The translations under genes were made by a program, and so were the position numbers. The notes beneath the pieces were generated by a model. That model did no database searches. It was not told where the DNA came from and saw only the letters and a program-made list of their open reading frames with translations. A stretch of DNA of 64,000 nt from Mycobacterium sp. 155 (GTDB taxonomy: Bacteria > Actinomycetota > Actinomycetes > Mycobacteriales > Mycobacteriaceae): assembly GCF_000373905.1 (NCBI RefSeq), contig NZ_KB892705.1:1178001-1242000 (forward strand). Reading direction: 5' to 3'. This document shows positions 1-64,000 of the stretch, in pieces. The number at the start of each line of letters is the position of its first letter. Position 1 is the stretch's first letter.

Positions 1-1499
<1,499 letters not shown>

Positions 1500-1671
1500 A
1501 ACAACCCACAAACACCAAACAGTGTTTGGGTTTCAGTAAGACACGCACAACCTTGTCTCGCAACCACAACCACACACCCCACACGACCCCCCGCGGGTCG
1601 ATAACGGGTGCACACCACACCCCACCACCAAAACACACCCACAGATTCACACCCAGAAACGGGTGAATAAA

Positions 1672-1788
1672 GTTACGGCGGTCCATAGCGGCAGGGAAAC
1701 GCCCGGTCCCATCCCGAACCCGGAAGCTAAGCCTGCCAGCGCCGATGATACTACCCACACGGGTGGAAAAGTAGGACACCGCCGAACA
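1672..1788 (+). rRNA. rrf: 5S ribosomal RNA
   Basis: About 116 nt starting GTTACGGCGG and closing with CACCGCCGAA, so the ends pair into helix I. Internal blocks such as CCCGGTCCCATCCCGAACCC and GGAAGCTAAGCCTGCCAGC are typical of mycobacterial 5S rRNA. It lies 172 nt after the 23S end. The spacer carries a small hairpin (CCAAACA/TGTTTGG near 1520) that may take part in processing. Confidence 0.96.
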
Positions 1789-1796
1789 CACATTAA

Positions 1797-1830
1797 AGAA
1801 TCGCCCCCCACGAAAGTGGGGGGCGATTCT
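1797..1830 (+). terminator. rRNA operon terminator hairpin
   Basis: Perfect 15-bp inverted repeat (left arm 1797-1811, GAAA tetraloop 1812-1815, right arm 1816-1830) starting 9 nt after 5S rRNA. The right arm ends in GATTCT and is not followed by a long T tract, as is common for mycobacterial intrinsic terminators. Confidence 0.85.
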
Positions 1831-1934
1831 CATATCTACAACATATCCAAACAAAAGCATTTTCGAATTCGACGATTATGTCGGCTTGGCGCCTGCCAGT
1901 ATCCTTTGCGAGAGGGCAGGGCAGAAAGGCACAC

Positions 1935-2741
1935 GTGGTCGGAGACAAACAAGGCGGCGGCGAGCGGCGGCCGCGGCGTGTATCAGGTGGCCAAGGCCAG
2001 CGCCGGCAGAGCGCTCCCCGCTCGTCCGGTCCGAATCGGGCGCGCGCAGCACAGCCGCAGACCTCAGAAGAACGCGGATCAGACGCCCCGTCGCTGTCCT
2101 CAGATATCGAGGCCAAACAGCTGGCGCCGGAGATCCGTCGGGAACTGGTGACCCTCGACAAAGCCACCGCCGATTACGTGGCGCGCCACCTCGTGGCTGC
2201 CGGCAATCTCCTGGATGAAGACCCGGAGACTGCGCTGGCACACGCCCGCGCGGCCCGCAACCGCGCAGGACGCCTTGCCGCAGTACGGGAGGCTGTGGGG
2301 ATCGCGGCTTATCACAACGGCGACTGGGCCCAGGCGCTGGCCGAGTTGCGCGCGGCCCGCCGGATGGGCAGCAAATCGGTGCTGTTACCGATGATCGCCG
2401 ATTGCGAGCGCGGTATCGGGCGTCCGGAACGCGCCATTGAGCTGGCTCGCAGTGCCGAGGCCGCCGCGTTCACCGGAGACGACGCCGACGAACTGCGCAT
2501 CGTGACCGCGGGAGCCCGCTCCGATCTGGGCCAGTTCGAACAGGCCCTCGCGATTCTCTCGACACCCCCACTGGATCCGACTAGGACCGGTCAGACCGCA
2601 GCGCGGCTGTGCTACGCGTATGCCGACACGCTGCTGGCGCTCGGGCGTACGGAGGAAGCGCTGCAGTGGTTCATCACTACGGCGGCGGCCGATGTGGAGG
2701 GCGTGACCGATGCCGAGGATCGGATCACAGAACTGGCCTGA
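1935..2741 (+). CDS. TPR-like conserved mycobacterial protein (Rv1691 type)
   Basis: A basic, low-complexity N-terminus (Arg/Gly/Gln-rich, about 45 residues) is followed by Ala-rich helical repeats with TPR character, e.g. 'ALAHARAARNRAGRLAAVREAVGIAAY', shown here in part, and 'CYAYADTLLALGRTEEALQW'. I chose GTG 1935, which has AGAAAGG about 6 nt upstream; ATG 1878 in the same frame would add 19 residues and has no clear ribosome site. The gene follows the rRNA operon and heads the conserved block. No enzymatic motif is visible. Its stop abuts a deletion scar, so the native C-terminus may have lost a few residues. Confidence 0.85.
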   Translation: MVGDKQGGGERRPRRVSGGQGQRRQSAPRSSGPNRARAAQPQTSEERGSDAPSLSSDIEAKQLAPEIRRELVTLDKATADYVARHLVAAGNLLDEDPETALAHARAARNRAGRLAAVREAVGIAAYHNGDWAQALAELRAARRMGSKSVLLPMIADCERGIGRPERAIELARSAEAAAFTGDDADELRIVTAGARSDLGQFEQALAILSTPPLDPTRTGQTAARLCYAYADTLLALGRTEEALQWFITTAAADVEGVTDAEDRITELA

Positions 2742-2822
2742 CGCGACCACGTTGCGCAGCAAGCCGACACAGCAAGGCAGGTACTGCAGCGCTGGTCGTT
2801 GCCGTCGGCATCCATCGACTAG
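2742..2822 (+). pseudogene. C-terminal remnant of HAD-type glycerol-3-phosphate phosphatase (Rv1692 type)
   Basis: Between the TPR gene and the next small gene lie only 94 nt, whereas M. tuberculosis has a roughly 350-codon HAD phosphatase (Rv1692) here. The frame that opens directly after the TPR stop reads ...ADTARQVLQRWSLPSASID and then TAG at 2820. As I recall it, the C-terminus of Rv1692 contains ARAALQRWSLMRSD, so this is most simply the last 15-25 codons of that gene left after an internal deletion. There is no start codon or HAD motif, so it is not expected to be functional. Confidence 0.72.
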
Positions 2823-2835
2823 CGTGACAAGCGCT

Positions 2836-3045
2836 ATGACTACCGATCCAGAACAGCTCCGCGTGCAGGTCGCCGCCGTGCTGGCAGACCTGCCGGATAT
2901 GGCCGAGGCGTACGGCGCCGATGTGGGTATCGAGGACATAGAGGCCGTTGCGGCCAGGCTGGAAGAAGCCCATGAGCTGCTGGTGGACGCGCTTGAATCG
3001 GTCGACAGAGGTGTGGCCGGCAGCGGTGCCGGATCCGGTAGGTGA
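2836..3045 (+). CDS. Small conserved hypothetical protein (Rv1693 type), 69 aa
   Basis: ATG 2836 opens an acidic, mostly helical protein (MTTDPEQLRVQVAAVLADL..., then ARLEEAHELLVDALESVDRG) that ends at TGA 3043, only 3 nt before the tlyA start. Position and size match the small Rv1693-like gene that precedes tlyA in mycobacteria. Upstream in-frame codons reach into the deletion scar and are unlikely to be translated. Function unknown; co-transcription with tlyA is likely. Confidence 0.8.
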   Translation: MTTDPEQLRVQVAAVLADLPDMAEAYGADVGIEDIEAVAARLEEAHELLVDALESVDRGVAGSGAGSGR

Positions 3046-3048
3046 GCG

Positions 3049-3861
3049 GTGGTGGCTCGTCGGGCTCGTGTTGATGCCGAGTTGGTGAGACGTGGGTTGG
3101 CCCGGTCCCGCCAGCAGGCCGCAGAGTTGATCGCCGCCGGTCGGGTGCGTATCGATGGCATGCCCGCAGTGAAGCCGGCCACCGCCATCATGCTGGACGC
3201 CAACATCGTCGTCGCCCAAAGCGAAGAACGCAGCTGGGTGTCTCGCGGGGCCCACAAGCTGATCGGTGCCCTCGACACGTTCGGGCTGGACGTTTCCGGG
3301 CGGCGGTGCCTGGATGCCGGCGCATCGACCGGGGGATTCACCGAGGTCTTGTTGGACCGAGGTGCCGTCGAGGTCGTCGCGGTAGATGTTGGGTACGGCC
3401 AGCTGGCCTGGTCTCTGCGCTCCGATGATCGGGTCCGGGTGATAGAGCGCACGAATGTCCGTGAGCTGACGGCCGACGCCATCGGCGGGCCGGTGGATCT
3501 CGTCGTTGCCGACTTGTCGTTCATATCCCTGGCGACGGTCCTGCCAGCGCTCACCGCATGCGCCGGGCCCGGTGCCGATATCGTTCCTATGGTCAAGCCC
3601 CAGTTCGAAGTCGGTAAGGACCGGGTCGGGGCCGGCGGGGTGGTGTCCGATCCGCAATTACGGGTCGAGGCGGTGTGTACGGTCGCCCGAAGGGCGGCGG
3701 AGCTGCACTGGCATGCTGTCGGCGTGACGGCGAGCCCGCTGCCCGGACCATCGGGCAATGTCGAATACTTTCTGCGGCTGCGTGCTGATACGGACGAGTC
3801 GCTGCACGGTGAATCGCTCGAGCAGGCGGTACGCCGGGCGGTCGAGGAGGGCCCGCAATGA
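3049..3861 (+). CDS. tlyA: 16S/23S rRNA 2'-O-methyltransferase TlyA
   Basis: 270 aa with an N-terminal S4 RNA-binding domain (about residues 5-60) and an FtsJ-like Rossmann methyltransferase domain with the SAM loop [13 protein letters not shown] (88-100). The linker tetrapeptide RSWV (61-64) matches the RxWV element reported to matter for SAM binding in M. tuberculosis TlyA. The family methylates C1409 of 16S and C1920 of 23S rRNA, and its loss gives capreomycin resistance. GTG start at 3049, with a second in-frame GTG next to it. Overlaps nadK by 4 bp (ATGA). Confidence 0.97.
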
Positions 3862-4781
3862 CCTGTGAGCGCACGATACTGCTGGTGGTGCACACCGGTC
3901 GGGACGAGGCCACCGAGGTGGCCCGCCGGGTCGAAAAAGTACTGGGAGACAACGGTATCGGTTTGCGCGTGCTGTCGGCCGAGGCGGTTGACCGCGGACC
4001 GCTGCACCTGGCGCCCGACTACATGCGTGCGCTCGGCGTCGACATCGAGGTGGTCGACGCCGACGAATGCGCCGCCGAGAGTTGCGAACTGGTGCTGGTC
4101 CTGGGCGGCGACGGTACCTTCCTGCGGGCCGCCGAATTGGCGCGCCTTGCGGAGATCCCGGTGCTGGGAGTGAACCTCGGCCGCATCGGATTCCTTGCCG
4201 AGGCCGAGGCCGAGGCCATCGACCACGTGCTCGACCGCGTCATCAGCCGGGACTACCGGATCGAGAACAGGATGGCCCTCGACGTGACAGTGCGCGTCGG
4301 TGACAACGTCATCAATCGCGGTTGGGCGCTCAACGAGGCAAGCTTGGAAAAAGGTCCACGGCTCGGTGTACTCGGAGTGGTTCTCGAGGTGGACGGTCGG
4401 CCGGTGTCGGCGTTCGGCTGCGACGGCGTGCTGGTGTCCACGCCCACCGGGTCCACGGCCTACGCATTCTCTGCGGGCGGTCCGGTGCTGTGGCCGGACC
4501 TGGAGGCCATCCTGGTGGTGCCCAACAATGCCCACGCGTTGTTCGACCGGCCGATGGTCACGAGCCCGGATGCTTCGATCGCCATCGAAGTCGAAGCGGG
4601 TGGTCATGACGCCCTCGTGTTCTGCGACGGCCGCCGGGAGATGGTGCTGCCTGCGGGCGGGCGGTTGGAAGTGACCCGCTGCCGGACGTCGCTCAAGTGG
4701 GTGCGGCTCGACAGCGCCCCGTTCACCGACCGGCTCGTGCGCAAGTTCCGGCTGCCGGTTACGGGTTGGCGGGGGAAGTAG
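3858..4781 (+). CDS. nadK: NAD kinase
   Basis: 307 aa ATP/polyphosphate-dependent NAD kinase, the source of NADP. It has the GGDG catalytic motif (83-86, in [16 protein letters not shown]), the [10 protein letters not shown] segment (about 105-114) and the C-terminal [19 protein letters not shown] block. Length is normal for mycobacterial NadK. The ATG overlaps the tlyA stop, and the stop is followed 4 nt later by recN, so tlyA-nadK-recN form one transcription unit as in other mycobacteria. Confidence 0.97.
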
Positions 4782-4785
4782 GCAC

Positions 4786-6549
4786 GTGCTCGCGGAGATC
4801 CGAATCGAGTCGCTCGGCGCGATCAGCGCGGCCACCGCGGAGTTCGATCGTGGACTGACTGTATTGACCGGTGAGACCGGCGCCGGCAAGACCATGGTGG
4901 TCACAGGCCTGCATCTGCTCGGTGGTGCCCGCGCGGACTCCACCAGGGTGCGGTCGGGTTCAGATCGGGCCGTCGTCGAAGGGCGGTTCAGCACCACCGA
5001 ACTCGGCGCTGAAGTGGCGCTGCGGGTCGACGAGCTGCTGGAGACCTCCGGCGCCGTTCGCGACGACGACGGCACTGTGATCGCCGCGCGTTCGGTCAGC
5101 CGGGCGGGGCCATCGAAGGCGTACCTCGGCGGCCGCAGCGTGCCGGCGAAGTCACTGAGCAGTTTCACCGCCGAGGTCCTCACGCTGCATGGCCAGAACG
5201 ACCAGTTGCGTTTGATGCGTCCGGACGAGCAGCGCGTCGCCCTGGACCGGTATGCCGACGTGGACAAGCTGTTGACGCGGTATCGCCGAATCCGCGACGA
5301 GTGGCAGCTGGCACGTAAGGATCTGGCCGATCGCCGAGGACGGGCACGGGAACTGGCCCAGGAGGCCGACCGGCTGACCTTCGGGATCAACGAGATCGAC
5401 GCCGTGGCCCCACAGCCCGGTGAGGACGAAGCCATCGTCGCCGACATCCGCCGACTTTCGGAACTCGATGCGCTGCGGGAGGCCGCGCAGGCGGCGCGGG
5501 TGGCGCTGTCCGGCGCGCTTGACGATCCGTCACCGGATTCGGTTTCGGCGGCTGACGGTGTGGGGCAGGCGAAATCGGCTTTGGAGTCCACCGACGACGC
5601 ATCGCTGCAGGCATTGGGTGTCCGGCTGGCTGAAGCGGTCGCGGTGATCAGCGACGTGACTGCGGAGCTTGGTCACTATTTATCTGAGTTGCCCAGCGAT
5701 GCAAGCACTTTGGAACACAAGCTAGCGCGGCAGGCCGAGTTGCGCACGCTCACCCGCAAGTACGCGGCCGATGTCGACGGTGTGCTGGCCTGGGCCCGTG
5801 ATGCTGCCGACCGGTTGGCGCAATTGGATGTCTCGGAGGAGACGCTGGCTTGTCTGGAGCGCCGCGTCGCGGAATTGGAAGACCGGCTGGCGGCGGCGGC
5901 CGGCGAGTTGACCAAGGTCAGGACCAAGGCGGCGAAAGGGTTGGCCAAGGCGGTCACCGCGGAGCTTGCCGGACTGGCCATGGCCAATGCGATTTTCAGT
6001 ATCACCGTGGTACCCATGGCTGCGCGAGCCGACGACTCCGCGCCGGTGACACTGCCCGACGGGACGGTTGTGCACGCCGGTCACGAAGGGGTCGACACCG
6101 TCGAGTTCGGCTTCACCGCGCACCGCGGTGCCGATGCTCTCCCGCTGACCAAGAGCGCGTCCGGGGGGGAGCTGTCGCGCGTCATGCTCGCCCTCGAGGT
6201 AGTGCTGTCCGCCTCAGCCGAGGGTACGACGATGGTGTTCGACGAGGTCGATGCCGGGGTGGGCGGACGTGCTGCGGTGCAGATCGGTCGTCGGTTGGCC
6301 CGGCTGGCCCGGACCCATCAGGTCATCGTCGTCACCCACCTGCCGCAGGTTGCGGCGTATGCCGACGCTCACCTTGTGGTCGACGCCGGTGACGGCCGCG
6401 GCAAGCCCAGCGGTGTGCGGCGCATCGACGACGACGACCGTGTCGCCGAACTGGCCCGCATGCTGGCGGGCCTCGGCGAGTCCGACAGCGGTCGCGCCCA
6501 CGCCAGGGAACTACTGGAGTCCGCGCAGCAGGAGCGTAGCGAGCCGTAG
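4786..6549 (+). CDS. recN: DNA repair protein RecN
   Basis: 587 aa SMC-like ATPase acting in double-strand break repair. Walker A is GETGAGKT (29-36). A central coiled-coil region (about 160-400, Arg/Glu/Ala/Leu-rich) separates it from the ABC signature SASGGELSRVMLA and Walker B TMVFDEVDAG near residue 485. GTG start 4 nt after nadK. The 3' end runs into a spacer (6550-6706) that probably holds the steA promoter. Confidence 0.97.
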   Translation: MLAEIRIESLGAISAATAEFDRGLTVLTGETGAGKTMVVTGLHLLGGARADSTRVRSGSDRAVVEGRFSTTELGAEVALRVDELLETSGAVRDDDGTVIAARSVSRAGPSKAYLGGRSVPAKSLSSFTAEVLTLHGQNDQLRLMRPDEQRVALDRYADVDKLLTRYRRIRDEWQLARKDLADRRGRARELAQEADRLTFGINEIDAVAPQPGEDEAIVADIRRLSELDALREAAQAARVALSGALDDPSPDSVSAADGVGQAKSALESTDDASLQALGVRLAEAVAVISDVTAELGHYLSELPSDASTLEHKLARQAELRTLTRKYAADVDGVLAWARDAADRLAQLDVSEETLACLERRVAELEDRLAAAAGELTKVRTKAAKGLAKAVTAELAGLAMANAIFSITVVPMAARADDSAPVTLPDGTVVHAGHEGVDTVEFGFTAHRGADALPLTKSASGGELSRVMLALEVVLSASAEGTTMVFDEVDAGVGGRAAVQIGRRLARLARTHQVIVVTHLPQVAAYADAHLVVDAGDGRGKPSGVRRIDDDDRVAELARMLAGLGESDSGRAHARELLESAQQERSEP

Positions 6550-6706
6550 CCGAGTGCGCCCAGAGGTCAGGCCGAAGGTTGCGTTTCACTGTGCGAAGCG
6601 ATGGAGAAGGTTTGACCTGTTACGTATGTGACTGGAGCTCACTTATGAGGCTGGTGTTACGGCGCGCCTCCTCGGATTGCCGGTGGATCCCCGACAGAAT
6701 CGGCCC

Positions 6707-7891
6707 ATGAGGATGTCAGCGCTGCTTGCCCGCAATGCCAGCTCGCGCCCGGGGATTACAGGAACTGCCCGGGTGGACCGCGACATCGACAGGTTGCTGC
6801 GGCGTGTCGGAGCCGGGGACATCGTCGTCCTCGACGTCCAGGATCTCGACCGGATCACTGCTGATGCGCTGGTCGAGGCCAACGTCGCCGGGGTCGTCAA
6901 CGCGTCCCCCTCGATTTCGGGCCGCTACCCCAACCTCGGCCCGGAGGTGCTGGTAGCCAACGGCGTGATGCTCATCGACGAGGCCGGCCCCGAGATCTTC
7001 AAGAAGGTCAAGGACGGCTCGCGCGTGCGGTTGCACAACGGCGGCGTCTACGCCGGTGACCGGCGCATAGCGCTGGGTACCGAACGCACCGATCACGAGA
7101 TCCACGACCTCATGCACGAGGCCAAGAGCGGGTTGGTGGCACATCTCGAGGCGTTCGCCGGGAACACGATCGAGTTCATCCGAAGTGAGAGCCCGTTGCT
7201 CATCGACGGCATCGGGATCCCCGATATCGACGTCGACTTGCACCGCAGGCACGTGGTCATCGTCGCAGAGGAAGCCGACGCGGCCGCCGACCTCAAGGCG
7301 CTCAAGCCGTTCATCAAGGAGTATCAGCCGGTCCTCGTCGGCGTCGGAGTCGGCGCCGATGTGCTGCGCAAGGCCGGCTACCGGCCTGCGCTCATCGTCG
7401 GCGACCCGGACAAATTGAGTGTCGAGGTGCTGCGCTGCGGCGCCCAGGTGGTGTTGCCAGCCGACGCAGATGGCCACGCCGCCGGACTTGAGCGCATCCA
7501 GGATCTCGGGATCGGTGCGATGACGTTCCCGGCTGCCGGGTCAGCTACCGACCTCGCGTTGCTGCTCTGCGACCACCACGGTGCATCGCTGATCGTCACC
7601 GCCGGCTACACCGCCAACATCGAGGAGTTCTTCGACCGCTCGCGCCAGGCCAGCAACCCGTCGACCTTCCTGACCCGGCTCAAGGTAGGGGAGAAGCTGG
7701 TCGACGCCAAGGCGGTGGCAACTCTCTATCGCAGCCGGGTGTCCGGCGGGGCCATTGCGCTGCTGGTGCTGGCCATGCTGGTCGCCGTCATCGTCGCGCT
7801 GTGGGTGTCGCGGACCGACACCGCAGTGCTCGACTGGGTGGTCAACTACTGGCACCAATTCACCGCGTGGGTGCAGAGCCTGATCAATTAG
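6707..7891 (+). CDS. steA: Cytokinetic ring / cell separation protein SteA (Rv1697 type)
   Basis: 394 aa membrane-anchored protein with a thiamine-pyrophosphokinase-like domain and one C-terminal transmembrane helix (GGAIALLVLAMLVAVIVALWV). SteA and SteB of Corynebacterium were described as acting in daughter-cell separation with the RipA hydrolase. I chose ATG 6707 because the N-terminus MRMSALLARN matches the remembered Rv1697 start MKMSALLSRN; an upstream in-frame TTG (6677) would add 10 unlikely residues. It is followed 13 nt later by mctB. Confidence 0.93.
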   Translation: MRMSALLARNASSRPGITGTARVDRDIDRLLRRVGAGDIVVLDVQDLDRITADALVEANVAGVVNASPSISGRYPNLGPEVLVANGVMLIDEAGPEIFKKVKDGSRVRLHNGGVYAGDRRIALGTERTDHEIHDLMHEAKSGLVAHLEAFAGNTIEFIRSESPLLIDGIGIPDIDVDLHRRHVVIVAEEADAAADLKALKPFIKEYQPVLVGVGVGADVLRKAGYRPALIVGDPDKLSVEVLRCGAQVVLPADADGHAAGLERIQDLGIGAMTFPAAGSATDLALLLCDHHGASLIVTAGYTANIEEFFDRSRQASNPSTFLTRLKVGEKLVDAKAVATLYRSRVSGGAIALLVLAMLVAVIVALWVSRTDTAVLDWVVNYWHQFTAWVQSLIN

Positions 7892-7904
7892 CGATGGTTG
7901 AGTT

Positions 7905-8843
7905 GTGATTTCGCTACGCGCACATGCGATCTCGTTGGCGGCGGTGTTCCTCGCGCTGGCCGTCGGGGTAGCGCTCGGGTCCGGGCTGCTGTCCAACACG
8001 GTGCTGTCCGGATTGCGTGATGACAAACAGGAACTCCAGCATCAGATCGACTCTCTCACCGAAGACAAGAACGCTCTCAACCAGAAGCTCAACGCTGCAG
8101 GGGAATTCGATGCGCTACTGGCCCCACGGATGGTGCGTGACGCGCTCAAGGACAAATCTGTGGTGGTGTTTCGTACACCGGACGCCGCCGATGGCGATGT
8201 CGACGCGATTGCGCGCATCATCGGACAAGCCGGCGGCACCGTCAGTGGCGAGGTATCGCTGACGAGCGAGTTCGTCGAGGCCAACTCCGCCGACAAACTG
8301 CTGTCGGTCGTCAACTCGCCGATCGTGCCTGCCGGCAAGCAGCTCAACACGGCTGCTCTCGACCAGGGCTCGCAGGCAGGCGACCTGCTCGGCATGACGC
8401 TGCTGATCGACAAGAACCCGACGGTTCCGCCGGTCGACGACACTCAGCGAAACACCGTGCTGACCGCGCTCCGCGACACCGGGTTCCTGAGCTACAGCGG
8501 GCACATCGGCACGGCCAACACCGCGGTGATCGTGACGGGCGGCGCGCTCGGTGACGACGGCGGCAACCGGGGCGCCACTGTGGCGCGGTTGGCGGCCGGC
8601 TTGGCTCCGCACGGGTCCGGGGTGGTTCTGGTCGGCCGGGACGGATCGGCATCCGGTACGGGTCCGGTTGCCGTGGTCAGGTCCGACGACGGTCTGGCCG
8701 GCGCGGTCAGCACCGTCGACGACGCCGACAGCAGTGCCGGTCAGATCACCAGCGTGTTGGCTCTCGGAGAACTCGCGGCCGGAGGCAAGCCGGGGCAATA
8801 CGGCACCGGCCGTGGTGCGTCGTCGGTCACCCTGCCGCAGTAG
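7905..8843 (+). CDS. mctB: MctB/SteB-type outer-membrane-associated protein (Rv1698 type)
   Basis: 312 aa. An N-terminal hydrophobic segment (ISLAAVFLALAVGVALGSGLL) is followed by a coiled coil (about 35-65, LRDDKQELQHQIDSLTEDK) and a soluble Rossmann-like domain exported across the membrane. Rv1698 was linked to copper tolerance (MctB); the corynebacterial counterpart is SteB, the partner of SteA. GTG start close to the steA stop suggests an operon. The two proposed roles are both from the family, not visible in the sequence. Confidence 0.92.
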   Translation: MISLRAHAISLAAVFLALAVGVALGSGLLSNTVLSGLRDDKQELQHQIDSLTEDKNALNQKLNAAGEFDALLAPRMVRDALKDKSVVVFRTPDAADGDVDAIARIIGQAGGTVSGEVSLTSEFVEANSADKLLSVVNSPIVPAGKQLNTAALDQGSQAGDLLGMTLLIDKNPTVPPVDDTQRNTVLTALRDTGFLSYSGHIGTANTAVIVTGGALGDDGGNRGATVARLAAGLAPHGSGVVLVGRDGSASGTGPVAVVRSDDGLAGAVSTVDDADSSAGQITSVLALGELAAGGKPGQYGTGRGASSVTLPQ

Positions 8844-8894
8844 CGCTGCCTGCTGCGCGGCGCGTCAGCGACCGCTTGTCGGTGACAGTGTTAA

Positions 8895-11336
<2,442 letters not shown>

Positions 11337-11340
<4 letters not shown>

Positions 11341-12452
11341 CTTTATCGTCGCCGCTTCGCGCAAGCGGCTCATCGGAGTCTTCTGCTCTTCGCGCAAGCG
11401 GCTCATCGGAGTCTTCTGCTCTTCGCGCAAGCGGCTCATCGGAGTCTTCTGCTCTTCGCGCAAGCGGCTCATCGGAGTCTCCTGCTCTTCGCGCAAGCGG
11501 CACATCGGCCGCCGGACCGTCCGCGTTGGAGACCCAGATACAGGGCTACCTCGACCATTTGACCATCGAACGAGGTGTTGCAGCCAACACGTTGAGCTCC
11601 TACCGGCGCGATCTGCGCCGGTACGCCGAGCACTTGACCCAGCACGGCATCGACGATCTGGCCAAGGTGGCCGAGACCGACGTCAGTGATTTTCTGGTCG
11701 CGCTGCGCCGCGGTGATCCCGATGCCGGCGTGGCCGCGCTCTCGGCGGTATCCGCGGCCAGGGCGGTCGTCGCGGTCCGCGGCCTGCACCGGTTCGCCGC
11801 CGCGGAAGGACTGACCGAACTCGACGTCGCTCGGGCGGTCCGGCCGCCCACCCCGAGCCGCCGATTGCCCAAGAGCCTGACGCTCGACGAGGTGCTGGCG
11901 CTGCTGGATGCCGCCGGGGGCGAGAGTGAGGCGGACGGCCCGTTGACGCTGCGCAACCGCGCGCTGCTGGAGCTGCTGTACTCGACCGGGGCCCGCATAT
12001 CCGAAGCGGTCGGGCTCGACGTCGACGACATCGACACCCACGCCCGGTCGGTGCTGTTGCATGGAAAGGGCGGCAAGCAGCGGCTCGTTCCGATCGGCCG
12101 CCCGGCGGTCAGTGCGCTCGACGCCTATCTGGTACGCGGACGGCCCGATCTGGCACGCCGCGGCCGTGGCACCCCGGCTATCTTCCTCAACGCCCGCGGC
12201 GGCCGGCTTTCGCGGCAGAGTGCGTGGCAGGTACTGCAGGATGCGGCCGCGCGTGCCGGGATCACCTCGGCGGTGTCGCCCCACACGCTGCGGCACTCAT
12301 TCGCGACGCACTTGATCGAGGGCGGTGCCGACGTGCGTGTCGTACAGGAACTGCTGGGGCACGCTTCGGTGACCACCACGCAGATCTACACCATGGTCAC
12401 CGTGCATACCCTGCGCGAGGTGTGGGCCGGGGCGCATCCGCGCGCCCGCTAG
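11337..12452 (+). CDS. xerD: Tyrosine site-specific recombinase XerD with repeat-extended N-terminus
   Basis: Resolves chromosome dimers at dif together with XerC. From about residue 63 the sequence is a standard XerD: SAM-like core-binding domain, then catalytic Arg in [29 protein letters not shown] and the nucleophile Tyr in [11 protein letters not shown] 11337 overlaps the NUDIX stop and has AAAGG upstream, which favours it as the start, but the first ~58 residues are then an 11-residue repeat ([11 protein letters not shown]). TTG 11526 would give a protein of M. tuberculosis size (308 aa) lacking the repeat. I list the longer form; the start is uncertain. Confidence 0.9.
11355..11507 (+). 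repeat. 33-bp tandem repeat (minisatellite) at the 5' end of xerD
   Basis: Four nearly identical 33-bp units (11355-11387, 11388-11420, 11421-11453, 11454-11486) and a partial fifth (11487 to about 11507). Each begins CTTCGCGCAAGCGGCTCATC. Unit 4 has one change (TCTTCT to TCTCCT). The unit is 11 codons, so the array stays in frame with xerD whatever the copy number. There are no spacers, so it is not a CRISPR array. Each unit contains a short inverted repeat (GCTT...AAGC). Confidence 0.95.
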
Positions 12453-12456
12453 CTGG

Positions 12457-13209
12457 TCAACCGCCCAGGTATTCCGACTCCAGCATCACATCGCGCAGCA
12501 GAGTCTGATACTCGCCGTGGGTCTTGTGTTCCACGGTGTTCCAGTGCGTGCCCTGTTCAGCGCGCATGTAGGCCAGATAGTCGGGCGCCCCGGGAAGTTT
12601 GACGTTGTCAGCGACGACGATCGTCCCTCGGTGCAGCCAGCCCCGGTCCAACACGCGATGAAGATCGGCCAGGTAGACGCTCTTGTTGTGGTCGAGGAAC
12701 ATGAAATCGACTGTGCCCATTGTGAATCCGTGCTGTTCAAGGGTGTCGAGGGTGCGCCCGCCGTCGCCGATGGTCCCCACCACACAGGTGATCCGGTCGG
12801 CCAGCCCGGCGTGAGCCCATATGCTGCGGGCGATCTCGGCGTTCGCGGCGGCTAGTTCGATCGAGAACACGCGCGCTGCCGGCGCCGCTCGGGCGATCCG
12901 CAGCGCGCCGTAGCCGCAATAGGTACCCAACTCCAGCGCAAGCCGTGGGTGTGCGCGGACCACCGCGGCGTCGAGCAGCGCGCCCTTCTCGTCGCCCACG
13001 TTGATCAGGAACGACTCCTGGTAGGCGAATCTGTCGATCGTTGCGATCACGTCATCCGGGTCATCGCGACGGGCATTGGCCATGACGTACTCGGCTGCGG
13101 CCGCCTCGCGTCCGTCGCCGATCTGCCCGGTGGTCATGATACTGCGCTGGCGTAACACCATGCGCCAGAAGGAAGTTCGGAGAAACGGAGCGTGGCGCTG
13201 CCAGCTCAC
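12457..13209 (-). CDS. Catechol-O-methyltransferase-like SAM methyltransferase (Rv1703c type)
   Basis: 250 aa class I methyltransferase. The SAM motif is LALELGTYCGYGALRIAR, followed by FSIELAAANAEIAR; the metal/substrate region MFLDHNKSVY and VVADNVKLPGAPDY is typical of COMT. GTG 13209 overlaps the stop of the upstream FAD oxidase (GTGA), so the two are coupled; ATG 13137 (MTTGQIGDGREA) is a possible shorter start. A COMT-like gene also follows xerD in M. tuberculosis, so this one may be ancestral to the locus. The substrate is unknown. It ends 5 nt from xerD, tail to tail. Confidence 0.88.
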   Translation of the reverse strand: MSWQRHAPFLRTSFWRMVLRQRSIMTTGQIGDGREAAAAEYVMANARRDDPDDVIATIDRFAYQESFLINVGDEKGALLDAAVVRAHPRLALELGTYCGYGALRIARAAPAARVFSIELAAANAEIARSIWAHAGLADRITCVVGTIGDGGRTLDTLEQHGFTMGTVDFMFLDHNKSVYLADLHRVLDRGWLHRGTIVVADNVKLPGAPDYLAYMRAEQGTHWNTVEHKTHGEYQTLLRDVMLESEYLGG

Positions 13210-14531
13210 AGGCGGCCCATCCAGCTGTTGAACAGCCCGTCGGGATCGTATTTGGCGCGCAGTACGTCGAGCCGGGCCATGTTTTCATCGGTGGCGAACC
13301 GGGCGGGCCGCCGGCCGAGGTTCTCATCAGCGAGGCCGACTCCGGTGGCCAGGTGTGCCATGGCCGCCATGTTGTCGCGGGGCCAGTCGCGGTACCGGTT
13401 ATCGTCGGCCGGGTCGGGCCACACAGCGTAGAGCGCCATATTGATCTCGTCCTCCAACCCGTAGAACAGCTCCTCCCGCGCGGGTGACGGGCTCCAGTCG
13501 TACATCAGGAAATGTGACGGCGCCGGCGGCATGGTCTCGACGATACGGTGAATGCCCGGCAGCAGGTCCTCGGCCGATGCCGAGGTCCACATGTTGTCGG
13601 CGACGTAGCGGTGCCCCGGCGGGTAGTTGCTCATGACCGTGCCGTACCAGCTGGTCAGATCGGTGGTGGTGTACGGAATTTTGACGATCGCCCGATCGAC
13701 GGCCGGACAGCTGGACAGGATCGACAGGGCGGCCTCGGCTTCCGCTTCGGTATCGGCGAAGACGGGGGAGGCCACCACGATGGAAGGGCTTTCGAGTCCG
13801 AGGGCGGGCAGATTGCGGGACGTGATGATCTGCAGTTCCACACGGTCGCCGATCTCGGGGCTGATCCGGCGCGCCCAGGTGAAGACGTCGTCGAGCACCT
13901 CGACAGGGTAGATATACAAGCAGCTGCCGCAGACCGCCGGTCGCGGGTGCAGCTGTAGATGAAAGGCCGTCACCACGGCGAAGAATCCGGGCCCGGAACC
14001 GCGTGCCGCCCAGAACAAGTCGGAATTCTCGTCGGCGTCGCAATACATCCGCTGGCCGTCGGCGGTGACGACCTCGACGCCGATGACGCTCTCACATGCG
14101 GGCCCGACCGCCTTGCTGTTCCAGCCGTAGCCGCCCTGCAGCAGATACCCGCCCAGACAGATGCCCTCGTAGTGCCCCGCGGGGAAGAACAGGCCCAGCG
14201 TGTCGAGTTCGGCAGCCAGCTCGCTGCCGACTTTTCCGGGCCCGACGACGGCAGCCATGCGTTCGGCGTCGATCGCACAGTGGTCGAGGCGGCTGACGTC
14301 GAGCAGTGTGCCGCCATCGCGCAGGTGGCTGGCAGTCCAGCTGTATCCACCCGACACGATGCTGATTGGGCCCTGCGCTCCGGACACCGCACATACGACG
14401 TCATCGACGTCGTGCGCCTGCACGATGAGGTCGGGATAGCGGTCAGGCACCAGGCTGTTCCAGACGGTGGCGCGGCGCGCCGCCTCGTAGCCATCAGCGC
14501 CTCGACGGAACTGCCGTGCATCTGTCGACAT
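13206..14531 (-). CDS. FAD-binding oxidoreductase (PCMH/BBE-like)
   Basis: 441 aa. The N-terminal PCMH-type FAD domain is seen in AVSGAQGPISIVSGGYSW and the GGYLLQGGYGWNSKAVG loop; the C-terminus NRYRDWPRDNMAAMAHLA and KYDPDGLFNSW is berberine-bridge-like. Members usually bind FAD covalently through His in the SGGHS loop and Cys in GVCPT; here these positions are Tyr (SGGYS) and, on my alignment, Tyr, so the flavin may be non-covalent. Lies between P450 and methyltransferase genes on the same strand, 25 nt after the P450 stop. Substrate unknown. Confidence 0.88.
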   Translation of the reverse strand: MSTDARQFRRGADGYEAARRATVWNSLVPDRYPDLIVQAHDVDDVVCAVSGAQGPISIVSGGYSWTASHLRDGGTLLDVSRLDHCAIDAERMAAVVGPGKVGSELAAELDTLGLFFPAGHYEGICLGGYLLQGGYGWNSKAVGPACESVIGVEVVTADGQRMYCDADENSDLFWAARGSGPGFFAVVTAFHLQLHPRPAVCGSCLYIYPVEVLDDVFTWARRISPEIGDRVELQIITSRNLPALGLESPSIVVASPVFADTEAEAEAALSILSSCPAVDRAIVKIPYTTTDLTSWYGTVMSNYPPGHRYVADNMWTSASAEDLLPGIHRIVETMPPAPSHFLMYDWSPSPAREELFYGLEDEINMALYAVWPDPADDNRYRDWPRDNMAAMAHLATGVGLADENLGRRPARFATDENMARLDVLRAKYDPDGLFNSWMGRL

Positions 14532-14556
14532 TTGGCCTCCAGGACCGACGGCGGAC

Positions 14557-15876
14557 TCAATAGCGATCGATGACGTCGAGGGTCACCTCGCGTGCGGGAG
14601 CCACGGCAATTCCCCGCGCTGCGCTGCGTGGCGCGGAGCGAGCGCGATCCCGCGCCGGCATCCGCAGGTCCAATGTCTTCATGATCGTCGCGATGGCGAT
14701 GGCAAGCTCCGAATTTGCGAATGCCGCCCCGATGCACCGACGGTAACCGCCGCCGAACGGTGCGAACTGGAACGGTGAGACTTTGGAGTCCATGAATCGC
14801 TCCGGGCGGAACTGCTCCGGTTCGGTCCAGATTGCCGGATTGAAATGCAGCGCGTACAAGGCGATTCCCACGACCTGACCACTCGTGCACTCGACACCGC
14901 CGATGGTCATGGGGCTCGTCAGTCGACGCAGCACGACGGGAACAGGCGGATGCATGCGCAGTGTCTCTTTGATGACCGCGCCGAGGTAGGGCAGCGCGAT
15001 CATCTCCGCCGGAGTTTGAGCCTGGGCCACCTCATCGGCGACCCGTTGCCGGACGGCGTCGTCGCGGTAGATGTGATAAAGCGTCCACACCATCGAGGTG
15101 GCGGTCGTCTCGTGGCCAGCGGCGAGCAGCGTTCTGAGCTGATCGTGGATGGCCTGGCCGTTGCGACCCCGACCGCTTTCGTCGGTCGCCGACAGCAGAA
15201 TGTCGAGCATGTCGGAGTCGGCGAGGCTGCTGCGGGTCCGGGTGTCCATGTCGTCCGAGAGCAGCCGGTCGAGATCGTCGCGCAGCCGTAGGAGCCGCGC
15301 CCACGGGCCGTAGCCGCCGAGTCCGCGCCGCAACGCGGGAAGCAGCATCAGTGGCGCAGTGTTGGCCCGCATCAGAGCGGTGATCGCCTGGGTGTACATG
15401 GCGCGCCGGTCGGGCTCGGCGACGCTGAACACCACCCGGATGGCGATGTGCAGCGTGACGTTGACGGCCAGCCGGCGCACGGCGATCGAGTCACCGGGCC
15501 GTACGGTTTGGATCTCCTCGTGGGTCGCCGAGCAGATGATGTCGCTGTACTTCTTGACCCGTTCCCCGTGGAAGGCCGGCATCAACAGACCGCGTTCACG
15601 ATGGTGCTGTTCACCGGACAGCAAGATCAAAGATCCGGGCCCGACAACCGGTTCGATTGGATTCGGCGTGGGTGCCTCAGACAGCGCAGCAGTCATGGTG
15701 AGGATGTCGCGGGCAGCGTCGGCGGTTCCGAAGAACATGACCTCGCCGAGGCCGGGGAAGCTCAGTTCGATGGGGCTGCGCCTTGAGGCATGTCGGTGGA
15801 AGAACCTGACCGGGTCGACCCCGGCAGCAGCCGCGCGGAGGAGCCCAGCGGGTGACTTGATCAACTGAGCCGGCAT
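14557..15876 (-). CDS. Cytochrome P450
   Basis: 439 aa. I-helix oxygen-binding motif LLAAGHETTATSM, K-helix ETLRMHPP (ExxR), PERF-type segment FRPERFMDS and heme loop FGGGYRRCIG with Cys381. Sequence style (GEQHHRERGLLMPAFHGERV) resembles bacterial CYP110-like P450s, so an aliphatic or terpenoid substrate is plausible but not shown. I chose ATG 15876 because AAGGACA lies directly upstream; an in-frame TTG 30 nt earlier is less likely. Heads a minus-strand unit divergent from the biosynthetic operon at 17139. Confidence 0.92.
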   Translation of the reverse strand: MPAQLIKSPAGLLRAAAAGVDPVRFFHRHASRRSPIELSFPGLGEVMFFGTADAARDILTMTAALSEAPTPNPIEPVVGPGSLILLSGEQHHRERGLLMPAFHGERVKKYSDIICSATHEEIQTVRPGDSIAVRRLAVNVTLHIAIRVVFSVAEPDRRAMYTQAITALMRANTAPLMLLPALRRGLGGYGPWARLLRLRDDLDRLLSDDMDTRTRSSLADSDMLDILLSATDESGRGRNGQAIHDQLRTLLAAGHETTATSMVWTLYHIYRDDAVRQRVADEVAQAQTPAEMIALPYLGAVIKETLRMHPPVPVVLRRLTSPMTIGGVECTSGQVVGIALYALHFNPAIWTEPEQFRPERFMDSKVSPFQFAPFGGGYRRCIGAAFANSELAIAIATIMKTLDLRMPARDRARSAPRSAARGIAVAPAREVTLDVIDRY

Positions 15877-16703
15877 TGTCCTTGCCTTCCGGAGAAGATT
15901 TCGCAATGATCGACACTATTGCGAAACCGTCTCATTCGGGTCACGCTCGAAAGCTCGGTGTTCTGGTGCTGGCCGAAACCCGAATCAGATAGCCGGAATG
16001 GGCGCAGAATTGCGCTTATGTAACAGCGTTTGTTTGCACGGCCTGACCCGCTACGCGGCGCGAGAGAGCGCGCGGTTTGGATCGGTACGGCATTGGTCTC
16101 GCCTTGGTTTTCGCTGGTAGCGACCGCCGGTCGGAGCGCTTCGGAGGCACGTCGGCGATCTCTCGCCTGAGGTCGGACGGTATCCGGTCGCCGTGTGGAC
16201 GCGACTGTCGTCAGACCATGGATCGGCTCGATGGAATTCGCGGTATTTACCGCGTATTTCACGAGTTCAAGTGCGGGGGAAATGTTTATTGCGGCTAATT
16301 CGCATTGTTTTGTCAAGTTTATTAAAGTTGACATTTTGAATATCGCATTTACACGGTGAAAAGCTAGGCCAGATAAATGCAGCATTTGTTCTGGCATTTC
16401 CCCCCACCCTCCCTGTGGTATTGCCCCATCGGGCAACCGCGGTGATTTGCGAGATACAAGGATGGCACACGTATACCACGTCGAGCAATCGTCAAGTCAG
16501 CAAACGATGCCCCGGGGTACTGACCAGCTCGTCAGGGTGGTCAGCGGCGTCCCGGTGGCTGTGTATATTACTTCGCCCAGTTTGCGCGAGCGCGTCGTGT
16601 CGTGTGTGCGGGGCGACGGTTCTCGTGCTGTACGAGGAGTCGATGACGGGGAAAATAAATTTGACTTCGCACAGAAATCGCTGGAAACAACCTGTACACG
16701 GCG

Positions 16704-16877
16704 GTGCGGCTCGAATTGGATGAAGCGCCTTGCGGGTGGTATACGAGGCTTCCGTACTGGTCGGAGCGGTTTGGTGAGATTCGGCGCGACGTTGCGAGAG
16801 TGGACATCTTTCAACATTTGCAGATGCAACTAGACGGGCTCATGTGGCGCCACGGGCGTGGGGTAGCGCACGTCTGA
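16704..16877 (+). CDS. Possible small protein, 57 aa (or the 3' part of a frameshifted gene)
   Basis: The frame GTG 16704 to TGA 16875 reads as a well-balanced protein rich in aromatic and charged residues (RLELDEAPCGWYTRLPYW, then SERFGEIRRDVARVDIFQHL). The frame stays open upstream to about 16661, and a different frame is open from 16447, so a single frameshift near 16680 would produce a protein of roughly 135 aa. I do not recognise a family. It precedes the biosynthetic operon by 260 nt on the same strand. Confidence 0.35.
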   Translation: MRLELDEAPCGWYTRLPYWSERFGEIRRDVARVDIFQHLQMQLDGLMWRHGRGVAHV

Positions 16878-17078
16878 AGTTGCCGCCGCCCTCGCCGTGC
16901 GTGTCGCTGCGTAATATTGCTACTATCGGGTAAACGACCTGCTCGCCTGAACCCCACGCCGGTCCCCTAAGCGGCTCGGTAAAGATCAGGTACTTGCACG
17001 CGAAAAGATCGGAATGCCCGCCCTGTGTTTTCTCTTATCTACGTCCGGATAGCGTTGTATGTTGTTGCTCTCAGCGCT

Positions 17079-17099
17079 GTTGTGAACGGGGATCACAAC
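17079..17099. promoter_or_regulatory. Candidate operator upstream of the biosynthetic operon
   Basis: Inverted repeat GTTGTGA - 7 nt - TCACAAC, centred 50 nt upstream of the ThDP gene start. Arm length and spacing are those of a dimeric regulator site. No regulator gene is present in the cluster, so the binding protein would be encoded elsewhere. Confidence 0.5.
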
Positions 17100-17138
17100 T
17101 TTCGTCGTTGTTTCACATCGCTGATACGAGGGTGAAAT

Positions 17139-18899
17139 ATGGCAGCTACAGCAAGGGACGTATCTGAACGCCCGACCACGTACCGTGTCGTCGATCATAT
17201 CGTCGACTATCTGGCCGCCGGCGGGGTGACCCATATGTTCGGTGTGGACGGCGCCAACATCGAAGACTTGTACGACGCCGCATACTTCCGCGACGGTATC
17301 ACCGCCGTACTCGCAAAACATGAGTTCTCCGCCGCGACCATGGCCGACGGCTACAGTCGCAGCGGCGCGGGCCTCGGCGTCGTCATGGCGACCTCTGGTG
17401 GAGGATGCCTGAATCTGATACCCGGGTTGGGCGAATCACTTGCGAGCAGGGTTCCGGTCTTGGCTCTGGTCGGCCAGACGCCCACGACGCTCGACGGCCG
17501 GGGCAGCTTCCAGGACACCAGCGGCCGCGCGGGTTCGCTGGATGCCGAGGCGCTGTTCGGAGCGGTGTCGGTGAGTTGTGAACGTGTGCTGCGACCCAGC
17601 GACATCGTCACCGCGCTGCCACGTGCGATCGCCGCGGCGCGCACCGGCGGTCCGGCAGTCCTGCTTTTGCCTAAAGACATCCAGCAGCAGACCGTGGCGC
17701 TCGGCGGACCGATCTTGCGTAACGGTCAGGGGTTTGGTCAGAAGCAGGTAGGCGATCCACACCCGCTCATCCGGGCGCTACGTAGGGCCAACGGGCCCAT
17801 CACGATCATCGCCGGAGAGCAGGTCGCCCGAGACGACGCACGCGCCGAACTCGAGCAGTTGCGCGCGGTGCTGCGGGCACGCGTCGCCTGTGTTCCTGAC
17901 GCCAAGGACGTCGCGGGGATCCCCGGGCTGGGATCGTCGTCGGCATTGGGTGTCACCGGGGTGATCGGGCATCCGGGCGCGGTCGACGCGGTGGCTGGCA
18001 GCGCCGTATGTCTGCTGGTCGGTACCCGCATGCCCGTGATGGCCCGGACCGGGCTCGATGCCGTCCTCGGCACAACGCACACACTGTCGATCGGTTCGGC
18101 GCCACCGTATCTACCCTGCACCCACGTTCACACCGAGGACCTGCAGGCCTCCCTGTCGCGGTTGACCCGCGCGTTGACCGGCCATGGCAGGCCGCTGGGC
18201 GTTCGGGTGCCAGACGTGGTGCCGCAGACCGAGCTTGCCCCACCGTCGTGCTCTGACGACGGCGTGCGCTACCGCGACGCGATGCTCGCCCTGGACCGCG
18301 CGCTGCCCGACGAGGTGAACATCGTCGTCGATGCCGGCAACACCGGGGCCTCGGCAGTCCACTATCTGCCGGTACGGCGGGGTGGACGGTTCGTCGTCGC
18401 CCTGGGGATGGGCGGGATGGGCTACAGCTTCGGTGCGGGAATCGGGATGGCGTTCGCCCAGCGCAGGCGCACGGTGATCATCGCCGGCGACGGATCCTTC
18501 TACATGCACGGGTTGGAGCTGCACACCGCCATCCAGTACCGGTTGCCGGTGACAGTGGTGTTGTTCAACAACAACGCCCACGCGATGTGCGTGACTCGTG
18601 AGCAGCTGTACTACGACGACGCATACAGCTACAACCGGTTCTCGCCCAGCCGGCTCGGCGCCGGGTTGGCGGCGATGTTCCCGGGTCTGGCCTCGATCGA
18701 CGTCGCCACGATCGATCGACTGCCCGCTGCGCTCGACGAGGCACTCACGACCGATGGCCCATCGGTCGTCAGTATCGAATGTTCTGCGGACGAGATACCA
18801 CCGTTCGCACCGTTTCTCTCGGCGATCGGCACGGCCGTTGCCGAGAACAGTCACACAACAGAACAGGAGGGTACGGTCAATGTCCCTGCCAGCGCTTGA
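17139..18899 (+). CDS. ThDP-dependent enzyme, acetolactate synthase/decarboxylase-like
   Basis: 586 aa with the three-domain plan of the family: N-terminal PYR domain with the ThDP-activating Glu62 (AKHEFSAATMADGYSR), central Rossmann-like domain, and C-terminal PP domain with the Mg-ThDP motif GDGSFYMHG (from about residue 450) ending in FNNNAHAM near 480. It would form or transfer an acyl anion from a 2-oxo acid, by decarboxylation or carboligation. GAGGG is 6 nt upstream of ATG 17139. First gene of the operon; its 3' end overlaps the next gene by 20 nt. It is not part of an ilvB-ilvN pair, so a specialised role is likely. Confidence 0.9.
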   Translation: MAATARDVSERPTTYRVVDHIVDYLAAGGVTHMFGVDGANIEDLYDAAYFRDGITAVLAKHEFSAATMADGYSRSGAGLGVVMATSGGGCLNLIPGLGESLASRVPVLALVGQTPTTLDGRGSFQDTSGRAGSLDAEALFGAVSVSCERVLRPSDIVTALPRAIAAARTGGPAVLLLPKDIQQQTVALGGPILRNGQGFGQKQVGDPHPLIRALRRANGPITIIAGEQVARDDARAELEQLRAVLRARVACVPDAKDVAGIPGLGSSSALGVTGVIGHPGAVDAVAGSAVCLLVGTRMPVMARTGLDAVLGTTHTLSIGSAPPYLPCTHVHTEDLQASLSRLTRALTGHGRPLGVRVPDVVPQTELAPPSCSDDGVRYRDAMLALDRALPDEVNIVVDAGNTGASAVHYLPVRRGGRFVVALGMGGMGYSFGAGIGMAFAQRRRTVIIAGDGSFYMHGLELHTAIQYRLPVTVVLFNNNAHAMCVTREQLYYDDAYSYNRFSPSRLGAGLAAMFPGLASIDVATIDRLPAALDEALTTDGPSVVSIECSADEIPPFAPFLSAIGTAVAENSHTTEQEGTVNVPASA

Positions 18900-19581
18900 C
18901 GACATCGCCACCCATTCCGGCAGCTCTGACCCCATTGAGGGGGTCCACCGGGTCGAGACGTCGCCGCGGGAGAAGGCCACGCCGATCATCCTGGAGATGA
19001 TGCATTCGGTGTATCCGCACGATGAGGTGTTTGGCGAGTATTGCACCGTCAACGACTACATCGATTGCCCCCCCGACGAACTGTACGAATACCTGGCCGA
19101 CACTCGCAGTCTCGAGGAATGGACCTACAGCCTGCGCGGTTTCAAGGAAACCGATGAGCCCGGTTTGTGGCAGGCGTGGGACAAATTGGGTTCGGAGACC
19201 GAGATCTACACCCGGACCGTGGCCAATCCCCAGGCGCGCACGGTTGATTACCACTGCGCATGGGATCAAGGCAAGCATCTCTGGATGATCTACCTGATGC
19301 GGGTCGTCGACGCGCAGTTGGTGTTCAACAAGCCGGGATCGGTTGTGCTGTGGACGAATTGCCATCATCCGTTCTATGACCACAATGCCTATCCGGAGAC
19401 AGCGCCGCCGAACCGCCCGGTGTGGGTCGGTGACTTCTGGGACATGTTCGGCGCCGGTCATCTGCTGGAAATGCGCAATCTCAAGGCCATCGCCGAGTAC
19501 CGGCACCACAATGGGCTGCCCATCACCCCCGATTGGATGCGAGAAGCCAACCAACACGAAGCAAGCGTGGGTCGAGGATGA
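18880..19581 (+). CDS. SRPBCC (START/polyketide-cyclase-like) protein
   Basis: 233 aa. I chose ATG 18880 with AGGAGG (18865-18870) upstream, inside the end of the ThDP gene. The segment IDCPPDELYEYLADTRSLEE is a typical SRPBCC N-terminal start, followed by alternating strand patterns and an unusually His/Trp-rich second half (LWTNCHHPFYDHNAYPE, YRHHNGLP). Such proteins bind hydrophobic ligands and act as aromatase/cyclases or lipid carriers. The His-rich part raises the possibility of metal binding (inference). ATGA overlap with the next gene. Confidence 0.8.
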   Translation: MSLPALDDIATHSGSSDPIEGVHRVETSPREKATPIILEMMHSVYPHDEVFGEYCTVNDYIDCPPDELYEYLADTRSLEEWTYSLRGFKETDEPGLWQAWDKLGSETEIYTRTVANPQARTVDYHCAWDQGKHLWMIYLMRVVDAQLVFNKPGSVVLWTNCHHPFYDHNAYPETAPPNRPVWVGDFWDMFGAGHLLEMRNLKAIAEYRHHNGLPITPDWMREANQHEASVGRG

Positions 19582-20606
19582 GGGACACTCGTAATCCGGC
19601 GGTCAGCCTGCTCGACGTCTCCACTTATCTACCGGAGAACCGAGTGCCGGCACAGTGGTACACCGACCACTCGGAAACCGATTCACTGCGCGACAACCCC
19701 ATGTTCGCGCCGCCTGAATACCGGCATCATTCGACATTCGACGAATCCAATGTCGACATGATCGAGCGGGCGGTTGCGGGACTGACGGCCAGGCACGGGA
19801 GTGGACTGCTCGATGAGGTCGATATCCTGCTGACGCATTCGCAGATGCCCGATCTGCCGATCGTCGGTGCCGGTGGTGAAACGGCCGCGCGCCTCGGCAT
19901 CAAACCCAAGTGGATCCTCGACGTGCACAACGGCGGCTGCGCGGCATTTGTGTACATGCTCAGCCTCGCGCGCCAACTGTTGTGGTCCGGTGCGGGCCGT
20001 ACCGCGTTGATCGCCGCCTCGGTGAACGCCGCAGGCAAGATCTTCGAACAGGATCAGGTTCGTAAGTTGGCGCAGGCGTCGGTTCCCGGCGATGGTGCCG
20101 CAGTGGGATTGGTCACGCTGTCCGACAAGTCGCCAGTGCTGGACATCGAATGCCGGTTCTTCGGTGAGAACGCGGTCGATATGACCCTCGACACCGATCC
20201 GCCGCGGAAGTGGTGGGAGGCCGGACCCGGACAGGGCTACGTCGGTTTCAGCGAGGCCAAGATCATGAAGGTGCTCTCGCGCGGCAACCGTCAGGTGCCT
20301 CAGGTGGTCAAGGCGGTGTGCGAGCAGATCGGGGTGAAATCGAACGACCTCGACCTGTTGGTGACCAACCAGCCCAATCGGCTGTTGCTACGCAACTGGG
20401 ACGAAGCGCTCGAGCTGCCCCGCGAACGGCACCACGACACCTTCGGTCAGTGCGGCAATCTCTTCGCGGTCGGCATACCCGCCAACCTGGAGGCTGCGAT
20501 CGACAACGGTCAGGTCAAGACCGGCGATGTCGTGATGATGGCGGGATTCGCCCACGCGGGGGACTTCGCGGGTGCCGCCGCAATTCAATGGGGTGGGAGG
20601 CCGTAA
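19578..20606 (+). CDS. KAS III-like ketosynthase or acyltransferase with altered catalytic triad
   Basis: 342 aa thiolase-fold protein. The nucleophile is Cys121 in NGGCAAFVYM and the conserved Asn is Asn294 in FGQCGNLFAVG. The catalytic His expected in a 'xHQAN' loop is replaced by Asn264 in LLVTNQPNRLL. His is required for decarboxylative condensation, so the enzyme may instead transfer an acyl group (as in the CerJ-type branch) or bind a thioester. ATG 19578 overlaps the previous stop; its TAA shares a base with the ATG of the ACP. Physically between a cyclase-like protein and an ACP, so its substrate is probably ACP-bound. Confidence 0.87.
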   Translation: MRDTRNPAVSLLDVSTYLPENRVPAQWYTDHSETDSLRDNPMFAPPEYRHHSTFDESNVDMIERAVAGLTARHGSGLLDEVDILLTHSQMPDLPIVGAGGETAARLGIKPKWILDVHNGGCAAFVYMLSLARQLLWSGAGRTALIAASVNAAGKIFEQDQVRKLAQASVPGDGAAVGLVTLSDKSPVLDIECRFFGENAVDMTLDTDPPRKWWEAGPGQGYVGFSEAKIMKVLSRGNRQVPQVVKAVCEQIGVKSNDLDLLVTNQPNRLLLRNWDEALELPRERHHDTFGQCGNLFAVGIPANLEAAIDNGQVKTGDVVMMAGFAHAGDFAGAAAIQWGGRP

Positions 20607-20875
20607 TGACATCTCCGACAGGACAGGTACCGAGTCTGGATGCTGTCACCGACGACATCATCGCCATGATCTCGGCCGAGATGCCGATCCCGGGTCTCTC
20701 CGCGGAATCCTCGCTGCTGGATGGCGGACTCGACTCATTGCGGGTGATGTCGCTCGTCCTCCGGATCGAGAACCGCTGGGAGATCGACTTGGACGCCGAC
20801 GACGCCGATGAGTTGCGGACCGTCGGTGATCTCGGCCGACTCGTGCTGCGGCGCATCGTGGAGAAGCAGTCATGA
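20606..20875 (+). CDS. Stand-alone acyl carrier protein
   Basis: 89 aa. Four-helix ACP pattern with the phosphopantetheine attachment Ser44 in GGLDSLRVMSLVLRIE. It starts at ATG 20606 overlapping the KAS stop (TAATG), and its stop overlaps the ligase start (ATGA). It is likely to be loaded by the adjacent acyl-AMP ligase and to present the acyl chain to the KAS-like and ThDP enzymes. Confidence 0.92.
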   Translation: MTSPTGQVPSLDAVTDDIIAMISAEMPIPGLSAESSLLDGGLDSLRVMSLVLRIENRWEIDLDADDADELRTVGDLGRLVLRRIVEKQS

Positions 20876-22674
20876 AAGGCCCCGACGCCATCGTCCCGAA
20901 GTACGAAACGCTCCCCGCTGCTCTCGCGGCCGCGGCACGCACTGATCTGAGCTTGTTCTTCGTGAACACCCGCGAAGAAGACCAGGAGGTCCCCAAGGCG
21001 CGGATCTATGAGCGGGCGCTGTCAATCTCCGCGGATCTTATGAAACGTGGTGTGCGCAAAGGGGATCGGGTTGCGCTCGTGTTGCCGACCTGCCCGGAGT
21101 TCGTGGAGAGCTTCTTCGGGATACTGTGCGCGGGGGCCATTCCGGTGCCGCTGTACCCGCCGGTGCGGCTGGGCAAGATGGACGAATACCACCAGAAGAC
21201 CGCGGCCATGTTGCAGTCCGCCGACGTGGCACTGGTGGTGACCGACGAGCGTATCCGTCGCTTTCTCGGCGTCCCGGTTGAGGCCGCAGCACCGCGGTTG
21301 GGCTGCGTGACCGCGTCGGATCTGGGTGGTGCGGACTCTGATCAGGTCGAGGTAGCTCCTGACGACATCGCCTTGATCCAGTTCTCTTCGGGCACAACGC
21401 ACGACCCCAAACCCGTGGCGCTGACTCACCGCAACCTGTTGTCCAATCTCGCCTCGATCGACAGCCGCCTCCAGGAGGAGGGCACTGTCAATCCAGTGGG
21501 TGTGTCCTGGCTGCCGCTGTATCACGACATGGGGTTGATCGGGAATCTGTTGTCGGCGTTCTATGTCGAGGGGGCACTGGTATTGCTGCCGCCCGAGTTG
21601 TTCGTTGCGACGCCGGCCGCGTGGTTGCGGGCCATCTCCCGGTACCGCGGCACCTACTCGGCCGCACCCAACTTCGCGTTCAACCTGTGCGTGAACCGGA
21701 TCAAAGACGAGGAGTTGGACGGGGTCGACCTGTCCTCGTGGAGCGTGTGCTTCAACGGTGCGGAATCCGTCGTCGCCGCGGTGCAGCGCCGATTCGGTGA
21801 GCGGTTCGCACCGTGGGGTTTCGATCCGTCAGCGCTGACGCCCTGCTACGGGATGGCCGAGGCATCACTCGCACTGACGTTCAAGCCGTCCAAGACCCAG
21901 TTCAGAACTTATGGCGTGGAAGGTGACGCCCTGGCCTACTCGGGTCGGGTGGTACCGGGACGCAAAGAACTGGTGAGCGTGGGCCAGCCCCTGGCCGGTG
22001 TCGAGATCGAGATCCGCGACGAGCTTTCACAGACATTGGATCCCGACAAGGTCGGAAGCATCTTTGTCCGCGGTCCCAGTGTGATGGTCGGGTACTTCGG
22101 CCGCCCCGATCTCACCGATCAGGCCTTGCACGAGGGCTGGCTTGAAACCGGTGACCTCGGCTTCGTCCACGATGGCGAGTTGTTCGTCTGTGGCCGTGCC
22201 AAGGACACCGTGATCATCCGGGGTGCAAACCATGCGCCGCAGGATTTCGAGGCGGCGCTCGACGGGCTGCCCGGGGTGCGCACCGGATGTGCGGTGGCGG
22301 TGGGCTTTGTTCCTGCCGGCGAGGAGGAGGAAGCGCTGGCGCTGCTCGTGGAAACCACTTCTGACGCGCCGGCCGGCCTGGCGAGCGACGTCTCGAAGCG
22401 AGTGTGGGAGCGCACCGGCATCCTGGCGGCTCATGTCGAGTTACTCGCCCCGGGCACGCTGCCGCGGACCTCCAGCGGAAAATTGCGCCGGCGGGAGTCT
22501 CGTAATCAATGGCTGGCCGGCACACTCGTGGCGCCCAAGAAGGTCTCCGCCATACGGTTGATGTGGTACGCGGCGAAGGGGCAGGTTTCGCTTGCCAAGG
22601 CCGCCTATACCCGTCTTGTCCCAAACAAACGACCGGATGACCGTGCTGTTCGCGCGGGCGGGAGGGAATCATGA
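20872..22674 (+). CDS. Fatty-acyl-AMP ligase (FAAL)-like adenylating enzyme
   Basis: 600 aa ANL-family enzyme. P-loop variant IQFSSGTTHDPKPVALTHRN, FAAL-type WLPLYHDMGLIGNLL, A5 region CYGMAEASLALTFKP, A7 WLETGDLGFVHDGELFVCGR and the C-terminal A10 Lys in LPRTSSGKLRRRE. The FAAL style and the adjacent ACP suggest it forms an acyl-adenylate and transfers the acyl group to the ACP rather than to CoA. The chain length or aryl nature of the substrate cannot be read. Overlaps both neighbours by 4 nt. Confidence 0.88.
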   Translation: MKGPDAIVPKYETLPAALAAAARTDLSLFFVNTREEDQEVPKARIYERALSISADLMKRGVRKGDRVALVLPTCPEFVESFFGILCAGAIPVPLYPPVRLGKMDEYHQKTAAMLQSADVALVVTDERIRRFLGVPVEAAAPRLGCVTASDLGGADSDQVEVAPDDIALIQFSSGTTHDPKPVALTHRNLLSNLASIDSRLQEEGTVNPVGVSWLPLYHDMGLIGNLLSAFYVEGALVLLPPELFVATPAAWLRAISRYRGTYSAAPNFAFNLCVNRIKDEELDGVDLSSWSVCFNGAESVVAAVQRRFGERFAPWGFDPSALTPCYGMAEASLALTFKPSKTQFRTYGVEGDALAYSGRVVPGRKELVSVGQPLAGVEIEIRDELSQTLDPDKVGSIFVRGPSVMVGYFGRPDLTDQALHEGWLETGDLGFVHDGELFVCGRAKDTVIIRGANHAPQDFEAALDGLPGVRTGCAVAVGFVPAGEEEEALALLVETTSDAPAGLASDVSKRVWERTGILAAHVELLAPGTLPRTSSGKLRRRESRNQWLAGTLVAPKKVSAIRLMWYAAKGQVSLAKAAYTRLVPNKRPDDRAVRAGGRES

Positions 22675-23732
22675 CTGTCATCGCCGAATCTCGGCCGCTG
22701 CCGCGCATCACGGAACTGCCGTTGAATGCTGACATCGGTGCGTTGCCCACGGCGGTGGACCCGATGGCGTTGTCGCTCAACGAGAATCCGTTCCCGCCCC
22801 TGCCGGCGGTACGGTCCGCACTGATCGAATCCATCGATGCCGCCAACCGGTATCCGGAGTTCCTGCCCGAGCGGTTGCGGCACCTCATAGCCGGCCATAT
22901 CGGAATCTCCGACGAGCAGGTCATCCTCGGGCCCGGGGCCACCGGCGTCATGCTGCAGGTGCTGCATGCCATCACCGACCCGGGGGACCGGATTGTCTTC
23001 GCGGATCCGACGTTCGAGGGATACGCGATCGTCTCGGCCATGGTGCGGATCTCACCGATCAAGGTGCCGCTGAACAGCCTTGGTGGCCACGACCTCGACG
23101 CCATGGCCGACGCCGCATCCGAGGCGAAGGTGGTGGCCATCTGCCGGCCGCACAATCCCACGGGCACAGTGGAGTCGGCGGCAGATCTGGAAGCCTTCCT
23201 GGCCCGTATTCCCAGCGACACCGTGGTACTCATCGACGAGGCGTACGCGGAATTCGTCGGACCGGGCCACCGCATCGACTCGGTCGATCTCGTGCGTCGG
23301 TTCCCCAACGTCGTGGTGATCCGAACCTTCTCGAAAGCATATGGACTCGCCGGCCTGCGCATCGGTTACGCATTCGGATCTCGCGGACTTGCCGCCAAAC
23401 TGTGGGCCATGCAGTTGCCATTCGGGATGAGCACCACGAGCCTGGTTGCGGTTGCAGCGTCTTACCGGGCGGAATCGCAACTGCTGCAACGGATCCGGTT
23501 TCTCACCTCGGAGCGCAGGAACCTGCGGGCGGGATTGCGGGCAATGGGAATCGCCAGCACCGAGGCTCATGCCAACTTCATCTACCTACCCGCAAGCGGA
23601 GTGCCCTGGCGCGACGTGTTCGATGATGCGGGCGTGCGGGTCAAGCACTACCCGGACGGTGGTGTGCGCGTCACCATTGGCGGAAGGTCATCGACTGGGG
23701 CAGTCCTGACCGCGCTGCGGAGCAAGCTGTAG
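22671..23732 (+). CDS. PLP-dependent aminotransferase, histidinol-phosphate aminotransferase-like
   Basis: 353 aa fold-type I class II aminotransferase. ALSLNENPFPPLP near residue 35, the GATGVMLQVLH PLP-phosphate loop, RPHNPTGTVES, DEAYAEF and the Schiff-base Lys222 in TFSKAYGLAGLRIGYAF. The overall form is HisC-like, but cluster context (ACP, ligase, no his genes) suggests a dedicated role such as aminating a keto group generated by the ThDP or KAS enzyme. Start ATG 22671 overlaps the ligase stop. Confidence 0.9.
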   Translation: MTVIAESRPLPRITELPLNADIGALPTAVDPMALSLNENPFPPLPAVRSALIESIDAANRYPEFLPERLRHLIAGHIGISDEQVILGPGATGVMLQVLHAITDPGDRIVFADPTFEGYAIVSAMVRISPIKVPLNSLGGHDLDAMADAASEAKVVAICRPHNPTGTVESAADLEAFLARIPSDTVVLIDEAYAEFVGPGHRIDSVDLVRRFPNVVVIRTFSKAYGLAGLRIGYAFGSRGLAAKLWAMQLPFGMSTTSLVAVAASYRAESQLLQRIRFLTSERRNLRAGLRAMGIASTEAHANFIYLPASGVPWRDVFDDAGVRVKHYPDGGVRVTIGGRSSTGAVLTALRSKL

Positions 23733-23741
23733 GAGGCCGCG

Positions 23742-24890
23742 GTGCGCGAGCATCAGGTTGCCGTCGTCGGGGCGGGATCCTCGGGGGTCGCTGTGGCATT
23801 GAGCCTGAGCGACAGGGGAATCCGCCCGCTGCTGATCGACCGGGCCGATCATGTCGGGTCGTCCTGGAAAGGTCGACCCGACCGGCTGAAGCTCAACACC
23901 GGTCGGCGGACGTCCCACATGCCCAGCCGGCCGTACCCTAAGGGCACCGCGATCTTCCCGACCCGGGATCAGGTTGTCGCGCACCTGAACCATCACGCGC
24001 ATGAAGATGGCCTTGACCTCATGCTCGGCACATGTGTGGCCAGGATCGACAAGATGGCCGGCAACTGGGTACTGGCCACGACTTCGGGAGATATCAGTGC
24101 CCAGCAGATCGTGGTGGCCACCGGCTACGAGCACACCCCGAGAATCCCGGATTGGCCCGGCCTCAGCTCGTACCGAGGAACTGTACTGCACTCGGCGAAT
24201 TACCGAAATCCCAAGCCGTACCTAGGGAAACGCGTGCTGGTGGTCGGGGCGGGATCCTCGGCGATGGAAATCGTGTACGACGTCGCCAGCGGGGGAGCGG
24301 CGCAGGCTTGGCTGGCAGTGCGCACTGCACCGCACATCCTGCTGCGTGCACTGCCCGGTGGATTCCCGTCGGACTACATCGCCAACCGGCTCTACGACGC
24401 GCCGCTGTGGTTCGCCGACGCGGTCTCCCGGGTCGCGCTCCGTGTGCACGTCAAAGACCTGTCCGAATTTGGTTTGCCGACACCGAGCGAAGGGGTGTTC
24501 ACCAGGGGCAAGCGCCTCAGCCGGGCGCCGGTGATCGTGGACCGCGAGGTGATCGGGGCCATCCGAGCCCGGCTATTTGAGGTAGTACCCACCGTCGAAT
24601 CATTCAGTGAGGACTCGGTTCTGCTCATCGACGGTCAGCGGTTACAACCCGACGTCGTGATCTGTGCGACCGGATACCGGTGTGGTCTGGAACCAATGGT
24701 CGGCCATCTCGGGGTCTTGGACGAACGTGGCCTGCCGCGCTCGACCGGCCCGGTTCCTGCGGCGCCAGGCCTGAGGTTCGTCGGATTCCTGTCCCGCCCG
24801 GGGCTCATTTCGTTCGTCGCGAAACAGTCCGTTCAGGTCGCCGAGGGCGTCGCCGACGAGCTCGATCGGGCACTGTCTCTCGTACCATGA
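23742..24890 (+). CDS. Class B flavin-dependent monooxygenase (FMO/YUCCA-like)
   Basis: 382 aa. FAD-binding GAGSSG near the N-terminus (VAVVGAGSSGVAVALSL), second dinucleotide motif VLVVGAGSSAMEIVYD for NADPH, and ATGYEHTPRIPDWPG and ATGYRCGL motifs typical of FMO-type enzymes. Such enzymes oxygenate nitrogen, sulfur or activated carbon; after an aminotransferase, N-oxidation is attractive but inferred. GTG 23742 with AGGAGG immediately upstream (23731-23736). ATGA overlap with the exporter gene. Confidence 0.88.
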   Translation: MREHQVAVVGAGSSGVAVALSLSDRGIRPLLIDRADHVGSSWKGRPDRLKLNTGRRTSHMPSRPYPKGTAIFPTRDQVVAHLNHHAHEDGLDLMLGTCVARIDKMAGNWVLATTSGDISAQQIVVATGYEHTPRIPDWPGLSSYRGTVLHSANYRNPKPYLGKRVLVVGAGSSAMEIVYDVASGGAAQAWLAVRTAPHILLRALPGGFPSDYIANRLYDAPLWFADAVSRVALRVHVKDLSEFGLPTPSEGVFTRGKRLSRAPVIVDREVIGAIRARLFEVVPTVESFSEDSVLLIDGQRLQPDVVICATGYRCGLEPMVGHLGVLDERGLPRSTGPVPAAPGLRFVGFLSRPGLISFVAKQSVQVAEGVADELDRALSLVP

Positions 24891-26429
24891 CGCGAATCGC
24901 GCGGCTTGCCATGGCTATGCCTCGGCGAGTCATGGCGGTCGCGCTATTGATGATGCTCGGCTGCGCCGTGTTCGGGGTCCCAGTGGCAAAGCACCTGTCC
25001 GGCGGAGGATTTCGCGATCCTGGATCGGAATCATCGCGGGCCTCAACCATATTGGCCGACACTTTCCATCAGCCGGACATGCAGTTCCTTGTCACCGTCA
25101 GTGATCCACAGGGAATCTCGAGTGCCCGGGCGCGGACCATCGGAACCGACATCACCACCCGGCTCACAGAATCGCCCCATGTCGCCTACGTCGAATCGCC
25201 CTGGAACACCGCACCGCAGAACGCCGCCCAGTTCACGAGCACCGATGGCACGTCGGGGCTGATCGTCATCGCGCTGCTCCTGGCACTCGGTGCCCCATTC
25301 TTCGGGGGCCGGTGGGGCTTCCCCGACGACCGGGTGCTGCCGACGTCGACCACGGCCCGTCAGGTCGGTGACCAGCTCCGCAGCGACTTCGCCACGGATT
25401 CGGCCGACAACATCACGGTCGTCGTGCCGGACTTCACCGGTGTCAGCCCCGCCGAACTGGCCCGCTACGCCACAGCTCTGTCGGCCGTATCTGACGTCTC
25501 GTGGGTGTCCTCGGCCGTCGGCACGTTCAAGGACGGGCATCGGGCCGGGCCCGGACCCGAGGGAACCCTGGCAGACGGCACGACCTACTTGACGGTGGCG
25601 GGCACAGCCCCGTTGTTCTCCGACGCCTCGAACGTCCAGCTGGACCGGCTGCACGCGGTCCCGGGACCGGATGGCCGCAGTGTCCTGCTGACCGGTACCG
25701 CGCAGATCAACCGGGACGTCGTCGCCGCGGTGACCTCGGGCCTGCCGAAAGTGCTGGCACTGATCGCTGTCACGAGCTTCGTGTTGCTGTTCCTGCTTAC
25801 CGGCAGTGTCGTGCTGCCGCTCAAGACGCTTGTCCTCAACGTACTGTCGCTGACCGCCGCGTTCGGCGCGCTGGTGTGGATTTTCCAGGACGGTCACCTC
25901 GGTGCGCTGGGCACCACGGTGACCGGCACCCTGGCCTCCAACATGCCGGTGCTGCTGTTCTGCATCACCTTCGGGTTGTCCATGGATTACGAGGTGTTCC
26001 TCATCTCGCGGATCCGCGAATACTGGCTGGCTTCCGGTCACGCCGACGATGGGCAGGTCTCGGAATCTGCTCGCGTCCGGACTTGATGAGGCGGTCGCAC
26101 TGGGCCTGGCCCACACCGGCCGTGTGATCACCGCCGCGGCGGTCATCATGTCCATCTCTTTCGCTGTGCTGATAGCCGCGCAGGTGTCGCTCATGCGGAT
26201 GTTCGGCGTCGGCCTGACGATCGCGGTGCTGATGGACGCGACACTGGTCCGGCTGGTCCTGGTACCGGCATTCATGCATGTGATGGGCGGGGTGAACTGG
26301 TGGGCTCCGGCACCGCTGGTCCGGCTGCACAACCGCATCGGAATCAGCGAGGAAAGCGGTGAGAGGGCTCCGACGGGTGGGCACCGAGCCACGGACCCCG
26401 ACAGCCCGGCCCAAGCGGTGCAGGCTTGA
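24887..26429 (+). pseudogene. Decayed MMPL/RND-family exporter (internal deletion and frameshift)
   Basis: ATG 24887 starts a normal MMPL N-terminus (TM1, then the LADTFHQPDMQFLVTV periplasmic domain), but near 25262-25275 the protein jumps from GTSGLIVIA straight to LLLALGAPFFGGRWGFPDD, which in intact homologues lies after the first transmembrane bundle. About 200 residues are missing in frame. Near 26045-26085 the frame shifts: frame 1 stops at 26086, while frame 3 continues LLASGLDEAVALGLAHTGR through the last three helices to TGA 26427. The second bundle's GLSMDYEVFLISRIREYWL motif is present. Two lesions make transport unlikely; a sequencing error could explain the shift but not the deletion. 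Confidence 0.82.
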
Positions 26430-26557
26430 TCCGCACGTTGACCGCGGGTCGACCCGGTACGGGCGCGTCGCAACGTTAAACTTGCCCGGATGTTCGCCAA
26501 GTGTGGGTTGCCCGGCCGGTCGTGGTCGCGCATCGGGCGCTTGCGCGAGGAGCGGCC

Positions 26558-27427
26558 ATGATCGACGGCGACGGACACGACCCGGTACCCGAGCTGGGCC
26601 TGACCGGTCGGCCGCTACGCACCATTCCCGAGCCCCAGCCCCGCACCACGCATGGTCCGGCCAAGGTCATCGCGATGTGCAACCAGAAGGGCGGGGTCGG
26701 TAAGACCACCTCGACCATCAACCTGGGTGCCAGCCTGGCTGAATACGGCCGCCGGGTGCTGCTGGTGGACCTGGACCCGCAGGGGGCGCTCTCGGCGGGC
26801 CTGGGGGTACCGCACTACGAGCTCGACCAGACGGTGCACAACCTGCTGGTCGAGCCGCGGGTCTCGATCGACGACGTGCTCATCAAGACCAGGGTCAGCG
26901 GCCTGGACCTGGTGCCCAGCAACATCGACCTTTCGGCGGCCGAGATCCAGCTGGTCAACGAGGTGGGTCGCGAGCAGTCCCTGGGGCGGGCGTTGTATCC
27001 GGTACTCGACCGCTACGACTATGTGCTGGTCGACTGCCAGCCGTCGCTGGGCCTGCTCACCGTCAACGGACTGGCCTGCGCCGACGGCGTCATCATCCCG
27101 ACCGAATGCGAATACTTCTCCCTGCGTGGGCTGGCGCTGCTCACTGACACCGTCGACAAGGTGCACGACCGGCTCAATCCGCGACTGCAGATCAGCGGGA
27201 TCCTGGTCACCCGGTACGACCCCAGGACGGTCAACGCCCGTGAGGTGATGGCACGCGTGGTCGAGCGCTTCGGTGACCTGGTGTTCGACACCGTCATCAC
27301 CCGCACCGTCCGTTTCCCCGAGACCAGCGTCGCCGGTGAGCCGATCACCACTTGGGCGCCGAAGTCTGCGGGCGCGGCGGCCTACCGAGCACTGGCGGCT
27401 GAAGTCATTCATCGGTTCGGCGTGTGA
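26558..27427 (+). CDS. ParA/Soj-family ATPase (Rv1708 type)
   Basis: 289 aa. Deviant Walker A KGGVGKTT (CNQKGGVGKTTSTINLGAS), LLVDLDPQGALSAGLG, VDCQPSLGLLTVNGL and ITRYDPRTVN-like ILVTRYDPRTVNAREVM place it in the ParA family linked to scpA-scpB. I chose ATG 26558 with GAGGAG 6 nt upstream rather than GTG 26501. Overlaps scpA (GTGTGA). The segment before the start carries a copy of the CGCTTGCGCGAGGAGC motif seen in the xerD repeat. Confidence 0.93.
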   Translation: MIDGDGHDPVPELGLTGRPLRTIPEPQPRTTHGPAKVIAMCNQKGGVGKTTSTINLGASLAEYGRRVLLVDLDPQGALSAGLGVPHYELDQTVHNLLVEPRVSIDDVLIKTRVSGLDLVPSNIDLSAAEIQLVNEVGREQSLGRALYPVLDRYDYVLVDCQPSLGLLTVNGLACADGVIIPTECEYFSLRGLALLTDTVDKVHDRLNPRLQISGILVTRYDPRTVNAREVMARVVERFGDLVFDTVITRTVRFPETSVAGEPITTWAPKSAGAAAYRALAAEVIHRFGV

Positions 27428-28287
27428 ACGATGCCGCGAGCACCGAGGTAACCGATGCCGCCGCGGGCGTAGCACCGGCCGCTGCTTCGGGCGACAGTCA
27501 ATCCGGCCGGTTCCGGGTACGGCTCACCAACTTCGAGGGTCCGTTCGACCTGTTGCTGCAACTGATCTTCGCGCACCGGCTCGACGTCACCGAGGTCGCG
27601 TTGCACCAGGTGACCGACGATTTCATCGCCTACACGAAAGAGATCGGCGCGCAGCTGGAACTCGACGAGACGACGGCGTTCCTGGTGATCGCGGCCACGC
27701 TGCTGGACCTCAAGGCCGCGCGCCTGCTGCCCGCCGGAGAGGTACACGACGAGGAGGATCTGGCGCTGCTGGAGGTCCGCGATCTGCTGTTCGCGCGGCT
27801 GCTGCAGTACCGCGCGTTCAAACACGTCGCCGAGATGTTCGCCGAACTGGAGGCCGCGGCGCTGCGCAGCTATCCGCGCGCGGTGGCGCTGGAGGACCGG
27901 TATTCCGATCTGCTGCCCGAGGTGATGCTCGGGGTGGATGCCGAGAAGTTCGCCACCATCGCCGCGGCCGCTTTCACCCCGCGCCCGGTGCCGACGGTCG
28001 GGACCGACCATATCCACGCGCCAATGGTGTCGGTGCCCGAGCAGGCACATCGACTGCTGGACCTGCTCGAACAGCGCGGGATCGGCGAATGGGCCACGTT
28101 CACCGAGCTGGTGGCGGACTGTACGGTCGGGATCGAGATCGTCGGGCGGTTCCTGGCGCTGCTCGAATTGTTCCGGGCCCGGGCGGTAGCATTCGAGCAA
28201 TCAGAACCGCTTGGTGTGCTCCAGGTTTCGTGGACCGGAGATCGGCCTACCAGCGAACACCTGGCAACCGCTGACGCGGAAGAATAG
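27424..28287 (+). CDS. scpA: Segregation and condensation protein A
   Basis: 287 aa kleisin of the SMC-ScpAB condensin. N-terminal FEGPFDLLLQLIFAHRLDVTEVA, the acidic central region and C-terminal winged-helix segment (EWATFTELVADCTVGIEIVGRFLALLEL, partly quoted) are characteristic. The N-terminal ~28 residues are Ala-rich and variable. GTG start overlaps parA; scpB follows 9 nt after the stop. Confidence 0.95.
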   Translation: MNDAASTEVTDAAAGVAPAAASGDSQSGRFRVRLTNFEGPFDLLLQLIFAHRLDVTEVALHQVTDDFIAYTKEIGAQLELDETTAFLVIAATLLDLKAARLLPAGEVHDEEDLALLEVRDLLFARLLQYRAFKHVAEMFAELEAAALRSYPRAVALEDRYSDLLPEVMLGVDAEKFATIAAAAFTPRPVPTVGTDHIHAPMVSVPEQAHRLLDLLEQRGIGEWATFTELVADCTVGIEIVGRFLALLELFRARAVAFEQSEPLGVLQVSWTGDRPTSEHLATADAEE

Positions 28288-28296
28288 CGAGACGAA

Positions 28297-29016
28297 ATGG
28301 CTAACGATGACGAGATCCCGTCTGTTGTCGACCTCGGGGCCGACCGGGACATCGACGTCGTCGCCGTCTCCGAGCTGGAGGACGGCGAGCTGGGGGCCGT
28401 GCTGGAGGCGCTACTGCTGGTGGTCGACACCCCGGTGACGGTCGACGCGCTGGCGAGCGCCACCGAACAACCGGCCAACCGGATCACCGCCAAGCTGCGG
28501 TTGATGGCCGAGGAACTGGCAGCCCGCGACAGCGGCATCGACCTGCGGGAGGCCGGCGGCGGGTGGCGGATGTACACCCGTGCGCGCTACGCCCCGTACG
28601 TGGAGCGCCTCCTGCTGGACGGAGCACGGTCCAAACTCACCCGCGCCGCACTGGAAACGCTGGCGGTGGTCGCCTACCGCCAACCCGTGACCAGGACGCG
28701 GGTCAGTGCGGTCCGCGGCGTCAACGTCGACGCTGTGATGCGGACGCTGCTGGCCCGCGGGTTGATCACGGAGGCCGGTACCGATCCGGACACCGGGGCC
28801 ACGGCATTCGCCACCACCGAGTTGTTCCTGGAGCGGCTGGGGCTCAGCTCACTGACCGATCTACCCGACATCGCGCCGCTGTTGCCCGATGTCGACGTGA
28901 TCGACGACCTGAGCGAATCCCTCGGTGACGAACCGCGATTCGCCAAACTCAACGGTGGTTCGCCGAAGGGCGACCAGCCGCAGACCTTCGACGTGGACAA
29001 GGACTTACATGGTTGA
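28297..29016 (+). CDS. scpB: Segregation and condensation protein B
   Basis: 239 aa; two winged-helix domains. Landmarks are LEALLLVVDTPVTVDALA, DLREAGGGWRMYTR and LTRAALETLAVVAYRQPVTR. Forms the kleisin-associated dimer of the SMC complex with ScpA. Acidic C-terminal tail. Overlaps the pseudouridine synthase by 8 nt. Confidence 0.95.
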   Translation: MANDDEIPSVVDLGADRDIDVVAVSELEDGELGAVLEALLLVVDTPVTVDALASATEQPANRITAKLRLMAEELAARDSGIDLREAGGGWRMYTRARYAPYVERLLLDGARSKLTRAALETLAVVAYRQPVTRTRVSAVRGVNVDAVMRTLLARGLITEAGTDPDTGATAFATTELFLERLGLSSLTDLPDIAPLLPDVDVIDDLSESLGDEPRFAKLNGGSPKGDQPQTFDVDKDLHG

Positions 29017-29749
29017 CGAGGGAGTGCGGCTGCAAAAAGTGTTGTCGCAGGCGGGAATTGCATCCCGCCGCGTGGCCGAGCGGATGATCACCGACGGTCG
29101 TGTCGAGGTCGACGGCCGGGTGGTCACCGAACTGGGCACTCGAGTGGACCCCGCCGTGGCAGAGATCCGTGTCGACGGTTCCCGCATCGTGCTCGACGAC
29201 ACCCTGGTGTACTTGGCGATCAACAAACCCCGCGGCATGCACTCGACCATGTCGGACGATCGTGGCCGGCCATGCGTGGGCGATCTTGTGGAGCACCGGG
29301 TTCGCGGCAACAAGAAGCTGTTCCACGTGGGCCGGCTGGACGCCGACACCGAGGGTCTGCTGTTGCTGACCAACGACGGTGAGTTGGCCCACCGGCTCAT
29401 GCATCCGTCCTTCGAGGTATCGAAGACCTACGTCGCGACCGTGCTCGGCACCGTGCCGCGCGGGCTGGGCAAGAAGTTGCGGGCTGGCGTCGAATTGGAC
29501 GACGGGCCGGCACATGTCGACGATTTCGCGGTAGTTGACACGGTGCCGGGCAAGACCATGGTGAAGGTCACCCTGCATGAGGGACGTAACCGGATCGTGC
29601 GACGGCTGCTGGCCGCGGTAGATTTTCCGGTGCAGGAGCTCGTGCGCACCGACATCGGCACGGTGTCGCTGGGTGATCAGCGTCCGGGCAGTATCCGAGC
29701 GCTCAGCCGTAAGGAAATCGGCGAGCTTTATCAGGCGGTGGGTTTGTGA
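29009..29749 (+). CDS. rRNA pseudouridine synthase, RsuA/RluB family (Rv1711 type)
   Basis: 246 aa. N-terminal S4 domain ([20 protein letters not shown]) and catalytic domain with Asp in [31 protein letters not shown] and [12 protein letters not shown] are family motifs. ATG 29009 lies inside the end of scpB. The stop overlaps the cmk GTG. The exact uridine target cannot be read; RluB-like modification of 23S rRNA is likely. Confidence 0.93.
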
Positions 29750-30432
29750 GCGGGTCCTTGTTGGTGGCGGTCGACGGTCCCGCCGGAACCGGAAAGTCTT
29801 CGGTGTCACGGGCTTTGGCACGTGCGCTGGGGGCGCGGTATCTGGACACCGGGGCGATGTACCGAATCGTCACGCTGGCCGTCCTACGGGCCGGCACCGA
29901 TCTGGCCGACGAGTCTGCCATCGAGCAAGCAGCGGCCGACGCGGAAGTCGGCCTAGGTTCGGATCCTGACGAGGACCGCGCTTACCTTGCCGGCGAAGAC
30001 GTCTCGGCTGAGATTCGGGGCGATGCAGTGACCCGCGCGGTGTCGGCAGTGTCGGCCGTGCCCCCGGTGCGGGCGCGGCTGGTCGACTTGCAGCGCGCCT
30101 TGGCGGCCAGCGGTGGACGACTTGTGGTGGAAGGCCGCGACATCGGCACGGTGGTATTACCGAATGCGGACGTGAAGATCTTCCTCACAGCCTCGGCTGA
30201 GGAGCGGGCACGCCGGCGTAATACGCAGAACATTGCCGGCGGGCTGCCTGACGATTACGCGAACGTGCTGGCAGACGTGCAGCGAAGGGATCACCTCGAT
30301 TCCACCCGGGCGGTGTCGCCACTTCGGGCTGCCGACGACGCACTAGTGGTCGACACCAGCGATATGAACGAAAACCAAGTGGTCACACGCCTTTTGGAGC
30401 TCGTGATCCAACATGCGGGAGTGCGACGATGA
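29746..30432 (+). CDS. cmk: Cytidylate kinase
   Basis: 228 aa. P-loop [31 protein letters not shown], and [20 protein letters not shown] followed by [10 protein letters not shown] are diagnostic. Phosphorylates CMP/dCMP. GTG start and ATGA-type overlap with der show an operon running from parA to der. Confidence 0.96.
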
Positions 30433-31844
30433 GTTCGACCGAGTCCGACGGCACGTGGACCGACGAGGGTGACTGGGAGATCGGCGAAGCCGTCGCCGAG
30501 GCGATTGAGGAAGTAACGTCGCCACCGCCGGTGCTCGCTGTGGTCGGTCGGCCCAACGTCGGCAAATCCACTCTGGTGAACCGGATCCTGGGCCGTCGCG
30601 AGGCCGTCGTGCAAGACATTCCCGGCGTCACCCGGGACCGGGTGTCCTACGACGCGAACTGGCTGGGCCGGCGCTTTGTGGTGCAGGACACCGGGGGATG
30701 GGAACCCGACGCCAAGGGGCTGCAACAGCTCGTGGCCGATCAGGCTCAGGTGGCGATGCGTACCGCCGATGCGATCATCCTCGTGGTCGACGCGGTGGTG
30801 GGGGCAACGGCTTCCGACGAGGCCGCGGCGAAACTGCTGCGCAAGTCCGGCAAGCCGGTTTTCCTGGCAGCCAACAAGGTTGACACCGAACGCGGTGAGG
30901 CCGACGCCGCTGCGCTGTGGTCATTGGGCATCGGGGAGCCGCATCCGATCAGCGCCATGCACGGGCGTGGAGTCGCCGATCTGCTGGACGAGGTGATGGC
31001 GAAGCTGCCCGAGGTGTCGGAGCTGTCCGGCAGTGGCGGGGGCCCGCGCCGCGTCGCGCTGGTCGGTAAGCCGAATGTCGGCAAGAGTTCGCTGCTCAAC
31101 CGGCTGGCCGGGGACGAGCGGTCCGTGGTGCACGACGTGGCGGGCACCACGGTCGATCCGGTCGACTCGTTGATCGAATTGGGCGGCAAGGTCTGGCGTT
31201 TCATCGACACCGCGGGGCTCCGCCGCAAAGTCGGGCAGGCCAGCGGGCACGAGTTCTACGCCTCGGTGCGCACACACGGTGCGATCGACGCCGCCGAAGT
31301 GGTGATGGTGCTGATCGACGGTTCCCAGCCGCTGACCGAGCAGGATCAGCGGGTGTTGTCGATGGTGATCGAAGCCGGCCGGGCACTGGTGCTGGTGTTC
31401 AACAAGTGGGACTTGGTCGATGAGGAGCGGCGCTACGACCTGGACCGCGAGATCGAACGGCAACTGGCGCAGGTGCAGTGGGCTCCGCGGGTGAATATCT
31501 CCGCCAAGACCGGTCGCGCCGTGCAGAAGCTGGTGCCCGCGCTGGAGACGGCGCTGGCGTCCTGGGACAAGCGGATCTCTACCGGGCAGCTCAACACCTT
31601 TCTCAAGGAAGTGGTTGCCGCGACCCCGCCACCGGTGCGCGGCGGCAAACAGCCCCGCATTCTGTTCGCCACCCAGGCAGCCAGCCGGCCGCCGACATTC
31701 GTGCTGTTCACCAGCGGGTTCCTGGAGGCCGGCTACCGCCGGTTCCTGGAACGCCGGCTGCGTGAGACGTTCGGTTTCGAAGGCAGTCCGATCCGGATCA
31801 ATGTGCGAGTCCGTGAGAAGAGGGGCGCTCCCAAGCGCCGGTGA
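30429..31844 (+). CDS. der: Ribosome biogenesis GTPase Der (EngA)
   Basis: 471 aa with two tandem GTPase domains: [21 protein letters not shown] and NKVD in the first; [18 protein letters not shown] and NKWD in the second; then the KH-like C-terminal domain ([14 protein letters not shown]). Needed for 50S assembly. An acidic N-terminal extension of about 35 residues precedes domain 1. Last gene of the segregation operon, followed by a strong hairpin. Confidence 0.97.
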
Positions 31845-31847
31845 TCG

Positions 31848-31902
31848 CGTGATTTGTGTGCGTTTACCGGCGGTGGCCGCCGGTAAACGCACACAAATCA
31901 CG
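31848..31902. terminator. 26-bp perfect inverted repeat after der
   Basis: Arms 31848-31873 and 31877-31902 pair perfectly around a 3-nt loop (TGG). The symmetric hairpin starts 3 nt after the der stop and ends before the next gene; no T tract follows, so it would act as a factor-assisted or structure-only terminator. It may also be a dispersed palindrome. Confidence 0.75.
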
Positions 31903-31919
31903 TGGGTAGGGTGGCCCGG

Positions 31920-32702
31920 GTGTCTGTCACCCACATGATCTTGATTGCCTTGGCCGGAGTCGGGGCGGGGGCGATCAACGCCATCGTCGGATCGGGCACG
32001 CTGATCACGTTTCCCACGCTGGTGACGCTGGGCTTTCCTCCGGTCACCGCGACGATGTCCAATGCCGTCGGCCTGGTTGCCGGTGGCGTCTCGGGCACCT
32101 GGGGGTACCGCCGCGAGCTGCGCGGGCAGTGGAACCGGCTGCGCTGGCAGATTCCCGGCTCGCTGATCGGCGCCGGATTGGGCTCCTGGCTTCTGCTGCA
32201 CCTGCCGGAGAAAGTGTTCGTCCAGGTGGTTCCGGTGCTGTTGATCCTGGCGCTGGTGCTGGTGGTTATCGGTCCGCGGATCCAGGCGTGGGCGCGACGG
32301 CGGGCCGACGAGTCAGGGCAGTCCGCCGACCACATCAGCCCGCAACGGATGGCCGCGCTCGTGTTCGGTACCTTCGTGGTGGGCATCTACGGCGGATATT
32401 TCACTGCGGCACAGGGGATTTTGCTGATCGCCGTGATGGGCGCGCTGTTGCCGGAGTCGATCCAGCGGATGAACGCCGCCAAGAACTTGCTGGCGTTGCT
32501 GGTGAACATCGTCGCCGCGGCTGCCTACACGATTGTCGCGTTCGACCGGATCAGCTGGACGGCGGCTGGTCTGATCGCGGTGGGTTCTCTGGTCGGCGGA
32601 TTTCTCGGCGCGCACTACGGGCGGAGGCTGTCGCCGAACGCGCTGCGGGGTGTGATCGTGGTGGTCGGTTTGATCGGGCTGTATCGGTTGGTGACGGTCT
32701 GA
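31920..32702 (+). CDS. TSUP family (TauE/SafE-like) sulfite/organosulfonate permease-type protein
   Basis: 260 aa, about 7-8 hydrophobic helices. The start ILIALAGVGAGAINAIVGSG and the repeat half VFGTFVVGIYGGYFTAAQGI carry the paired glycine-rich TSUP motifs. I chose GTG 31920; GTG 31902 and 31911 and ATG 31935 are in the same frame. The transported substrate cannot be inferred and family annotations as sulfite exporter are weak. Confidence 0.87.
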   Translation: MSVTHMILIALAGVGAGAINAIVGSGTLITFPTLVTLGFPPVTATMSNAVGLVAGGVSGTWGYRRELRGQWNRLRWQIPGSLIGAGLGSWLLLHLPEKVFVQVVPVLLILALVLVVIGPRIQAWARRRADESGQSADHISPQRMAALVFGTFVVGIYGGYFTAAQGILLIAVMGALLPESIQRMNAAKNLLALLVNIVAAAAYTIVAFDRISWTAAGLIAVGSLVGGFLGAHYGRRLSPNALRGVIVVVGLIGLYRLVTV

Positions 32703-32825
32703 CTCAGGTGGGCTGGTGCGATCCCTCACGCACTGAGCGTCGACCTGTGACGATGGGGCGGATTACGAAAAGGGCGGGCAGCTGCGGTAGGCTTTCGTCC
32801 GCTGCCGGACATCCGGAAAGCACCA

Positions 32826-32899
<74 letters not shown>

Positions 32900-33210
32900 C
32901 AGAGTGTTTACGCAGGTCAGGGGTAGTTTGGGAGTTTGCTGGAACGTCTGCATTACGCAGAATCGGACAGGTTGACCCCCAAACTGACCCCCAACGCAAT
33001 GGACCCCGCCTCGGTGACCGAGGCGGGGTCCATTGCGTACTGGGGCGGCGTCGATGCGGACCTGCCGTCCTCCTGGCAGGGTGTACGCGAAGGACTTCCC
33101 ATCCTCCACGGCATCCGCCCAACGCTGCGGGCGGCCTGCCACCGGCGGCGCGCACTTGCCAGGCGGTCGTTGTCGACGCACTGTGTGCTGTGCGCCGATA
33201 AGGTCATCGG
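32900..33210. other. Intergenic region after tRNA-Pro
   Basis: 311 nt without a convincing gene. It holds the hairpin at 32994-33038 and a pair of similar tracts (TTGACCCCCAAACTGACCCCC, 32972-32992). The minus strand contains a short protein-like stretch (ADAVEDGKSFAYTLPGG, near 33110-33060) that could be a remnant, but there is no start and no recognisable family. tRNA-Pro is a possible integration site, but I find no integrase or repeated tRNA 3' end. Confidence 0.5.
32994..33038. terminator. 21-bp perfect inverted repeat downstream of tRNA-Pro
   Basis: Arms 32994-33014 and 33018-33038 with a TGA loop. The stem is GC-rich in the middle (GGACCCCGCCTCGG) and lies 95 nt after the tRNA. Likely a transcription terminator for the tRNA; no T tract. 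Confidence 0.7.
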
Positions 33211-34284
33211 GTGGCCGCTCCCAGGTATCGGCGCTGTGCTGCTGCGCTCACCGGCATCATCGTCATGCTCGTCTTCATCGGCTGCTCGCGCGTCGCAGAA
33301 CCCGCTCAGGCGACTCCGCCGCGCTATGTGGTTGGCCTCAAACAGGTTGAGTTCGTCGACGACGCTTCGCAAGACGGTCCGCGCCACCTATCGGTCAGTA
33401 TGTTCTATCCCGCCGACCCGCCCGCGAAGTCGGCCCACGCCTTCACCACTCCGTTCTTCGTTGGACTCGACATGTTTCGGGATGTCGAGCCGGTGTCGGA
33501 TGGGCAACGCCACCCGTTGGTGTTGTTCTCGCACGGCCGGGGTAGCAATGGGCTGCAATACGCCTGGTTCGCACAAGCCCTGGCCAGCCACGGCTTCATC
33601 GTGGCGGCGTTGGATCACTACCGAGCCAACACCAACGAGTCATCCATCGTCTATCTGGCCAACAAGCTCTGGCAACGGCCACGGGATCTGAGCCTGATCA
33701 CCGATTTCCTTCGGGCAGACCCATATTGGGGACCACGACTGGATTCCAACCGCATCGGCGTCGCCGGCCATTCGCAGGGCGGGTTCGCCGCGCTGTGGAT
33801 CGGGGGAGCCATGGTCAACGCGCAGAAGTATCTCGATTTTCAGCGGGGATGGAAGAACAATCTGACCATCCCGGCGTACCTGCGGGCTCAGTTGCCGCTG
33901 GATCCCGAACCGGCGCTCCACGTGGCTGATCCACGAATCAAGGCCGTGTTCGCGATGGCGCCAGGAATCGTTCAGGCCTTCGGGATGGACAAGGCAGGGC
34001 TGCAGCGGCTGAAGGTGCCCACGTACATCACGGTCGGTGCGGCCGACACCCAGACCCCCGTCGAGGAGAACGCCGAGTTCGCCGCCGAGCACATCCCGGG
34101 CGCCGAGTTGAACGTGATTCCCGGCCACGTCGATCACGAGATCTTCGTCAACGAGTGCAACCAGATCGGCCGCGACGAGTTTCCCGAGGCTTGTATCGAT
34201 GCACCCGGGGTGGATCGAGCGGCTGTCCACCGCTCGGTAGCGGAAGCGGCGGTTGGGTTCTTCGACGCCCGCCTCACCGGGTAA
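33211..34284 (+). CDS. Secreted alpha/beta hydrolase (PAF-acetylhydrolase/lipase-like), possible lipoprotein
   Basis: 357 aa. N-terminal positively charged start and hydrophobic segment ending in VFIGCSRV; FIGC is a weak lipobox, so lipid anchoring or Sec secretion is likely. Catalytic Ser in VAGHSQGGFAALW, oxyanion-type LFSHGRGSNGLQYAWF, Asp probably in the VGAADTQTP region and His in PGHVDHEIF. Such enzymes hydrolyse short acyl esters. GTG start at 33211 is inferred from the signal sequence. Converges with the quinone oxidoreductase. Confidence 0.85.
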   Translation: MAAPRYRRCAAALTGIIVMLVFIGCSRVAEPAQATPPRYVVGLKQVEFVDDASQDGPRHLSVSMFYPADPPAKSAHAFTTPFFVGLDMFRDVEPVSDGQRHPLVLFSHGRGSNGLQYAWFAQALASHGFIVAALDHYRANTNESSIVYLANKLWQRPRDLSLITDFLRADPYWGPRLDSNRIGVAGHSQGGFAALWIGGAMVNAQKYLDFQRGWKNNLTIPAYLRAQLPLDPEPALHVADPRIKAVFAMAPGIVQAFGMDKAGLQRLKVPTYITVGAADTQTPVEENAEFAAEHIPGAELNVIPGHVDHEIFVNECNQIGRDEFPEACIDAPGVDRAAVHRSVAEAAVGFFDARLTG

Positions 34285-34297
34285 TCGTGTTGGCAAG

Positions 34298-35290
34298 TCA
34301 CGGTTCACGCACGGTGAGCAGAACCTTTCCCACCGTCTGATCGGAGTCGAGCAGCTTGTGTGCCTCTGGTGCATCGGTGATCGGGACTTCGGCTGCGACG
34401 ACGGGTTTGACCGCTCCCTCCGCGATCAATGGCCACAATTGTTGCCGCAGTTCGGCGATGATCTCGGCCTTGGAGCCAGGCCCCTGTTCGGGCCGGCGAC
34501 GCAGGTTCGTCGCGTGCACTGATCCGCGTTTGAAGAGCAGCGCGCCGAGATCCAGTTCGGCTGTGGCCCCACCCTGTAACCCGATGATCGTCAGGTGCCC
34601 GTTCTCGGCGAGTGTTTGCACGTTCTTGGGCAGGTAGCTGCCGCCCATGATGTCGAGAATGACGTTGGCACCGGGGTATTCAGCATTGACGATCGCCGGA
34701 AAATCCTGTTCGTGATAGTTGATCAACGTCTGTGCGCCGAGGTCGCGGCAGCGGTCCAGCTTGAACTGACTGCCGGCGGTCACCGCCACGTTGGCGCCCA
34801 GGGCGCGGCCGACTTGGATTGCGTGCGTGCCGATTCCGCTGCCACCACCGTGAATCAGCAGGGTTTGCCCCCGGCGAAGACCGCCAACCATGATCACATT
34901 CGACCACACGGTGGCGGCGGCCTCTGGCAGTGCCGCCGCGGCGGTGACGCTGACACCCTGTGGCACCGGCAGCACCTGGGTGGCGGCCACGTTCGCCCGC
35001 TCGGCGTACCCTCCGCCGGCCAGCAGGGCGCACACCGCATCGCCAGGCGCCCAATCCTTCACTCCGGCGCCCACTTCGGCGATATACCCCGACACCTCAA
35101 GACCGGGGACCTCGCTGACACCCGGCGGCGGCGGGTAGAACCCCATCCGTTGCATCACATCGGCGCGATTCACCCCGGCGGCGACCACGTCGATGGCGAC
35201 CTGCCCGGGACCCGGTGCGGGCAGGTCGTCGACCTGAGCCCACTCCATCACCTCTGGGTCGCCAAAACCGTTGAGCGTTATCGCATACAT
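34298..35290 (-). CDS. NAD(P)H quinone oxidoreductase (zinc-free MDR family)
   Basis: 330 aa. GroES-like N-terminus (MYAITLNGFGDPEVMEW, AAGVNRADVMQRMGFYPPP, VPGLEVSGYIAEVG) and Rossmann motif LLIHGGGSGIGTHAIQVGRALGA, shown in part. The zinc ligands of alcohol dehydrogenases are missing. The closest style is the PIG3/quinone oxidoreductase branch. Monocistronic, with a 319-nt spacer upstream. Confidence 0.92.
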   Translation of the reverse strand: MYAITLNGFGDPEVMEWAQVDDLPAPGPGQVAIDVVAAGVNRADVMQRMGFYPPPPGVSEVPGLEVSGYIAEVGAGVKDWAPGDAVCALLAGGGYAERANVAATQVLPVPQGVSVTAAAALPEAAATVWSNVIMVGGLRRGQTLLIHGGGSGIGTHAIQVGRALGANVAVTAGSQFKLDRCRDLGAQTLINYHEQDFPAIVNAEYPGANVILDIMGGSYLPKNVQTLAENGHLTIIGLQGGATAELDLGALLFKRGSVHATNLRRRPEQGPGSKAEIIAELRQQLWPLIAEGAVKPVVAAEVPITDAPEAHKLLDSDQTVGKVLLTVREP

Positions 35291-35609
35291 GCAGCTTTCT
35301 CCTCTACTTGTTCCTTGTGGTCATCGGGCTGGGTCGGCCACAAATCGCACCAGCCCAGCGCGGCCCGTTCGGGTTTCACGCTGCAACACACGTAGCGACA
35401 CGCCGTCACGAGCGATGTGCCGCCGAGGCGTCCGTGGGCCGACCATGAGTTGGCGGGTGCTGAGCAGGACGTTTCTCGCTTTTGCTCTCATCATGCGCTA
35501 TCGATACTAGGAAGGGCGCGCGCTCGCCAACAGGTGACGAATGGCCAGCGAGTGGTGAAGAAGTGTCCAGCTGGTGGCAACCGCGGGCCGACAGCGGAAT
35601 CCTTGGTAT
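35291..35609. other. Divergent intergenic region
   Basis: 319 nt between the quinone oxidoreductase (minus) and DJ-1/PfpI (plus) genes. Expected to hold both promoters. I see no good inverted repeat, RNA gene or convincing small ORF. Confidence 0.5.
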
Positions 35610-36299
35610 ATGACCAAGCGCATCCTGAACGTCGTCACCAACGTCTCTCACTACGAGGATCCGTCCGAGCGGACCGGACTATGGCTCTCGGAGTTGACGC
35701 ACGCCTATCACGTCTTCGTCGAAGCGGGTTACGAACAGACGATCGTCAGCCCGAAAGGTGGGTTCTCGCCGCTGGAGCCGCGATCGCTGAAGTTTCCGAA
35801 CTACGACAAGAGCGCAAGGGCCTGGAAGGCCGACGACGCGAAGATGGCGCTGCTGGCCAACACCTCATCACCCGATGAGATCGACTCGGCGGATTATGAC
35901 GCAATCTATTTCACGGGCGGTCACGCCGTAATGTTCGACTTTCCCGATAGTCAAGGGCTGCAACGTATCACGCGTGAGATCTTCGAGCGTGGGGGAATCG
36001 TGTCGTCGGTGTGCCACGGTTACTGCGGCCTGCTCAACACCACGCTGTCGGATGGATCACTGCTGGTTGCCGGGCGCAAGCTCACCGGGTTCGCGTGGTC
36101 GGAGGAGGTGCTGGCCCGCGTCGACAAGTTAGTGCCGTACAACGCCGAAGAGGAAATGAAGAAGCGCGGGGCTCTTTACGAGAAGGGCCTGATTCCCTTC
36201 GCTTCGTATGTCGTCGTCGACGGTCGGTTGGTGACAGGCCAGAATCCGGCGTCGGCCAAGGCGACGGCCAAGAAGGTCGTCTCGGTATTGGCGGACTGA
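35610..36299 (+). CDS. DJ-1/PfpI superfamily protein, Hsp31/glyoxalase III-like
   Basis: 229 aa single-domain class I glutamine-amidotransferase-like fold. Nucleophile elbow SSVCHGYCGLL with the Cys, Glu/Asp in PLEPRSLKF-like segment and DAIYFTGGHAVMFDFPD. Members remove glyoxals or act as chaperones. ATG 35610 is preferred over the in-frame 35574 start, which would add 12 odd residues. Confidence 0.9.
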   Translation: MTKRILNVVTNVSHYEDPSERTGLWLSELTHAYHVFVEAGYEQTIVSPKGGFSPLEPRSLKFPNYDKSARAWKADDAKMALLANTSSPDEIDSADYDAIYFTGGHAVMFDFPDSQGLQRITREIFERGGIVSSVCHGYCGLLNTTLSDGSLLVAGRKLTGFAWSEEVLARVDKLVPYNAEEEMKKRGALYEKGLIPFASYVVVDGRLVTGQNPASAKATAKKVVSVLAD

Positions 36300-36426
36300 C
36301 CCCCAGTCTCGATCACGAGTCCGCTCATCGCGCGATGTGAATGAGAAATGGCCACAATGTGACGCTTCGGGATCTCGTCCGGCGATTCGCCGAACACGCG
36401 TGGCCCGCGCAGGCTATGAATCAACG

Positions 36427-36723
36427 GTGAGTAACCACGTGAACCTGACCTCGCAGGAAACCTCGTTGATCGCCGAGTCTCATCCCGAAGCGCTGGCACG
36501 AATGGACGAGAAATCGTTGAAGGATCTACAGAGCCGGCTCAGGCAAGCGCGCGAGAAGAACTTCAGCCTGTTGCGGCGCCAGGGTGCGGCTCGGGTAGAG
36601 GCCGAAGGCGCCCGTGGCGCCGCTCAGCCGTCCAACGAAAAGCGGAACGAAAAGGTGGACGTTTTCGATGAGGCGCTGGCTCGGGTGAGCGAGCGCCTCG
36701 AAGCCGTCGGTGACGCCGAGTAG
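36427..36723 (+). CDS. Hypothetical helical protein, 98 aa
   Basis: From GTG 36427 the protein is polar and almost entirely helical, with coiled-coil character (DEKSLKDLQSRLRQAREKNF) and a C-terminal acidic helix (FDEALARVSERLEAVGD). No domain recognised. It stands alone between a DJ-1 gene and a membrane protein gene; upstream in-frame codons (from 36337) look non-coding. Confidence 0.65.
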   Translation: MSNHVNLTSQETSLIAESHPEALARMDEKSLKDLQSRLRQAREKNFSLLRRQGAARVEAEGARGAAQPSNEKRNEKVDVFDEALARVSERLEAVGDAE

Positions 36724-36850
36724 CAGCCTGCTCTTCCGGCGCTGTCCAGGTGATTGAGGTAGCGTACTTAGCAGGTCTCGATAACGGCATGGCCGCTCGT
36801 AACACTTCACGCGTGATGCGACGCTCGACAGGTGGCAAAGGAGCTTGCAC

Positions 36851-37306
36851 GTGGATCTCGGTACATGGGGCGATCTCACGATCCTTGCCGGTGTGATGGC
36901 ATTGACTTTCGCGTCGTGCGTGTTCCTGTACGTCACCCGGTTGGAGAACCGGACCCCGGCGCCGCTGGGTGAACAGGTGGGCGCACACAAAGCGGTGCTG
37001 GCAAAGCTGCGCAAGCGTCAACCGCTGACGCAGGACGAGTTCGAGTACGCGACCGAACTGGTGGGTGACGCGCGTAACCCGCTCGCATACGCGATACCGG
37101 CTGTGCTCTTCAGCATGGGTTTCTTCTATGTGGTCGGATGTCTATACGAGTTGCATGTCCACGGCGGCAACCCGTCCTTCAGGACGTTCATCGGCGGGAT
37201 CCCGATGCTGACCTCCATGAACATCGTCGCGCAACTGCGCAGGGTGGCGCGGTTGAAAAAGAACTTGCAAGAAGCTCCGCTGTTGGCAACCGAGCCGGCG
37301 GTTTAG
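36851..37306 (+). CDS. Small membrane protein, two transmembrane segments
   Basis: 151 aa. AAAGGAG (36837-36843) 7 nt before GTG 36851 defines the start. TM1 [19 protein letters not shown], cytosolic basic linker ([20 protein letters not shown]), TM2 [20 protein letters not shown] and a C-terminal helical tail. Function unknown. Its stop codon overlaps the mmpL stop on the other strand, so the genes run tail to tail with no terminator. Confidence 0.75.
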
Positions 37307-40203
37307 CTCTGTTGCGGCGGTTCGGCGATCGGGTCGCCGTCCTCCCACAGCAGTAGCTGACGAACCGAAGCGCGCGACCCGTACGGTTGCAGCATCTGAC
37401 TCGCGGGGCGGGGTCGCACCCTCAACGGCCACCAGAACCAGCGCCCGATCAGGGCCGCGATGGACGGCGTCATGAACGACCGCACGATCAGGGTGTCGAA
37501 CAGCAGACCGAACGCGATCGTGGTGCCGATCTGGCCGAGGATCCGCAGATCGGCGAACACGAACGACGCCATGGTCGCCGCGAACACCAGGCCGGCCGCC
37601 GTCACCACGGCGCCCGAGCCTGCCATCGCCCGGATGATTCCGGTATTCAGGCCGGCACCGATCTCTTCCTTGAATCGAGAGATCAGCAGCAGGTTGTAGT
37701 CCGATCCCACCGCCAACAGCAGGATCACGGCAAGGGCTAGCACGATCCAAAACAGTTCGATGCCAAGAAGATCCTGCCAAATCAGCACCGACAACCCGAA
37801 AGAGGCACCCAATGACAGCGCGACGGTGCCCACGATGACGAAGGCGGCGACAATGCTTCGGGTGATGAACATCATGACGAGCAGAATCAGGCTCAGCGCG
37901 GCGATCCCCGCAATCATGAGGTCATATTTGGCGCCGTCCTGGATGTCTTTATAAGTGGCCGCAGTGCCGGCCAGGTAGATCTTGGACCCGGCCAGGGGGG
38001 TGCCCTTGACGGCTTCCTGCGCGGCGCGCCTGATGCTGTCGATATGCGAAATGCCTTCCGGCGTAGCGGGATCGCCGTCATGGGTGATGATCATGCGGGC
38101 GGCTTTGCCGTCCGGTGACAGGAACAGTTTGAGCCCGCGCAAAAATTCGGGGTTGGTGAACGCCTCCGGCGGTAGGTAGAACGAGTCGTCGGTCTTCGAC
38201 GCGTCGAACGCCTGGCCCAGGGCAGTCGAGTTCTGCAGTGCGGCTTGCGTCTGGTCGTTGATGCCCGAGGTGGTGGCGTAGTTGGTCAGGGTCAGATCGC
38301 GGTTGGTCTGCTGGCTGGCGATCTGCGGTGGAATCAGCGCGAGCAGTTTCGGTTGCAGCGCATCCAGTTTGGCGATACTCCCGGAGACATTGGACAACTG
38401 GTCGGTCAGTGCGTCGATGCTATCGAGCGCGTCGAAGACCGATCGCAGCGCCGCGCACATCGGGATGTCAAAACAGTGTGGCTCCCAATAGAAGTAGTTG
38501 CGCAGCGGACGGAACTGGTCATCGAAGTTGGCGATCTTGTCGCGCAGATCCTGGGCTGTGGCGACGGTCTGCTGGAATGCCTTGGCCTGCTCATCGGTGA
38601 CAGCGCTGGATTGCTGCTGCAACGCATACTGCTGGCGCAGGATGTCGATCGAGTTGTTGATCACGTCGACCTGTTTGAGCAGGTCTGCGCCGCGGGCCTG
38701 CTGGAAAGGCAGATTGTTGATCTGCGCTGAGCTTCCTGCGCTGATCTGGAACGGTATCGACGTGTGGTCCAGGGGCGTGCCCAGCGGCCGCGTGATCGAC
38801 TGCACCTGGGCGATGCCATCGGTGTGGAAGACCGCCTTGGCGACGCGTTCCAGCAGGATCATGCTGGTCGGATTCCGGAGGTCGTGGTCGGCCTCGATCA
38901 TCAGCAGCTCGGGATTCAGCCGCGCCTGGGAAAAGTGGCGTTCCGCGGCCGCGTAGCCGACATTGGCCGGCGCATCCGCCGGCATGTAGGGCCGGGCGTC
39001 GTAACTCGTCTTGTATCCGGGCAGTGCGAGTAGTCCGATGAGTGCCACCCCGACCGTCACCACCAGGACAGGGCCGGGCCAGCGCACGATGGCTGTGCCG
39101 ATGCGGCGCCAGCCTCGAGTCTGCAGCTGGCGCGCAGGTTCGAACAGACCGAAATGGCGGCCGATAACCAGCACCGCGGGTGCCAGCGTCAAAGCCGCCA
39201 ACACAGCGACGAGGACACCGATTGCGGCGGGAATACCGAGGCTCTGAAAGTACGGGAGTCGCGTGAAGGTCAGACAGAACACCGCACCGGCGATCGTCAG
39301 GCCCGAACCCAGGATGATGTGCGAGGTTCCGTGGTACATCGTGTTGAACGCCGACACCCGGTCCTGCCCGGCGTACCGCGCTTCGTGAAAACGTCCCAGG
39401 ATGAAGATCGCGTAGTCGGTGCCGGCCGCGATCACCAGGAGTGTCAGCAGATTGGTCGAATACGTCGACAGCTCGATGACGCCGGCATTCGCCAACACGG
39501 CGACGACGCCACGCGACGCGGTCAACTCGATCATCACCGTGAAGATCACGAGAATCGCCGTGGTGACACGACGGTAGAGCGACAACAGCATCACCAAGAT
39601 CACCCCGATAGTGATCAGGGTGGTTTTCAGCGTGCCGTGGCGGCCGACTTCGAACTGGTCGGTGACCAGGGGAGCGGGGCCGGTCACATAGGCCTTGACA
39701 CCCGGCGGCGGCGGGGTGTCGTCGACGATGCGACGGACTGAGTCGACAGACTCGTTGGCCAGCGACTCACCCTGATTGCCGGCGAGATACACCTGTACCA
39801 AGGCCGCCTTGCCGTCGGCGCTCTGCGAGCCCGCGGCCGTCAGCGGATCACCCCAGAAATCCTGGATGTGCTCGACGTGCTTGGTGTCCTGACGAAGCTT
39901 CTGAATCAAGCCGTCGTAGTAGTGGTGCGCGTCGGCGCCCAGTGGTTGATCGCCCTCCAGCACGATCATCGCCGAACTGTCGGAATCGAATTCGCCGAAC
40001 ACCTTGCCGATCCGTTTCGCGGCCTGCAACGACGGTGCATCTTGGGGGCTCAGCGACACGTTGTGCGACTCGGCGACGGTCTCCAACTGCGGGACGAAAA
40101 CATTCGTCACCACCGCCAGGCCTAGCCAGAACATCGCGATGAATACTGAGAACCGCCGGATCAGGTCCGGAACCCTGTGCTGCGTGTCGTTCTCGGTGCT
40201 CAT
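37303..40203 (-). CDS. MmpL-family RND transporter
   Basis: 966 aa, 12 TM helices in two bundles with a large periplasmic coiled-coil/docking domain between them (about 430-700, including [16 protein letters not shown]). Proton-relay Asp-Tyr pairs are present in both halves ([34 protein letters not shown]). Paired with an MmpS upstream, it is MmpL4/MmpL5-like, i.e. a siderophore or lipid/drug exporter. The start overlaps the mmpS stop (ATGA). Confidence 0.94.
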
Positions 40204-40646
40204 CCGGACTTGTCCAGGCAGTAGGTGTAGGCGTTCAGGGTGTTCACCGTTCTCTCGTCCTTGACCACGTCATCGATCTTGATCCGGCAGCCGATCGAAT
40301 CGCTGTCGCCCTGGGCCTGGACGTTGACGAACACCGCGGGCTGGGTGGTGGTCGTGTCGTAGGCCCACGGCAGCGTGACGGCGTCGGCGCGCTGTGGTTG
40401 GGCGTTGACATCCAGGTAGGTGATGGTTGCCACCGTGCCCGGCGGGCCGAAGACCTCCATGACGACGTGCTTGGGATTGAACGGAACGATCTCGTTCACC
40501 GCGCCGCTGGGCGTCGATGTGACGTCATGGGAGGCGAAGACACCGTGCAGGCGATAGACAGCGAAGCCCGCCACGGCGAGCACCGTCACCGCGACCAGCA
40601 GCATCCAGCGTCGACTCAGTCGACGTCCGATCGAAACCCGCTGCAT
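40200..40646 (-). CDS. MmpS-family membrane accessory protein
   Basis: 148 aa. Basic N-terminus, one TM helix ([20 protein letters not shown]) and an exported beta-rich domain with the family's [19 protein letters not shown] and a C-terminal Cys pair (GCRIKI, YCLDKSG). ATG 40646 has AAAGGG upstream; an in-frame TTG 15 nt earlier is less likely. Couples with the following mmpL. Confidence 0.93.
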
Positions 40647-40710
40647 CCATGACCCTTTCAACGAGCGGCGACCAGGCGCGGACGGTGGAAATCTCTGCTA
40701 GGACGGCTAA

Positions 40711-40723
40711 TCAACTAGGTTGA
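40711..40723. promoter_or_regulatory. Candidate operator upstream of mmpS
   Basis: Palindrome TCAAC-TAG-GTTGA, 65-77 nt upstream of the mmpS start in the 390-nt divergent spacer 40647-41036 between mmpS and glnX. Two nearby CTAGG copies add symmetry. TetR- or MarR-type control of mmpS-mmpL pairs is common, but no regulator gene is adjacent. The rest of the spacer shows nothing else convincing. Confidence 0.4.
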
Positions 40724-41036
40724 CGGTACGACACTGGGCCGGGCATCACAACCACAAACCTCAGGCGTTTTGCTGTGTGAAAGCTGACGGCGTCGGCTAT
40801 ACGCCCGCTTACCAACTCGCTCATCGGCGCGTCGAGGCGCCAGTCGGTGGCCGCCCGACCTACGGCGCCAACAACATGCTCTCCGTCGAACGGAGCTTCC
40901 CGTCTACGACATCGTGACCTTTGTGTGAGATAACCCCGCACGCGAGGCGTTTGTAGGCGCTACCGTGCGATTCATCCGCATTGGATGACGTGTGGTATTG
41001 CTGGTCTGGCCCCAGCCTGCGACGAGGAGATGTCGA

Positions 41037-42343
41037 GTGCACAGCGGTGAGTTGGAGAGTTTGCGGGCACGCACACTCGACGAGTCTCTGCTGGTCGATC
41101 TCGAGGAGCCGGACCGTCCGATCATCGACTTCCTGCGAGCCACACCCGGCCGGATAGCGGCGGTGGCCGTCCTTCTCGTGGCGGTGGTGCTGGCCGTGGG
41201 CGTCGCGGCGTCGACCACGGTCTCCAGCAGGCAACGGGAGCTGGGGACCCTCGGCTCGCACACCGAACCGCTCTCCGATGCGGCGCAGCGGATCTACAGC
41301 GCTCTGTCGTCGGCCAACACGACGGCGGCCACCGCGTTTCTGGCCGGCGGTGTTGAGCCCCACGAGATCCGTGACCGCTACGACGCCGCGATCGGACAGG
41401 CGTCCGCCGGTCTGGTGACCGCGTCGAACGGCGTATCGCCCAACGACACCGACTCGCTGACGTTGCTCACGGACCTGTCCAACCAGCTAGCGCTGTATAC
41501 CGGGATGATGGCGACCGCCCGCTCGAGCAACCGCGCCGGCCTCCCGATCGGCGTCGCGTATCTCAGTGAATCGTCCACGCTGTTGCAACAGTCGATCCTG
41601 CCCGAAGCCGAGCACTTGTACCGGACGCAAACCGACGCTGTCACGGCGTCGCAGCGTTCGGCTGCGCCCCCGTATGCAGCGATCGTGGGGGCCGCGTTCG
41701 CCCTGGGTTTGCTGGTGCTCGCGCAGGTTTTCCTGGCCAGCCACAGTCATCGTCGGCTTAACCCGGGACTGGTGTTGGCGTCGGTGTTGATGGCAGTGCT
41801 CACGGCGTGGCTGACGGTCGCCGGACTGGTGGCGGCACACGCCGCCAACGACGCCCGCACGAAGGGTGGGGAGCCGCTGGAAGTCGCGGTGACCGCTCGG
41901 ATCCTTGTTCAGCAGGCGCGTGCGGACGAAATTCTCGGCCTGCTCAAGCGCGGTTCCGACACGGGATCCGACGCCGGGTTCGATGAGCGGACCGCACAGG
42001 TTGGGCGGCTGCTCGACAGTCACCCGGTCGATGGAGCACGGGACGCCCTGCACGGCTGGACAAGTGCCCATGACCAGATCCGGAGCGCACTGGGAAGGGG
42101 CGATTACCAGGGTGCGGCGGCGATCGCGCGAGACAGCGGGCTCCAGCATTCCGCGGCCCAGTTCACCCTCTTGGATCAAGCATTGGGCGACGACATCGCA
42201 CGGCTGCGGGAACGGCAGCGTGACGGCATCACGCGTGCGTACATGGCGCTGAGTGCACTTCCGGCCGGTGCCGCGGGCATCAGTGTGCTGGCGGCGCTGG
42301 CGGTCGCTGCGGGTGTCGCACCAAGGCTCAGCGAGTACCACTG

Positions 42344-42344
<1 letters not shown>
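41037..42344 (+). CDS. glnX: Membrane protein GlnX (Rv0412c type)
   Basis: 435 aa. GAGGAG (41024-41029) precedes GTG 41037. TM1 near residue 40 (AVAVLLVAVVLAVGVAAS), a periplasmic helical sensor-like region, TM2-TM3 (AIVGAAFALGLLVLAQVFLA and LVLASVLMAVLTAWLTVAGL), a second helical region and a last TM (GISVLAALAVAAGV). In M. tuberculosis GlnX and GlnH form an amino-acid sensing module controlling PknG. Operon glnX-glnH-pknG with 1-bp overlap. Confidence 0.9.
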
Positions 42345-45281
<2,937 letters not shown>

Positions 45282-45329
45282 TGAGGTCGTCTCCGCTTTC
45301 TGCCGGCGTAGACGCAGCCTGATCGCCGC

Positions 45330-45347
45330 GCAACCGGATTCGGTTGC
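45330..45347. terminator. Convergent terminator between pknG and the M15-like gene
   Basis: Hairpin GCAACCG-GATT-CGGTTGC, 48 nt after the pknG stop and directly abutting the stop of the minus-strand gene. Short but perfect; it can serve both strands. Confidence 0.55.
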
Positions 45348-45980
45348 TTAGGAATTCATGGACCCGAGGTAGTAGGTTTCGTGCCCGGTCGGATAGCCGC
45401 CGCCGTCGGTGGCGATGTGTACATGGTCGAAATGGTTGGCGGTTTCATTGCCGTAATCGGCTGTCCAGCTCGGCGCACCGATTCCCGGATAGAAGCCCTG
45501 GCGCCAGATCACATGCAGCACGCCCCATCGTTCGGCGTTCGCCAGAGCGAGGCCCGCGATCTGATTGCCGAGTTGGATGCCTTTGGCGGAGTGGGGATTC
45601 GGGATCATCACATCGATCGCCAAACCGTTCGGATGCCACTTCAACGGGTCCTGTCGGTATCCGCCGATGGTGGTGATGTCGGGAAACATCATGCTGATGG
45701 CGCGGGCCACCCAGATGGTGTGGACTTGCAGGCCTTGCTCGGGTGCCGTCCCGGCGGAGAGCGGGAACTGGAAATCGTGAGCGGCGACAGGCGCACCGGC
45801 GGCTACGAGCGCTGCCTTGGGTGCAGCCGCGACGGACGGCGGGTTGGGCGGTGCCGCCGGCACCTCGACCGAACCCGGATGTTCGGTGCCCTGGGCGTAG
45901 AACATGGCGGCAGCGACGGTGACCGAGGTCGCGAGCACCAGCGCTCGGCCCCGGTAGCCGGCTAACAGTTTGCCGCTCAC
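45348..45980 (-). CDS. Secreted M15/ARB-07466-like protein
   Basis: 210 aa. N-terminal hydrophobic segment ALVLATSVTVAAAMFYAQG, Ala/Pro-rich linker, then a domain with GGYRQDPLKWHPNGLAIDVM and HFDHVHIATDGGG, i.e. the His/Asp pattern of zinc D-Ala-D-Ala carboxypeptidase/VanY-type folds. Likely acts on peptidoglycan outside the membrane, or is a non-catalytic relative. Monocistronic. Confidence 0.83.
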   Translation of the reverse strand: MSGKLLAGYRGRALVLATSVTVAAAMFYAQGTEHPGSVEVPAAPPNPPSVAAAPKAALVAAGAPVAAHDFQFPLSAGTAPEQGLQVHTIWVARAISMMFPDITTIGGYRQDPLKWHPNGLAIDVMIPNPHSAKGIQLGNQIAGLALANAERWGVLHVIWRQGFYPGIGAPSWTADYGNETANHFDHVHIATDGGGYPTGHETYYLGSMNS

Positions 45981-46136
45981 GGGAAGTCACTTTACTGAGG
46001 TGTCGGGCATCGCATTGCGCACTCGACAATTCAGACGGGTTCCGACCCGGCTGGTGTGTGACAACCCTCAAGACCGGGGTGGACAAACCCGATCCAGGGC
46101 AGTTCGAAATGACGCTTGTGCACATAGGCTCGTCGC

Positions 46137-47024
46137 ATGCTGCTGAGCACCATCATCCTTCCCGTCTATCCGTGGCGGGAGGCGCGTGTCATCTGGCAGC
46201 GAGCCGAGCGGCTCGGCTTCCAAGCCGCCTACACATACGATCATCTGTCGTGGCGCACATTTCGTGACCGTACATGGTTCGGAACCATACCTACGCTCGC
46301 CGCCGCGGCAACAGCGACCGAAGTCATCCGATTGGGAACCATGGTGACCAACCCAAACTTCCGGCACCCGGTCACCCTGGCGAAAGACCTCATTACGCTC
46401 GACGATCTGTCCGATGGTCGTATCACGCTCGGAATAGGCTCTGGTGGAACCGGGTTCGATGCCAGCGTACTGGGTGATGGGCCCTGGCCACCGCGGGAGC
46501 GAGCAGATCGCTTCGCTGAATTCCTCGCACTACTGAACACGCTGCTCCAGCAGGACGCGACAACCTCGCACGGTAACTACTACACAACCATCGAGGCGCG
46601 TAACATCCCGGGTTGCGTTCAGGCGCCGCGGATTCCGTTCTACGTCGCAGCGACGGGCAGGCGCGGTCTCGGTCTTGCCGCGCGGTACGGACAAGGCTGG
46701 GTCACCGACCTCGACACGACAGCCACCGGCGACGTTACGATCGAAGAAGGTTTGCGCGTCCTGCGGAGTCGACTGGACAAGCTCAGCACAGCATGCGATG
46801 CCGTGGGGCGGGACGTGACCGAACTCGACAAGGTGCTCGTCCATGGCTCGTCTCCGAAACTCAGTTCCGTTGCCGCCTTCGTGGACTGGGCGGGCCAGCA
46901 CAGCGCAATGGGCTTTACCGAAATCGTGCTGCATTGGCCGGTGCCGGACTCGGTATTCGCCGGTGACATGACGCTGTTCGAGAAGATCGCGACCGACGGT
47001 CGAACGCAAGTAGGTCTCCTGTAG
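46137..47024 (+). CDS. LLM-class F420-dependent oxidoreductase
   Basis: 295 aa luciferase-like (beta/alpha)8 barrel. MLLSTIILPVYPWREARVIW start, AYTYDHLSWRTFRD, RLGTMVTNPNFRHPVTLAKD and GRITLGIGSGGTGFDASVLG are family features; F420 rather than FMN use is typical for mycobacteria. Substrate unknown. Stand-alone, in a 245-nt spaced region. Confidence 0.9.
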   Translation: MLLSTIILPVYPWREARVIWQRAERLGFQAAYTYDHLSWRTFRDRTWFGTIPTLAAAATATEVIRLGTMVTNPNFRHPVTLAKDLITLDDLSDGRITLGIGSGGTGFDASVLGDGPWPPRERADRFAEFLALLNTLLQQDATTSHGNYYTTIEARNIPGCVQAPRIPFYVAATGRRGLGLAARYGQGWVTDLDTTATGDVTIEEGLRVLRSRLDKLSTACDAVGRDVTELDKVLVHGSSPKLSSVAAFVDWAGQHSAMGFTEIVLHWPVPDSVFAGDMTLFEKIATDGRTQVGLL

Positions 47025-47269
47025 TCGGCCGAGCAAAACGCTTGAGGGGCCTGGTCGTAGAGAACGCGCACCGCACCCATTCACTTTCGTGAGCGCCTTT
47101 TGGAATCAATAGTGATTCTTAGCGGATAGTTCTGCAATCTTTCGCTGTTCCTAATTGCACAATCTCGGCGGCATTAGAGTCACGGGTACAGGAGAGTGCG
47201 GTTCGACATCGCTTGGCCACGGGAGCGTTGCCGTAACTGGGAGCCAGGAAGAAATTTGAGGTGCACCGC

Positions 47270-48439
47270 ATGAAAACTGTTCCCCCACAGGCCTCCGTTG
47301 TCGTGATCGGTGGCGGTGTGATCGGTACCAGCATTGCCTGTCATCTGGCGGCTTCCGGCGTGGGTGATGTGGTTTTGGTCGAGCGGGGCGAGTTGGCCAG
47401 TGGGTCGACGTGCAGGGCAGCCGGGGGTGTGCGCGCAACGTTTAGCGATCCGGCAAATATCGCGATCGGGCTTCGGGGCCTGGAGGTCTACGCGCGGTTC
47501 GGTGAGTTGTACGGCCAGGACATCGACTTTCGTCGCGACGGGTACTTGTACCTATTGTCGGATCGGGAAAGCTTGGACAACTTCACCGAGCAGGTCGCAG
47601 TGCACAATCGACATGGGGTACCTAGTGTGATCGTCGATCCCGATGAGGCGAAACGGATTTCACCGCTGATCCGCTCCGACGACCTGGTGGGAGCGTGCTG
47701 GTCGCCGCGGGACGGCAAGGCAACTCCGGAGGCGGTGGTGATGGGGTATGCGACGGCCGCGCGCCAGCACGGTACGCGGATCGTGCGGCATTGCGAGGTT
47801 CTCGACATCACTCGGCGGGCGGACTCGATCACCGGGGTGGTCACCAGTGGGGGTGTCATCGCGACCAGAACCGTGGTGTGCGCCGCAGGGGCCTGGTCGG
47901 GTGTTATCGGCGACATGATCGGTGTTGAGATTCCGGTCACGCCAGTGCGTCGTCAGATCGCGTTCACCGAGCCGGTGGCCGAGCTGCCGGCCCGCTCACC
48001 GTCGTTGACCATCGATTTTCCCTCCAGTTTCTACTTTCATCCCGAGGGTGCCGGTTTGCTGTTGGGCTGGTCTGATCCGCGCCAGGAGCCCGGTTTCAAT
48101 CTGAAGTTCGAGCTCGACGACTGGTTGATGGGAGTCGGTCAGATCGCGGCGCGGTGCGCGCCGGCGGTGCTCGATTACGGCATCCGTACCGGATGGGCGG
48201 GGCTCTACGAGGTGACCCCGGACTGCAATCAGATCATCGACCGTCCAGGTGAGGTCGAGGGATTGCTGATCGCCACAGGCTATTCCGGGCATGGCTTCCT
48301 GATGGGACCGGCCACCGGCGAGATCGTCCGCGACCTCTACCACGGCAGGACGCCCCGCTACGACATCAGCAGATTCACCCTCGACCGCTTCGCCAACGCC
48401 GACGCTGTTACCAGCCCTGCGGAAACCAACATCGTCTAG
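47270..48439 (+). CDS. FAD-dependent amine/amino-acid oxidase (DAO family)
   Basis: 389 aa. GxGxxG motif VVVIGGGVIGTSIACHLA, FAD loop GELASGSTCRAAGGVRATF, C-terminal ATGYSGHGFLMGPATGEIV. Resembles sarcosine oxidase/glycine oxidase and DadA-like enzymes that deaminate secondary amines or amino acids. ATG 47270 has GAGG 8 nt upstream; the in-frame GTG 47261 is less likely. The 245-nt spacer upstream (47025-47269) is AT-richer and probably a promoter region. Confidence 0.9.
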   Translation: MKTVPPQASVVVIGGGVIGTSIACHLAASGVGDVVLVERGELASGSTCRAAGGVRATFSDPANIAIGLRGLEVYARFGELYGQDIDFRRDGYLYLLSDRESLDNFTEQVAVHNRHGVPSVIVDPDEAKRISPLIRSDDLVGACWSPRDGKATPEAVVMGYATAARQHGTRIVRHCEVLDITRRADSITGVVTSGGVIATRTVVCAAGAWSGVIGDMIGVEIPVTPVRRQIAFTEPVAELPARSPSLTIDFPSSFYFHPEGAGLLLGWSDPRQEPGFNLKFELDDWLMGVGQIAARCAPAVLDYGIRTGWAGLYEVTPDCNQIIDRPGEVEGLLIATGYSGHGFLMGPATGEIVRDLYHGRTPRYDISRFTLDRFANADAVTSPAETNIV

Positions 48440-48552
48440 ACACCGCCTACGCGAGCCGGTAGGACCAGCGTCGTCGCGGTGTACAGGAGACCGGCCGAAA
48501 CACAGGTACAAGTACTCTTCGGCGGTCCATCACGCATCGGCAGACTGTAGAC

Positions 48553-49872
48553 ATGCCTGACTCTGAGGTCGTGCCATCGGCGGCCGCCGTCGCGCGCGCC
48601 ACCAAACCGAACCGCGACCGCGCCGTCGACGTGGCCCGGCTGGGCGCCCTGCTCGTGGTCGTGTTCGGACACTGCGCCCTGCTCCTGGCCACCATCGATG
48701 CCGGTGGCGTGGAGATCGGCAACATTCTCGGAGCCCTGCCAGTGCTGGCACCCGCTACCTGGGTTCTGCAGGTCATGCCGCTGTTCTTCCTCGCGGGTGG
48801 GGCAGCCGGGGCCTACAGCTGGCATCCGAACGGCTCGTGGGGTGCGTGGCTGTTTACCCGCGCGCAGCGGCTGTGCCGGCCGGTGTTCTGGTACCTCGCG
48901 GTGTGGACGCTAGCCCTGATCGCGGTGCAGGTGACGATGGGAGCCGATTCCGCGCGAGCGCTCGGGCGGGAATGCGTTGCGCTGCTGTGGTTTTTGGGTG
49001 TCTACCTGATGGCGCTGGCGTTTGTGCCCGTGCTGACACGGCTGCCGAGCCGCGCAGCTGCCACCGCTGTGGTGATTGCGCTGATGGTTGCTGCGGCCGC
49101 GATGGACGGGGTGCGGTTCGCTGTCGGCGATCCGGCGGCCGGCACCGCCAATCTCCTCATCGTCTGGCTGATCCCGATGGTCATCGGTGTTGTCTACGCG
49201 CGTGGCCTGACCAGTGTGCGGGCGGCCGTGGTCGCCGCGGCAGCGGCGTTCATCGTGCAGGTCCTGCTGGCGGTGTACGGCCCATACGACGTATCTCTGG
49301 TCGTCACGGGAAACGAGCGGGTGTCGAACGTGTCGCCCCCGACGTTGCTGCTCGCGCTGCACTGCACGTGGATGTCGTGTCTGTTCTTGGCGACGGCCGG
49401 AGCCATCAGGCGATGGGCGGCCCGCCCGCGGGTGTGGCGGGTTGTCGCGGTCGGCAACGGGGGAGCGATGACGCTCTATCTGTGGCACATCCCGGCCATC
49501 GCCGTCGCCGCATTCACCCTGCATGCGTTCGGTCTTGACGCCTTCGACCCGCACTCACCGGGTTTCTGGGGCAGGCTCGCGTTGCGGGCCGCGGTGTTCG
49601 CCGTCGTCATGGCGGTGGTGTTCCGGCTGCTGTCGCCACTGGAGCACCGGCCCTTGCCGTGGTGGGATGCGCGGGTGCATCCCACTGGTATCCGCTCGAT
49701 CGCCACGGGCGTGCTGGTCTGGCTGGCCGGCGCCGAAATGGTGGTGATGGCCAACAATGGGCTCAGCGGGGTTGTCGGTTGGACGGCATTGGGCGGTTTC
49801 CTGGTTGCGGTGTTGGCCGCCAGGGTATGCGCGGGCCCGGCCGCCGTTGCCAAAGACGTTAACGCTCACTGA
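48553..49872 (+). CDS. Membrane acyltransferase (acyltransferase 3 family)
   Basis: 439 aa with about 10 hydrophobic helices. RDRAVDVARLGALLVVVFGHC holds the family's N-terminal Arg/His pattern, and YLWHIPAIAVAA near the end is typical of OafA/acyltransferase-3 proteins, which O-acylate surface glycans or lipids. Start ATG 48553. The next gene, a K+ channel, begins 12 nt after the stop. Confidence 0.87.
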   Translation: MPDSEVVPSAAAVARATKPNRDRAVDVARLGALLVVVFGHCALLLATIDAGGVEIGNILGALPVLAPATWVLQVMPLFFLAGGAAGAYSWHPNGSWGAWLFTRAQRLCRPVFWYLAVWTLALIAVQVTMGADSARALGRECVALLWFLGVYLMALAFVPVLTRLPSRAAATAVVIALMVAAAAMDGVRFAVGDPAAGTANLLIVWLIPMVIGVVYARGLTSVRAAVVAAAAAFIVQVLLAVYGPYDVSLVVTGNERVSNVSPPTLLLALHCTWMSCLFLATAGAIRRWAARPRVWRVVAVGNGGAMTLYLWHIPAIAVAAFTLHAFGLDAFDPHSPGFWGRLALRAAVFAVVMAVVFRLLSPLEHRPLPWWDARVHPTGIRSIATGVLVWLAGAEMVVMANNGLSGVVGWTALGGFLVAVLAARVCAGPAAVAKDVNAH

Positions 49873-49883
49873 CGACCACAACA

Positions 49884-50699
49884 ATGCGGATGCCTCTCTG
49901 GACCGGCTCAGGGCCATCCCGCACACTCTCCGGTGTGACTGCACATGCACCGCTGGACCGTTGGGAACAGCGCGGCGAATGGCCGCTCGCGGTGGTCGCC
50001 CTGGCGTTCCTGATCGGGTATTCGGTCGAGGTTCTCGAACAGCCGCACGGTGTCGCCGCGCAGGTGGTGCACCTGCTGACGGCACTGTGTTGGGGTGCGT
50101 TCGCCGTCGACTATGCCGTCCGATTGTGGCTGGCTCCGCACCGATGGACATGGTTCTACCGGCACCTGCTCGACCTCGCGATCGTGGTGCTCCCGCTCAT
50201 TCGGCCGCTGCGCCTGGTGCGTCTGGTGCTCCTGATCGCCGTGTTGCAAAAGGCAGTCGGCAATGCCATCCGCGGACGAGTCGTGCTGTACACGGTCGCA
50301 GGCGCGGTGCTGCTGGTGTATGTCGCATCGCTGGCAGTCCTGCAGGCCGAGCGAAACAACCCAAGCGCAAGCATCAACAGCTTCGGCCGCGCATTGTGGT
50401 GGTCTATCACGACCATCACTACCGTCGGCTACGGCGACGAGTATCCCGTCACCATGACGGGGCGTGTCATCGCCGCGTTGCTGATGGTCGGCGGCATCAG
50501 CCTGGTCGGATCCATCACCGCCACGATCGCATCCTGGATCGTGCAGCGCGTCGCCGAGGAGGACACCACGGGCCAGGCGATCACCGCAGCGCACATCGAG
50601 GATCTCCGCGCGGAAATCCTGGCATTGCGTGCCGAACTGGGGCATCTGAACGGACGCACCGACAGCGGACTCGTCGGTTGTGACACCCGCGATGACTGA
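49884..50699 (+). CDS. Voltage-gated-type potassium channel
   Basis: 271 aa, six-TM layout: S1-S3, an S4-like arginine helix (RPLRLVRLVLLIAVLQKAV), S5 and pore with selectivity filter TVGYGD (180-185), then S6 and a C-terminal coiled coil (EDLRAEILALRAELGHLNG). Only three spaced arginines in S4, so voltage gating may be weak. GTG 49935 is an alternative start that removes 17 unusual residues. Confidence 0.9.
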   Translation: MRMPLWTGSGPSRTLSGVTAHAPLDRWEQRGEWPLAVVALAFLIGYSVEVLEQPHGVAAQVVHLLTALCWGAFAVDYAVRLWLAPHRWTWFYRHLLDLAIVVLPLIRPLRLVRLVLLIAVLQKAVGNAIRGRVVLYTVAGAVLLVYVASLAVLQAERNNPSASINSFGRALWWSITTITTVGYGDEYPVTMTGRVIAALLMVGGISLVGSITATIASWIVQRVAEEDTTGQAITAAHIEDLRAEILALRAELGHLNGRTDSGLVGCDTRDD

Positions 50700-50707
50700 T
50701 GCGGCGC

Positions 50708-52996
50708 TCAGTCCTCCTTGCGGATCAGCCGACCCAAGGCTTCGCGGTCGGGAGCGAGCAGTTCGGCTATGCGTGGCTTGTTCACATCGGCGACGATGAT
50801 CTCGCCGACCTCCTGGTACACATCGCTGAAGATGCCGTGCGCTTTCATTTTCTCGGTCTGATAGATGTTGTCCTCGGTGGGCGTCACGTAGTAGACGATC
50901 TCGGGCTTGAACCGGTGGATCAGCCACAGGTGGATCAGATCCATCAGGCGCTTCTTCCGCAGCTTCTCGGCGTAGGTGTTCTGATCGCGCACCGTGAGGA
51001 TGTTGCGCCCGTGCCGGTCCTTGATCGGGTCCACCACCACATCGGCGAGCTTCCGGTCGCTGTCGCCGTAGATGCCGAGCTCCAGGACGTCGGAGCCCGC
51101 CCGCCGTGGCCGTAGCTGCACGGTGAGTTTCTCGCCGAGTTGGTAGTGGTCGCTCCACAACTTCAGCCAGTCTTCGAGCAGCTTCTTGGGCACCTCGGTC
51201 TGTACCAGGTGCTGATGCTGCGTAGACCCCTTGCCCATGGCCTTGGTGGTGGCCGTACGCCCAGACGAGGCTGCCAGCGCAGCATCGCTGCGAGGGCCGC
51301 CGACGAGGGTCTGCGGTGTGCGATAAGGAGATTCGACGAGACGCATCTTGCGCTGCAACCGGGCCAGCGCCAGCATGCCGTCCTGCCGAAGTGCGGTGGC
51401 GAACTCCTCGGCGGCCACACCGTCGATCTGGTGCCCGCCGTAGGTCATAAAGTTGAAGACGAAGCCCATCTTGCCGAGTTCCTCAGGGAACCGGCGCATC
51501 TCGTCGTCGGTCATGCCTGTGGTGTCCCAGTTGAACGACGGGGACAGGTTGTAGGCCAGCATCTTGTCGGGGTACACCGCGTGGACGGCTGTGGCGAATT
51601 CGCGGGCGTCGTCGAGGTCGGCGGTTTTGGTCTCCATCCACAGGATGTCGGCGAACGGCGCGGCAGCCAGTGACTTGGCGATGGCATACGGGATGCCGCC
51701 GCGGATCTGGTAGTAACCCTCCGGCGTCTTGACCCGCTCGGGGTCCCAGCCCACGTCGACGCCCAACTCCTTGGCCTTCTCGCGAGCGGCGTACAGCGAC
51801 GCATTCTTAGCGAACTTGCGCCAGTCCGCCGCGGTCATGGCGGACTGCTCGCCCTCCCGCGCACGGAACTCGAGCAACTCGGCGACCGCGTCCGCGTAGG
51901 TTTGCAGCCCGGCATCGTCCTGCCAGGCTTCGACAAACCGCGATTCCACGCCGTCGAACAGGGTGTCGACGGACTGATCGGGGCTTTGCTGCCACGATGC
52001 GGCTGCCCCGGCAACCAGGTCCATGATGCCGTGGTGCTCGAGCCATGCTTCGGCGGTGGCGTACTCGCCTTCGGGGAGGGCATAGAGCAGATGGCCTTTG
52101 AGCTCGGTGACACCGAGGGTGTAGAACCGTCGCATCATCGCCAGGAAACAGGACCTGTACGACGGGATCTTGAGGTTTGTGGCGCCCAACAGGAAGGGCT
52201 GATCACGTTCGTCGGCGCGGCTGTCAATCAGGTTCGCCGCCTCGGCGTCGGTGCGCGCGACGATGATGCCGGGCACCCGCATGATGTCGAGCTGGAACCG
52301 GGCGGTGTTGAGCCGCTTGATCTGCTCATCCGACGGGACCAGAACCTTGCCGCCTTGATGACCGCACTTCTTCGTGCCGGGCCGCTGATCCTCGATGTGG
52401 TACCCGGGCACGCCGGCCTCGACGAAACGGCGGATCAGGTTACGCACATGGGGATCACCACCGTGCCCGGTGTCAGCGTCGGCGATGATGAACGGTCGGT
52501 AGTCATAAGCGGGCGTTGTACTGCGCTGCTCGGGGGTCATCTTCAGCCGCAGATACTGTTGGTTGCGGTCGGCCGTGAGCAGCGCCCGGACCAGCCCCGC
52601 TGCCTCGTCAGGCACCTGACTCAGCGGGTAGCTGGCCAGATCAGGTCCTGGATCTTCGCTGATGGACCCTTTGGCCGACGTAGCCCACCCGCCCAGATAG
52701 ATACCGCCGATACCCATCCGCTTCATCACCACCGCCTGGCCCGGTGAGTACGGCCCGAACGTGGTGATGCTCTTTTTCTGGGCGAACAACTCTCGCAGAT
52801 GCGGATAGAACGCGGCCGCAGCCTCGCGTGCCACCGGATAGTCGGACGGTATCGTGCCGCGCTGCTCAGCCACTTGGCGGGCCGAGTACAGCCGGATGAT
52901 GCCGTCGAAGCGCGGACTGTCGAAATACGCTTGCGTCGCGGCCACATCCTGGTCGAACGGGATGCAGGTGGACGCGTTGGTTTCGATCGTGGACAT
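50708..52996 (-). CDS. aceA: Isocitrate lyase, long form (AceA/ICL2)
   Basis: 762 aa. Glyoxylate-shunt enzyme cleaving isocitrate to glyoxylate and succinate. The active-site loop is KKCGHQGGK; other motifs are [20 protein letters not shown], shown in part, and [13 protein letters not shown]. The extra C-terminal domain ([21 protein letters not shown] onward, about 600-762, partly quoted) is the ICL2 type, as in intact aceA of many mycobacteria (split in M. tuberculosis H37Rv Rv1915/Rv1916). I chose ATG 52996 with GAGGAG 9 nt upstream; 54 earlier in-frame codons are non-coding. Confidence 0.95.
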
Positions 52997-53393
52997 GAGT
53001 CTCTGCTCCTCGTCGAACTCGGGTCTGTCATCCATCATTGCGGGTGACGAGCGGCAGCGAAACCCGGTTTGCCGTCTCTGCCACATGCGAAATCGGCGAA
53101 ATTCACCAGCATGATGTCCGCGAACCCGGCCCTGCGCAGCCCCGGCCGCATTCCACACGTCCTCGCCGCCGCCAAGGTTGTCCTGATGGATGAATTCTTT
53201 GTGATCACCGGCTTAACGATGCCCCGAAACGAGGTTTGCAAACATGATCAACGGTGCTGGTAACACCCGGTTCGGCGGCGCCGATAGAAGCAACAAATTA
53301 GGAATTTGGGCATTTTCGATGAGATGCCGTCGGGAGCGAAGCAAAATATGCTCTTGCGCGGCGCCGTACGACGATAGGAATTGGGGTCTGCGG
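52997..53393. other. Divergent intergenic region upstream of aceA
   Basis: 397 nt between aceA (minus) and the DUF7159-type gene (plus). Contains the GTTTGCAAAC palindrome listed separately and an AT-richer tract around 53290-53345. No convincing ORF or RNA gene; open frames running through it are extensions of neighbours without ribosome sites. Confidence 0.55.
53234..53243. promoter_or_regulatory. RamB-like site upstream of aceA
   Basis: GTTTGCAAAC is a perfect palindrome 238-247 nt upstream of the aceA start. The core TTTGCAAA equals the core of the RamB consensus (AAAGTTTGCAAA) reported in front of isocitrate lyase genes in corynebacteria and M. tuberculosis. Confidence 0.5.
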
Positions 53394-54536
53394 GTGAAGA
53401 CGGTACTCGGACTGGCGCTGACGTCCACGGACGTCAGCTGGGTCCTACTCGCCGGCTGTGAGGCAACCGACCACGCCGTCCTCGATGACGACGCGTTCCC
53501 GGTCGACGATGGTGACGAGCTGGTCGGACGTGCCGTCTCAGCGGCCCGCGGCGCCCAGGCGATCGCGGCATCCAGCGGTCACGAGGTGCGCTCGGTCGGT
53601 GTCACCGGCGAGGACGACATCGTCGCGAAGGCCGACAAGCTGATCGCATCGCTGAAGTCCATGGGATTCCACGATGTCCGCATCGTCCCGTCAGCGCTCG
53701 TCCGTGCCGAATCCTCCGCTGCACACGACGCCGCACACGCCGTCGTGACGGACACCGTGCCGCCAGGGATGCCAGCGGCGGTCAAGCTATGCGCGCGCGG
53801 CCGCATCGAGAAGTGGTGGGTCGGCGGCGCCAGCACCGCAGCCGTCTTCATCGGAGTTATCGTCGCAAGTGTCCTGTTCATGGTGGGCGACACCGAGCGC
53901 GTGACCGCACCGGCCCCCCTGACCGCGGCCGGTTCTCCGGAGATCGTGACGGCGGCGATTCCGCGCCTGACACCGCCGACGGTCGCCGTGCACGCCCGGG
54001 ATGTCCAGCCCGCCAAGCAAGTGGCCACACTCGCCAGCCGCCGCGAGATCGAGAGACCGGTCACACCGTGGACTGCGTCCGCCGAGGTGCCCGAGAAACC
54101 GGTGTCCGCGGCTGCCAAACCGGTGGACGTGCTGCGCCGCGAAGTGATTCCGGAGGTTCCTGCCGCTGAGTCGCCGAGCCAGGCCATGCCACCTGCGGCA
54201 GAGCAGGTCATGCCGCCCGCGGCAGAGCAGGTCATGCCGCCCGCGGCAGAGCAGGTCATGCCGCCCGCGGCAGAGCAGGCCATGCCGCCCGCGGCAGAGA
54301 CAGCCGCAGGGGCGACCACCCACGCGGCCCAGAATCTGTCTGAGCCGGCTCTGCCGGGTCCGGCCGATGCAGTGACGCCGGCCTCGAGCGCCCTCGAGAC
54401 CTCGCCCACACCGACTGTCTCGCAGGCTTCACCGGCGGCAGCCACCGTCGCTTCCGCAACTCCGGCTCAGGCGCCCGCTGCACAAGAGCCGAGCGTGCCC
54501 GCAAACCCGTTCGATCTTTTCGCTGCCCTGCCGTAG
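53394..54536 (+). CDS. DUF7159-type mycobacterial protein with Pro/Ala-rich repeat tail
   Basis: 380 aa. From GTG 53394 the N-terminal domain KTVLGLALTSTDVSWVLLAG resembles the actin-fold-like N-termini of DUF7159-type mycobacterial proteins. A TM helix follows (STAAVFIGVIVASVLFMVG, about 146-164), then a long Pro/Ala/Val-rich external part with five MPPAAEQV repeats and a C-terminal NPFDLFAALP. Function unknown; paralogues are common in mycobacteria. The open frame extends upstream to 53244 but lacks a ribosome site. Confidence 0.78.
   Translation: MKTVLGLALTSTDVSWVLLAGCEATDHAVLDDDAFPVDDGDELVGRAVSAARGAQAIAASSGHEVRSVGVTGEDDIVAKADKLIASLKSMGFHDVRIVPSALVRAESSAAHDAAHAVVTDTVPPGMPAAVKLCARGRIEKWWVGGASTAAVFIGVIVASVLFMVGDTERVTAPAPLTAAGSPEIVTAAIPRLTPPTVAVHARDVQPAKQVATLASRREIERPVTPWTASAEVPEKPVSAAAKPVDVLRREVIPEVPAAESPSQAMPPAAEQVMPPAAEQVMPPAAEQVMPPAAEQAMPPAAETAAGATTHAAQNLSEPALPGPADAVTPASSALETSPTPTVSQASPAAATVASATPAQAPAAQEPSVPANPFDLFAALP
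54186..54299 (+). repeat. 24-bp tandem repeat in the DUF7159-type gene
   Basis: Four complete units (54186, 54210, 54234, 54258) and a partial fifth (54282-54299), each encoding MPPAAEQV or a close variant. First unit differs at two third positions, the fourth has GCC for GTC. In frame, so copy-number changes alter only the length of the external domain. Confidence 0.95.
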
Positions 54537-54542
54537 CGGCCG

Positions 54543-55547
54543 TCAGCCCATCGTCGCGAGGTTGTTCCAGAAGTTCTTCAGGCTGTCGGTACCGCCGAAC
54601 AATGTCGTGAAATTGGTGGAGTCGACGAGCACGATGTCACCCGCGCGATCACCGGCTGGCGGCATCCAGATCAGCGCGTTGAACTCGGTGTTGCCGGCTT
54701 CGGTGAACGGGTGGGGGCGGTGCGGGTCGACTTGCTGACGGCCCAGTATCCGCAGATCGTCGCTTTCGGGTGCGGTGAGTTCGTAGTGCGGTAAGTGTGG
54801 GTGGAAATTGAAGGTGGTGACGTTGGCCAGTAGGCCCGGGGCGTCAAGATCGCGCCGCGCCGACAACGGGGCGATCTCCGTGGTGCCGGCCACGACAGCC
54901 GGCCGCAGACCCCAGTTGTTGTGCACGGGAACGCCGAGCCCCGTCATCAGGGACCGGGTGTACTGACCGAACCGTTGTTGGCGGGGCACCAAAGGGTCGC
55001 CGTGGTGCTGGTACTCGATCTGACGGCGTCCGTAATCATCGGTGTTGCCGACGTCGTGGTGCGGGGCCAGCAGCAGACAGGTGCCTTCGCGGCGCAGCCA
55101 CTGCTTGATCGCCTCGAGCTCTTCGGGGGCGGCTTCCTGTTCGGACAGGAGATGGTCGAGACCGAACACCATCAACGTGTCGCAGTCGTCGAGGACGCCT
55201 GCGTCGATGGGTAGCTTGTAGCCGGCCTGGTCGATGCGCTGGAAGACCGCCACGGGATGGCCGGTGACCGAGCCGGCCAGCTCTTGGAACGCCAGGGTGG
55301 ACCGGTGGAAGAGTTCCAGCGTGCCCGCGATGCCCTGCAGGAAATGGGCTGCGTCGTACTCCGGGGTCTCGTAGCCCGGCCAGAGTGCGTTGCGGACCTC
55401 GGTCATGGTGGAGAACCGGTTGTACATTTCGGCCGGATCGCGTTGGGCTTCCCACGGATAGCTCCACGTCCAATAGATGCTGATCCGCCTGTGCCCGTTA
55501 GGTTTGCGCGGCAGGTGCAGCTGATTGTAGGTCCGTGCTGTGCTCAT
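54543..55547 (-). CDS. Uncharacterised protein of a DyP peroxidase operon, 334 aa
   Basis: No family recognised with confidence. The middle (DDCDTLMVFGLDHLLSEQEA, then QWLRREGTCLLLAPHHD) looks like a Rossmann or class I amidotransferase-like fold. N-terminus ISIYWTWSYPWEAQRDPAEM is Trp-rich. No signal peptide. ATG 55547 overlaps the stop of the DyP gene (TGATG), so it is translated with it. It is the last gene of the three-gene unit and converges on the DUF7159-type gene. Confidence 0.7.
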   Translation of the reverse strand: MSTARTYNQLHLPRKPNGHRRISIYWTWSYPWEAQRDPAEMYNRFSTMTEVRNALWPGYETPEYDAAHFLQGIAGTLELFHRSTLAFQELAGSVTGHPVAVFQRIDQAGYKLPIDAGVLDDCDTLMVFGLDHLLSEQEAAPEELEAIKQWLRREGTCLLLAPHHDVGNTDDYGRRQIEYQHHGDPLVPRQQRFGQYTRSLMTGLGVPVHNNWGLRPAVVAGTTEIAPLSARRDLDAPGLLANVTTFNFHPHLPHYELTAPESDDLRILGRQQVDPHRPHPFTEAGNTEFNALIWMPPAGDRAGDIVLVDSTNFTTLFGGTDSLKNFWNNLATMG

Positions 55548-56875
55548 CACGCCTCCTCAAACGACGCGAGGTGGTGCAGGGCCCGCAGTCCCGGCAGGAA
55601 AAAGTAGGCGCCGCCCCGCAGTCTGGTGAACGCGGGAAGTCCCTTGTACACCTTGCGAATCGGCCTCTTCGGTACGGTGAAGTCGAGCGTTCCGTCCTGG
55701 GTGCCGCAAATCGGGTCGTGCTCGTTGCCGAGTTCGTGGAAAGCCTTGTCGTTGATCCACACGTTCTGCGCGAACTCGAACTGGCGCACCAAGTCTGCGC
55801 AGATGATAAACGCCGCGATGCCCCGATCGATGCCGTCGTCAGGTGCGCCGTCGGGTAGTGCGGGGCCGTAGGTCGCGCCGCGCCGGATCATTCGCCGCCG
55901 GTTCATGTTGTGCGCGGTATCGCGCGGATTGAGTCTGCGGGCATGCGAGCCCAGTGGGCAGGCATAGCCCAACGGATCCATCTCTTTGTAGTTGAAGTTG
56001 TTGTTGCGCATAGGATCTGCACCTAAGTCGGGATCGTCGCAGGTTGGGGTGAGCACAAGCGGGGCACCGCTGCGCCAGCGACCCATGAACTTCGCCGCCA
56101 GTAGGTCCTCACCCTCCGGGGTCTCGGAATGCTCGCGCAGGTAGTCGCGGAATACCGCCACGTATTCCTCGAGTCTTCGATAGGCCAGATAGCTACCGTT
56201 GCGCGAGAGTTCCGACGGTGGGAGCAGCGTGACGGGGCCGTTCTCGTCCGGATAGCCCAGGACGAATTCGCCGGGCTCTAAAGGGTCTCCGGAGCCCGGC
56301 GTCGGTTCCTCGCCGGAGCCTTTCATCACCGGTTGCGAGAGCCGGTCGCGGAACCCGAAATGGTCGTGGGCGTAGTTGAACGGCGGTGTCGCGTTGAGGT
56401 CGAGGTAGGACAGGCTGCGTACCCCGTCGGTGCGGGCCAGCAGCTTGTCATGCTCGGCAATGGATTTCTGGCACTGCTCGTCGGTACGGGAAAACAGGAT
56501 CGCGATCGCGTGCAGATCCTCGCCGGCCAGGCCACCAACCCAGTGTTCAGGGGCGTTGGCGCCGGTATCGCCGAGAATGCTCGCGCGGGCAGCCATGCCC
56601 TCACGGAATGCATCGGGGAAACTGGCCAGCGCATCCTCGGGCACGCCGAGGGCACGCAGGCCGGTCCAGGTGAACGCGATGGTGACCCAGCGGTCCGAGG
56701 AATCCATGGTGGCCACGACGTCGGCCGCCGACTGCACCTTGTCCAGTAACTCCGACAGCCACGCCCGGCCGCCCGTCGGGGTGTCGAACGTGAGGAACTC
56801 GTAGCGGCCGGTGATCGCGGGGGTGCGGGTCAGCAGAATGTGCTGAATATCGTCGAGTTCGAGCGCCTCGGTCAT
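55547..56875 (-). CDS. DyP-type heme peroxidase
   Basis: 442 aa. Proximal heme His in CPLGSHARRLNPRD, distal Arg region RRRMIRRGATYGP, FDALG-type C-terminal GTQDGTLDFTVPKRP and Phe-rich end. The conserved distal motif GxxDG appears as HFGFRDRLSQP: the Asp is kept but the following Gly is Arg. No Tat signal and no encapsulin tail is obvious. Coupled by ATGA to the preceding small gene and by TGATG to the next. Length suits the larger DyP classes. Confidence 0.87.
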   Translation of the reverse strand: MTEALELDDIQHILLTRTPAITGRYEFLTFDTPTGGRAWLSELLDKVQSAADVVATMDSSDRWVTIAFTWTGLRALGVPEDALASFPDAFREGMAARASILGDTGANAPEHWVGGLAGEDLHAIAILFSRTDEQCQKSIAEHDKLLARTDGVRSLSYLDLNATPPFNYAHDHFGFRDRLSQPVMKGSGEEPTPGSGDPLEPGEFVLGYPDENGPVTLLPPSELSRNGSYLAYRRLEEYVAVFRDYLREHSETPEGEDLLAAKFMGRWRSGAPLVLTPTCDDPDLGADPMRNNNFNYKEMDPLGYACPLGSHARRLNPRDTAHNMNRRRMIRRGATYGPALPDGAPDDGIDRGIAAFIICADLVRQFEFAQNVWINDKAFHELGNEHDPICGTQDGTLDFTVPKRPIRKVYKGLPAFTRLRGGAYFFLPGLRALHHLASFEEA

Positions 56876-57432
56876 TGCATCTGGTCGAGCATGTCGGAGA
56901 ACGCTGCCTTGAGGCGCAACGCTTTCTTGATCTCGTCGGCCGTGACGTACGGGTACTCGCCGTACTCCAGGAAGCTCGGGACTTGATGCTCTCGAACGAA
57001 CTTCACGAACGCCGCCGGGTTTTCTTTCCAATCCTCGGGGAATCCCTCCAGGTTGGTGAACACCGTGGTGATCCCGGTCGCGCTGAACAAAGCGACGGCA
57101 TCCTCTGTGTATTTGTCGAAGTCGGTGTCGAAGATCCCCTGATACTGGAAATGCAACCCTGAGCCGACATCAAATAGTTGCCAGCGCAAATAGTGGAGTC
57201 TCAGCGGAGCCAATACCTCCGGGCTGCCGGCGACGGCGTCCTCGATCTGCTTACCGTACGCGCGGACCGCATCCTCACGACCTTCCTTGACCTTGGCGAT
57301 GATCGAAAAGCCATAGCAAGCAGGCGTTTTCGGGTAGAGCGGCCCATATCGGCCGCGCTCCAATTCGAAGTACCCTTCTTTGGGAATGGCCATTGCAGCC
57401 GGCCTGCTCCAGTCTGGTTCTTTGCCGGTCAT
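56872..57432 (-). CDS. Hypothetical protein, first gene of DyP operon, 186 aa
   Basis: ATG 57432 has AGGAGG upstream. The protein contains a ferredoxin-like alpha/beta pattern (CYGFSIIAKVKEGREDAV, RWQLFDVGSGLHFQYQGIF) reminiscent of dimeric alpha-beta barrel proteins such as EthD or DyP-like half domains (inference only). It may be a partner of the DyP peroxidase. The 299-nt spacer 57433-57731 upstream is AT-richer and likely holds the operon promoter; nothing else seen there. Confidence 0.7.
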   Translation of the reverse strand: MTGKEPDWSRPAAMAIPKEGYFELERGRYGPLYPKTPACYGFSIIAKVKEGREDAVRAYGKQIEDAVAGSPEVLAPLRLHYLRWQLFDVGSGLHFQYQGIFDTDFDKYTEDAVALFSATGITTVFTNLEGFPEDWKENPAAFVKFVREHQVPSFLEYGEYPYVTADEIKKALRLKAAFSDMLDQMQ

Positions 57433-57731
57433 ATTCGGCCTCCTGCTCCGGTCCGACGGTGGCGGAACATTATGTCCGCGCCATTGATTATCGCGACCGT
57501 CAAATTAGCGTGCGCTGACATTCAGCGAAACGTTAAGAAACTGTTGGACATCGCGTATTGTCACGTTGTGTCGGGGTCGTTCGAGGGGTTGACCGCGTCG
57601 CCCATCTGAGCCCGTGTGCGTGGCAGGATGGCGCTGATCACCGTCCTTGCGGCCTGACGGCGAAGGATCAGAGATTTCACGGTCCCGGCGGGATTGAATC
57701 ACGCACACGGTGCCGAGCGCACGTGCCTAGT

Positions 57732-58157
57732 TCACTGCGGGAAGAAACCGTTTCCGGTCAGCTCGCCGGGCTGCCAGCCCCGCGCTCCCAGGCACAGCAT
57801 CGGCCGGCCGTCGGGCGACTGCGCCGCGGTCTGCGGGCCCGGGCACGGCGAACCGATCTTCTGTACGCCCTGCAGCGGATAGGCGTAGGTCCAGAAGCCG
57901 GTATCGACCGGGGGCCACTGGTTCGGGATCCACCGGCACTGCATGGCCTCGCCGCCAGGACCACGCCCAAAGACGTTGGTCTCCCAGCTGAAGCACGGCG
58001 CACCGTTGGACGCGTCGTAGCTCATGCCGGGAACGTCGGTGGCGTAGTGCCCCGGCTGATCGAAGTACATGTTGCTGTTGTCGTCGGCCGCGGCCCAGGG
58101 GGCGGTTGCCATCGTGGCCCCGGCGACAGCCGCGGCGACGAGAAGTTCGCGAATCAT
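57732..58157 (-). CDS. Secreted hypothetical protein, 141 aa
   Basis: Signal peptide IRELLVAAAVAGATMATAPWAAA with cleavage near residue 24, followed by a small Trp/Pro/Cys-containing domain (four cysteines: APCFSW, MQCRW, SPCPGP, MLCLGA), suggesting two disulfides. Resembles a family of small exported mycobacterial proteins of unknown role. Monocistronic. Confidence 0.8.
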   Translation of the reverse strand: MIRELLVAAAVAGATMATAPWAAADDNSNMYFDQPGHYATDVPGMSYDASNGAPCFSWETNVFGRGPGGEAMQCRWIPNQWPPVDTGFWTYAYPLQGVQKIGSPCPGPQTAAQSPDGRPMLCLGARGWQPGELTGNGFFPQ

Positions 58158-58255
58158 GTCTCACCCCCAGGTTCGCCGACGCAGAGGCCGACCTCGTCGG
58201 CCCTGGGCAGCAGCCTAGTCGGCGCCACGGCGACCCGGTCACCTTTTGCCGCGGG

Positions 58256-58615
58256 TCACTCCTCGGTGTCCGCGTCGAGCACACCTACCGCGATGCCATA
58301 GGGCAGGAATCTGACTCGTCGGGCCGGATCGGTGTTGGTCTTGTTGGCGCGCAACGCGTCGAGTTCGGTGGGAAACACCTGCTCGATGTGGGCGCCACCG
58401 TCGTCGTCGACGGTGTAGATCGCCCACACACCGTCGCCCGCCTCGCCCGTGGTCTCCGGCTCGGTCCGGGGTTTCGAGAACCGGCCGAGTTCGTCGACCA
58501 GGTCGGCCCAACCCGGCCGGCCACCAGACAGGAACTTGCCGATCCCGTCCAGCGCCTCGCGGGCGGCGCGGTCGAAGTCGTCGGGATCGAATCCGAAGGG
58601 TCCGTTGCCGCTCAT
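58256..58615 (-). CDS. Conserved hypothetical protein, 119 aa
   Basis: ATG 58615 has GAGGAGG about 6 nt upstream; an ATG 18 nt earlier in the same frame is possible. Acidic (FGFDPDDFDRAAREALDGIG), with a compact C-terminal part VWAIYTVDDDGGAHIEQVF and FLPYGIAVGVL. No domain recognised. Divergent from the SnoaL-like gene. Confidence 0.75.
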   Translation of the reverse strand: MSGNGPFGFDPDDFDRAAREALDGIGKFLSGGRPGWADLVDELGRFSKPRTEPETTGEAGDGVWAIYTVDDDGGAHIEQVFPTELDALRANKTNTDPARRVRFLPYGIAVGVLDADTEE

Positions 58616-58692
58616 CGCATCCTCCTCAGCCAACCGCGGTCAAACACCAGTGTGCGCGCATCCGGAGAACGGCAGGATGCTAAACGAACCAT

Positions 58693-59502
58693 ATGGCTCC
58701 CACACCCGCTGATCTGCTCGCCGCTGCCCAACGATCTCTGCAGGCAGCAGGCTCTCGCGACCGCGCCGGCTGGGTTGGCCTGTTCGCTGACGGCGGACGG
58801 ATCGAGGATCCCGTCGGCTCCCGGCCGCATTTCGGAGCACAGCAGATCGAGCGGTTCTACGACACTTTCATCGGGCCGCGACAGATCAGCTTCCGCGGCG
58901 ACATGGACGTCGTCGCCGGCACCACGGTGATCCGCGATCTGGAGCTGCAGGTAACCATGGCTCCGAAGCGGAACCCAGAGAAAACCGGGACCGTGACCAT
59001 GTGCATCCCGGCCTATCTGCGCTACGCGCTGACACCGGATCTCCGGATCGCGGAGCTGCAGGCGTACTGGGAATTACCCACGATGGTGGGCCAGTTCCTG
59101 CGCTCCGGTGTCGCGGCGCTGCCGGCAGGTATCCAGTTGGCCGGTACCCTGCTGCGCAATCAAGGATTCGCGGGGGTGGTCGGGTTTGCCGCGGGTTTCC
59201 GCGGTCCGGGCCGGGCGGGAAAGCGGCTGTTCACCCGGCTGCTCGACGAGTTGTGTGTCGGCAACGAAGTGGCCGTACGCCGCAGGCTGGCGGGCGACGT
59301 CGCCGTGCACGCCGGGGAGAACCGACCACTGGTGGTATCACAGCTGATCGAGCTGTGCGCGGGCGCGACGTGGTGCAAACCCGTCGCGTCGGGGTACAGC
59401 GTGGTCGCTCGACTGGAAACCGAGCGGAACCGGGCCGTCCTGATCGCGGACCTGACGCCGAACCCTCTTGCGGTCGGCCGATTGCGGTGCTTCGTTGAAT
59501 GA
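58693..59502 (+). CDS. SnoaL/ketosteroid-isomerase-like protein
   Basis: 269 aa with two NTF2-like halves. First half: LLAAAQRSLQAAGSRDRAGW, GGRIEDPVGSRPHFG and FYDTFIGPR are the classical SnoaL-type pocket; the second half (ELCVGNEVAVRRRLAGDVAVH) looks like a degenerate repeat. An isomerase or ligand-binding role is possible; steroid-type substrates are typical in mycobacteria. No partner genes adjacent. Confidence 0.78.
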   Translation: MAPTPADLLAAAQRSLQAAGSRDRAGWVGLFADGGRIEDPVGSRPHFGAQQIERFYDTFIGPRQISFRGDMDVVAGTTVIRDLELQVTMAPKRNPEKTGTVTMCIPAYLRYALTPDLRIAELQAYWELPTMVGQFLRSGVAALPAGIQLAGTLLRNQGFAGVVGFAAGFRGPGRAGKRLFTRLLDELCVGNEVAVRRRLAGDVAVHAGENRPLVVSQLIELCAGATWCKPVASGYSVVARLETERNRAVLIADLTPNPLAVGRLRCFVE

Positions 59503-59566
59503 GGCGAAATGGTTTACGGCCCGGTTGTCCCGCCACCGGAGGTGGACGTGAGACCGTATCAGAACC

Positions 59567-60130
59567 ATGGTTGACCACGACTACATCACCTACGAGGAAT
59601 TCGGGCGTCGGTTCTTCGAGATCGCCGTCTCCGAGGAACGCGTCGGTGACGCGATCGGATCGATCGCCGGCGACGAATTCGAGATCGGCCCTATCGGCCA
59701 GGGACCGGGCAAGATCGCCAAAGTCACAGCGCACGTGACGATCCAGAAGCCGCGGGTGACACGCAATGTCGGTGAAACGATCACGTTTTCCATCCGGATA
59801 CCGCTCGAGATCGACATGGTGATCGACCTGAGGATCGACCGTCCAAAGTTCATGGTGTTCGGCGAGATCGCGCTGCGCGCCACGGCACTGGCGGCCGAAC
59901 CGCTGCTGCTGATCCTCGACGTCAAGAAGCCGCGGCCGTCAGACATCTCGATCCACGTCACCTCGAAATCGCTGCGCGCCGAGGTGCTGCGCATCCTGGC
60001 CGGGGTGGATGCCGAGATCAGGCGATTCATCGCCGCGCATGTGGCCGGTGAGATCGACAGCCCGGGAGCGGAGAAGGCCAAGGTCATAGACATCGGCACC
60101 GAGATCCAATCCGCCTGGAAAGGGGTCTGA
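59567..60130 (+). CDS. Conserved mycobacterial hypothetical protein, 187 aa
   Basis: ATG 59567 starts MVDHDYITYEEFGRRFFEIA. The protein has a long beta-rich middle (IRIPLEIDMVIDLRIDRPKF) and a helical C-terminus with IRRFIAAHVAGEID. The pattern is that of a lipid-binding or SMP-like domain, but this is a guess. Followed by a strong terminator. Confidence 0.8.
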   Translation: MVDHDYITYEEFGRRFFEIAVSEERVGDAIGSIAGDEFEIGPIGQGPGKIAKVTAHVTIQKPRVTRNVGETITFSIRIPLEIDMVIDLRIDRPKFMVFGEIALRATALAAEPLLLILDVKKPRPSDISIHVTSKSLRAEVLRILAGVDAEIRRFIAAHVAGEIDSPGAEKAKVIDIGTEIQSAWKGV

Positions 60131-60144
60131 TCACGTCGAACACG

Positions 60145-60177
60145 AAGGAGGGGCGCCCGAATCGGGCGCCCCTCCTT
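60145..60177. terminator. Bidirectional intrinsic terminator
   Basis: Near-perfect 16-bp hairpin (arms 60145-60160 and 60162-60177) with GC-rich core GGGGCGCCCGA, 14 nt after the upstream stop and followed on the plus strand by T-rich sequence with TTTTT. Serves convergent genes on both strands. Confidence 0.85.
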
Positions 60178-60199
60178 GACGTTTGGTTCTGTTTTTGCG

Positions 60200-60499
60200 T
60201 TACTTCACGTCCACGTAAACCGTCTTGCCGGTGACGGTGGTTTGCAGATCGCTGCCCGGGTTGCGGTGATCGGTCTGCGAGAACTTCTGGCCCGGCCGTA
60301 CAGAGACGACGGTGGCCTGGTCCAGCGGCGTCGAGCCGGTCCGGTTGACGATGACGTTGTATCCCTGTGCCTCCAGCTCAGAGATCGTCTGCTGGGCGCT
60401 TCCGGGTCCGGTGGGAGCTGCTTGCGCCGGTCCGGCGACCCCGATGACGGCCGCGGTGGCCGTGCCAACAAGTGCTGTAGCTAATCCAAACTTCTTCAT
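60200..60499 (-). CDS. Small secreted protein, 99 aa
   Basis: Signal peptide MKKFGLATALVGTATAAVIG...AQAA with cleavage near residue 28, then a ~70-residue domain (QQTISELEAQGYNVIVNR, VSVRPGQKFSQTD, KTVYVDVK) resembling PASTA-like modules and other short mycobacterial exported proteins. ATG 60499 has GAAGG 7 nt upstream; the 23 upstream in-frame residues are basic and not signal-like. Confidence 0.82.
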   Translation of the reverse strand: MKKFGLATALVGTATAAVIGVAGPAQAAPTGPGSAQQTISELEAQGYNVIVNRTGSTPLDQATVVSVRPGQKFSQTDHRNPGSDLQTTVTGKTVYVDVK

Positions 60500-60911
60500 C
60501 TTCTGTGCCTTCTTTCGTTCTTTGGTTATCCGCCGAAGGGTGACGACCCCAGTGCCTGCGGCGCTCATGCGTAAACTTTCACTACCTGCTGAATTGGTTA
60601 CTTCGGCTTAAACCAGCAGTTCGGCGATTTAATTCCAGACGCAAAAAATCTGCTCGGCGATCGAAAGAACTGTCGGGCTGGGTCACCGAACGGCCAGATT
60701 GAGACGGCCGTCTCAGTTTGTTGCGTGACGCTCGCTACAACGCTTCAGCAAAGTGGTCGGGGCAATATTCACCGCGGTAGCCGCGTGAGATCCAACGTCA
60801 CACCCATCGCCGTGAGTTGGCCGAGAACGTCCTCGGGCCCATGTCCGTCAGCTGCAGACCATAGGGCAACGCGGTCGGGCGCCCCGGGCGCGTGCCCGTA
60901 GGGTGCAGGCA
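60500..60911. other. Divergent intergenic region
   Basis: 412 nt between a small secreted protein gene (minus) and a NUDIX gene (plus). It includes the palindrome at 60700-60715 and an AT-rich tract (GACGCAAAAAATCTGC near 60640). No gene seen. Confidence 0.55.
60700..60715. promoter_or_regulatory. 16-bp perfect palindrome, candidate TetR-type operator
   Basis: TGAGACGGCCGTCTCA is a perfect 16-bp palindrome placed about 200 nt from the start of both divergent genes. The TGAGACG half-site recalls operators of TetR-family regulators. No regulator gene lies in the window near it. Confidence 0.5.
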
Positions 60912-61421
60912 ATGCCGAAACTGAGCGCCGGGCTGTTGCTGTACCGCATCACCGAGGGCGGTGTAGAAGTGCTCATCGTCCATCCCGGCGGGCCGTTCTG
61001 GGCGCGCAAGGACAATGGAGCCTGGTCGGTCCCCAAAGGGGAATACGCCGACGGTGAGGATGCGTGGACGACGGCCCGGCGTGAGTTCGCCGAAGAACTG
61101 GGCGCGCCGGCGCCCGACGGGCCCCGATTGGACCTTGCCCCGGTGCGGCAGGCCGGCGGCAAGGTGGTCACCGTGTTCGCGGTATGCGGCGACTTCGATG
61201 CGACCGTCGTCCACAGCAACACCTTCACGATCGAGTGGCCGAAGGGCTCCGGCAAGATCAGCGAGTTTCCCGAGATCGACCGCGCCGCATGGCTTCCGGT
61301 GGCTGCGGCCCGGGAGAAGCTGTTGGCCGGCCAGCGGCCTTTGCTGGACCAGCTGATGGCCGCCCCGCCGCTGGCGGGTTACCACGAAGGTGATGCAGCG
61401 GCCGCGCCTCGAGTGGGTTGA
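60912..61421 (+). CDS. NUDIX hydrolase
   Basis: 169 aa. The Nudix box spans about residues 43-65 (GEYADGEDAWTTARREFAEE, then LG). N-terminus MPKLSAGLLLYRITEGGVEV and KDNGAWSVPKGEY belong to the MutT/Ap4A-type subfamily. Substrate unknown. ATG 60912 preferred over the in-frame start 9 nt earlier. Confidence 0.9.
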   Translation: MPKLSAGLLLYRITEGGVEVLIVHPGGPFWARKDNGAWSVPKGEYADGEDAWTTARREFAEELGAPAPDGPRLDLAPVRQAGGKVVTVFAVCGDFDATVVHSNTFTIEWPKGSGKISEFPEIDRAAWLPVAAAREKLLAGQRPLLDQLMAAPPLAGYHEGDAAAAPRVG

Positions 61422-61470
61422 CGATCAATGCCCGGCCGTGCCAGCGCCAACCGGTCCGCGACAACGAGGC

Positions 61471-62886
61471 TCATCGCAGACCGTTACTGCGGCGAATCGA
61501 CTCACGGCATTCCCGCCGGGTCATGCCGGTCTGCTGCATACAGACCCGGACCGGTGACTCCTCGGCGACCGGCAACTGTTCCTCGGTGGGATCGACGGTA
61601 ACTGTCGGGCTCGGGATATCACCTTGCGTGAGTGACCATATCGACGTACCGGTGGTCTGCAGCGTCGAGCAGTACGCCGTGGCGCCGCCGGCGGTAGTGC
61701 CCGTCGCACCCGGGGGAGCGCAGTTGGCACCGATCACCACCGCGGCAGGGGTGGCCGGAGCCGTCGTCATAACAGTCGTCGTCACGGTAGTCGCGCTGTC
61801 GGTGCGTGGCGGGGGCGGGGGCGGGGGCGGTACGGCCATAGTGCTCACCGGCGTGATGACCGGAGTGGTGGTTACCGTCGTTTTCGCGATCGGACGCTCG
61901 TCGGCGCGCCGGAACTCCACTGTCGCAACGACAATCGCCGCGATCAACAACGTCGCGAGCACCGCGGGAACGAGCACCGCCGGCCGCAGCAGGCTTCGGT
62001 GCGGCGCGGCAGCCACCGGCGCCAGCTGGGTTCCGTCGGCGTCTCCGGCATCGAGCTGATGACGTAGTGCCCGAGCGAAATCCACGCAGCGTTCGAACCG
62101 GTCCTTGGGATTCTTGGCCATGGCTTTGGCCAGCACCGGGTCGAGCGGGGCGAGATCGGGGTGGTTTGCGGCCAGTGCCGGCGGAGCGGATGACAGATGC
62201 TGACTGATCACCACGGCGGGGTTGGAATTCTCGAACGGCGGCTTGCCGGTCAGAAGGTGAAAAGCCGTGGCTGCCAGTGCATATTGGTCGGCCCGTCCAT
62301 CCAGGTGATGTCCCAGCAGCTGTTCGGGGGCGGCATAGGCCACGGTGCCGACGGTCATGTTGGTCGCGGTCAGCCCGCTGGCCTCATTGGCATAGCGCGC
62401 AATACCGAAGTCGGCCAACAGGATCCGCTGTTCGTCGGGAGCTGGTTGGGCGAGCAGGATATTCGCGGGCTTGACGTCGCGGTGCAACAGATCGCGTTGA
62501 TGGGCGTAGTCGAGCGCCTCGGCCACTGCGGAGATGATCTCGCACACCTGATCCTTGGGCATACCGCTGAGGTGCCGCTCTCGCAGTGCCTTGGCGGCAT
62601 CGGTGCCGTCGACGTAATCCATCGAGATCCAGAGCTGCCCCTGGTGCTCGCCGCGGTCGTGGATCGCCACGATGTGCGGATGCCACAGCGACGCGGCGAT
62701 GTCGGCTTCCCGGTTGAACCGTTCGCGATATTCGCCGTCGGCGGACACCGCCGTCGGCAACACCTTCAACGCATCCTGCCGAGGCAGCCGCGGATGCTGG
62801 GCCAGGTACACCTCGCCCATCCCGCCGGACCCCAACAATCGGACAATCGTGTATCCCGCAAACGTCGCACCAGGGGCCAGCGGCAT
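61471..62886 (-). CDS. Transmembrane Ser/Thr protein kinase (PknF/PknI-like)
   Basis: 471 aa. Kinase domain 1-275: Gly loop [11 protein letters not shown] (18-28), Lys41, [20 protein letters not shown] and APEQLLG. A TM helix ([21 protein letters not shown], about 300-322) leads to an extracellular tail with eight consecutive prolines and Thr-rich sequence, then a small Cys-containing domain ([30 protein letters not shown]). PknF-like by layout. No forkhead or PASTA domain. Confidence 0.9.
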
Positions 62887-62983
62887 GCGCGGAATAGTAC
62901 CGTCGCGCCCTACGGATCGGGCGTGAGATGGCCACCCTCTCCGGCCCGTGACACGCAGGTCAGGGTGTCGCCGGCGTCGCGGA

Positions 62984-63409
62984 TTAGCCCGCCGGGGTTC
63001 CCGCGCCCGGTGCGCCGGCGATCGGAACCACCGGTGTCGGCGTCACTGTGGTCACGCCGTTGGAGCCCACGTGCGGGGCACCCGGCGCCCCGCCTGAGCT
63101 CTGGGTCTCTTGCAGCTGTTCCAACGCGTGCTCGGTGCAGTCCAGCGTCAGCAGCATCCGGCCCTGAGAGGTGACCTTCTGGGCGTCCACGAGGCACTGG
63201 GACTGCGGCAATGCGCTGCCGAACGACCCGCCGAAGTACGCCTTGACACCCTGGCTCTTGAGAATCTGCAGCGCCTTCATGTACGGCTCGCCGACGACGT
63301 TGACCGCGGCGCCGGAATTGGGCTGCGAGGCCGCGGTGCCCGCGCCGAACAGGGTGATCGCGCCGGCAGCGGCGAGTCCACCACCGAGCACAAGAAGCTG
63401 CTTGTTCAC
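62984..63409 (-). CDS. Secreted protein, 141 aa
   Basis: GTG 63409 has GGAG 7 nt upstream. Signal peptide [20 protein letters not shown] with cleavage near ASQP; short domain [20 protein letters not shown] with two cysteines (QCLVDA, DCTEHA), then a Gly/Pro/Thr-rich tail. PASTA-like module by pattern. The longer frame to 63499 lacks a ribosome site. Confidence 0.78.
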
Positions 63410-63491
63410 GTCAAGTCTCCGAACGTTCGGGTTGAGCTGCGAACATATCGCAGCTGTGACGATTGTGAAACCGTTGCAGCGTCGTCTGGTG

Positions 63492-64000
63492 TTACACACG
63501 CGACTGCACCAGCGCCGCCATCAGGTCGCAGAGAGTCGCCGCCCGGGCATTGCCGAACACGTCTTCGACGAGTAGGCGACGGCCGTCGGGGCCACCGAGC
63601 GGTACGCGCCAGTTGGGGTATTCGTCAGTGGTGCCTGGCTGATTTTGCGTGCGGAATTCGCCTACCGCGTCGGCCAGCGACAACGTCAACAATTTGGACG
63701 GGGTCAGCCCCAGATAGCGGTACAGCGCCGTCACGATCTCTTCGGGACCGGCCTCGGCGTCAAGTAGGCCGACCCGGCGCAGCTCGGCGAACCATGCATC
63801 CTGCGCGGCCTGGTCCTCGGCCAGCTCGACTTCGATAGGCCGCGTGAGCAGGCCGAGTTCCTGACGTAGCCGCACGTGGTCGCCGGCCAGATATCCGGCG
63901 GTCGGCGGCAGGTCATGTGTCGTGACCGAGGACAGGCAGTACTCGCGCCAGCGTTCGGCGGGCAGCGGCGCGCCGCTGTCGTCGCCCTCGAACCAGAGGA
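63492..64000 (-). CDS. malQ: 4-alpha-glucanotransferase MalQ, C-terminal part (5' end outside window)
   Basis: The frame is open to the window edge and reads LSSVTTHDLPPTAGYLAGDH, then ...LTLSLADAVGEFRTQNQPG and DEYPNWRVPLGGPDG, the terminal signature of amylomaltase (GH77). Transfers maltosyl units between glucans. Only about 169 C-terminal residues are visible, so start and catalytic residues lie outside the window. Confidence 0.9.
   Translation of the reverse strand, partial: LWFEGDDSGAPLPAERWREYCLSSVTTHDLPPTAGYLAGDHVRLRQELGLLTRPIEVELAEDQAAQDAWFAELRRVGLLDAEAGPEEIVTALYRYLGLTPSKLLTLSLADAVGEFRTQNQPGTTDEYPNWRVPLGGPDGRRLLVEDVFGNARAATLCDLMAALVQSRV

Follow-up and report, generated by a model that had tools for sequence, protein, structure and literature searches.

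The operon at positions 17139-26429 of the window (the whole 64,000-nucleotide stretch of Mycobacterium sp. 155 DNA that was analysed) probably makes a fatty-alkyl carbazole-type alkaloid. Its machinery resembles, and probably works like, the Streptomyces enzyme set for carbazole alkaloids, but seems to have been rewired to accept a ready-made fatty acid. The most likely product is a 1-alkyl-2-methylcarbazole, as in the lipocarbazoles of Tsukamurella, assembled from a fatty acyl-ACP, pyruvate and an arylpyruvate that is probably indole-3-pyruvate. Homology and conservation show the enzyme classes, the fact that they are inherited together, the active site of the cyclase and a type of condensing enzyme (KAS) that tracks the presence of the ACP and fatty acyl-AMP ligase (FAAL) genes.

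Organisation of the locus

The operon consists of seven intact same-strand genes and a broken MMPL transporter gene, and is divergent from genes for a P450, an FAD oxidase and an O-methyltransferase:

12457..13209, minus strand: O-methyltransferase, possible tailoring (PF01596, E 3.2e-16)
13206..14531, minus strand: FAD-binding oxidase (FAD_binding_4), possible tailoring (PF01565, E 4.1e-23)
14557..15906, minus strand: cytochrome P450, possible tailoring (PF00067, E 2.8e-58)
17139..18899, plus strand: ThDP acyloin enzyme, putative CqsB3/NzsH role (PF02776, PF00205, PF02775; tree)
18880..19581, plus strand: SRPBCC cyclase, putative CqsB2/NzsI role (CqsB2 match, E 1.6e-57; residue match)
19578..20606, plus strand: KAS III-like condensing enzyme, putative CqsB1/NzsJ role, with C121, N264, N294 and H326 (PF08541, PF08545)
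20606..20875, plus strand: stand-alone ACP, serine motif GLDSL (PF00550, E 7.9e-10)
20872..22674, plus strand: FAAL (PF00501; PDB 3pbk, E 7.8e-91)
22671..23732, plus strand: HisC/Pat-like aminotransferase, putative CqsB7 role (PF00155; PDB 4r2n, E 2.6e-56)
23742..24890, plus strand: FMO-like flavin monooxygenase, putative tailoring (PF00743, E 6.6e-26; PDB matches)
24887..26086, plus strand: MMPL transporter remnant, first piece (PF03176; interior missing relative to L023)
26049..26429, plus strand: MMPL transporter remnant, last piece, in another frame (PF03176; comparison with L023)

A sequence-only reading of this DNA had described eight same-strand genes, mostly with short overlaps, between xerD and a parA block. 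Seven of them are intact, but the eighth, the MMPL gene, has lost ~0.7 kb of its interior relative to locus L023 and its final part lies in a different frame. The rest of that description holds: the junctions are, in order, overlaps of 20, 4, 1, 4 and 4 bases, a single gap of 9 and an overlap of 4 (all overlaps 1-20 bases), and Pfam places the end of a XerD-like integrase at 12452 and the start of a ParA ATPase at 26501. The composition profile contains no sharp island, its sole dip (57% G+C) lying at 16000-16999 between the divergent genes, and Rfam gave no match within 10000-30000. That the divergent genes (P450, FAD oxidase, methyltransferase) supply tailoring steps, as suggested earlier, stays plausible, and all three occupy the same place in loci L022-L025. 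The FAD oxidase is 441 amino acids long and has a distant relative in the Cqs-like locus L161 (31% identity over part of the protein; Pfam).

The cyclase

The SRPBCC protein, to which Pfam assigned no family, has one strong relative in the PDB, namely CqsB2, the carbazole synthase of carquinostatin (E 1.6e-57, next match E 0.77). This agrees with its earlier description as a cyclase, and the homology appears to mark the operon as carbazole-type. Residues D101, Y138, Y166, H194 and E197 align with E105, Y144, Y172, H206 and E209 of CqsB2, so that four of the five catalytic residues are identical and the fifth is changed from Glu to Asp, leaving the window cyclase one residue short of the full CqsB2 set. 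The same five residues, Asp included, are found in 113-114 of the 114 loci of the window's clade (clade II; the gap is an interrupted copy, L118), and a database set of 306 proteins has them in 305 or 306 cases. At position 105, Asp is found in all 114 clade II loci versus Glu in all four Cqs-like loci. Membership of the scytonemin ScyC family was considered and dropped (score 23 bits, family cut-off 400, E 3.5e-5).

The cyclase also bears on the product first proposed for this operon, a lipid-derived, N-oxygenated amino ketone, with the aminotransferase adding an amino group to an acyl ketone and the flavin enzyme oxygenating that nitrogen. The enzyme classes named in that proposal are present, but a CqsB2-type cyclase has no use in it, and most related loci retain the core but have no FMO. 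Moreover, the aminotransferase of the known pathway acts first and takes the amino group off tryptophan (PMC7466098), which leaves both the amination by a PLP enzyme and the amino ketone unsupported; we consider this product very improbable. By analogy, the nitrogen of a carbazole product would be that of the indole ring.

Conservation of the core genes

We compared 118 loci, all found through the cyclase gene: the window, the best 80 of 482 relatives and 37 stretches chosen from further searches (in one of these searches, with 41 matches, those in G603 and G864 are weak, E ~4e-4). In 115 of the loci (exceptions L027, L031 and L056), the ThDP, SRPBCC and KAS genes form a same-strand trio spanning no more than 4.5 kb, a count that measures linkage and not frequency since the loci were picked for holding the SRPBCC gene. 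Where all three genes were found, their order is ThDP-SRPBCC-KAS in 110 of 115 loci; L031 and L056 have a cyclase gene but neither of the other two, a point against the carbazole reading, and are omitted from the KAS counts below. Of 297 Mycobacterium genomes, 202 contain the cyclase gene, and Tsukamurella has the trio (P0145; L169-L173). Because the gene caller misplaced starts and at times put a gene on the strand opposite the cyclase gene (cluster c22), these presence counts rest on tblastn. The cyclase gene lies 3' of a SigL-like sigma/zinc-finger anti-sigma pair (compare SigL/RslA) in 36 of 77 loci, a count that still rests on the gene caller.

The operon had been called accessory and co-inherited, and the linkage of the trio upholds this. 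A reading of its genes as housekeeping copies was dropped: the ThDP enzyme shares 26-28% identity with full-length paralogues of its own genome (31-32% with short pieces of one more) and the aminotransferase 38% with its nearest paralogue. The ThDP enzyme has the three Pfam domains expected of the acyl-anion enzyme proposed before, and by homology and position beside the cyclase is related to CqsB3/NzsH, with the Cqs-like loci L159-162 as comparators. In a tree of 26 of the 115 ThDP enzymes and three same-genome paralogues, clades I and II group together against the paralogues (96/91; midpoint root, long outgroup branches). BbmA and CsmA were its top matches in a PDB sequence search.

The condensing enzyme and its probable fatty acid supply

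The window KAS has a KAS III structure with the active-site Cys (predicted structure, pLDDT 92.7). Its VIA-align list holds KAS III relatives including PqsBC, PqsD and BioZ, and no entry for CqsB1 or NzsJ, an absence from that list that proves nothing. The catalytic His is replaced by Asn (N264) in all 112 clade II KAS and kept in all four Cqs-like KAS, so that the Cys-His-Asn set of the Cqs-like loci is incomplete in the window; its other two members, Cys and Asn, occur in all 116 KAS. A new His (H326) stands in the C-terminal loop, a loop with an oxyanion role, in 111 of the 112, and from its alignment may take over from the missing His. The aligned His/Asn swap between two active-site positions, fixed in 111 of 112 sequences, looks like a natural experiment in KAS enzymology. 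Identity to the KAS of L159-162 is 27-29%, and this distance, the missing His and the 41-48% identity of clade II cyclases to the CqsB2 piece would all argue against a carbazole product. The window locus belongs to a sister clade of the Cqs type with linked active-site changes and is no plain Cqs member.

Xenocyloins are acyloin esters, and the formation of such esters was dropped as the main reading and retained as a rival. Here the KAS III-like enzyme would act as an O-acyltransferase, moving the fatty acyl chain off ACP and onto the acyloin hydroxyl, and the SRPBCC protein would only bind or rearrange. The universal change from His to Asn would suit this role, and the CqsB1 product is described in a review as rearranging spontaneously to indole esters (PMC7466098). 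However, the near-invariant cyclase residues are hard to explain without ring closure, the retained Cys and Asn are those of a condensing enzyme, and H326 may, on alignment, stand in for the lost His. We regard ester formation as improbable.

In the carbazole reading, the acyl donor would be a fatty acyl-ACP. Sequence comparison places the ligase nearer to known FAALs than to ligases that form acyl-CoA: the first 18 PDB matches, led by the fatty acyl-adenylate ligase 3pbk, include FadD23, FadD32 and FadD28 (four are named acyl-CoA synthase), the first 4-coumarate-CoA ligase ranks 19th (E 4e-36), and the best NCBIfam model is a FAAL model, which scores 449 bits and so stays below its cut-off of 600. 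Together with the stand-alone ACP, the counterpart of CqsB6/NzsE, this favours the earlier suggestion that the ligase probably loads a fatty acid on the ACP for use by the KAS-like enzyme.

ACP and FAAL genes always co-occur, each being present in 17 of 83 loci and both lacking from 66. Outside L022-L025, the 13 FAAL loci are without the window-type aminotransferase and nine have another one (cluster c37); this and the many loci lacking ACP and FAAL weigh against the carbazole reading. Left out of the following comparison are L022-L025, which are close to the window, and, for ThDP, L027. Median KAS identity to the window is 78.7% in the 13 other FAAL loci versus 63.7% in 64 loci without FAAL; the ThDP enzymes show the reverse (64.5 in 12 FAAL loci versus 70.9 in 64 without), and the cyclases no difference. 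A tree of 34 of the 116 KAS and two outgroup KAS (stop-to-stop frames, extra N-terminal residues) included nine of the 17 FAAL-locus KAS, which form a single group (98/100). This pattern indicates that KAS, ACP and ligase were swapped in as a module.

Proposed pathway and its implications

We propose that the aminotransferase would convert tryptophan, its most likely substrate, or another aromatic amino acid to the arylpyruvate. The FAAL would turn a free fatty acid into acyl-AMP and transfer it to the stand-alone ACP, and the KAS III-like enzyme would take the acyl group on C121 and condense it with a beta-keto acid with loss of CO2. The SRPBCC cyclase would then capture the unstable product and close and aromatise the new ring, giving a 1-alkyl-2-methylcarbazole oxygenated at C3, with or without a second oxygen at C4, and open to tailoring by the FMO, P450, FAD oxidase and O-methyltransferase. 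We infer every substrate, product, tailoring order and export step.

The same three enzymes could also assemble a ring from a different keto acid, such as phenylpyruvate, 4-hydroxyphenylpyruvate or an aliphatic compound, giving an alkylated naphthalene or benzene catechol or quinone and no carbazole. The aryl group is not dictated by any feature of the sequence, the nearest PDB relative of the aminotransferase (4r2n) is a putative phenylalanine aminotransferase, its closest paralogue is 38% identical, and the clade stands apart from the Cqs-like loci at the KAS His and cyclase Glu105. On the other side, CqsB2, the characterised relative, acts on an indole substrate, the window cyclase shares the CqsB2 catalytic residues apart from one conservative change, and Tsukamurella, which makes carbazoles, carries the core. 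This alternative seems unlikely, though it is the first we would weigh against a carbazole. By homology, the aminotransferase is of the family that fits the tryptophan aminotransferase CqsB7. We know of no tested enzyme from the window's clade, so indole specificity is a point that we infer.

More speculatively, and with considerable doubt, the clade could represent a second, as yet undescribed class of carbazole machinery, in which the KAS His has moved to the C-terminal loop (H264/N326 to N264/H326) and cyclase Glu105 has become Asp, hosted by mycobacteria and relatives and making fatty-alkyl, mono-oxygenated lipocarbazole-like lipids that would be redox protectants widespread in the genus and governed by a SigL-type sigma factor. 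Known bacterial carbazoles are described as antioxidants (PMC7466098), which, with the SigL-like sigma and zinc-finger anti-sigma neighbours, makes a role in redox stress testable. Our literature searches found no carbazole from Mycobacterium, although the cyclase gene is common there, and, beyond the carbazole papers cited here, nothing linking these genes to the genus. If the carbazole reading is true, an overlooked alkaloid-lipid pathway exists in a large share of Mycobacterium species, as well as in many relatives from Nocardia, Gordonia, Tsukamurella, Rhodococcus and Streptomyces. Lipocarbazoles would then become accessible to genetics, and perhaps mono-oxygenated carbazoles too, for which a 2020 review described the ring-forming machinery as unidentified (PMC7466098).

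Comparison with known systems

The gene combination had been thought unrecognised but has a precedent, because a ThDP acyloin enzyme, a KAS III-like enzyme, a CqsB2-type SRPBCC cyclase, an aminotransferase and a stand-alone ACP make up the carquinostatin/neocarazostatin (cqs/nzs) set of Streptomyces, with pathway roles as outlined in PMC7466098. The likeness extends to cyclase residues Y144, Y172, H206 and E209, whereas the clade of the window differs in the KAS His/Asn swap, the cyclase change E105 to Asp and its Mycobacterium host. The window has a FAAL where cqs has a classical KAS III (CqsB5/NzsF); none of the latter occurs in the operon, whose single KAS, like its other genes, is already assigned. 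All operon and divergent genes belong to families other than phytoene-synthase-like prenyltransferase and IPP isomerase. The lack of these two and of a classical KAS III in the operon counts against the carbazole reading. Scytonemin formation, by ThDP coupling of arylpyruvates (ScyA) and then a cyclase (ScyC), is similar in outline but has no KAS or ACP step, and the ScyC match is weak and far below that family's cut-off.

The chlocarbazomycin cluster (chlCz) of Streptomyces, compared by description and not by sequence, shares a HisC-like aminotransferase, ThDP, KAS III, ACP and SRPBCC proteins and an FAD-binding oxidoreductase given as 441, the length of the window oxidase; it differs in its proposed acetyl-ACP donor, SDRs and halogenase (PMC10100901). 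The expected product class, 1-alkyl-2-methylcarbazole, is that of the lipocarbazoles described from Tsukamurella pseudospumae (PMC11350554). Tsukamurella is cited as a lipocarbazole source (reference 7 of PMC7466098), a likeness at the genus level, as Tsukamurella genomes carry the core and the producing strain was not identified among them. The Cqs/Nzs carbazole set is known, and the variant presented here belongs to its sister clade with linked active-site changes and has a FAAL in its own locus.

Operon layout and surroundings

The source genome, assigned to Mycobacterium through the kinship of its matches and of its named relatives, comprises 4.61 Mb in two contigs, and the window spans C1:1178001-1242000. 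Within it, gene calls place the genes under study in a single operon:

17139-26429, + strand, operon of seven intact genes followed by a broken MMPL gene

Successive junctions are overlaps of 20, 4, 1, 4 and 4 bases, then a 9-base gap and a final 4-base overlap. Pfam families identify a ThDP enzyme, a KAS III, an ACP, an AMP-binding ligase, a class I/II aminotransferase, an FMO-like enzyme and MMPL, while a Pfam search with the SRPBCC protein returned no family. The MMPL gene (24887-26429) is degenerate, having lost ~0.7 kb of its interior relative to L023, with its last part in another frame. In the closest named locus, L022 of Mycobacterium sp. 141 (98% cyclase identity), just the last 36 MMPL residues remain; the copies of L023-L025 look intact.

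Divergent to the operon lie a P450, a FAD_binding_4 oxidase and an O-methyltransferase (Pfam). The ~1.2 kb separating the P450 from the operon (15907-17138) includes the lowest G+C nearby (57% at 16000-16999); gene calling gave no convincing gene there and an Rfam search no match. Separately, a 33-base repeat, present in 4.7 copies, occupies the 5' end of the XerD-like gene (11355-11508) and encodes a repeated Ser-rich stretch; the start there may be extended or misplaced.

Kinship with carbazole synthases

Searching the PDB with a profile built on 13 SRPBCC-protein relatives gave one strong match, CqsB2 (6ipv, 6ipw; E = 1.6e-57, second-best E = 0.77), which a single-sequence search also retrieved (E = 3.9e-49). 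CqsB2 acts as carbazole synthase in carquinostatin biosynthesis, in which the aminotransferase CqsB7 converts Trp to indole-3-pyruvate, the ThDP enzyme CqsB3/NzsH adds pyruvate, and CqsB2/NzsI closes the ring (PMC7466098). The CqsB2 residues named in the same review, E105, Y144, Y172, H206 and E209, align without offset to D101, Y138, Y166, H194 and E197 of the window cyclase.

A co-inherited core

The cyclase gene is present in 202 of 297 Mycobacterium genomes, in 151 of 401 genomes across the host family, representing 16 of 31 genera (at a threshold of E 1e-30), in 41 of 394 Streptomyces-family genomes (two of them weak) and in 14 of 396 genomes phylum-wide. The sequence-only reading had proposed an accessory gene set, to be abandoned if its members proved to be housekeeping genes not inherited together. 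Among 118 loci, all found via the cyclase gene (the best 80 of 482 relatives, 37 chosen stretches and the window), 115 carry the ThDP, cyclase and KAS genes grouped on a single strand, 110 of them in the order ThDP-SRPBCC-KAS; the housekeeping explanation therefore fails for this core, which stands as accessory and co-inherited. Within the stretches examined, L027 has no ThDP gene, and L031 and L056 contain only the cyclase gene of the three, possibly as a relic or a cyclase put to other use. The full eight-gene set is far rarer than the core, occurring in L022-L025, with a mere MMPL trace in L022.

Several individual cases were also observed. An in-frame TAG interrupts the cyclase gene of L118 (9788-10399; genome G382, genus g31), and the Streptomyces-family genome G577 combines two loci, L161 of clade I (Cqs-like) and L156 of clade II. 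The Burkholderia protein P0119 shares 73% identity with the window cyclase, a sequence likeness that suggests transfer between phyla.

Probable exchange of a KAS-ACP-FAAL block

ACP and FAAL genes co-occur in 17 of 83 loci of the mycobacterial set, and neither was found alone. Compared with the window KAS, those of 13 other FAAL loci have a median identity of 78.7%, versus 63.7% for 64 loci without FAAL (Mann-Whitney P = 1.6e-8, a guide only as the loci are related). ThDP identity runs opposite (64.5 versus 70.9), and cyclase identity does not differ between the two sets. In the KAS tree, the nine FAAL-locus sequences included form one group (support 98/100). Sliding comparison showed that the ThDP gene and cyclase start of the window resemble xerD-parA loci without FAAL (L040, L072, L083, L101), as do its aminotransferase, FMO and MMPL, while its KAS resembles type C loci, which carry FAAL and are situated elsewhere. 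Type C loci lack the window-type aminotransferase; nine have a different class I/II aminotransferase nearby. On these sequence comparisons, the simplest reading is that KAS, ACP and FAAL were swapped as one unit, as would be expected if the KAS draws its donor from this ACP. In L155 (10324-11964; Streptomyces family), the KAS, unique among 112 in having Gly at position 326, neighbours an ACP, an HMG-CoA-synthase-like gene and an enoyl-CoA-hydratase-like gene, a gene context that points to acyl-ACP donors.

Possible regulation and product

Of 77 loci, 36 have same-strand ECF sigma and zinc-finger anti-sigma genes no more than three genes upstream, and 47 have a MarR gene downstream; sigma and anti-sigma matches also occur at L175-L178, from other genera. 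The window core is not located at that site. Because of these neighbours, and because antioxidant activity is reported for bacterial carbazoles (PMC7466098), we infer that the pathway might have a redox role.

With a fatty acyl donor, a Cqs-type scheme would yield a 1-(long alkyl)-2-methylcarbazole. Searches of an open-access paper library found no report of mycobacterial carbazoles. Lipocarbazoles, named as a class (PMC11350554), are products of Tsukamurella pseudospumae (PMC7466098, reference list), and the review calls the machinery for mono-oxygenated carbazoles, lipocarbazoles included, unidentified (PMC7466098). Protein P0145 of Tsukamurella sp. 8F falls in the window's clade and has a 100% match in genome G1265, one of five Tsukamurella genomes that carry the trio (L169-L173). 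The set proposed for chlocarbazomycin combines a HisC-like aminotransferase, ThDP, KAS III, ACP and SRPBCC proteins and a FAD-binding oxidoreductase (PMC10100901).
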